Virus record (IMG/VR): IMGVR_UViG_3300009481_000097 | Span: 1-24,138 of that record | Length of the DNA stretch: 24,138 bases | Direction: 5' to 3' (one strand) | Source: a virus | Shown here: positions 1 to 24,138 of the stretch, one piece after another | How the letters are laid out: each line of letters opens with the position of its first letter | How positions within the stretch are numbered: the stretch's first letter is position 1 | Made by a program: the position numbers and the translations under genes | Notes under the pieces: model-generated | Seen by the model: only the letters and a program-made list of their open reading frames with translations | What the model was told of the DNA's origin: nothing | Databases searched by the model: none

Positions 1-31
1 CTTTTTTTATCCCCTGCGTGTGATGTAATTA

Positions 32-71
32 GGATACTTGCGCATACAGGATGTCTAGTTGGATACTTGCG
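32..71. repeat. 11-bp direct repeat upstream of first gene
   Basis: The 11-mer ggatacttgcg occurs at 32-42 and again at 61-71, 29 bp apart start to start, in the non-coding stretch before the first gene. The distance is close to three helical turns, which would suit a protein binding the same face of the DNA, but only two copies are present. I see no convincing -35/-10 pair. The rest of 1-101 shows no gene I can support; one frame is open from the window edge to a TGA at 73-75 and could be the tail of a preceding gene, without further support. Confidence 0.45.
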
Positions 72-101
72 TTGAGTTATGTATGAAGAGAGCGAAAATC
101 T

Positions 102-160
102 ACTCTCTCTCTTTTTATATATCTCAACTTTAGTTGAGAGATATATAAAAAGGAGAGAGT
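102..160 (+). promoter_or_regulatory. Long hairpin A, SD of next gene in its right arm
   Basis: This is a near-perfect inverted repeat. The left arm (102-129) is pyrimidine-rich then TA-rich, the apex is ctcaactttagttgag (123-138), and the right arm (132-160) is purine-rich. The arms differ only by a one-base and a two-base bulge. The right arm ends in aaggagagagt directly abutting the ATG at 161, so the SD of that gene would be base-paired in the folded mRNA. There is no T-run after the stem, so it does not look like a plain intrinsic terminator. The folding is read from sequence; a control role is inferred. Confidence 0.75.
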
Positions 161-484
161 ATGAACCCAACACCGAAAACCCATCCTGAGCGATTTAGCT
201 TGGGTGAAAGAGAAATGCTTCGTATGCTAGGTATAAGTCCTGAGCGTACGTTTAATGATGCTCATGCGTTTGCTGATGACCTTCATGTTATTCCTGAAGT
301 TCATAAGCCTAGAGTGTCTGCACCTACACATGAGAGATTTTACCCTGAGTTTGGTATAACAGGTGAAGAATACAAGCTCTTTACGGATGCAGGGCTTCGC
401 TTTTGTCTGCCATTTGAGGACTGGTCACACCTTGACGAGGATCTCATACCTGTGGAGGGTTATCTCGTGGTAGAGGTTGCTTAA
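161..484 (+). CDS. Hypothetical protein, 107 aa
   Basis: I do not recognise this protein. It is 107 residues, soluble-looking and acidic towards the C-terminus, with no transmembrane segment and a single cysteine in 'LRFCLPFEDW'. The ATG at 161 lies directly after a purine-rich SD (aaggagagag), which is itself the right arm of long hairpin A. The stop is followed at once by long hairpin B, so the gene is bracketed by two of these structures. Its reading is supported by the SD and by its being the only long open frame here. It is probably an early accessory gene; no function can be assigned. Confidence 0.7.
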   Translation: MNPTPKTHPERFSLGEREMLRMLGISPERTFNDAHAFADDLHVIPEVHKPRVSAPTHERFYPEFGITGEEYKLFTDAGLRFCLPFEDWSHLDEDLIPVEGYLVVEVA

Positions 485-485
485 C

Positions 486-540
486 TCCCTTTCCCTCATT
501 CTCTCTGAACTTCAGTGAAGAGAGAATGAGGGGAAAGGGA
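486..540 (+). repeat. Long hairpin B, polypyrimidine/polypurine
   Basis: The left arm tccctttccctcattctctct (486-506) pairs with the right arm agagagaatgagggg...aaaggga (519-540), with one bulged base (ccc against gggg). The apex is a small cttc-agt-gaag hairpin preceded by an unpaired gaa. It begins two bases after the stop codon of the upstream gene. It differs from copies A, C and D at the apex. No start codon with good spacing follows, so this copy may act at the 3' end of the upstream message, for example in termination, RNase III processing or protection from exonucleases. Confidence 0.7.
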
Positions 541-569
541 TTGCCCCAAAATCTCAACACAATTGAAGG

Positions 570-612
570 ACTCTTGCTGAGTGAAGGTGAAAGTACGCCC
601 TAAGGCAAGAGT
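570..612 (+). other. Leader stem-loop before 647 gene
   Basis: In the 162-nt gap between the genes at 161 and 647, ACTCTTGC (570-577) can pair with GCAAGAGT (605-612) as a perfect 8-bp stem around a 27-nt loop. Just outside this, ggtgaa and ttcacc elements could form a competing pairing. It may be an mRNA leader structure. I see no gene in 541-646 that I would defend. Confidence 0.35.
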
Positions 613-628
613 TCTTCACCAAACCAAC

Positions 629-642
629 GTACTGGGAGGTAC
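629..642 (+). promoter_or_regulatory. SD-in-loop start hairpin 1
   Basis: gtac-tgggag-gtac: a 4-bp stem presents the SD core GGGAG in a 6-nt loop, four bases before the ATG at 647. The same element recurs before 2042, 3428 and 4469, and with a different stem before 6108. Confidence 0.65.
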
Positions 643-646
643 ACAT

Positions 647-994
647 ATGACAAACCAACAAATAGCCGAACAGCTTACACAGTTGCTTTCAGCTCTTACA
701 GATGCTCCTGCAGAGGAAGCTCCTGTGAGTGAAGAAGCTCCTGCTAAAGCTAGTAAGGCAGAGAAGAAAACTGCTAATAAGGCACGATTCAAAGCTTTGA
801 ATGGTGCGGTTATTTCTGCAGGTCAAGCCTTCAAAAAAGGCGACACAGAAAAAGCTCAAGCACGTTTGCAAGAAGCTTTCACCCTTGCAAGTGAACCCAC
901 TGTGTGGGTTGCTCAACAAGCTAGAATCCTCAACAAGTGTGAGGAATTTGGTTTCGCTGTGAGCGATGAAGCTAAAACAGTTGTAGGCGTCTAA
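647..994 (+). CDS. Hypothetical protein, Lys/Ala-rich, 115 aa
   Basis: Not recognised. Residues 1-40 contain a low-complexity Glu/Ala/Pro stretch ('DAPAEEAPVSEEAPAKAS'), followed by a Lys/Ala-rich, strongly helical C-terminal half ('FKKGDTEKAQARLQEAFTLA') with one cysteine. An in-frame GTG at 581 exists, but the ATG at 647 is chosen because of the strong gggagg SD in hairpin context just upstream. A canonical intrinsic terminator follows at 1001, so this gene closes a transcription unit. The composition would suit a small abundant protein or nucleic-acid-associated helper, but that is a guess. Confidence 0.75.
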   Translation: MTNQQIAEQLTQLLSALTDAPAEEAPVSEEAPAKASKAEKKTANKARFKALNGAVISAGQAFKKGDTEKAQARLQEAFTLASEPTVWVAQQARILNKCEEFGFAVSDEAKTVVGV

Positions 995-1000
995 GCCTAT

Positions 1001-1028
1001 GGGAGGCTCCTTCGGGAGTCTCCCTTTT
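1001..1028 (+). terminator. Rho-independent terminator with UUCG loop
   Basis: gggaggctcc-ttcg-ggagtctccc followed by tttt. This is a 10-bp stem with one G-U wobble, capped by a C(UUCG)G tetraloop and followed directly by the T-run. It lies 6 bp after the stop of the 647 gene. It is the one textbook intrinsic terminator in the left half and contrasts with the long hairpins, which lack T-runs. Confidence 0.88.
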
Positions 1029-1030
1029 CT

Positions 1031-1084
1031 GTAGGGGACACAGGTACATGAGTTATTTCCCCTCTCTCCGCCTGTGTTTCCTAC
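1031..1084 (+). other. 14-bp leader stem-loop
   Basis: gtaggggacacagg (1031-1044) pairs with cctgtgtttcctac (1071-1084) along all 14 positions if two G-U wobbles are allowed, around a 26-nt loop. It starts 3 bp after the terminator and ends 37 bp before the ATG at 1122. The G-U pairs would only stabilise RNA, not a DNA cruciform, which points to a transcribed leader or small RNA. No clear promoter is visible between terminator and stem. Confidence 0.5.
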
Positions 1085-1121
1085 AGAGGGAACTACCCTT
1101 ATTGCCCCATTAGGAGGTCAC

Positions 1122-1370
1122 ATGACAACTGGTAATTTAACCACTGAGCAGGATTGCAGCCTTGCGTGTAATGTTTGCGCTGTAGCTCAAACTGTGCGTG
1201 TTTGCACAGTTCGTAAAGATAAGTACCTGCAGGGAATTGCGGTACAAGAAGCGTTTCCTGAGCCTGAGTTTAATAGCGCATACAGGGAGCAGATAATCGG
1301 GCTTCGCTCTGGTTATCACGTGTGTGATGACTGCTGGGATTCTGTTACAGCGTATGAGGAAGAAGAGTAA
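1122..1370 (+). CDS. Small Cys-rich (zinc-binding-like) protein, 82 aa
   Basis: This 82-residue protein has four separated cysteines near the N-terminus ('CSLACNVCAV', then 'VRVCTV') and a CDDC pair near the C-terminus ('YHVCDDCWDS'), the layout of a small zinc-binding fold. The C-terminus is acidic (EEEE). The start is set by taggaggtcac-ATG at 1122; an upstream in-frame GTG at 1074 lies inside the leader stem and has no SD. The stop overlaps the next start (TAATG). The cysteine pattern resembles small zinc-ribbon proteins common in phage early regions, but I cannot name a family. Confidence 0.75.
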   Translation: MTTGNLTTEQDCSLACNVCAVAQTVRVCTVRKDKYLQGIAVQEAFPEPEFNSAYREQIIGLRSGYHVCDDCWDSVTAYEEEE

Positions 1371-1507
1371 TGGATATACCTACGAGTTTTCACGTGTTAT
1401 ATAGCATCATTGCGTTTATGTATGTGATGCTGATTCTTGTGTGGGAGGATCAACAGGGTGTTCCCCGATGGAAGAGAATTGTGCGGAGGATACGTAATGG
1501 CTGTTGA
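1370..1507 (+). CDS. Small single-pass membrane protein, 45 aa
   Basis: A 45-codon frame starts at the A shared with the previous stop (TAATG) and ends inside the next gene. Residues 7-25 form one hydrophobic helix ('FHVLYSIIAFMYVMLILVW'), followed by a strongly basic tail ('RWKRIVRRIRNGC'). By the positive-inside rule the tail should be cytoplasmic. Purine-rich gaggaagaag precedes the ATG. The gene covers a stretch otherwise empty of coding and overlaps the next start by 11 nt, a typical coupled phage arrangement. A role at the host membrane is possible; nothing more specific can be seen. Confidence 0.6.
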   Translation: MDIPTSFHVLYSIIAFMYVMLILVWEDQQGVPRWKRIVRRIRNGC

Positions 1508-1676
1508 TTTTGAGGATTTCGGACAGAAGAAAAAGAAAACGCCTGCGTATAAGAAACCTACGTCATGGGTTAAATGCCTAGACTGTAGGGCTATTTACTC
1601 TGATCGTGTGTGGGAGTCCATGCACTTTTTGGACTGTCGGTTCTGTGGTGGAGCTAACTGGTCAGGCGATAAATAA
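1497..1676 (+). CDS. Small zinc-ribbon-like protein, 59 aa
   Basis: This 59-residue protein has a lysine-rich N-terminal segment ('GQKKKKTPAYKKP') and two CxxC knuckles, 'KCLDCRAIYS' and 'DCRFCGGANW', about 20 residues apart. That is the classical two-knuckle zinc ribbon. The start at 1497 is chosen for the gcggagga SD; a longer TTG-started frame from 1437 lacks one. It overlaps the end of the membrane-peptide gene. The basic tail plus zinc ribbon would suit nucleic-acid binding or interaction with a host protein, which is inference from architecture only. Confidence 0.75.
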   Translation: MAVDFEDFGQKKKKTPAYKKPTSWVKCLDCRAIYSDRVWESMHFLDCRFCGGANWSGDK

Positions 1677-1720
1677 CTCTTCTTCTCTCTCAATTTTAAT
1701 TGAGAGAGAGAAGAAGAGTT
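1675..1720 (+). repeat. Long hairpin C, polypyrimidine/polypurine
   Basis: aactcttcttctctctcaatt (1675-1695) pairs with a right arm (1698-1720) that is identical in complement except for two extra bases (ga). The apex is ATTTTAAT, matching ACTTTAGT of copies A and D but with a C-G pair changed to T-A, which keeps the pairing. It overlaps the stop of the upstream gene by two bases and ends 19 bp before the ATG at 1740; the SD of that gene (agaggag) lies just outside the stem. Confidence 0.78.
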
Positions 1721-1739
1721 AAGAGAGGAGAAAACCACC

Positions 1740-2027
1740 ATGATGTGTAGTAATTGCACTAATTATATGCCACCTGTTGACCTTCAGCAGGGTGAGTTCT
1801 GGGACGATGGTTCCGTGAACCAACAGCGAGATAATGCGCTACATGTGCATTTGACTGGTGGCTATGGCATGTTTGTGGATGATTGGGAGACTGGACCTTT
1901 GGAAGTTCTTATCTGCCATGATTGCGCAGTCAAGCTATTTAAGCTGTTTCCTGCGTTTCAGGAATTTGCTAATGGGGGTCACCCTACAGAAAATAAAGAC
2001 AACCCATGCTGTGAACACGCATGGTAA
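1740..2027 (+). CDS. Conserved phage protein, Cys-rich, 95 aa
   Basis: This protein has an N-terminal CSNC pair, a central 'VHLTGGYGMFVDDWE', an 'ICHDCAVKLFKLFP' segment and a C-terminal 'CCEHAW' preceded by an HP dipeptide. I have seen this ordered set of motifs in small phage proteins, especially from actinobacteriophages, always of unknown function. The Cys/His content suggests one or two metal sites. The frame opens ATGATG after agaggag, so the start could be 1740 or 1743. Long hairpin C sits directly upstream. The stop at 2025-2027 falls within the start hairpin of the next gene. Confidence 0.8.
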   Translation: MMCSNCTNYMPPVDLQQGEFWDDGSVNQQRDNALHVHLTGGYGMFVDDWETGPLEVLICHDCAVKLFKLFPAFQEFANGGHPTENKDNPCCEHAW

Positions 2028-2042
2028 TACTGGGAGGTATTA
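2025..2042 (+). promoter_or_regulatory. SD-in-loop start hairpin 2
   Basis: taatac-tgggag-gtatta: a 6-bp stem with the same TGGGAG loop as the GTAC-stem copies but a different stem, fully compensated. The stem includes the stop codon of the upstream gene (TAA, 2025-2027) on one side and the A of the ATG at 2042 on the other. Confidence 0.7.
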
Positions 2043-2695
2043 TGTACACAACTTTAGATTGGATAATTGTATGCGTCTTAGGCGGACTTGGTTTCGGCTT
2101 ATACATAGGATGCGTACTGCACTTTCGTGAGCTATGCGAAGTAAAAGAAATAGCTGATAATATAGCAGGCGATTACGAGGAGCTAACTGACAAATACCTA
2201 GAGCGTGAGGAACTTCTCATGGATTGTGCTGATGCTTTGATGGCTTGGCACGATGAGAAAGAGCGTGAGGAGTATAACGGTTGGATCAATCGTGAAACGT
2301 GGGCGTTTATGCTATGGCAAAGCGGTACATCTGCCATGTATGACCTTATGCGTGACTTGTCTGCGCAAATAGCTGTGAAGCAGGGCATCTTTGAGAACGA
2401 AGACGCTTTAGCAGGCTACATATCCAATAGGGGCATGACTAACATAGAAAAGCGCAACTTAGGCGCTGAGTATGTGAAGGAATGGTCGGATTACGCTAAC
2501 CAGCTTATCGTGGAGGTTGAAGAAGGGGATTTCTACATGGCGCTTCAAGACATTGGCTCCATGTGGCGTGTAGACCCTGAGTCCGTAGGTGATGCCCTTG
2601 AAGAGCATGTGCGTGAACGCCTCTTTGACGGCGAGAACATCGCTATCGTGAATGAGGAAGATTACTGTGACCTACTACAGGACGGAGGTTCCTGA
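2042..2695 (+). CDS. Membrane-anchored protein with NGW-x-NRETW domain, 217 aa
   Basis: Residues 6-28 form one transmembrane helix ('DWIIVCVLGGLGFGLYIGCV'), followed by a charged, coiled-coil-like stretch (about 30-75). A globular part opens with 'YNGWINRETWAFMLW'. The NGW-x-NxETW signature marks a small domain of unknown function widespread in phages (I believe DUF7249), usually found without a membrane anchor, so the fusion is noteworthy. The start at 2042 is preferred over the in-frame ATG at 2021 because gggagg lies just before it. The stop overlaps the next start (TGATG). Confidence 0.75.
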   Translation: MYTTLDWIIVCVLGGLGFGLYIGCVLHFRELCEVKEIADNIAGDYEELTDKYLEREELLMDCADALMAWHDEKEREEYNGWINRETWAFMLWQSGTSAMYDLMRDLSAQIAVKQGIFENEDALAGYISNRGMTNIEKRNLGAEYVKEWSDYANQLIVEVEEGDFYMALQDIGSMWRVDPESVGDALEEHVRERLFDGENIAIVNEEDYCDLLQDGGS

Positions 2696-3357
2696 TGAAT
2701 ATATTCTTCCTAGATAGGTGTCCACAGCAATCGGCTTACATGCAGTGTGATAAGCATGTACCTAAAATGTGTGTAGAAACTGTGCAAATGCTGGTGTCTG
2801 CTTTACGCAGGAATCAGTGGACAGATAATATGTTACCGCTTACGAAAGCAGGCAAGCCTCACAAGGGTGGTTATGCGTATCATCCTGCTACTGTTTGGGC
2901 TGGTGACAACTTTCATAACTTTGCGTGGTTGTTAGATCACGGCTTTGAGTTATGCAGGGAGTTTGAGTTCCGTTTTGAGAAAGAGCATTTCGCTATGTCT
3001 CAGATTGAACACATATTTGACACATTAAGCCTTGAACACTGGGGTCCATATGGCGTACATCACGAAATGATGATGACTGATGTCCCCCTGTGTATAGGTG
3101 AAGAAATGCAAGCAGAGTTCGGTGCTAGTTATGCACCATTACGTCATGCTGTGGAGTTCTATCGTGAGTTCTACAGACGTGACAAGGCTGAGTTTGCCAC
3201 GTGGGACAAAGGTCGTCCTACTCCAAATTGGTGGCAGGAAGAGCCTTCTTTCTCTCCCTTTCTTCTCTCAACTTTAGTTGAGAGAGAAGAAAGGGAGAGA
3301 GATGAAAAATCCAAAACCATTTTTGCCACATCTGGTTTCAGACATGAAGCCAATTAG
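2695..3357 (+). CDS. Phage 'MNIFFLDRCP' family protein, 220 aa
   Basis: The N-terminus 'MNIFFLDRCPQQSAYMQCDK' followed by 'HVPKMCVETVQMLVSA', a 'YHPATVWAGDNFHNFAWL' segment, and 'AVEFYREFYRRDKAEFATW' ending in 'PNWW' matches a family common in phages. It is sometimes annotated as pyrimidine-dimer glycosylase-like, but I know of no firm biochemistry. Homologues usually end soon after the P-x-WW motif. Here about 36 extra residues follow, and that extension is encoded by long hairpin D ('FSPFLLSTLVEREERERDEK' is translated hairpin) and beyond. The SD ggagg (2684-2688) and TGATG overlap set the start. Confidence 0.75.
   Translation: MNIFFLDRCPQQSAYMQCDKHVPKMCVETVQMLVSALRRNQWTDNMLPLTKAGKPHKGGYAYHPATVWAGDNFHNFAWLLDHGFELCREFEFRFEKEHFAMSQIEHIFDTLSLEHWGPYGVHHEMMMTDVPLCIGEEMQAEFGASYAPLRHAVEFYREFYRRDKAEFATWDKGRPTPNWWQEEPSFSPFLLSTLVEREERERDEKSKTIFATSGFRHEAN
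3251..3301 (+). repeat. Long hairpin D inside the 3' end of a CDS
   Basis: tctctccctttcttctctca... (3251-3273) pairs with a purine-rich right arm (3275-3301), with the same two-base ga excess in the right arm as copies A and C and the same ACTTTAGT apex. Unlike the others it lies within an open frame, adding a translated palindrome to the 220-aa protein. The right arm (aaagggagagag) directly precedes the ATG of a 36-codon frame at 3302, just as copy A precedes 161. Confidence 0.78.
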
Positions 3358-3412
3358 GAAAACAAGATATAAAAACTGCAGTTGCCCACAGGGTAAATGC
3401 CCAAAGAAATAG
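3302..3412 (+). CDS. Possible small Cys-motif peptide, 36 aa
   Basis: A 36-codon frame starts right after the purine arm of hairpin D (aagggagagag-ATG) and ends with the TAG that opens start hairpin 3. The peptide is basic and ends 'YKNCSCPQGKCPKK', a C-x-C-x5-C motif. It overlaps the last 56 nt of the 2695 gene in another frame and then covers a gap that would otherwise be empty. Its position (hairpin, SD, ATG) copies that of the 161 gene. It may be a real small gene whose leader hairpin has become fused to the upstream frame. The evidence is positional. Confidence 0.45.
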   Translation: MKNPKPFLPHLVSDMKPIRKTRYKNCSCPQGKCPKK

Positions 3413-3425
3413 TACTGGGAGGTAC
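3412..3425 (+). promoter_or_regulatory. SD-in-loop start hairpin 3
   Basis: gtac-tgggag-gtac, identical in stem and loop to copy 1, two bases before the ATG at 3428. Its first base is the last base of the stop codon of the 36-aa frame. Confidence 0.65.
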
Positions 3426-3427
3426 AT

Positions 3428-4147
3428 ATGATTAGTAATGAAATTGAAGTAAAGCTTGTGCTTGATCAAGCGCAATTGAAGGGTCCTACTGCTTTGCAAT
3501 TAGCGGAGATGTTTAAGCAAATAGCTGGCAATGAAGCATTTGGTAACGCTGTAGAAGAAGTGTTCCGTGATAGGTCAAGCTTTGTAAGTGACATTAAGGG
3601 ATTGATGGACGTTCCTGATAGGGGCGAACTTGATGACTACAAACAAGACTGGATTAACAGCCGAGATCTTGAGATTAATGTGGATAACCAGATTGAAACA
3701 TGGATAAACAATAGCGAATTGTACTATATGCCTGACACTGTGACTGACATACAGAATATTCTTGAAGAGTACAACTTTGAGCAGATGCAGGATGACCTTA
3801 ATCGTGATGAGGAAGCTATTGATGACCTAAAAGAGCGTGTACTTACTCTTGAGGGTTCAACAGAAGACCTTGAAGAAGTGGATAACTCGCAGGCTAATCG
3901 CTTACGAACACTTGAAGAGGACAACCTTAACGAGCGTTTGGAGAAGGTTGAAGAAGAAGCTGGTCTGGACTGGCGCACAGAATTCGGAGATCGTTTAGAC
4001 ACGATTGAAGACAAGCTAGGCACTGACTGGTCTGAAGAAGATAACCGTGAAATATCACGGCTTCAAGAACGAGTAGACAAGCTTGAAGAAATTAACAAGC
4101 GTCTATTCCACATCATTCACAACATACAAGGAGTGCCGTTAGTATGA
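3428..4147 (+). CDS. Acidic coiled-coil protein, 239 aa
   Basis: Not recognised. Residues 1-90 look globular; from about 105 to the end the sequence is highly charged with heptad-like spacing ('EEAIDDLKERVLTLEG', 'RLEKVEEEAGLDW', 'ISRLQERVDKLEEINKRL'), predicting a long coiled coil and oligomerisation. Two related segments, 'EEAGLDWRTEFGDRLDTIED' and 'KLGTDWSEEDNREISRLQER', suggest an internal repeat of about 30 residues. No enzyme motif is visible. The start is set by hairpin 3. A scaffold, DNA-mimic or decoy role is possible in view of the acidity, but is only a suggestion. Confidence 0.75.
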   Translation: MISNEIEVKLVLDQAQLKGPTALQLAEMFKQIAGNEAFGNAVEEVFRDRSSFVSDIKGLMDVPDRGELDDYKQDWINSRDLEINVDNQIETWINNSELYYMPDTVTDIQNILEEYNFEQMQDDLNRDEEAIDDLKERVLTLEGSTEDLEEVDNSQANRLRTLEEDNLNERLEKVEEEAGLDWRTEFGDRLDTIEDKLGTDWSEEDNREISRLQERVDKLEEINKRLFHIIHNIQGVPLV

Positions 4148-4367
4148 AGTACTTTGTACCGATAGCATTAGTTCGTTCTAAAGCGTGAACGTTCCCAGCG
4201 TTCAACGTCCTTCGGGATACGGCATGGGAGTGGTACTACCCACTGGCGCTAGTGATAGCAGATATGAGGTAGTTAAATGCAGGCAGAAACAGAGCATGCC
4301 AAGCCAAATGCCACATGATTTCCGCTTAGGGCAGGGTTCTCCTGTATATAACCTTATTTCGGGCGGA

Positions 4368-4442
4368 GGTAATTTAATTACCATGTGTAGGGTGCGGTCC
4401 CTTAGCCCTACACGTTTTAAACGTGTAACAATTCCGTTACAC
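4368..4442 (+). ncRNA. Tandem overlapping hairpins, switch-like leader
   Basis: Four hairpins lie in a row. H0 is GGTAAT-TTA-ATTACC (4368-4382). H1 is GTGTAGGG/CCCTACAC (4385-4392 with 4406-4413). H2 is CACGTT-TTA-AACGTG (4411-4425). H3 is GTGTAAC-aattcc-GTTACAC (4423-4442). H2 shares CAC with H1 and GTG with H3, so H2 cannot form together with either, whereas H1 and H3 can coexist. The cluster ends 9 bp before the start hairpin of the DUF932-like gene. Alternative exclusive folds are a hallmark of attenuators and riboswitches; any ligand or function is unknown. Confidence 0.5.
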
Positions 4443-4451
4443 TATATATAT

Positions 4452-4465
4452 GTACTGGGAGGTAC
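4452..4465 (+). promoter_or_regulatory. SD-in-loop start hairpin 4
   Basis: gtac-tgggag-gtac, as in copies 1 and 3, three bases before the ATG at 4469. It directly follows the tandem hairpin cluster. Confidence 0.65.
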
Positions 4466-4468
4466 TAA

Positions 4469-5530
4469 ATGAATATATTTGATAATGATGGGTCACACCC
4501 ATTAGACAATGCAGACTGGGATGACGAGCCTACAGTCATGGACGTTGACGTTCCTGATGTGGAAATCACACCAGTCGTAGAGCATATAAACACGTTTTCT
4601 ACTAATGAGAACAATGTTCATGTGCAAGCTGCGCAAGTTGGTGCTGACTTTACAGTTACGTATCAAGACGGTGGCTACTGGGATGACATTGCTGGTAGCT
4701 TTATCGTACCTCGTTACGATATTGGCGAATACAAAGGTGAACCTAAAGTAAGGTACATCATTAACGACGAAACAAGTGAAGTTGTGGGCAATCACTCTGG
4801 GCGATACCCAGTTCGTGATGGCTACACGCATAACTTTGAAGTGCTTGAGCAAGCATTTCCTAACTCATGTGTAAGCGTTGATATGTTTGACGGTGGCAAG
4901 CGAGTCCTAGTAACGCAAGACTTATCCGAAAGAGTGCAATTGCCTATGGGCGATGAAGTTGCTCGGTATGTTTACAGCGTTGCTTCGCTTGACGGAACCA
5001 AGCGTTCATATAGCGTTCCTAAAGCTTTGCGTATTAGTTGTGAAAACCAATTAGGTTTGCATCTAGCAATCTTTTCCGCAAAAGCGACTAGGAATCACGA
5101 CCAGAACCTATGGTTGCAAGCTGAAGTATTTGCGCAAGGTGATAGGCAGATGGAAGAATTGCTCACAATGGCAGATAGCTTTACTAGCCAGAGCATTACT
5201 GACTTTGAGTTTGAAAGACTCGTGAAGTCAATTCTACCTAGACCCCTAGAAAGCGACAGCACTAAAGCTAAGAACAAGTGGGAAAAGACACGTGTAGCTA
5301 TAGACGCTAACTGGAAGAAAGAAGCTAGCCTGTATGGAGATAAGAACTTATGGGTCGCTTACAATGCAGTTCAAGGCGCTGAGCAACACAAAGTCAATAT
5401 GGAGTTCCGTACAAAATCCGATAAGGGTTATGAACGTGGACGTGAGAAATCCTTTATGCGTAGCATGGAAGGCAAGACTCCTATAGCTGACGCTTGTGAA
5501 GCCTACTTGAGAGAGTTGGTGTTGGCATAA
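4469..5530 (+). CDS. DUF932-like phage/plasmid protein, 353 aa
   Basis: The layout matches the DUF932 family (also known as the phage/plasmid-like protein family TIGR03299). There is an acidic N-terminal region, then 'NFEVLEQAFPNSCVSVDMFD' and 'GGKRVLVTQDL', then 'YSVASLDGTKRSYSVPKALR' continuing into 'ISCENQL', and finally 'NLWVAYNAVQGAEQHKV' in the C-terminal third. Family members are found on phages and plasmids; their biochemical role is not settled, although the setting is often replication. Length is typical. The stop overlaps the next start by one base (TAATG). The unusual part is upstream: a hairpin cluster and start hairpin 4 suggest translational control. Confidence 0.72.
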   Translation: MNIFDNDGSHPLDNADWDDEPTVMDVDVPDVEITPVVEHINTFSTNENNVHVQAAQVGADFTVTYQDGGYWDDIAGSFIVPRYDIGEYKGEPKVRYIINDETSEVVGNHSGRYPVRDGYTHNFEVLEQAFPNSCVSVDMFDGGKRVLVTQDLSERVQLPMGDEVARYVYSVASLDGTKRSYSVPKALRISCENQLGLHLAIFSAKATRNHDQNLWLQAEVFAQGDRQMEELLTMADSFTSQSITDFEFERLVKSILPRPLESDSTKAKNKWEKTRVAIDANWKKEASLYGDKNLWVAYNAVQGAEQHKVNMEFRTKSDKGYERGREKSFMRSMEGKTPIADACEAYLRELVLA

Positions 5531-5949
5531 TGTGGGTATTTACAACTCAAGGTTATTTGTCCGTTGTGGACAAGGAAGAAAGCGGTGGTGAGTTGTGTGT
5601 CCGTTCACGTGACGATGAAGACCTTAAAGACTTGCAAGCGTATTTACAGCAAGCTTTGCGTAAAGGTGTTCCCATCATGCCAACTGGCAAAGCTGATTAT
5701 CAATACAGAATGTTTGTAGAGCGAGAGGACTTCATGAAGTACATGGTCCAGAAGATAAGGGAATTAAAGTATGACAACTTTAAAGACGCTTGTAGCTATA
5801 AAGAAGATTCTGTTTGGAGGCGCAAACCAGAGGCACTGTATGGCTTGGCTCGTATATGGGAAACCATTTGGGAGACTTGTAGCTATAACCGCTTTGGTGT
5901 GCCTAAAAGGGCGCAAGCTGATTGGGACCCTGAGAAGGAGTTCCTGTGA
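5530..5949 (+). CDS. Conserved 'MWVFTT' protein, 139 aa
   Basis: The N-terminus 'MWVFTTQGYLSVVDKEESGG', followed by 'LCVRSRDDEDLKDLQAYL', a 'GKADYQYRMFVEREDF' segment and 'LKYDNFKDAC', matches a small family found in phages and actinobacterial genomes whose members begin M-W-(I/V/L)-F-T-T and contain an 'xYxNFKxxV'-type motif. Function is unknown. It is coupled to the DUF932-like gene (TAATG) and overlaps the next small gene by four bases at its stop, so it sits inside an operon. There is no membrane segment or enzyme motif I can identify. Confidence 0.8.
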   Translation: MWVFTTQGYLSVVDKEESGGELCVRSRDDEDLKDLQAYLQQALRKGVPIMPTGKADYQYRMFVEREDFMKYMVQKIRELKYDNFKDACSYKEDSVWRRKPEALYGLARIWETIWETCSYNRFGVPKRAQADWDPEKEFL

Positions 5950-6098
5950 AATTCAAATTAGAGCATGGCAAGTTAAGCACTTACACCCACGAAGGGTGTA
6001 GGTGCAAGCCTTGCAAGGAAGCTAAACGTACTTACGAAGAAAATCGTAGGAATAAAATAAGAAAAGGCACATGGAGCAATCCTCGTGCGACTATCTAG
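5946..6098 (+). CDS. Small HG...C-R-C-x2-C protein, 50 aa
   Basis: GTG start overlapping the previous stop (GTGA). The peptide has 'EHGKLSTYTHEGCRCKPCKE', then 'AKRTYEENRRNKIRK'. The pattern H-G-x5-Y-x3-GCRC-x2-C-x2-A-x3-Y is shared with many tiny proteins of actinobacteriophages, and is the clearest pointer to that phage group here. The three cysteines plus histidine suggest one metal site, and the basic tail suggests nucleic-acid contact. Its TAG stop lies in the loop of start hairpin 5. Too short for common gene-length cut-offs, so easily missed. Confidence 0.7.
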   Translation: MKFKLEHGKLSTYTHEGCRCKPCKEAKRTYEENRRNKIRKGTWSNPRATI

Positions 6099-6106
6099 GA
6101 GGATAG
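6091..6106 (+). promoter_or_regulatory. SD-in-loop start hairpin 5
   Basis: ctatc-taggag-gatag: a 5-bp stem unlike the GTAC stems but fully paired, with the loop TAGGAG differing by one base from TGGGAG. The ATG at 6108 follows after one base. The stop codon of the upstream peptide is the first three bases of the loop. Confidence 0.68.
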
Positions 6107-6107
6107 C

Positions 6108-6362
6108 ATGGCAGAAATATTAGAAGATTTTCCAGCAAATTTGGCAGAGATGCGAGGAAGGCGAGCTAGGTATAAAGAGGAATGGTTTGATGGGCAAGTG
6201 AGGCTCCTGTACATGGAGACTGATTTGAACGAATACAAGTCCGTAAACTCAGCTCGTAATGCCTTGATATCTCAGTCTAAGTCTAGGGAGCTTGATTACA
6301 AAATTGTACAAAACAGAGGAAATCTGTATTTTCAGGTTGTAAAAAAGAATGTCACACCATAG
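6108..6362 (+). CDS. Hypothetical small protein, 84 aa
   Basis: Not recognised. An Arg-rich helix-like segment near the N-terminus ('EMRGRRARYKEEWFDG') is followed by 'YKSVNSARNALISQSKSREL' and a short beta-like end ('YKIVQNRGNLYFQVVKK'). The second half resembles small proteins in which a helix with regularly placed Ser/Ala/Arg precedes a two-strand element, seen in phage proteins of unknown role. It may bind nucleic acid, judging from charge only. The start is set by hairpin 5. Long hairpin E follows 10 bp after the stop. Confidence 0.7.
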   Translation: MAEILEDFPANLAEMRGRRARYKEEWFDGQVRLLYMETDLNEYKSVNSARNALISQSKSRELDYKIVQNRGNLYFQVVKKNVTP

Positions 6363-6372
6363 TTTTATACTA

Positions 6373-6419
6373 GTACTTAGTACTCAAGACTCTTTAGAGA
6401 GTCTTGAGTTACTTAGTAC
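6373..6419 (+). repeat. Long hairpin E before replication genes
   Basis: A perfect 12-bp stem actcaagactct/agagtcttgagt (6382-6393 with 6398-6409) has a TTAG loop, extended outward by gtacttagta against ttacttagtac with one mismatch and one bulge. The apex CTTTAG is the same as in copies A and D, but the arms are not polypyrimidine/polypurine. It lies 11 bp before the ATG of the nuclease gene, whose SD agggagg is just outside. It marks the border between the small-gene block and the replication operon. Confidence 0.72.
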
Positions 6420-6430
6420 AGGGAGGAATA

Positions 6431-7249
6431 ATGAAATATCCAATACATATAGATGAAAAAGGTCGCTACGTACACACTTGGGTACGCCAGTCCTCTATCA
6501 AAACATCTGATATGTGTATGAATCGGTTACGAGAGACAATGTTTGATCTTGTAAGCGACCCGAATAACGATGGAGCTGAGTTAGGTACAGCGTGCCACCA
6601 AGCCGTTGAAGATGTCATAATGTCTCGCATTGAGCAAGAAGCTGAAATGACAGAGCATGACATGTACGACGCATTTGACTACTATTGGGATGAAATGTCC
6701 GAAGAGGTAGACAACTGGCATTCCTATGGGGATGCCCAAACAGCATGGGATAACGGACGTGTAAAGCTAAAGAATTGGTATGACCACGTATTGCCCATGA
6801 TTGAGAAACCTGTAGGCGTAGAAGTAGATTTCAATAAGATCTTCATAGAAGACGACCAACGTGTTGTCTACCTACGTGGAACCGTTGACCTTGTGGAGGA
6901 ACACAGGCTTTGGGATTGGAAGTTCCCTAAAGCTAATTACACACGTGACCGATGGCAGTATGAGCGTTGGGACGTGCAGTCAATTGCCTACACATGGGCA
7001 TTGGAACAGCCAAACTTTAGGTTTGGTGTCATGCATAATTCTGGTTGGGGGACTATGGATTTAATGCGTGACGAATCGCACCATGATTGGTTGCGAACAA
7101 AAGTCGCTACTATCTGCGAATACGTTGAAAACAACTTACACCTTGAGGGTAAATGGTTGTTGAATGACAACGGTTGGTGGTGTAGTGAAAAATGGTGTCC
7201 AAGTTGGACACGGTGCAAGGGCGCTAAGCCCTTAGAAAGTGAGGAATAA
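6431..7249 (+). CDS. Cas4/RecB-type PD-(D/E)XK nuclease with Fe-S cysteines, 272 aa
   Basis: Probable DNA exonuclease of the RecB/Cas4 (PD-(D/E)XK) superfamily acting in phage recombination or DNA-end processing. 'LGTACHQAVEDV' supplies the RecB-type H (H56); 'LRGTVDLV' gives the metal-binding D153; 'LWDWKF' gives D162-x-K164; 'DVQSIAYTWAL' gives the Q/Y motif (Q183). One early cysteine (C29) and three late ones (C251, C256, C262) have the 1+3 layout of the 4Fe-4S cluster known in AddB and Cas4. The start at 6431 follows agggaggaata; an in-frame upstream start at 6404 lies in hairpin E. No Cas genes or CRISPR array are nearby, so the role is recombination rather than adaptation. Confidence 0.85.
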   Translation: MKYPIHIDEKGRYVHTWVRQSSIKTSDMCMNRLRETMFDLVSDPNNDGAELGTACHQAVEDVIMSRIEQEAEMTEHDMYDAFDYYWDEMSEEVDNWHSYGDAQTAWDNGRVKLKNWYDHVLPMIEKPVGVEVDFNKIFIEDDQRVVYLRGTVDLVEEHRLWDWKFPKANYTRDRWQYERWDVQSIAYTWALEQPNFRFGVMHNSGWGTMDLMRDESHHDWLRTKVATICEYVENNLHLEGKWLLNDNGWWCSEKWCPSWTRCKGAKPLESEE

Positions 7250-7250
7250 C

Positions 7251-7961
7251 ATGGCTTACTCCATGACTCCCATAGAGAGAGCGTCCATAGAGGCGCAAGT
7301 CTGTATAAAAGCAGGCGTTGAATTGGCGGTAGCTGAAATCGCCAAAGGCGTTGAGGGTGGTGTTGGGTTAGCAGTAGCTAACGCAGCGATGCTCGCAGAA
7401 AGCCTACATGACCTTAAAACAGTCATAGTGGAATCAGCAGGTGGAAGTGTGCAAACGCCTACACCAGTACCAATGACAACTGAAGCAGATATAGCAAAGG
7501 TATTTCCTAGCGCTGTAACTCAACCCAGCACAGGGACAAGAGTTTCACAGTACATATCTGATGAAGATTATGCAATGGTTCATAAACTGTACATGACTGA
7601 GAAAGCTTCAGGCGTGGCATATGGTTCCAAAGATTCAGCATTTATGTGCAATCAAGCCATAAGGAAATTGTTCAATAATGGAACACGAGTGTTCCCAACA
7701 GATTATTGGGCTGAAGGCTACAGAGGTAAAGAGATCCCTATGACCAAAAATGGTAAATGTGGACTCGGAGACTTCAAGCTTAAGAAAGGCTTGTCACTTG
7801 ACGCAGAAGGAACACCTGTTCTTGGAAGCGGAGAAGGTTCACACCCTCTTGCTAACAAGAGTGGTTATTTCGGAGCGCTTGTGAAGCACACTCCATTCAG
7901 TTGGGCTGATCGTCCAGACCCCCTTGATCCGCAAGGTTGGTTGGTCGGCATAGATGCCTGA
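7251..7961 (+). CDS. Hypothetical replication-operon protein, 236 aa
   Basis: Not recognised. The N-terminal third is Ala/Val/Glu-rich and helical ('GVELAVAEIAKGVEGGVGLA'), then comes a Thr/Pro linker, and the C-terminal part is mixed alpha/beta with aromatic residues ('TDYWAEGYRGKEIPM', 'SGYFGALVKHTPFSW'). It starts one base after the nuclease stop and overlaps the helicase start by 8 nt. The location between nuclease and helicase would suit a single-strand DNA-binding protein or a helicase loader, but no SSB motif is visible. The SD gagga (7241-7245) sets the ATG at 7251 over the in-frame GTG at 7239. Confidence 0.8.
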   Translation: MAYSMTPIERASIEAQVCIKAGVELAVAEIAKGVEGGVGLAVANAAMLAESLHDLKTVIVESAGGSVQTPTPVPMTTEADIAKVFPSAVTQPSTGTRVSQYISDEDYAMVHKLYMTEKASGVAYGSKDSAFMCNQAIRKLFNNGTRVFPTDYWAEGYRGKEIPMTKNGKCGLGDFKLKKGLSLDAEGTPVLGSGEGSHPLANKSGYFGALVKHTPFSWADRPDPLDPQGWLVGIDA

Positions 7962-8946
7962 TCGTATCTCAATTGAAGATGCGTTTGACTTAGTAGGGCA
8001 AGCAGCCACAGAAACTCCTGTGGTTGCTGCCCCAAAGGTTAAAGAAGTGGATGGCATATCAAACGGCGACCTGAACCGCCTGTTTACACCAAAGTCAGAA
8101 CAGATGAAGCGGATGCGTTCTGATCTACGTGTAGGCAACGAATGGCGTTTCGGCATACGGCAGTTTGATGAAGCCACACTTGGAGGTGCAAGAGCAGGTC
8201 AACTAATTACCCTTATCGGTAAAACGCATACAGGTAAAACGATGGTTGGCATGAACATGGTTGCACGTAATCCAAACCACAGAACCTTGTGGGTCAGTCC
8301 TGATGAGACTGAGACAATGTTCTGGGGCAGATACTCAGCTATGAAGCTAGAAGTATCGCAGTCGGACTGGATCAGTAGGCTTATACGTGGAGATGAAATA
8401 GCTTGGGAGCGAATGACGGAAGTCGTTGACAACCAAAAGAATCTACACTTTGAGTCCACTGGCATGTCAGTAGACGACTTAGACAAAGCTATGAGAATAG
8501 CATCTACACAACTATGGAATGGTGAGCGCCCACAGGTGCTTGTCTATGACTACTTAGAGCTGATAAGGGGTGGCACAGGCGACGCACAAAGCGTGCAAGC
8601 CAAGATTGAATCCTTTAAACAGCTCGTTTCTGACTGGCGGATTGTAGGCGTAATGCTACATCAGTCTGGTCGTGGAGCAGGTCAACGTGGTAGTGCAGGA
8701 GGCATTGATTCTGGTAGGTTCGGTTCTACGTCAGAAAGCCACTTCGTGTTTGAAACATGGAGAAGGTGGGATGACACATCGTTAGATGAAGAAACCCGAT
8801 CATGGTATCAGGATGAGATCAGTGTCGGTCTACACAAAAACAAAGCTGGCGAAGGTCAGAAAGCAGAGGTTAATTTAACTATTCACCCTAGTGGTCGCCT
8901 GTTAGAAGCAGGAGTATCGTGGGAGCAGATGAGCTTAGATGAGTAG
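7954..8946 (+). CDS. DnaB/RecA-fold replicative helicase-type ATPase, 330 aa
   Basis: P-loop ATPase of the RecA/DnaB fold. Walker A is 'GKTHTGKT' (89-96); Walker B is 'VLVYDYLEL' with D199; an H-Q pair in 'VGVMLHQSGRG' (H236-Q237) occupies the position of the sensor motif. 'TLWVSPDETETMFWGRYSAM' fits the strand-helix after Walker A, where DnaB carries its conserved Glu. It is much shorter than full DnaB (about 450 aa): only a short variable N-terminus precedes the ATPase core, with no DnaB primase-interacting domain visible. With the adjacent primase it should form the phage replisome core. A RadA/RecA-like recombinase is the alternative. Confidence 0.85.
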   Translation: MPDRISIEDAFDLVGQAATETPVVAAPKVKEVDGISNGDLNRLFTPKSEQMKRMRSDLRVGNEWRFGIRQFDEATLGGARAGQLITLIGKTHTGKTMVGMNMVARNPNHRTLWVSPDETETMFWGRYSAMKLEVSQSDWISRLIRGDEIAWERMTEVVDNQKNLHFESTGMSVDDLDKAMRIASTQLWNGERPQVLVYDYLELIRGGTGDAQSVQAKIESFKQLVSDWRIVGVMLHQSGRGAGQRGSAGGIDSGRFGSTSESHFVFETWRRWDDTSLDEETRSWYQDEISVGLHKNKAGEGQKAEVNLTIHPSGRLLEAGVSWEQMSLDE

Positions 8947-9952
8947 AGAATCAACCTTTTATCAATTATTCAAAGGATACCCAGAGGCATACGGCACTAA
9001 TGAAGGCGGTTGCAAATGGGAATCAGTCAACCTAGACCTCATTCGTGGGCATTTGTATGGTTCAACGATGATCGGAACGTACCCAATGGTGTACGATCCG
9101 CATTGTAAGTTGGATTTACTTGGACCACTAGCCCATGATACTGAGCGCAAATACGCCAACATGCAAAAACACATGTGGCATTGCAGATGGGGTGCAATTG
9201 ACATAGATGAAGGTGACGACTCACTAGACTACGCATTTAACGCCAAAACAATATTGCAGGCAATAGACGTACCTAGCTGGGTTGAGCTATCACGATCTAA
9301 AGGCTGTCACGTATGGGTGTTCTGCGAAGACTTCGTAGAGGCATCCATTATGCGTAAAGTCCTAAAAGCAGCAATGCAGTTAGGAGACATACCTTATGAC
9401 GCTGTTTACCCTAAGCAAGATCACCTAGATGGACCAGTAGGCAATTACATGCGACTTCCATATGGGAAAGATAGACCCATAGGTAGACAGACTATGCTCA
9501 CAGACGAAGGTGGAACTATAGAACTTGACCAGTTCTTGTACGAAGCAGAGGAAAACAAAGCACGAATAGTAGCGTTAGAAGCAGCTAGCACGCTGTATAA
9601 GGAGCCAGTTTCAACACTACCTCCTTTACGTGACTATTCTAAAGAGCCTTTAATGACCATTGATGGCTCTAAGTTGCGAGGTTTAGCAAAGCAGATGTAC
9701 GAGGAAGGACCAGTAGCCTATTACCGTACTGGTGAAGGCGCTGGTAGGGGTCGTCATGGATTTCTTAACCGTTTTGCACGTGCAATGTGGGAAGCCAACT
9801 ATAGTAAGAGTGACATAGTTTCTTGGACATCAGACCTAGATAGCCGTTTAGGTTCATGGTATGAAGAGGGACCTAAATTCTCAGGGAGAAAAGATGGCTC
9901 AAAACAAATCCAACACCTCGTTGAAAAAGCCCAAAGGCAAGCAAGAAGATAG
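8939..9952 (+). CDS. Archaeo-eukaryotic-type (AEP) primase, 337 aa
   Basis: Probable DNA primase of the archaeo-eukaryotic primase superfamily. The three catalytic signatures are in order: hhhDhD as 'WGAIDIDEGDD' (D88, D90), S-x-G-x-H as 'ELSRSKGCHVWVF' (H124), and 'GNYMRLPYGKDR' (R172) for the third motif. The 'SRSKGxHVWVF' and 'MRLPYG' wording resembles AEP primases of plasmids, phages and TOTE-type elements. The C-terminal third, with 'GRGRHGFLNRFARAMWEANY', looks like the helical PriCT-like region. It overlaps the helicase gene by 8 nt and the RusA gene by 59 nt. Confidence 0.85.
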   Translation: MSRESTFYQLFKGYPEAYGTNEGGCKWESVNLDLIRGHLYGSTMIGTYPMVYDPHCKLDLLGPLAHDTERKYANMQKHMWHCRWGAIDIDEGDDSLDYAFNAKTILQAIDVPSWVELSRSKGCHVWVFCEDFVEASIMRKVLKAAMQLGDIPYDAVYPKQDHLDGPVGNYMRLPYGKDRPIGRQTMLTDEGGTIELDQFLYEAEENKARIVALEAASTLYKEPVSTLPPLRDYSKEPLMTIDGSKLRGLAKQMYEEGPVAYYRTGEGAGRGRHGFLNRFARAMWEANYSKSDIVSWTSDLDSRLGSWYEEGPKFSGRKDGSKQIQHLVEKAQRQARR

Positions 9953-10286
9953 CTTTGCTTTCACGGTAGAAGGACGACCAGTTCCTAAAGGTCGTCCAAG
10001 AATGTCCAGAAAAGGTCGGGTGTATACGCCTGAAGCTACGAAAGAAGCTGAACAGCAGTACGTTGATAGCGTCAGCGATGCACCTACCTTTGAAGGCTCC
10101 GTGTATGTTGAATTAACATTCAGCAAAGAAAGCACAGATATAGTAATTACGTCCAAAGAGGACTGGAAAAGCCCTCTACGTGGAGATTTAGATAATTACA
10201 TTAAACTTGCCTTAGACGGTATACAAAAAGCAGGCATCATCGCTAACGACAAACAAGTCGTTGGCGTACATGCCGTAAAAATATAG
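9894..10286 (+). CDS. rusA: RusA-family Holliday junction resolvase, 130 aa
   Basis: RusA-type endonuclease that cuts four-way DNA junctions to resolve recombination or replication intermediates. 'VEGRPVPKGRPRMSRKGRVY' is the conserved N-terminal strand and basic loop. 'RGDLDNYIKLALDGI' supplies the metal ligands D98 and D100, and 'ANDKQVV' supplies D119 and K120, the residues known to be essential in RusA. Length is normal for the family. The ATG at 9894 follows agggag; an in-frame ATG at 9861 lacks an SD. The gene starts inside the primase gene, and its stop lies in the stem of the next start hairpin. Confidence 0.92.
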   Translation: MAQNKSNTSLKKPKGKQEDSFAFTVEGRPVPKGRPRMSRKGRVYTPEATKEAEQQYVDSVSDAPTFEGSVYVELTFSKESTDIVITSKEDWKSPLRGDLDNYIKLALDGIQKAGIIANDKQVVGVHAVKI

Positions 10287-10295
10287 GGGGTATAT
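10281..10295 (+). promoter_or_regulatory. SD-in-loop start hairpin 6 (divergent)
   Basis: atata-ggggg-tatat: a 5-bp A/T-only stem with the SD as a 5-nt G loop, directly followed by the GTG at 10296. The stop of the RusA gene is in the stem and loop edge. It is weaker than copies 1-5 and could be chance, but the geometry is the same. Confidence 0.4.
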
Positions 10296-10733
10296 GTGAG
10301 TTTCAAAGATCAATCATTCAGTAAACGCTTTCAAGGTATGGGAGACATAGCAGAAGGCGCATTTGAAGAAAGATACCCAGAGAATTACGTCAGGTACGGT
10401 TTGAACAGACCACCCCTGAAGATGAGTTCTCTCCCTCCTGTAGTCAGGTACACGCCTGATTATTTAACCTCAAAAGCATTTGTTGAGGTACAAGGATTAG
10501 GTGCGGATCAAATTTTTAAACTCAAAATAGACAAATTAGAGTCTCTTAGCCATTGGAATGCCATGCATCCTGTGTTGCTGTACGTGTATGACTCGCACAA
10601 CACTCGTGACAAAGTGCTAGATTGGAAAACGCTTACAAATCTTACAGTAAAAGCGAAGATAGCAAGCTTTCCAGAAGGCAAAAAATATTATGCTGTGCCA
10701 GCTTCACAGATATGGGTTGATGCCGAATCGTGA
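10296..10733 (+). CDS. PD-(D/E)XK-like endonuclease, 145 aa
   Basis: Small putative nuclease. 'GDIAEGAFEERYPENYVRYG' gives a leading Glu, 'VRYTPDYLTS' gives D55, and 'AFVEVQGLG' gives E64-x-Q66. This D...E-x-Q layout is a known variant of the PD-(D/E)XK active site, with Gln in place of Lys. Size and position next to RusA fit phage endonucleases or resolvase-like enzymes in recombination operons. The GTG start follows ggggg in hairpin 6. The alternative is an inactive or structural member of the fold. No HNH or GIY-YIG motif is present. Confidence 0.68.
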   Translation: MSFKDQSFSKRFQGMGDIAEGAFEERYPENYVRYGLNRPPLKMSSLPPVVRYTPDYLTSKAFVEVQGLGADQIFKLKIDKLESLSHWNAMHPVLLYVYDSHNTRDKVLDWKTLTNLTVKAKIASFPEGKKYYAVPASQIWVDAES

Positions 10734-11100
10734 AGTCCTAAGAGACACCATTGACTTTGGATGGCTCTTTACGCTGGCAGCAGCGAAAGAGCCAAAGCAA
10801 CCAGTCACGCCCAGTCAAGCCATGCTGGAAACAAAACCCAACCAACCCATAGAAATTTCTGCACTAGAGCGATTGGAATTAAGGGAAGTTGTAGCAAGCG
10901 CATTAGAAAACCTAACACCAGAAGAAGTTTGGATACTAAATGCCCTATTGTTTGAAAGGCTTAGTCTTAGACAAGCAGGTAGAATACTGCAAATACCTAA
11001 GACGACTCTCGCTCGCAGGCGAGATAAGATACTTAAAAAGTTAAAAAAAATTTTAGAAAACGAACCACTCGTAAGGGAGTATTTAAATGATAAAGCCTGA
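10720..11100 (+). CDS. Sigma-region-4-like helix-turn-helix protein, 126 aa
   Basis: The C-terminal half, 'LENLTPEEVWILNALLFERL' then 'SLRQAGRILQIPKTTLARRR' then 'DKILKKLKKIL', reads as a region-4/LuxR-type helix-turn-helix, including the Leu-Ser-x-x-Glu-like turn and the arginine-rich recognition helix. No sigma region 2 is present, so it is not a complete sigma factor. It could be a transcription activator, an anti-sigma or a co-sigma protein that switches to late (minus-strand) transcription. The start is uncertain: ATG 10720 overlaps the upstream gene by 14 nt and has only a weak SD; ATG 10690 is possible. Confidence 0.7.
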   Translation: MPNREVLRDTIDFGWLFTLAAAKEPKQPVTPSQAMLETKPNQPIEISALERLELREVVASALENLTPEEVWILNALLFERLSLRQAGRILQIPKTTLARRRDKILKKLKKILENEPLVREYLNDKA

Positions 11101-11659
11101 AGTCGGTCCCAAAACATGGGATGACGCAGCTCAATTATGTGCAGATAAAATAGATGCAAAAAGAAACGATGGGGTGCAACACCCTAATCGTGATGATGGT
11201 GAAGCAATGCTAAACGACATGCGTGTGTCATTTGACGATTTCGCAGCATGGTCATACGGCAGAGAATTAACAGAACTAGATCGTAACGTTATAACAGAAT
11301 ACTTTATAGCGTTAGCTATCGTTACGCTTGATACAGCACCTCATTACGACAACGTAGGCGTATCGTTAACGTCTGCGGAAGAGATATTGCCGTTATTACG
11401 CAGGAAACAGGAAGACTACGGATACCAAAACATTCACCGTTTCGGAACAGATGGGATAATTGTTCGTGCGCATGACAAAATAGCAAGAATAGAAAACCTG
11501 ACAGACCTACAAGTTGAAGGCAGAAATGAATCGCTAATAGATTCATTTACTGACTTGATAGGTTATTGCATAATAGGAATGATGGAAGTGCAAGGCATAT
11601 GGATGTTGCCTCTCAGCTCAAGCCCTAATCTTCATCCTCAAGGTTCCCTAACAGACTAG
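11087..11659 (+). CDS. MazG-like / Nmad1 (DUF1599)-like protein, 190 aa
   Basis: The segment 'LLRRKQEDYGYQNIHRFGTD', continuing 'GIIVRAHDKIARIENL', then 'ESLIDSFTDLIGYCIIGM', follows the pattern K-x-x-DYG ... G-x-x-R-x-x-DK-x-x-R ... ES-x-x-D-x-x-x-DLxGY of DUF1599, also called nucleotide-modification-associated domain 1, an all-helical domain related to MazG-type NTP pyrophosphohydrolases. It would act on nucleotides, possibly those used for base modification. Residues 1-95 form a further helical part I do not recognise. The ATG overlaps the previous gene by 14 nt; the last 35 nt overlap the convergent gene on the other strand. Confidence 0.72.
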   Translation: MIKPEVGPKTWDDAAQLCADKIDAKRNDGVQHPNRDDGEAMLNDMRVSFDDFAAWSYGRELTELDRNVITEYFIALAIVTLDTAPHYDNVGVSLTSAEEILPLLRRKQEDYGYQNIHRFGTDGIIVRAHDKIARIENLTDLQVEGRNESLIDSFTDLIGYCIIGMMEVQGIWMLPLSSSPNLHPQGSLTD

Positions 11660-11924
11660 TAGCTCGCATAATCATTTCAGTTATAGTCTCAAAAACATAA
11701 CTATGAACAGGGCAATTGTCGTAATCGCCTTCTATTGCTTCATGGTTAAATGCCATAGCATGTTCGTAAGGCAAAACTAGTAAAATGCCTAGAGATCCTT
11801 TATGCCAGACAGCATGATTGCCGTCTTCTACTACAAGAGATGATGAAGTTTTTTTGATGTTTGCGTGTATTTCCGCTGCGATGTCATTGCCTTCAGCTAT
11901 CACCCACTCATCAAAAGGGTCCAT
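11625..11924 (-). CDS. Hypothetical protein downstream of lysis genes, 99 aa
   Basis: Not recognised. Acidic, soluble-looking 99-residue protein ('MDPFDEWVIAEGNDIAAEIH', 'GILLVLPYEHAMAFNHEA') with no signal peptide or clear membrane helix. It starts 2 bp after the stop of the holin-like gene without a good SD, suggesting coupled translation. It is the last gene of the minus-strand unit, and its 3' end overlaps the convergent replication operon by 35 bp. The position would suit a lysis accessory protein, but it lacks the lipobox or transmembrane helix expected of a spanin. Confidence 0.65.
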   Translation of the reverse strand: MDPFDEWVIAEGNDIAAEIHANIKKTSSSLVVEDGNHAVWHKGSLGILLVLPYEHAMAFNHEAIEGDYDNCPVHSYVFETITEMIMRATSLLGNLEDED

Positions 11925-11926
11925 GA

Positions 11927-12088
11927 CTATTTTTTAATAGCGGATGTAATAGGGTTTTTAAACAAAACGCCACCTATGAAAGCAATAGCAGCGTCTCCGC
12001 CTATTGTTCCAACAGCGCCTAAAACAACTGCAGCTACAACACATACGATAGCTAGCAATTCGCCTTTGATTTCATTTAAGCTGTCCAT
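11927..12088 (-). CDS. Holin-like small membrane protein, 53 aa
   Basis: 53 residues: a short charged N-terminus ('MDSLNEIKGE'), then a long hydrophobic, Ala/Gly/Val-rich stretch from about 11 to 43 that can form one long or two short transmembrane helices ('LLAIVCVVAAVVLGAVGTIG' and 'AAIAFIGGVLF'), then a basic tail ending 'AIKK'. Small size, membrane helices, charged ends and a position directly after the endolysin gene (13-nt overlap) are the usual signs of a phage holin, which permeabilises the membrane for lysis. An SD (ggag) lies 6 nt before this ATG; an in-frame ATG four codons upstream could give a dual start. Confidence 0.68.
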   Translation of the reverse strand: MDSLNEIKGELLAIVCVVAAVVLGAVGTIGGDAAIAFIGGVLFKNPITSAIKK

Positions 12089-12819
12089 AAATATCTCCAT
12101 GTCACTGGTCCAACAATTCCATCTATAACTATAGGATAATTGCGCTGAAATTTCACGACTGCTTTAAAAGTTTTTCGCCCAAAAATCCCATCACATACCA
12201 AGCCACTTCTAATACGTGTGTTTAATTGCTGTTGCAATAACACAACGTATTTGCCTCTAGATCTTTTACGCAGGGGCTTACGTGCAAGCTCACGCCCAAT
12301 ATCTTCTATGTATTTGCCTAGTAAATTCCAATCAACTTGAGAAGGATTATGGTCTTTGACCATCCCACCCTTAACCCAAGAAGCAATTGCGTCAGCAGGA
12401 CAATACGTTTTAGAAAAATCCCTGTGGCATTTAACATACAATTTGTCACCATACTTTTTACGCACGCCATCAACCGCTTCAATTAAAGCATCTTTGCCTT
12501 TGTCGCTCAAATCATCACCTGACCCAATGTATGCGATAGAGATAGTCTTGTAATTAACTCCGTAAGTGGCTGCACCCTGATGCCAGCCACGCCCTTCAAA
12601 GATCTCCCCTGTTTCCCCCGAAACCAAAAAATTATATGCAATAGACTTCCAACCACGTTTCCTTACGTGGTAGCTGTCATGCTGCTTTACACGCTTCCAA
12701 GGATCTTTGGAAGAACCTGTAGTGTGATGCACAACAATGCCAACAGGCTTGATGCGAAAAGGAGATAAACGTCTCCCACTTTCAATAGCTCCCCATTCTT
12801 TTCTCTTAATGTACTTCAT
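12076..12819 (-). CDS. N-acetylmuramoyl-L-alanine amidase endolysin, 247 aa
   Basis: Peptidoglycan amidase for host lysis. Residues about 20-165 form an Amidase_2/PGRP domain: 'GIVVHHTTG' (H32 as zinc ligand), Y61 in 'SIAYNFLV', and 'KCHRDFSKTYCPAD' (H132, C140 as zinc ligands), matching the T7-lysozyme H/H/C zinc set. Residues about 188-247 form a PG_binding_1 cell-wall-binding domain ('LLQQQLNTRIRSGLVCDGIF', then 'VVKFQRNYPIVIDGIVGPVT'). There is no signal peptide, so export depends on the holin. It lies 21 bp after the giant gene's stop and overlaps the holin-like gene. The two-domain layout is usual for phages of Gram-positive-type hosts. Confidence 0.93.
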   Translation of the reverse strand: MKYIKRKEWGAIESGRRLSPFRIKPVGIVVHHTTGSSKDPWKRVKQHDSYHVRKRGWKSIAYNFLVSGETGEIFEGRGWHQGAATYGVNYKTISIAYIGSGDDLSDKGKDALIEAVDGVRKKYGDKLYVKCHRDFSKTYCPADAIASWVKGGMVKDHNPSQVDWNLLGKYIEDIGRELARKPLRKRSRGKYVVLLQQQLNTRIRSGLVCDGIFGRKTFKAVVKFQRNYPIVIDGIVGPVTWRYLWTA

Positions 12820-12840
12820 ATCTATAGTCCTAATTGTCCC

Positions 12841-15800
12841 CTATTTGTCCTTGAGAGACTCTCTTTCCATCCAACGTAACATATTATCTATTTCTTCTTG
12901 CTCATAACCTTGCGATTGCAGCGTTCGCTGTTGTTCTGCTTGAGTATTGGTCCTTAAGCCAATACCAGTAAAATAACTTAAATAAGTAGAAAGCGCACGA
13001 TCTTGATAGCGTTGTTCATCAGGCAACAACCTGCGAACATCACCCAAAATAGGCAACATGGTCATCAACATGTTCATGTCGTAATCCCTAACCATTATTT
13101 TTCCGTTTTGTGCTTGTTTGTAAATGCCTGCAGTTAATAACGCTTCAGTCATTCCCGAAATGTTAAACGCTGTAGGTACTTGAACAAAGCGCCCATCATA
13201 ATTGTAGCCTTTCCAGAAATTTCTACTTGTTCCACGTTCAAGCGGAGCTTTTAACAGTGGCGACAAGTTAGAAGCAAGAGTAGATAATCCGCCTACAGCT
13301 TTGTCTATGGGTGTTCCGCTGGTCGTAAAAAAGGGATCAATAGTTTCTGCTAGAACTTTTTGTGGCAAGTCAGGAAGCATCCACATTTTTTCACCCTTGT
13401 AAGACCAAGGGGTTTCAAATCCGCCTTGTCTTACAAAGTAATCTGGCACAGGCGCATTGTCTTTCTCCCCATATCCAGTAAATTCTTTTTTGAAATGTTC
13501 AACACGTGCAAACTTTTTAGGTTGTTTAAATACTTCTTCAGCCATCAAAGGCAAAGCACGCTTTGTCCAAACATAAAATGGGTAGATACGTTTAATTACG
13601 CCACGTTCAAACATACTTAAGTCATCGTAATCAAAATGATATTTAATCACGTTCTCAAATGCGTCATCTACGCTTCCGCCTTTTAAGATTGTGTCAAAGC
13701 CAAGAACACCACGCAAATAAGTTTCAGTTCCTATACCTATGTTCCTGTTTGCTTGCAAGAAAGCGTTACGAGAACTCATAGGGTTAACTTTGTTTATTGC
13801 TCGCAGGATACCTTTAGGAGATCCCAATTTTTCAGGCAATCTTTTTGCAACGTCAAACTCAATAGCTGCGCCACCAATTTGACCACCGCCCAGTATTCCA
13901 CCTTCACGCATTTGATCTATAATCTTCACGTGTTCAGGATTTACTTGAGATATGTTTTCCCAAATGCCACGTTTGCGCATACTGTTCTTTAATGATTGAG
14001 CGTACTTATCTAAACCTTCTCGTTGTGCAAATTGATATTGGCTTTTCCAATACGCATTCTGAAAACGTCTATACGTTTTCGGATTGCCTACACCAGCAAG
14101 ACTATTCATAAACACGCCTGAGAAAAAGTTACGTGAATGGAAGCCAGTTTTACCAATCAAATAACCTTTAACCAAGTTATGCACAGAATCATAAGTGCGC
14201 AAGAATTTTCTCATGCCACCATCTGCTTGCCATTTAATGACATCGCCCATTGAGTTCACAATTTCTTGCGGACCTTGAGAACCTACTCCATAAGGTCTGT
14301 AACCTGATGCAAAAGTGTTTTCAAAAGTTTTAACAAAATCATCAATTTTGTTTTCATCCCACTTGTTAATGTTCAACCATTTAGCATTAACGTAATCCTG
14401 TCCTTCTTTCCCAAACTTTTTAGCAGCTTGGTTCAAATCATTAGAAGTCGTAATAATTCTTTGAGCGTTAGCAATAAATTCCTCAGCAACTATTTGCATT
14501 TCTTCATTCAACAAAGCCACAGATTCACGCAAGGCAGGTATTAAAGCTTCAGTTTCATTACCTAATTGCCCTGCAGTATTCACAATGCTTGGCGCACCAA
14601 CGTACATGTCATCCTTGATTACATCTTGTGGCAATTGTCTAGTTATTTTTTCTATTAACTCTTCAGCCTTAGCAGCTCCTTCTAACTTAACCTTTAACTG
14701 AGACACTTCTATTTGTAACGCTTCAACCTTCTTAGGAACCTTGTATTCTCTAACAAGATTGCCAGCAGCAGTCTGCTTAGTATCCCAACTCATGCCTAAA
14801 GTACTTATCTCGTTTTCTAAACGAATTATAGATTGAGTGTATGCGTCAATCGCCATATAAGCTTTGTCTTGATTCTGCAACATTGCTTTCCTTTGGTTGC
14901 TCACAAGAGCTTCCAAAGGATTATCAGGATTCTGCGCCCTTGCTTGCGCCCAAGCATCTGGCGCTTTTCTTCCTGCCAAATTACGTTCGTCCGCTAAAAT
15001 CGTCTTTGCGTATTGTTCGTATTCATCCACAAATTTTTGACCAGTAATAACAGGATTTTCTTTAAAGTTCCGAACACTATACGCTAAACCTTCAGCAGTA
15101 CGAGTAAGGTTCTCATTAGGATTAACAACGCTTACAGGGTTAGCTAGCAAAACGTTAGCCCAAGTAGCATCCGCAGAAGCCATAGCACTTCCTGTAGGTG
15201 TAATCATTGCATCAATTACGTTACCCATAGAGTCTATTTTAGGTGCGTAAACAGCTTCGTTGTGATAAAAAGCCATAGCGCCATACCCATCAGCAGCTAA
15301 ACCTTTTTTCATGCTTTCTAACATTTTAGGATAAAGCAAAGCTTCAGGTATTATTTGAGCGTCACCAAAAGATTCCATTTCGTCAATTAAATTTGCTCGC
15401 AAAGCAGGATAAGTGTCAATTGGGTTACCACTTGTAGACATTTCCGTTGCACCAAGTTTGCTTTTTTGAACTTCAGCTAATACTCTGTCAAACTTTGTAG
15501 AGTCAGAAGATATGCGTTTCCCAGTTTTAGGATCAAACATTGCAAATGGTTTCTTTGCGCTTAAACCTCCTATTTGTTCAGATCCAACGGCTCGCATTTT
15601 TTGCAAATGCGACATAATTGAATCAGCTTGAAAAGCAGGTATACCCATATCGTGTGGAGACACTTGACCTATCACGCCTGCATTTAAATAACTGGTTAAT
15701 TGAGTGTAAGTAGGAGCGCTCCCTGCTGCTCTACCAGCAGAAACTTCAGGCATAAAATCTAAAGGCTTATTGTTCTTTATAGTTGAAGGCGAAACGTTAA

Positions 15801-18800
15801 ATGCTCCCTGATACTCGTTAAAATGCATTTTTAATATGTCGTCAATTTCTTCCCTAGTAGAAGTTTTTTTCAACTTAGCAACATCAATACCCATTTCTTC
15901 AAAAATCATTCTTCGTTGTTCTGGGGTTCCATGCTGCAATTTATTTACAATTTCTTTACGCAATTGTTTAGGATCTATACCTTGTAATTGGTGAACAGGA
16001 ACATCCAAAATAGTTCCGCCAGTGTATTCATTAGCAGGCATCATGTAATGATGTGTGCTATTTCCCGCCATACTGTATTGACCACCTACAAGATTTTTTA
16101 CAATAGGAGAATCTAAAGCTATTTGTTGATTAACAAATCCTAAGTTCTTGTCAGAGTTTAAAGCGTTAAAAAAAGCTAAATCTTTTTTAATAGACATTTC
16201 GCTTGCGCTTTGTAAGCGAATTAATCCCTGCCTATGAGTTTCTAACTTGTTCATAACATCGCTTACAGCCCAATTACGCAAATCCTCAATTTCTTTATTC
16301 GTAAATGGTGTTCCACCGCTTCGTACTTCAGCTATACGAGCCACATAAGAAGAAATAAATTCTTGATTTTCTAAATAAAAATCACTTGAATGCGACGCAA
16401 TAGCGTTTTCGGCGACAATATTGTCAATGTCTAAAAGATTCCAATGATCTCCACTCGCAGTATAGTTGTCTAACGTTTGAGCAAATTCAACTGCTGAACG
16501 CCTGTCGTTTTTAAAACGTATATTAGAAATAGTTTCTTTCGGACCTTGATCCGACAAATGCCTAAGAGGATCTAAACCCCTGAGTGAACCAAAATCTGAT
16601 TCTTCAACAATATCAGTAGCGCCTTTTATGTTTCTATAAAGACCTTCTGTCATGTAAGCAGCACTAGTAACAGGGGCGACATCAAAGGCAGCTTCACCAG
16701 CGCCTCTTCTTGTCGCACCCATAGGCGCAACAGCACTTAAAAACGATATTTCTTCTTCGCTTAATTGCGCTCCTTTAGCTCTTCCTAAATAAATTTGTTC
16801 CCAAGGAGCAGCGTTACCGCCCTGCAACTCTAAATACCCAATAAAGCTTAATTTCTCATTAAATGAAAGAATATCCCACTCAGCAATATTTCTGTTATCT
16901 AAAGCCTTCATTGTTTCAAGCGTTTCAGCCCCCAAATTCAAACGAGCATTTTTGTGATTAACAGTTTCACTTCTGTCAAAAGCTTTCAAAAAGTCTTCTT
17001 GATCCTTGTTCAAAGACACGTCAGAAAGTTTTCTTTCCGTGTCTCCTTGACGCAAGTAATTAATTAACTCATCGTAAGTATCGCCGTCTTCCCTGTATGC
17101 GTATTCCAAATTCGTAAGCTCATGGTCACGCCAAGCCTTATTACGATTAGGGGTATAAGCGCCTCCGTCAATTTGTTGATAACTAGTAAACAAACGAGCA
17201 GCACCTTTAACATTTGGATCTCCTTTAATGCTGTCAACAATTTGAGAATCTAATTGATGATGAATGTCACGAAACGCATCAAAGCCTTCTTCAGTCAAAG
17301 GATTGTAAGGATCTGCCTTCATAAGGTACTCGGCTGCAGATTGAGTCTGATGCACTGGAGGCAAACCAAGAATCTTTATGCTATCACTTCCACGTGGAGC
17401 GTCAACAGAAAAAATCGTAGCATCAGTCATTCCTTGAGGTGAATACGTAGCATCTGCTTGTGTAGTGTTAATCCACAAACTATCTAACCAAGAACTTCTT
17501 GGAACGTTTTGCGTACCACTAAAGTCTTTGGGGCGAACACCCGACATGTTGCTAGTTCCTTTGCCATAGCCATGCTGAACGTAAAAACTCATACGTTCTT
17601 GAACAGCAGCAGCAGAACTAGGAACTTTATCTATAGCAGGAGTTCCATTAGCTACTTTTGCTATAAAGTAACGACTAACAGAATTTGCTGTTTGCTCATC
17701 AACTTCAGGCAAAGCACCATAAACATTTACATTAATGTTTAATTCCTCTCTAGCTTCTCGCATAGCAGCTTCAATAGGTGTTTCGCCTTCATCCATACCG
17801 CCTTTAGCGTGACTCCATTTAACCCCACCAAACGGTTCGCCAGTAGAAGGAGTATCAGTAGGCATACGCATAACAACGTTTCCGTCAGCGTCTACGACAA
17901 CGACACCATATCTAATTGATCTACCATCTGGAGTTACAGTATCTGTCATAGAACCTGACCACAAAGCGTTATCTACAGCTTCATCCACATCCCACGTATA
18001 TTTATCAGGCGTCAATCCTGCGATGCCGTCTTTGACTTTATTTCTTCTATTTGTCTCTACCCAATCTTCATAATATCCACGCCCAGAAGGAGGTTCATTT
18101 CCAAGCGATAACCCATCACCCAATTCCTCTACATAATCTCCCTGTTCCCATTCAGGAAGAGTGTAATCTTCCAAATCTGCAAGAGCTTCAGAATCATTGT
18201 TCAAATAAGCTTCGTCATATTTTTTAGCAAAGTTTTTCTCAGTAAAGTCAGGGTATTCGTCAGGTCGCATCAATACGGTATCAGCAGCATCTTCTTCAAA
18301 TAAACTTTTTTGAAATTGAATGTCATCAGCACGTTTTATATTCGGTGTGTAACCAAAACTCATTGCTTCTAAAACGTCTGGGTTTGATTTTGACCAACGC
18401 TCAAATTCTTTAAGCACAGAAACGTCTCTTAAAATTCCTTCCCTGTCTGCCGTATTTAGCTTTGTTCCATTTCTAACTTCACGTATTGCATCTCGCACAG
18501 AAAACGATTTAATTGCTTGCGTTTCTCCGTCATTGCTTATCCAAGACGGCAAACCCTCTTTTTGAGATGTTCTTTGCTGAGCTGTATGCGCAGGACTAAT
18601 AATATTTTTGACAGTTTCTTCATCAAAATTAGAAGCAAGTTTTGCTTCCATAAGTTCTTTGCCTTCTAACAAAGGAGGAGTTTCTTCTAAATGATTTCCT
18701 AAAACTTCCTGCAAGTTTTTAGTTCTTACTTCAAGCCAATCAGTAAACATTTCCACATCATTAGCGGTAGCTTCAGGTCCTAAAGTTTGTTTAACGAAAC

Positions 18801-21800
18801 CTTCCCACCCTCCGTAACCGCTTCGCATTTCTGCAATTGTTTCAAATTGGATTCCAAGTTCAAACCAAAAAGTTTCATTTTCTTGCATTTCGCTTCTGAA
18901 CATTGTCTGCCATTTACTTGGCTGATTTTCAAACTCTTCACTAAAGAAAGTTCCCATAGAACCATCAGCATTTTCTAATTCATCTACAGCACGCCAATCA
19001 AATCCCTGCGTATTTGCTTTAGATAAACCTTGCGCTCTGTAATGAAAAGAAGCACCATTGTCTATACGCACAACAGCACCAGTTAGCATGTCAATTCCGA
19101 TATTGTCAGCGTCATAGCCGACAACATCGGAATTGGATACCAAAATATCCATTAACATTTGTTCTTTGATTCTTTGACTAAACGGAACTACTTCATTAAC
19201 ATTCGCTTGCGCCTGATAACGAGCTAATTCTTCAGGGCTGCTAGCAATAGCATGAGTACCATTTTTGAATTTAATTACGCTTACATCAGATATAGGGGGG
19301 CTTCCTTGAGGGAAAGCAAGTCCGTCACTGAATTTAGCTATTTTCCATTGCCCATTTTGCAACATGTCGCCAACCATAAAATCGCCAGCGTTAGCTTGCT
19401 GACGTAAAAAGTCAGGTGCAAAACTATCAGTTGAACTTTGCCAAGAATTAGGAGCAGCTTTAGAAGTTTGCCTACCTGTAGCTAAAGTATCCATTCGTCT
19501 ATACAAAGCATCGGCAAGCACTTCGCTTTGGACTCTGTTCCTAGCTACGTCATCTATAGTGTGACCGTATTCTGTGAACACAGCAGCTTCATCGCCTTGT
19601 TCTAAATTAGGGTCATAGCGTTTAATGTAAAAATCTAATTCATCGCCTTCTATGTTTGTGCGAATATGAAAACCTACGTTAGTGCCACCCTGTACCGCTT
19701 GTATGCGATTATTCAACCTAGCAACAGGGTTAACGCCTTTGCCTTTAGCAGCAGCACTAGCTTGTATAACCCGACCATTTTTTAAAATGGTCGTAACATC
19801 AGCTAAATTATTTGTAGACAATGCACCCATTTGCATTTGCCACATATCACGAGCTTCTTTTAAGTTAATAAAATCTTGAAGACCTTTTTCTACAACAACT
19901 TGCCCAACCCCATCTGTGTCTATCTGAATTTTCATAGGAGGGATAACAGGGTTTTCTTCTAACGCAAATTGATAAATAGCCAACTGATCGTATAAATCAT
20001 TTTCTATTTGACTAATAGCGCTTTGTATCTCAGAACCAGATTCAATAGGGCGAACACGCAAGTCATTTCCCATCGTTCCATAAAAAGTTAAAATAGCTTC
20101 ACGAAACTCTGGATCAGTTCTCAAAGTATCTGAAGTGCGCAAATCCATAGGACTACTAGCATTCTTTGCAATGCCCTCGTCTACCTTGCGTAAAATAGTT
20201 GCTTGAGCTTCCTCAACGTTTGCAACTGTAGGCAATTTACCAAGAATCTCTTCCTGTATTCCTTCCCTACCTATAATTTGTTCTATTTCAGTTAAAACAT
20301 TTTGAGCTTTAGCGTTACTTTTTTCTATAGTCGCAAGCATGTTATCAAATTGAGCAACTGGATTAACAACAAGATTGTCCATCGTTGCACCAATTTGCAC
20401 AGTCATTGATACGTTTGTGCCAAAAGCCGTTTGGTCCAAGTTGTCCAAAACAGAAACCATTTTCATCAAGTCAGTATTGACCTGTACGTTATTGCGAGCC
20501 GATCCATCAGGCATAGTCATTTGCCATTGAAAACCATTAGGTGTTTCATCTGTAACAGTGCCTACAAACCCAGAACTTTTAACCAAACCATCAAAAGCTT
20601 CACCAATACCATTTTCGTCAACAACATCCGCAAGCTGAGCACTAACAAATTCATCTACGTTCCTATGAATAGAAGGATCAAATTTGCCAATTACCTGACG
20701 GTAAACATCAAAGTTTTCTTGACCCCCCACAATAGAAGATATTATTTGCTTATTTTTCATAAGCTCTCGTGTGCCTGTTCGCAATGATTGCGCATACAAC
20801 CTGATCCTATTGCCGTCACCTTTAGCTTGAACCACGAGTTCCTGTATGCGATTCATCTTCTTTTGCAAAGGCATTATTTCTTTAAAATCAGTTGAAGCCA
20901 ACCTAGCCAACTCAATACGAGTATTCTCAGATTGCTTGTTTAAATCAATAATTGTTGTTTCTAAACCATCTACAATTTCTTCCTGCTTAATTTGTTTCTC
21001 AACGTATTCATTTAATTTAAATTCTGCCTCTTCGTATTCTTTTATTCGCAATGCGTGTGCTTCCATAGCATCATCAAGTTGTTGCTTTTTTAAAGCGTAA
21101 TTAGAATTATCCCAAGCGACATTAGAAATTGATCCTTCGCCAGAAGCTGCAAGATCTCCTGCCAATTGATCTAATTTTTGTTGCCCATTATTAATAGACC
21201 TACTAAGACCATGCAATTTAAAAGTAAGCTTGTCCATCTCTTGCGTAGGGAAAGTAGTTAACGACGCAATTCTGTCAACAAACACGCCTTTACGTTTTAA
21301 TACTTCTTCTGTAAAAACATCGCCTGTCCTTATAGATAAACCACCTATATAAGCAGACAACGCACGACTTATATTGTCATCAAACAATTCGTAACCAATT
21401 TGCAGATCTTCCATCACAAAAGCTATTTGTTTTTCAATAGAAGGAGCCTTACCGCTTGCTACCCTGTTGCTCAAAACCCAAGCATGACCATCAGGCAAGC
21501 TAGAACCTACGTCAAACAACTCATATCCCATGAACCCCTTAGTAACGCCCTCGTTACCCAATTCCCATATAGCTGTTGCTTTCGTTTTCCCTTTAGCAAC
21601 TTTCTTAGCTACAAGTTCGTCAAAAGCATTATCAGAAATAAGAGAACGTTTAAGTTCATGTTGTGTCAAAGCATCCGTATTAGATATGCGACCCTTCTTT
21701 AAACCAAAAGTCCCTGAACGTCTCTGAATATATTCACGAGCTTCTTCATTTAAAATACGTGGAACATAAAAAGGAACCTCGCCAACAAATTCGTAACCAG

Positions 21801-23613
21801 CGCCTTCGTTAGCTATGTTCCGCAACTTGTTAAACAGAACTTGACCATCTCTTAACAAAGGTTCCGTAAATATTGGAGTGTTTGTTACAGGATCTAAATT
21901 AGCGTGTCCTTGTATTTTAATTATTGCGTCTGTGTCTCCACCTAAAGCATGATACAAAGTTTTTTCAAGCTCATCTCCTCGTAAAGTACCACCATCAGGC
22001 AATTCAACTTTTGAAGCTTTTACTTGCGATAAGTAATTTCCTGCCTCACGAGCCATTTGAGTTTTTATTATTCTGCCTTTCCATTGTCCACGACCAGCAG
22101 CGCTGAGAGCAGCACGTGCTTGATGTCGTTGGACCGCAGTAGCACTACCACTTTTAGCTATCGCACGTTGGGCTTGCATACGCCCACCAGTGCGCATCCA
22201 ACCAATTACTCCACGACCATACCCTATGTCCCCTGCGCCAAAAGCAACCCTTCTAGCAGCTTTAGGAAGAGCGCCTACAGCAGGACCAATAATCGGCATA
22301 GAAAACGGAACTCTAGCTATCTTTAAAGAAGCAGGATAACCCTTACCTGCAGCCCAAGGAATTTTAAGCGAACGCCCAATAGGACCAGCTAAAGGAATTT
22401 TTAAACCAGCAGCCATTTTAACAGAAGCAGCTTCCTCTGCGGAATTAAACAAAGCCCCTTTCCATCTAGCATGTTCTGCTACTTCAGTTCCAATTTTTTG
22501 ACCAGCATTAACCATTTGCATTTCTGATAAATAGTCTTTAAACGGCAAACCGTTTTTATCCATTTTGTTCAAATGCATGTGTTTTGAAACTAATTGTATT
22601 TGATCGTCTGCGAATCCACTTAATCCCGAAACGCCTTCAAGTTTGTACAATCCTTTGATGTCATCAACTAAACTTTTAGGAATGAGAACCAAATTTTCCA
22701 TTGTGCTAATCATTTCAGGATTCTTTTTAGCTATGTCCATAATGTAGCCATTAGCAGTTTTTTTAGGCTTTACACCTGACATAACATCTAAATCAACAAC
22801 CCAATCACCATCATTTAATTGACGGTAAGCGTGTTTAGCGTCATAACCTAAATCTTTTGCTGCACCTCTAACAGTAAAAGCAGGACCAGAATCTCCAAGT
22901 ATTTGAGCTAGGTTTTTTAATTTGCCTTCTTCAATTGCTGCAGTTCCAAAACGTGTACCAAACCTTGCAGTACCACCTGAAAAACCTTCTACAATGTGTC
23001 GCCTCAAAGAATGAGAAGCTAAATCGCCTCCACCTAATTTAGCTCCTTTAAGAATTACATTTCCAGCAGCAACACCTTTACCAACCAAGCCAACGTAACT
23101 TAAAGGGTCAAGAGCTACATCTCCAGTAAAGCTAATTGCTCCCCTGAGAAACCAACCTGCACCCCATTTATCTTCCCATACACCGCCTTGCATCCAATTT
23201 TCATCATGCAACAAACGACCAAAAGTGTAGCCCTCTTCAGCTTGTTCTTTAAAATCTCCGTAGCTCCAACCTTCGCCTTGAGCAAAATCAATTGTTTCTT
23301 TCAAAGCTGAACTAGTTACAGCTAAAGGCAAACTTAACGCTTTAAACAAAGTCCCTAACGGACCCATGCCCTTTTGAACTACAGTGCGCCAACCACCTTG
23401 ACCAAAATCTTCTGGAACTCCGCCAGTGGATTTTAAAATTTCATCTATTGACCTACCCCCACTAGTACCAGTACCAGATAGAGGTGTTGCAGGAGTAACA
23501 GGGGATTGCTGTTCTGCAGGTTTAGGTAATTCTATTTCTATTCCACCAGCAGCAAAGTTAGCCATAGCTGTTTCAAAGGGATCTTTGTCTTTTTCTTTAT
23601 TAGGAAAGACCAT
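12841..23613 (-). CDS. Giant multi-domain (polyvalent-type) protein, 3590 aa
   Basis: One uninterrupted 10.8-kb frame, about 45% of the window. Order of recognisable parts: Pro/Thr-rich N-terminus (about 30-60); hydrophobic Gly/Pro stretch with repeated LKIP (about 398-450); coiled coil (about 838-908); kinase-like domain with 'FYIKRYDPN' (K1331), 'VSNSDVVGYDADNIG' (D1496, N1504) and 'VRIDNGASF' (D1518); Nudix domain (about 1898-1995) with box G1938-x5-E-x7-RE-x-x-EE; possible ADP-ribosyltransferase-like stretch (about 2510-2800); coiled coil (about 2915-2992); C-terminal module with 'GFHSRNFFSG' (N3162) and 'YPFYVW' (3344-3349), resembling the large-polyvalent-protein domain LPD38. Such proteins are thought to enter the host with phage DNA. 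The gene follows a virion-type gene by 3 bp and precedes the endolysin. No protease or portal motif was seen. Confidence 0.85.
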   Translation of the reverse strand: MVFPNKEKDKDPFETAMANFAAGGIEIELPKPAEQQSPVTPATPLSGTGTSGGRSIDEILKSTGGVPEDFGQGGWRTVVQKGMGPLGTLFKALSLPLAVTSSALKETIDFAQGEGWSYGDFKEQAEEGYTFGRLLHDENWMQGGVWEDKWGAGWFLRGAISFTGDVALDPLSYVGLVGKGVAAGNVILKGAKLGGGDLASHSLRRHIVEGFSGGTARFGTRFGTAAIEEGKLKNLAQILGDSGPAFTVRGAAKDLGYDAKHAYRQLNDGDWVVDLDVMSGVKPKKTANGYIMDIAKKNPEMISTMENLVLIPKSLVDDIKGLYKLEGVSGLSGFADDQIQLVSKHMHLNKMDKNGLPFKDYLSEMQMVNAGQKIGTEVAEHARWKGALFNSAEEAASVKMAAGLKIPLAGPIGRSLKIPWAAGKGYPASLKIARVPFSMPIIGPAVGALPKAARRVAFGAGDIGYGRGVIGWMRTGGRMQAQRAIAKSGSATAVQRHQARAALSAAGRGQWKGRIIKTQMAREAGNYLSQVKASKVELPDGGTLRGDELEKTLYHALGGDTDAIIKIQGHANLDPVTNTPIFTEPLLRDGQVLFNKLRNIANEGAGYEFVGEVPFYVPRILNEEAREYIQRRSGTFGLKKGRISNTDALTQHELKRSLISDNAFDELVAKKVAKGKTKATAIWELGNEGVTKGFMGYELFDVGSSLPDGHAWVLSNRVASGKAPSIEKQIAFVMEDLQIGYELFDDNISRALSAYIGGLSIRTGDVFTEEVLKRKGVFVDRIASLTTFPTQEMDKLTFKLHGLSRSINNGQQKLDQLAGDLAASGEGSISNVAWDNSNYALKKQQLDDAMEAHALRIKEYEEAEFKLNEYVEKQIKQEEIVDGLETTIIDLNKQSENTRIELARLASTDFKEIMPLQKKMNRIQELVVQAKGDGNRIRLYAQSLRTGTRELMKNKQIISSIVGGQENFDVYRQVIGKFDPSIHRNVDEFVSAQLADVVDENGIGEAFDGLVKSSGFVGTVTDETPNGFQWQMTMPDGSARNNVQVNTDLMKMVSVLDNLDQTAFGTNVSMTVQIGATMDNLVVNPVAQFDNMLATIEKSNAKAQNVLTEIEQIIGREGIQEEILGKLPTVANVEEAQATILRKVDEGIAKNASSPMDLRTSDTLRTDPEFREAILTFYGTMGNDLRVRPIESGSEIQSAISQIENDLYDQLAIYQFALEENPVIPPMKIQIDTDGVGQVVVEKGLQDFINLKEARDMWQMQMGALSTNNLADVTTILKNGRVIQASAAAKGKGVNPVARLNNRIQAVQGGTNVGFHIRTNIEGDELDFYIKRYDPNLEQGDEAAVFTEYGHTIDDVARNRVQSEVLADALYRRMDTLATGRQTSKAAPNSWQSSTDSFAPDFLRQQANAGDFMVGDMLQNGQWKIAKFSDGLAFPQGSPPISDVSVIKFKNGTHAIASSPEELARYQAQANVNEVVPFSQRIKEQMLMDILVSNSDVVGYDADNIGIDMLTGAVVRIDNGASFHYRAQGLSKANTQGFDWRAVDELENADGSMGTFFSEEFENQPSKWQTMFRSEMQENETFWFELGIQFETIAEMRSGYGGWEGFVKQTLGPEATANDVEMFTDWLEVRTKNLQEVLGNHLEETPPLLEGKELMEAKLASNFDEETVKNIISPAHTAQQRTSQKEGLPSWISNDGETQAIKSFSVRDAIREVRNGTKLNTADREGILRDVSVLKEFERWSKSNPDVLEAMSFGYTPNIKRADDIQFQKSLFEEDAADTVLMRPDEYPDFTEKNFAKKYDEAYLNNDSEALADLEDYTLPEWEQGDYVEELGDGLSLGNEPPSGRGYYEDWVETNRRNKVKDGIAGLTPDKYTWDVDEAVDNALWSGSMTDTVTPDGRSIRYGVVVVDADGNVVMRMPTDTPSTGEPFGGVKWSHAKGGMDEGETPIEAAMREAREELNINVNVYGALPEVDEQTANSVSRYFIAKVANGTPAIDKVPSSAAAVQERMSFYVQHGYGKGTSNMSGVRPKDFSGTQNVPRSSWLDSLWINTTQADATYSPQGMTDATIFSVDAPRGSDSIKILGLPPVHQTQSAAEYLMKADPYNPLTEEGFDAFRDIHHQLDSQIVDSIKGDPNVKGAARLFTSYQQIDGGAYTPNRNKAWRDHELTNLEYAYREDGDTYDELINYLRQGDTERKLSDVSLNKDQEDFLKAFDRSETVNHKNARLNLGAETLETMKALDNRNIAEWDILSFNEKLSFIGYLELQGGNAAPWEQIYLGRAKGAQLSEEEISFLSAVAPMGATRRGAGEAAFDVAPVTSAAYMTEGLYRNIKGATDIVEESDFGSLRGLDPLRHLSDQGPKETISNIRFKNDRRSAVEFAQTLDNYTASGDHWNLLDIDNIVAENAIASHSSDFYLENQEFISSYVARIAEVRSGGTPFTNKEIEDLRNWAVSDVMNKLETHRQGLIRLQSASEMSIKKDLAFFNALNSDKNLGFVNQQIALDSPIVKNLVGGQYSMAGNSTHHYMMPANEYTGGTILDVPVHQLQGIDPKQLRKEIVNKLQHGTPEQRRMIFEEMGIDVAKLKKTSTREEIDDILKMHFNEYQGAFNVSPSTIKNNKPLDFMPEVSAGRAAGSAPTYTQLTSYLNAGVIGQVSPHDMGIPAFQADSIMSHLQKMRAVGSEQIGGLSAKKPFAMFDPKTGKRISSDSTKFDRVLAEVQKSKLGATEMSTSGNPIDTYPALRANLIDEMESFGDAQIIPEALLYPKMLESMKKGLAADGYGAMAFYHNEAVYAPKIDSMGNVIDAMITPTGSAMASADATWANVLLANPVSVVNPNENLTRTAEGLAYSVRNFKENPVITGQKFVDEYEQYAKTILADERNLAGRKAPDAWAQARAQNPDNPLEALVSNQRKAMLQNQDKAYMAIDAYTQSIIRLENEISTLGMSWDTKQTAAGNLVREYKVPKKVEALQIEVSQLKVKLEGAAKAEELIEKITRQLPQDVIKDDMYVGAPSIVNTAGQLGNETEALIPALRESVALLNEEMQIVAEEFIANAQRIITTSNDLNQAAKKFGKEGQDYVNAKWLNINKWDENKIDDFVKTFENTFASGYRPYGVGSQGPQEIVNSMGDVIKWQADGGMRKFLRTYDSVHNLVKGYLIGKTGFHSRNFFSGVFMNSLAGVGNPKTYRRFQNAYWKSQYQFAQREGLDKYAQSLKNSMRKRGIWENISQVNPEHVKIIDQMREGGILGGGQIGGAAIEFDVAKRLPEKLGSPKGILRAINKVNPMSSRNAFLQANRNIGIGTETYLRGVLGFDTILKGGSVDDAFENVIKYHFDYDDLSMFERGVIKRIYPFYVWTKRALPLMAEEVFKQPKKFARVEHFKKEFTGYGEKDNAPVPDYFVRQGGFETPWSYKGEKMWMLPDLPQKVLAETIDPFFTTSGTPIDKAVGGLSTLASNLSPLLKAPLERGTSRNFWKGYNYDGRFVQVPTAFNISGMTEALLTAGIYKQAQNGKIMVRDYDMNMLMTMLPILGDVRRLLPDEQRYQDRALSTYLSYFTGIGLRTNTQAEQQRTLQSQGYEQEEIDNMLRWMERESLKDK

Positions 23614-23616
23614 GAA

Positions 23617-24138
23617 CTACCTAGCAACAAATTCGTTTATTAAATCCTGTTCGCTCATGCCAACAATCCGATTAATCATTCCTGTAATGTCCCCACGAGT
23701 CTGATCGTCTTGCCCTTCACTAGCCATAACTCCACTTATTACTTCAGGTCGGTAGCCGTAATTTAAAGCACCAGCTTCAGCAAGTTCAGTAGCCCTAGCT
23801 GTTTTTTCTTTATCGCTTAGATTATCCCAGCCTTCTTTCGCTAAACCAGTGATTACTTTTTCACCTATTGACCTGTACACACGAGAAGCATCTAAACCAG
23901 CAGCACCTGTTCCATAATTTTGCGCAAACCAAGTATCGTTAAAGCCCATAGTTTCTGGAGCTTCAGATGGGTTGAATTGTGATTCAACAGAATAACCAAC
24001 TAACGCCTCATATTGAGCCATTTTAAAACCGTCATCCAAAGCGTCAAATTCTTCTTGGCTCATACCGCTAAACACACTATTTGGGTTATTTGCCATAGAA
24101 TCATACAAGAAACCAAAAGCCGATTCTTTAGCAGCTTC
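23617..24138 (-). CDS. Partial protein upstream of giant gene, at least 173 aa
   Basis: The frame is open to the window edge, so the N-terminus is missing; the TTG at 24108 is not a likely start. The visible part is acidic with helical, Ala/Glu/Asp-rich segments ('SQEEFDALDDGFKMAQYEAL', 'SRVYRSIGEKVITGLAKEGW', 'MINRIVGMSEQDLINEFVAR'). No family is recognised. Three bases separate its stop from the giant gene's ATG, so the two are almost certainly co-translated. By position it may be the end of a virion or internal protein, for example a lysozyme-type tail protein whose catalytic part lies outside the window, but that cannot be checked here. Confidence 0.7.
   Translation of the reverse strand, partial: EAAKESAFGFLYDSMANNPNSVFSGMSQEEFDALDDGFKMAQYEALVGYSVESQFNPSEAPETMGFNDTWFAQNYGTGAAGLDASRVYRSIGEKVITGLAKEGWDNLSDKEKTARATELAEAGALNYGYRPEVISGVMASEGQDDQTRGDITGMINRIVGMSEQDLINEFVAR

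Follow-up and report, generated by a model that had tools for sequence, protein, structure and literature searches.

SD hairpins at gene starts of the window

The 24-kb window (the whole stretch of DNA analyzed here, 24,138 nucleotides) comes from an uncultured, podovirus-like phage lineage with genomes of roughly 40 kb. An initial annotation had described five hairpins with the Shine-Dalgarno (SD) in the loop, before the genes starting at 647, 2042, 3428, 4469, and 6108, and all five were found exactly as described, with no such hairpin on the minus strand (Table 1). The hairpin before 2695, which has a different loop and was absent from the earlier list, is the sixth in the window; the possible sixth proposed at 10281, with a GGGGG loop, was rejected, being present at 0 of the 13 other orthologous starts listed. 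Among the gene products, that of the gene at 2695 matches PHROG 624 (DNA-binding), with a weak pyrimidine-dimer glycosylase match, and the DUF932 gene is present in 11 of 11 near-complete genomes. The predicted fold of a further early protein (5530-5946; pLDDT 77.5) had no Foldseek match at E<=0.001, and its best VIA-align Z of 5.6 is at a level that the tool's own notes call common.

Table 1. SD hairpins and early genes in the window, with stems seen at orthologous starts
Feature	Position	Strand	Context	Orthologue stems
SD hairpin 1, GTAC-TGGGAG-GTAC	629..642	+	4 nt before ATG 647	CGAC/GTCG, GCAC/GTGC, GCAAC/GTTGC
Early gene, 115 aa	647..994	+	downstream of hairpin 1	
SD hairpin 2, TAATAC-TGGGAG-GTATTA	2025..2042	+	last base is A of ATG 2042	AATAC/GTATT, GTAC/GTAC, CGGA/TCCG, CTTG/CAAG
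Early gene, 217 aa, DUF7249	2042..2695	+	downstream of hairpin 2	
Additional SD hairpin, CAGGA-CGGAGGT-TCCTG	2678..2694	+	abuts ATG 2695; within upstream gene's end	
Early gene, 220 aa	2695..3357	+	downstream of additional hairpin	
SD hairpin 3, GTAC-TGGGAG-GTAC	3412..3425	+	before ATG 3428	GAAC/GTTC (G001 and G002)
Early gene, 239 aa	3428..4147	+	downstream of hairpin 3	
SD hairpin 4, GTAC-TGGGAG-GTAC	4452..4465	+	before ATG 4469 (DUF932 gene)	CATGTAC, ACACA, TGTAC, CGCA, GCAC
Early gene, 353 aa, DUF932	4469..5530	+	downstream of hairpin 4	
SD hairpin 5, CTATC-TAGGAG-GATAG	6091..6106	+	before ATG 6108	
Early gene, 84 aa	6108..6362	+	downstream of hairpin 5	

Excess over chance and restriction to early genes

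The family set comprised 81 sources, whose retrieval took no account of the motif and which hold 312 non-redundant GGAG starts. Gene starts came from a heuristic caller written for this analysis, early and late labels follow gene order and strand rather than transcripts, and several records were taken in up to 40,000 bases only. A hairpin was counted where a perfect stem of at least 4 bp closes an SD-holding loop. In the window, 6 of the 15 GGAG starts have one. With 5' flanks taken from relatives, the null mean was 0.67 and 0 of 5000 draws reached 6; with flanks permuted within the window, the mean was 2.08 and 29 of 5000 reached 6, this null being high because GTAC recurs three times. Across the family, 68 of the 312 starts carry a hairpin versus 15.1 ± 3.6 after flank permutation (500 permutations, maximum 31), bearing out an enrichment at starts in the window and its relatives. 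Random IMG/VR viral contigs showed no excess (12/255 versus 12.2 ± 3.3), nor did three unrelated records sharing one conserved GCGTACTGGGAGGTACG site (5/75 versus 3.7), and with both sets at null we reject the idea that such hairpins are universal among phages. A set of 111 starts gave 14 versus 6.3 but contained two family members (L089 and L105), and because these remained in it the set was not used as a control.

The predicted hairpins are shown here to be almost confined to the early module. Across 11 near-complete genomes, 37 of 92 early GGAG starts have a hairpin (null 5.7, maximum 15), compared with 1 of 19 starts from exo onwards and 2 of 49 on the late strand (2.9 expected); Fisher p is 6.7e-9. 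One of two hairpins first counted as exo-onwards, in G005, sits at an end of its record; were that record circularly permuted, the hairpin could be early. Early SDs read GGAGGT in 54% of cases and late SDs in 2%. This test took in 10 of the 13 long relatives; the remaining three (G003, G011, and G012) were listed by start only, with hairpins at 2/21, 4/20, and 1/11 of their listed starts, respectively. The early-gene restriction, the lack of excess in random phages, and the preferred 4-bp stem described below all extend the initial annotation.

Separately, a DUF932 scan of viral contigs gave no matches and a helicase search of genome contigs for the host found none, while a capsid protein search of genome contigs returned one 18-kb contig from a MAG labelled Euryarchaeota. 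This is perhaps a misbinned phage contig, and 0 of its 13 starts carry a hairpin.

Stem variation with pairing kept

Stems are typically 4 bp long (median predicted energy −2.5 kcal/mol) and close a loop of 5-7 nt around GGAG, followed mostly by GT and the 3' stem arm. They lie in gene sense, mostly 0-6 nt from the start codon, with the stem typically ending 2-4 nt ahead of it, which supports the start-associated placement claimed at the outset. Early hairpins use 11 registers, of which one, the hexaloop of register 2,0, accounts for 17 of 37 versus 0.95 expected. A 2D complementarity map of all 312 starts is diffuse because registers differ, and is sharp only in the early set.

Within orthologue groups the stem is swapped while the hairpin and its pairing are kept (Table 1); the hairpin 5 stem is missing from the G001 and G002 orthologues. 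In 16 early GGAGGT sites chosen solely for AC at -4,-3, pair 3 comprises 15 Watson-Crick pairs and one G·U and pair 4 is Watson-Crick in all 16, with pairs 5 and 6 formed at chance (6/16 and 5/16). Where the inner A-C/G-U exists, outer pairs 3 and 4 covary through all four Watson-Crick types, so that the preferred element is an NNGGAG hexaloop closed by a 4-bp stem. Among the 19 distinct sequences in a set of 42 14-mers, formal counting found 22 double-sided changes, with a covariation score of 0.575 versus 0.115, a value reached in 0 of 500 shuffles. As far as comparison of the sites can establish, the loop is shown to keep the SD while pairing is conserved through changes of the stem, and the predicted fold is under selection, since the stem letters differ between relatives yet still pair. 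The initial proposal that RNA structure, not a copied SD string, is selected therefore stands on the orthologue swaps, the covarying pairs 3 and 4, and the shuffles. The window's own stems do vary with pairing, as had been claimed, but are of three types only, and it is the relatives that supply the proof.

These results bear on whether a strong ribosome-binding cassette was simply duplicated within genomes, with the palindrome as passenger or chance product. The threefold GTAC of the window and its within-window null of 2.08 fit such copying, but orthologous starts have different yet paired stems, permutation within genomes reaches at most 20 early hairpins (mean 11.7) versus the 37 observed, and random contigs sit at null; for the family as a whole duplication is already contradicted, and we give it hardly any credence. 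Very improbable, too, is that the sites are DNA palindromes binding a transcription factor or nicking protein, with SD overlap incidental. Perfect pairing also makes DNA dyads, and mismatches, with a single G·U and a single A·C-type in one set and a mixture in another, are too few to tell RNA from DNA. However, the outer stem positions run through all four pairs and so leave no conserved half-site; the sole constant part is the asymmetric, gene-sense SD loop close to the start, and a T that faces G at the edge of the loop can pair in RNA only.

Probable SD display, possible trans-acting factors, and known systems

The reading that we favor, and hold to be somewhat probable on the sequence evidence, is that the elements are cis-acting, structured ribosome-binding sites of the early class that display the SD. 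The stem would form in the mRNA and guard the SD against trapping by other pairings, the loop would present the GGAG core to the 30S anti-SD, and the 4-bp stem would then melt, since the GU of the extended SD GGAGGU lies in its 3' arm. The outcome would be strong, context-independent initiation on early mRNAs competing with host mRNAs. When flanks were swapped, predicted SD openness fell from 0.69 to 0.48 (p 5e-6), a difference that is in part automatic, since GGAG enclosed in a loop is necessarily open; predicted start-codon openness was unchanged. In ViennaRNA MFE predictions with 40 nt context, the local hairpin was kept at 3428, 4469, and 6108, other pairings were preferred at 647 and 2695, and 2042 was ambiguous. 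Several points weigh against display: of the six window sites, two have a different predicted MFE fold and one more is ambiguous, most early GGAG starts (55/92) have no hairpin, and the preference for a single geometry is tighter than simple display needs. Were the hairpin purely a translation boost, one might expect to see it at the abundant late structural genes as well, yet they do not use it. In Rfam the long hairpins matched nothing but eukaryotic miRNA models, weakly and in every case below the gathering score.

The main rival to SD display is a trans-acting regulator, for which the hairpin would be an operator through which the early mRNAs are silenced, or activated, together; we regard it as possible but doubtful. 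Candidates are a RegB-like endoribonuclease or a regulator that binds GGA, whether of the host's CsrA/Rsm type or an unrecognized phage protein. Early-gene restriction, the preferred geometry, and the predictions at 3428, 4469, and 6108 count in its favor, but the register is not fixed. The geometry is closest to CsrA sites: the CsrA SELEX consensus RUACARGGAUGU, a hexaloop with AC/GU closure and mostly <=4 pairs, much resembles GTAC-TGGGAG-GTAC (PMC7652899). Like CsrA/RsmE sites, the hairpins place GGA at hexaloop positions 3-5, have AC/GU closing pairs and a weak stem of about four pairs, and overlap the SD. Unlike those sites (ANGGAN), they do not conserve A at loop position 1, which is invariant in CsrA SELEX; the 17 early hexaloops have T in 14 and A in just 2. 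This T, which could form a wobble pair with the last G, is overrepresented in hairpins (18/23 versus 59/200), a point in the operator's favor, but also occurs in 11 of 19 non-hairpin GGAGGT sites. CsrA/RsmE hairpins are, moreover, known regulator targets; ours are at most candidate ones. Pfam searches found CsrA (PF02599) in 0 of 16 phage or related records, RegA in 0 of 14, and RegB (PF10715) in 0 of 14 at E<=1, the last being a family whose members may be too divergent for this search, in a set with some incomplete records; on these Pfam results we reject phage-encoded CsrA and RegA as partners, and a phage-encoded RegB seems improbable. A further reading, in which the SD-display hairpin, already folded, tags an early translational regulon so that a phage or host factor unrecognizable by sequence (a CsrA-like binder or a RegB-like nuclease) first favors and later silences it, seems unlikely. 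If true, the phage would switch from early to late at the level of translation, by means of a ribosome-binding site that is portable and recognized by its shape.

T4 offers two comparisons. Like RegB-cleaved sites, the hairpins have GGAG in early-gene SDs, with GGA predicted to be open and the fourth G constrained; unlike the RegB target, they lack the GG*AGRAYARAA consensus, including downstream RAYARAA, and in the accounts consulted RegB sites are not presented as a covarying hairpin class. The hairpins of T4 genes e, soc, and 49 are likewise RNA structures at phage translation starts, but these inhibitory hairpins bury the SD or the start codon within a helix, whereas in our lineage the loop holds the SD core and the stem generally leaves the start codon free. 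Structure near a start codon is usually taken as inhibitory; this phage lineage seems to have acquired, at early genes only, a minimal hairpin that exposes the SD instead of concealing it, and to have rewritten its stem repeatedly. It offers a compact structured ribosome-binding-site design and a clean natural system for asking if an SD displayed in a loop promotes initiation or gates it.

The initial annotation also suggested a link to the start-associated sequences (SAS) of Cluster K mycobacteriophages, and this held in part. As with SAS, an SD-containing element (AGGAG/GGGAG) lies directly upstream of a subset of non-structural genes and is repeated in each genome. SAS, however, are a constant 13-mer, GGGATAGGAGCCC, with at most 2 deviations, and about half have just upstream an ESAS, a 17-bp imperfect inverted repeat with a genome-wide consensus whose repeats the authors doubted to be RNA hairpins (PMC3203893, PMC12699233). 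In Pixie and Adephagia we found essentially one constant 13-mer with a potential 3-bp GGG/CCC stem, which does not continue outward and is seldom compensated. The window elements, GTAC-TGGGAG-GTAC and variants, depart from GGGATAGGAGCCC and vary in sequence with pairing kept, and we reject membership in Cluster K SAS: position and SD content agree, constant sequence and uncompensated stem do not. Long inverted repeats lie near early starts in our lineage as well, which may recall the ESAS setting. For the SAS of mycobacteriophages, still unexplained, the lineage offers a new point of comparison.

Start hairpins in the window and its relatives

All five start-associated hairpins proposed in the initial annotation, in which a short stem closes a loop containing the Shine-Dalgarno (SD) core GGAG, were found exactly as described, and a sixth lies ahead of the start at 2695. 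A further candidate, at 10281, was rejected because it is missing from all 13 of the other listed orthologous starts.

Features of the 24,138-base window (IMG/VR virus record)
Feature	Position	Strand	Remarks
Start hairpin	629-642		gene 647
Start hairpin	2025-2042		gene 2042
Start hairpin	2678-2694		ATG 2695
Start hairpin	3412-3425		gene 3428
Start hairpin	4452-4465		DUF932 gene
Start hairpin	6091-6106		gene 6108
Long intergenic hairpin	112-149		near-perfect
Long intergenic hairpin	487-538		near-perfect
Long intergenic hairpin	1674-1721		near-perfect
Long intergenic hairpin	3249-3302		near-perfect
Small early genes	left end, first in order		
Exonuclease (PD-(D/E)XK)	after small early genes		
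DnaB-like helicase	after exonuclease		
Archaeo-eukaryotic-type primase	after helicase		
RusA	after primase		
Sigma region 4-like protein	after RusA		
DUF1599-like protein	next to sigma region 4-like protein		
Amidase endolysin	after DUF1599-like gene	-	
3590-aa protein	12841-23613	-	NUDIX domain, residues 1901-1995

Relatives were fetched with the helicase, a query picked independently of the hairpins, which yielded 80 loci; the family set comprised the window, 10 near-complete records and 70 loci. We counted starts with GGAG 3-12 nt upstream, dropping near-identical sites, and scored perfect Watson-Crick stems of at least 4 bp with a GGAG-containing loop of 4-8 nt; for the null, the 14 nt 5' of GGAG were swapped among starts. 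Starts are enriched over permuted sequence, with hairpins at 68 of 312 family starts against 15.1±3.6 expected (null maximum 31 in 500 permutations) and stems of at least 5 bp at 35 against 4.0±2.1. Control viral contigs, drawn at random by an arbitrary 14-mer (80 listed of 102 stretches), had no excess (12/255 vs 12.2±3.3). When perfect 4-bp stems were counted without gene calling on both strands of 11 genomes, 29 of 46 stems around an NNGGAG hexaloop had ATG between -3 and +8. For nine further tetramers the stems numbered 8-46, 0-19 of them with such an ATG: GAAG 19/46, GAGG 11/25, AGGA 7/20, CTCC 5/14, GGCG 4/10, GGTG 3/19, GTGG 2/22, GAGC 1/10 and GGAC 0/8. GAGG and AGGA are SD-like in themselves, and the 19 GAAG cases are spread across both strands and include orthologous repeats.

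Genomes of this lineage are ~40 kb. The related record G001 encodes portal, capsid, terminase and an internal-virion-type protein, and the uncultured podovirus MW202803 is 43% identical to it in portal and 41% in capsid. The NUDIX protein covers nearly half of the window; its G001 version has 3121 aa. An 18-kb contig with a capsid protein 71% identical (L241) sits in a MAG labelled Euryarchaeota and is probably a misbinned phage contig, otherwise a clue to host.

Restriction to early genes

Early usage was assessed in 11 genomes (the window and 10 of its 13 longest relatives), an early start being one on the helicase strand and 5' of the exonuclease. Hairpins precede 37 of 92 non-redundant early starts (5.7±2.3 under the null), 1 of 19 later starts on the same strand and 2 of 49 opposite-strand starts (null 2.9), an early-class enrichment with Fisher p 6.7e-9; with redundant sites included, the counts are 50/112, 2/30 and 2/77. 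Flank permutation confined to each genome gave 11.7±2.9 (maximum 20) against the 37 observed, and tighter redundancy cuts left 28/76 and 18/52 early starts with a hairpin. Early hairpins occur at 28 of 57 starts after a gap of >40 nt and at 7 of 32 overlapping or close starts; just 1 of 20 late starts with a gap of >40 nt has one. The SD GGAGGT is used at 54% of early and 2% of late starts.

The distantly related G020 (helicase 28%, portal 49%) likewise carries hairpins 5' of the exonuclease; in MW202803, 1 of 10 starts has one. A conserved start hairpin, GCGTACTGGGAGGTACG(A/T)ATG, is common to the phages L084, L085, L087, L096, L100, L106, L108, L113 and L114, which are without clear window homologues (one weak match in L087); the three near-complete records of GCGTACTGGGAGGTACG phages (G015-G017) had no general hairpin excess.

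Covariation, turnover and reading of the stem

GGAGGT occurs at 50 of the 92 non-redundant early starts, 16 of which have AC at -4,-3 from GGAG. In these 16, selected solely by GGAGGT and AC and not by outer pairing, the first pair outside AC is Watson-Crick in 15, with a single G·U, the second is Watson-Crick in all (G-C 6, A-T 4, C-G 4, T-A 2), and the third and fourth are at chance level (6/16 and 5/16). Two outer pairs kept, with the following two at chance, make a 4-bp stem plus hexaloop the modal element. For the formal count we took the plus-strand ACNNGGAGGT start sites, 42 in number once the minus-strand, in-gene member of the 43 near a start was dropped; non-fitting rows were retained. 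In agreement with the stem covariation proposed from the window, their 19 distinct 14-mers, with 93.4% of cells paired, contain 22 double-sided changes and score 0.575 for covariation against 0.115 (0/500 shuffles); slid registers all score far below the true one. Pairing is incomplete at L005:151, L005:4651 and L029:1508, with G·U in L053:1256.

Across orthologues, stems are swapped within the groups of the DUF932 gene (CATGTAC, ACACA, TGTAC, CGCA, GCAC, GTAC), gene 647 (GCAAC, CGAC, GTAC, GCAC), gene 3428 (GAAC, GTAC) and gene 2042 (TAATAC, AATAC, GTAC, CGGA, CTTG). Hairpins stand at 11 of 30 GGAG starts in the DUF932 group, the other orthologues having none, and at 5 of 12 in the gene-647 group; gene 6108 orthologues in G001 and G002 are without one. 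Such hairpin-free orthologues show that the element turns over.

That stems vary freely around a constant, asymmetric SD loop at fixed position argues for action at the RNA rather than the DNA level. In hexaloops, T is enriched at the position facing the final G of GGAG, where the two could pair in RNA only (18/23 vs 59/200); this is soft evidence for RNA because it is post hoc and T is likewise favoured at GGAGGT sites without a hairpin (11/19).

Stems end mostly 0-6 nt ahead of the start codon, typically 2-4, overlap it in 8 of 68 cases, and have a median predicted energy of -2.5 kcal/mol. With flanks exchanged, GGAG is predicted to be less open (0.48 instead of 0.69, p 5e-6) and the start codon equally so. 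We therefore favor SD display, in which the loop would present GGAG for pairing with the 16S anti-SD, after which the stem, being weak, would open. The main rival, a trans-acting factor reading the hairpins, draws its best argument from early-only use combined with a preferred hexaloop register (17 observed vs 0.95 expected), which agrees with CsrA SELEX geometry (excerpt of PMC7652899) and fits RegB, which prefers GGA open and the fourth G held (excerpt of PMC3014915). However, loop A of CsrA sites is present in 2/17 hexaloops, the downstream consensus of RegB sites is absent, and Pfam searches found no phage-encoded CsrA (16 records), RegB or RegA (14 records each); phage-encoded CsrA is on record (excerpt of PMC7366521).

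The suggested kinship with Start-Associated Sequences (SAS) of Cluster K mycobacteriophages extends to position upstream of starts and SD content, as far as excerpts of PMC3203893 and PMC12699233 describe them, but not to covariation (compared in Pixie and Adephagia). In an open-access library without most subscription journals, we came across no account of phage hairpins that form a covarying class with the SD in the loop.

Other elements near early genes

The early protein at 5530-5946 matches no Pfam entry and is one of a family that is widespread (MWxFTxDGFFSxV); its AlphaFold2 model has a confident N-terminal alpha/beta domain, and comparison of the predicted fold with the PDB gave no significant match. 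The four long intergenic hairpins have arms of 18-22 bp, a pyrimidine-rich 5' arm and the center TCTCAACTTTAGTTGAGA or similar. In two, the 3' arm extends into the next gene's SD, which may thereby be hidden. Similar long hairpins of unrelated sequence occur in relatives (17 in G007, 7 of them inside 14886-15256; 15 in G005; 9 in G010), with no obvious T-run. Finally, the exonuclease gene leader (about 6366-6420) contains a hairpin between TACTnAGTA repeats, perhaps an early/middle boundary signal, and comparable repeats or hairpins occur at G010:20392-20438 and G009:35978-36028.

Follow-up and report, generated by a model that had tools for sequence, protein, structure and literature searches.

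A 3590-residue cysteine-free phage protein with kinase and Nudix domains is probably an N4-type ejection protein of a short-tailed phage

Results

Giant gene and its neighbours

The stretch of DNA analysed here (the window) is a 24,138-bp virus record. It is a fragment without head genes of its own, in which only flank genes are visible. The minus strand carries a giant gene between an endolysin gene and an incomplete gene:

23617..24138, minus strand: 3' end of the upstream gene (P0002), cut by the contig end; position as in the relatives G012 and G013
12841..23613, minus strand: whole gene of the 3590-aa giant protein (P0001), without cysteine
12076..12819, minus strand: endolysin with Amidase_2 and peptidoglycan-binding domains, directly downstream of the giant gene

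The giant open reading frame contains 3590 codons, starts with ATG, and runs without interruption, as a preliminary description of this DNA had stated. Because a stop-free frame of this length is too long to arise by chance, the open reading frame is real. Comparison with the closest relative indicates purifying selection, with dN/dS of 0.12–0.37 in the nine stretches where dS is unsaturated (dS is saturated in the other three).

The stop codon of the upstream gene lies 3 bases ahead of the start codon of the giant gene, and the upstream fragment is expected to mark the place where a partner ejection protein would sit. In relatives, the gene that immediately precedes the giant gene encodes an Ala/Gln-rich protein of 670–943 aa with a shared motif (L121 16069-18249, L122 9069-11078, L123 15206-17236, and L030 1188-4016). 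This protein is probably helical and is a candidate partner ejection protein. No convincing alignment was obtained between P0002 and the upstream proteins of the relatives.

The plus strand of the window carries a replication block (PD-(D/E)XK nuclease, helicase, primase, and RusA-like protein), recognised on visual inspection and from its resemblance to annotated podoviruses. A 99-aa open reading frame (11625-11924, minus strand) between the lysin gene and the replication block is 47–73% identical in relatives and, given this conservation, is probably a genuine gene. A 136-aa protein (10690-11100, plus strand) is conserved in relatives and has, by eye, a sigma-factor-like helix-turn-helix at its C-terminus; it is a possible late-transcription regulator. 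No tRNAs or Rfam families were found in the window.

Relatives with longer records define the genomic place of the giant gene. G012 is a 40.9-kb relative whose replication proteins are ~50–75% identical to those of the window. It carries on one strand, in order, genes for the portal, major capsid protein, structural/internal virion protein, fibres, a 727-aa protein, the giant protein, and the lysin. The order in G005 is terminase, portal, capsid, internal virion protein, fibres, a 465-aa protein, and the giant protein, and the GenBank podoviruses MW202803 and MW202795 have the giant gene at the same place. In each of these genomes it follows the head and tail genes of a short-tailed phage, and in the relatives it is the last gene of the virion block, ahead of the lysin gene. 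Two distant matches, one in a metagenome bin of Acidimicrobiaceae and the other in Cellulosimicrobium phage DS1, make an actinobacterial host likely for the virus of the window. The DS1 protein (L020 6593-11944) is a member with the chassis. The family of the giant protein occurs in uncultured, probably actinobacterial podoviruses.

Conserved ends and a variable middle

Searches of GenBank phages with the gene region (megablast) and with residues 1–1004 (tblastn) returned no matches, and neither did searches of viral contigs with whole-protein peptide patterns. Distant GenBank relatives and IMG/VR contigs were found with the C-terminal 590 residues as the query. The closest relative, a single contig under the handles L001, L101, and L103, is alignable over residues 1034–3589. 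A split gene in this relative was considered and rejected; the apparent frame break is a scaffold gap of N. Searches with the kinase region yielded more full-length members of ~2800 aa (L105, L107, and L108). Relatives with open frames of 6–7 aa, an artefact of match-end framing, were left out.

Among the 47 relatives complete at the 5' end, with protein lengths of 1106–3590 aa, an HMM of the C-terminal module matches all 47 and an HMM of the N-terminal module matches 40; both HMMs were seeded with six long members, which match by construction. Thus, the ends are conserved across the family, whereas the middle varies. The regions of the giant protein are as follows:

22834..23436, minus strand: N-terminal module, residues 60–260 (HMM search of relatives)
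20914..22833, minus strand: residues 261–900, of which 399–888 are partly common to L004; long alignments to the podovirus giant proteins of G012 and G013
18634..19716, minus strand: kinase domain, residues ~1300–1660 (sequence alignment, AlphaFold model, VIA-align)
17629..17949, minus strand: Nudix domain, residues 1889–1995 (Pfam PF00293, residues 1901–1995, E 2e-11)
16114..17313, minus strand: residues 2101–2500, no recognised domain; aligns only with the closest relative, at 56–64% identity
15109..15345, minus strand: residues 2757–2835, with the motif GYGAMAFYHNE...NPVSVVNP (by eye)
14434..14931, minus strand: residues 2895–3060, long helices forming a coiled-coil-like linker (predicted model of residues 2740–3590, low to moderate confidence there)
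12844..14331, minus strand: C-terminal module, residues 3095–3590, related to the N4 virion RNA polymerase (vRNAP) C-terminal region and to LPD38/polyvalent proteins

The preliminary description had read residues 60–800 as orphan sequence and had expected new enzymes over most of the length. Residues 60–260 are instead a conserved module of the family, and this module and residues 3095–3590 are chassis modules present in most or all relatives, including some without recognised cargo. The coiled coils that it had proposed agree with the long helices predicted in the model of residues 2740–3590.

Apart from the Nudix domain, Pfam and PHROG searches recovered no convincing domain in the giant protein; VTC and DUF494 matches were dismissed as noise. 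Residues 2757–2835 resemble the last strands of phage ADP-ribosyltransferases, a lead only, and a profile search with the similar segments of relatives gave no support for an ADP-ribosyltransferase. Four relatives of 2150–2450 aa (L012 6824-8728, L014 7841-8983, L018 7415-8677, and L043 4972-6150) carry a conserved segment that starts near (Y/W)HG and ends with GYDSIxY. This segment also looks like a phage ADP-ribosyltransferase, again a lead only; a profile search of the PDB did not support the assignment. A relative of 3505 aa (L004 959-11473) holds in its middle a Fic domain (Pfam E 2e-8), a degenerate kinase, and, by eye, a GNAT-like motif.

Nudix and kinase domains

The Nudix hydrolase named in the preliminary description is borne out by the Pfam match and by the Nudix box, G1938x5E1944x7R1952E1953xxE1956E1957. 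Every glutamate and the arginine are kept, and the only departure from GX5EX7REUXEEXGU is G to N at position 1959. The domain is common to L001, L104, L105, and L109, and is 77% identical to that of L001.

The kinase-like fold was likewise confirmed, with sequence alignment and predicted structure in agreement: residues 1300–1660 are predicted to form an atypical kinase of the CtkA/MavQ/CotH/PI4K/HipA fold with key residues intact. Specifically, this region aligns with L105, L104, L109, L107, L108, and L110-L115 at 23–71% identity. K1331, E1364, N1494, D1496, N1504, and D1518 are kept, as is a GGW motif (1601–1603) in the C-lobe; by alignment, which assigns the residue roles, and by the model, the lysine, glutamate, catalytic aspartate, asparagine, and metal-binding aspartate of a kinase are all present. 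The AlphaFold model of the domain has pLDDT mostly ~70–90. Its alignment with VIA-align gave CtkA (Z 13.6, 235 residues, 4.3 Å), MavQ (13.1), and CotH (13.0), followed by PI4K II alpha (11.9), actin-fragmin kinase, and HipA (10.7). Kinase matches from plain Foldseek were weaker (best E 0.004). No model of Pfam or NCBIfam covers the domain, and a sequence-profile search for a solved kinase returned nothing where the fold search succeeded. The domain shares the predicted fold and the pattern of catalytic residues with CtkA, MavQ, CotH, and HipA; unlike them, it is embedded in a giant phage protein, and the identity is only 10–13%.

Because a kinase and a Nudix domain lie in one polypeptide of a phage late gene, the giant protein has at least two unrelated enzyme domains, as polyvalent proteins do. 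The polyvalent proteins described by Iyer et al. 2017 (PMC5512222) also combine several unrelated enzyme domains in one polypeptide and are encoded among late virion genes. Their kinase is of the Ser/Thr type without the C-lobe, whereas the giant protein has a CtkA/HipA/PI4K fold whose helical C-lobe, with the conserved GGW, is both modelled and aligned. The sole mention of Nudix in that study is as a neighbour or fusion partner of InPase (PMC5512222). Polyvalent and ejection proteins are known in kind; the combination of kinase and Nudix is new.

The unannotated kinase family, with the motif GFAADVLxGNWDaVGxxxDN...RIDNGGsf...GGW, also occurs in MuF/SPP1-gp7 and ADP-ribosyltransferase proteins of other phages:

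L110 2901-6242: SPP1-gp7/MuF minor-capsid domain; ADP-ribosyltransferase domain alongside the kinase
L112 2763-6419: ADP-ribosyltransferase domain alongside the kinase
L113 2937-8105: kinase-bearing protein of the MuF/ADP-ribosyltransferase set
L114 3465-6215: weaker MuF match
L115 1797-6719: SPP1-gp7/MuF minor-capsid domain

Thus, at least two unrelated types of virion protein carry the kinase, and its recurrence in unrelated MuF minor-capsid/ADP-ribosyltransferase proteins is as would be expected of movable injected cargo. This links the giant protein to the MuF polymorphic toxins (Jamet et al. 2017, PMC5576092), some of the kinase-bearing MuF/SPP1-gp7 proteins having an ADP-ribosyltransferase domain. 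Unlike MuF toxins, the giant protein has no MuF domain that we could find and sits in podoviruses. Neither 'kinase' nor 'HipA' appears in the main text of Jamet et al. 2017 (PMC5576092).

The two enzyme domains vary across the family. L107 has a kinase without a Nudix match, the kinase site of L004 is degenerate, relatives of 1100–1900 aa without recognised cargo exist, and neither domain is recognised in short members. The cargo is therefore not essential to the chassis. The same relatives without recognised cargo and the degenerate site of L004 would fit a purely structural ejection protein, packaged and ejected, whose kinase and Nudix folds contribute to architecture or assembly and play no enzymatic role in the host. 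We consider this unlikely. The catalytic residues of both domains are retained in P0001 and in relatives down to 23–30% identity, and another long member carries a Fic domain. Moreover, both domains evolve as slowly as the C-terminal module: the kinase, Nudix domain, and C-terminal module are 72%, 77%, and 71% identical to those of the closest relative, compared with 39–64% elsewhere.

C-terminal module

The C-terminal module was modelled with 41 sequences (model of residues 2740–3590). The top Foldseek matches carry the name 'Large polyvalent protein associated domain-containing' (E 7e-18) or are LPD38 proteins, which upholds the polyvalent-type module of the preliminary description and adds a further likeness to polyvalent proteins. 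No Pfam LPD, MuF, ART, or peptidase model matches P0001; the resemblance to LPD38-annotated proteins is structural.

Against BFVD, Foldseek also returned N4-like virion RNA polymerases (E 0.02–0.1, prob 0.99–1.0 for the best two). Against the PDB, it did not return N4 vRNAP; PDB Foldseek and VIA-align gave only common helical arrangements, which were set aside. Using hhalign, the module aligned with the C-termini of five N4-like vRNAPs with scores of 34.7 and 38.4 over 305 and 230 columns, compared with maxima of 25.3 and 26.4 in 120 column shuffles and with 18.7 and 14.6 for reversed profiles. Because these scores exceed the shuffles at a low nominal probability (12–18%), we call the relation distant but probably real. 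By this profile evidence, the module is probably related only to the last part of the N4 vRNAP C-terminal domain, which the N4 structure paper describes as a new fold whose specific role in early transcription is unknown (PMC12633501).

The N4 vRNAP (gp50, Schitoviridae) resembles the giant protein in several respects: it has ~3500 aa, no cysteine, and a related C-terminal region, and its gene is the last of the late strand, facing the replication genes. These likenesses would suit a very diverged N4-type virion RNA polymerase, and there is precedent, as another phage's giant protein was presumed to be a vRNAP on the grounds of its size and lack of cysteine (PMC10747016). We regard this identity as very improbable. 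The N-terminal and middle parts give no profile match above shuffled controls to the N4 NTD, RNAP domain, or C1 domain, nor does the protein give one to a single-subunit RNA polymerase domain (a highly diverged domain could be missed), and the slot of the polymerase is partly occupied by kinase and Nudix. Unlike N4 vRNAP, the giant protein also has no detected HExxH zincin motif.

The label of phrog_19395, 'tail fiber protein; host specificity', matched by 17 of 19 C-terminal modules, suggests instead a tape-measure, tail-fibre, or host-specificity protein. A motif resembling FDYDDLS...PFYTWTRK of the C-terminal module lies in residues 718–801 of PDB 9k3a chain A, a solved 1114-aa 'Tail protein' that is matched weakly (E 0.0034), and tape measures also exit through the tail and may be cysteine-poor. 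Such a role is nevertheless hardly credible: the gene sets of the relatives are those of podoviruses and encode fibres separately, G012 has no recognised gene for a tail tube or tail chaperone, and the protein contains globular enzyme domains. The preliminary description had named an only fibrous or tape-measure-like architecture as the finding that would speak against it; the kinase and Nudix folds show otherwise.

Absence of cysteine

The giant protein contains no cysteine in 3590 residues. The relatives, which are not independent of one another, contain one in 107,560 residues, and 63 of the 64 have none. The ejected proteins of model phages offer a comparison: N4 gp50, gp51, and gp52 and T7 gp15 and gp16 lack cysteine, and T7 gp14 has one. 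Cysteine is present in the portal, tail, and appendage proteins of N4 and in the remaining T7 virion proteins examined, but the major coat protein of N4, which is not ejected, also has none. The absence of cysteine in an N4-like vRNAP has been published (PMC4837373). By this analogy, the absence of cysteine supports ejection of the giant protein. Because tape measures could also be cysteine-free, the trait favours passage through the tail and not one particular class of protein. Like the giant protein, T7 gp15 and gp16 are large, cysteine-free, and encoded late in the virion block; unlike them, the giant protein has no recognised peptidoglycan-cleaving domain.

The complete lack of cysteine bears as well on whether the protein might be a late cytoplasmic enzyme that is never packaged, as the adjoining lysin gene could suggest. 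With a C-terminal module in common with an ejected protein and a kinase that recurs in capsid MuF proteins, we find this scarcely conceivable.

Discussion

We conclude with fair confidence that the giant protein is an ejection protein of the N4 type, encoded by a short-tailed phage, with kinase and Nudix as its cargo. Ejection is suggested by the relation of its C-terminal module to the N4 vRNAP C-terminus and by the absence of cysteine. The gene, the domain folds and motifs, the architecture of the family, and the place of the gene in relatives are direct results; packaging, ejection, enzymatic activity, targets, and timing are inferred. The effector proposed in the preliminary description probably stands in its main part, on the enzyme domains, the location among virion genes, the polyvalent/N4 vRNAP-type C-terminal module, the lack of cysteine, and the kinase in MuF proteins; the new enzyme over most of the length does not.

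We propose that the N- and C-terminal modules would form a chassis that packs the protein in the capsid near the portal and allows exit through the tail, and that the middle would be enzymatic cargo, a CtkA/HipA/PI4K-type kinase and a Nudix hydrolase. Upon adsorption, the chain, free of cysteine, would pass through the tail in a largely unfolded state, together with the DNA or shortly before it, and would refold in the host cytoplasm. There, ahead of phage gene expression, the kinase would phosphorylate a host protein (a lipid or small molecule being less likely) and the Nudix domain would hydrolyse a nucleoside-diphosphate derivative. In this way, the giant protein probably reprograms the cell as soon as infection begins.

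A broader reading, which we offer tentatively and stop short of calling probable, is that the N4 vRNAP C-terminal region belongs to an injection chassis that is cysteine-free and general among phages. The slot ahead of it would hold exchangeable cargo, namely RNA polymerase in N4, kinase and Nudix here, and Fic or others in relatives, and giant cysteine-free virion proteins would then be a readable catalogue of injected effectors. If so, the delivery chassis of giant phage proteins would be separable from the cargo, and the unexplained C-terminal region of N4 vRNAP could be given a possible origin and function. It would then be unwise to label large cysteine-free virion proteins as RNA polymerases by default, and phages would place an unannotated kinase family in both giant ejection proteins and MuF capsid proteins.
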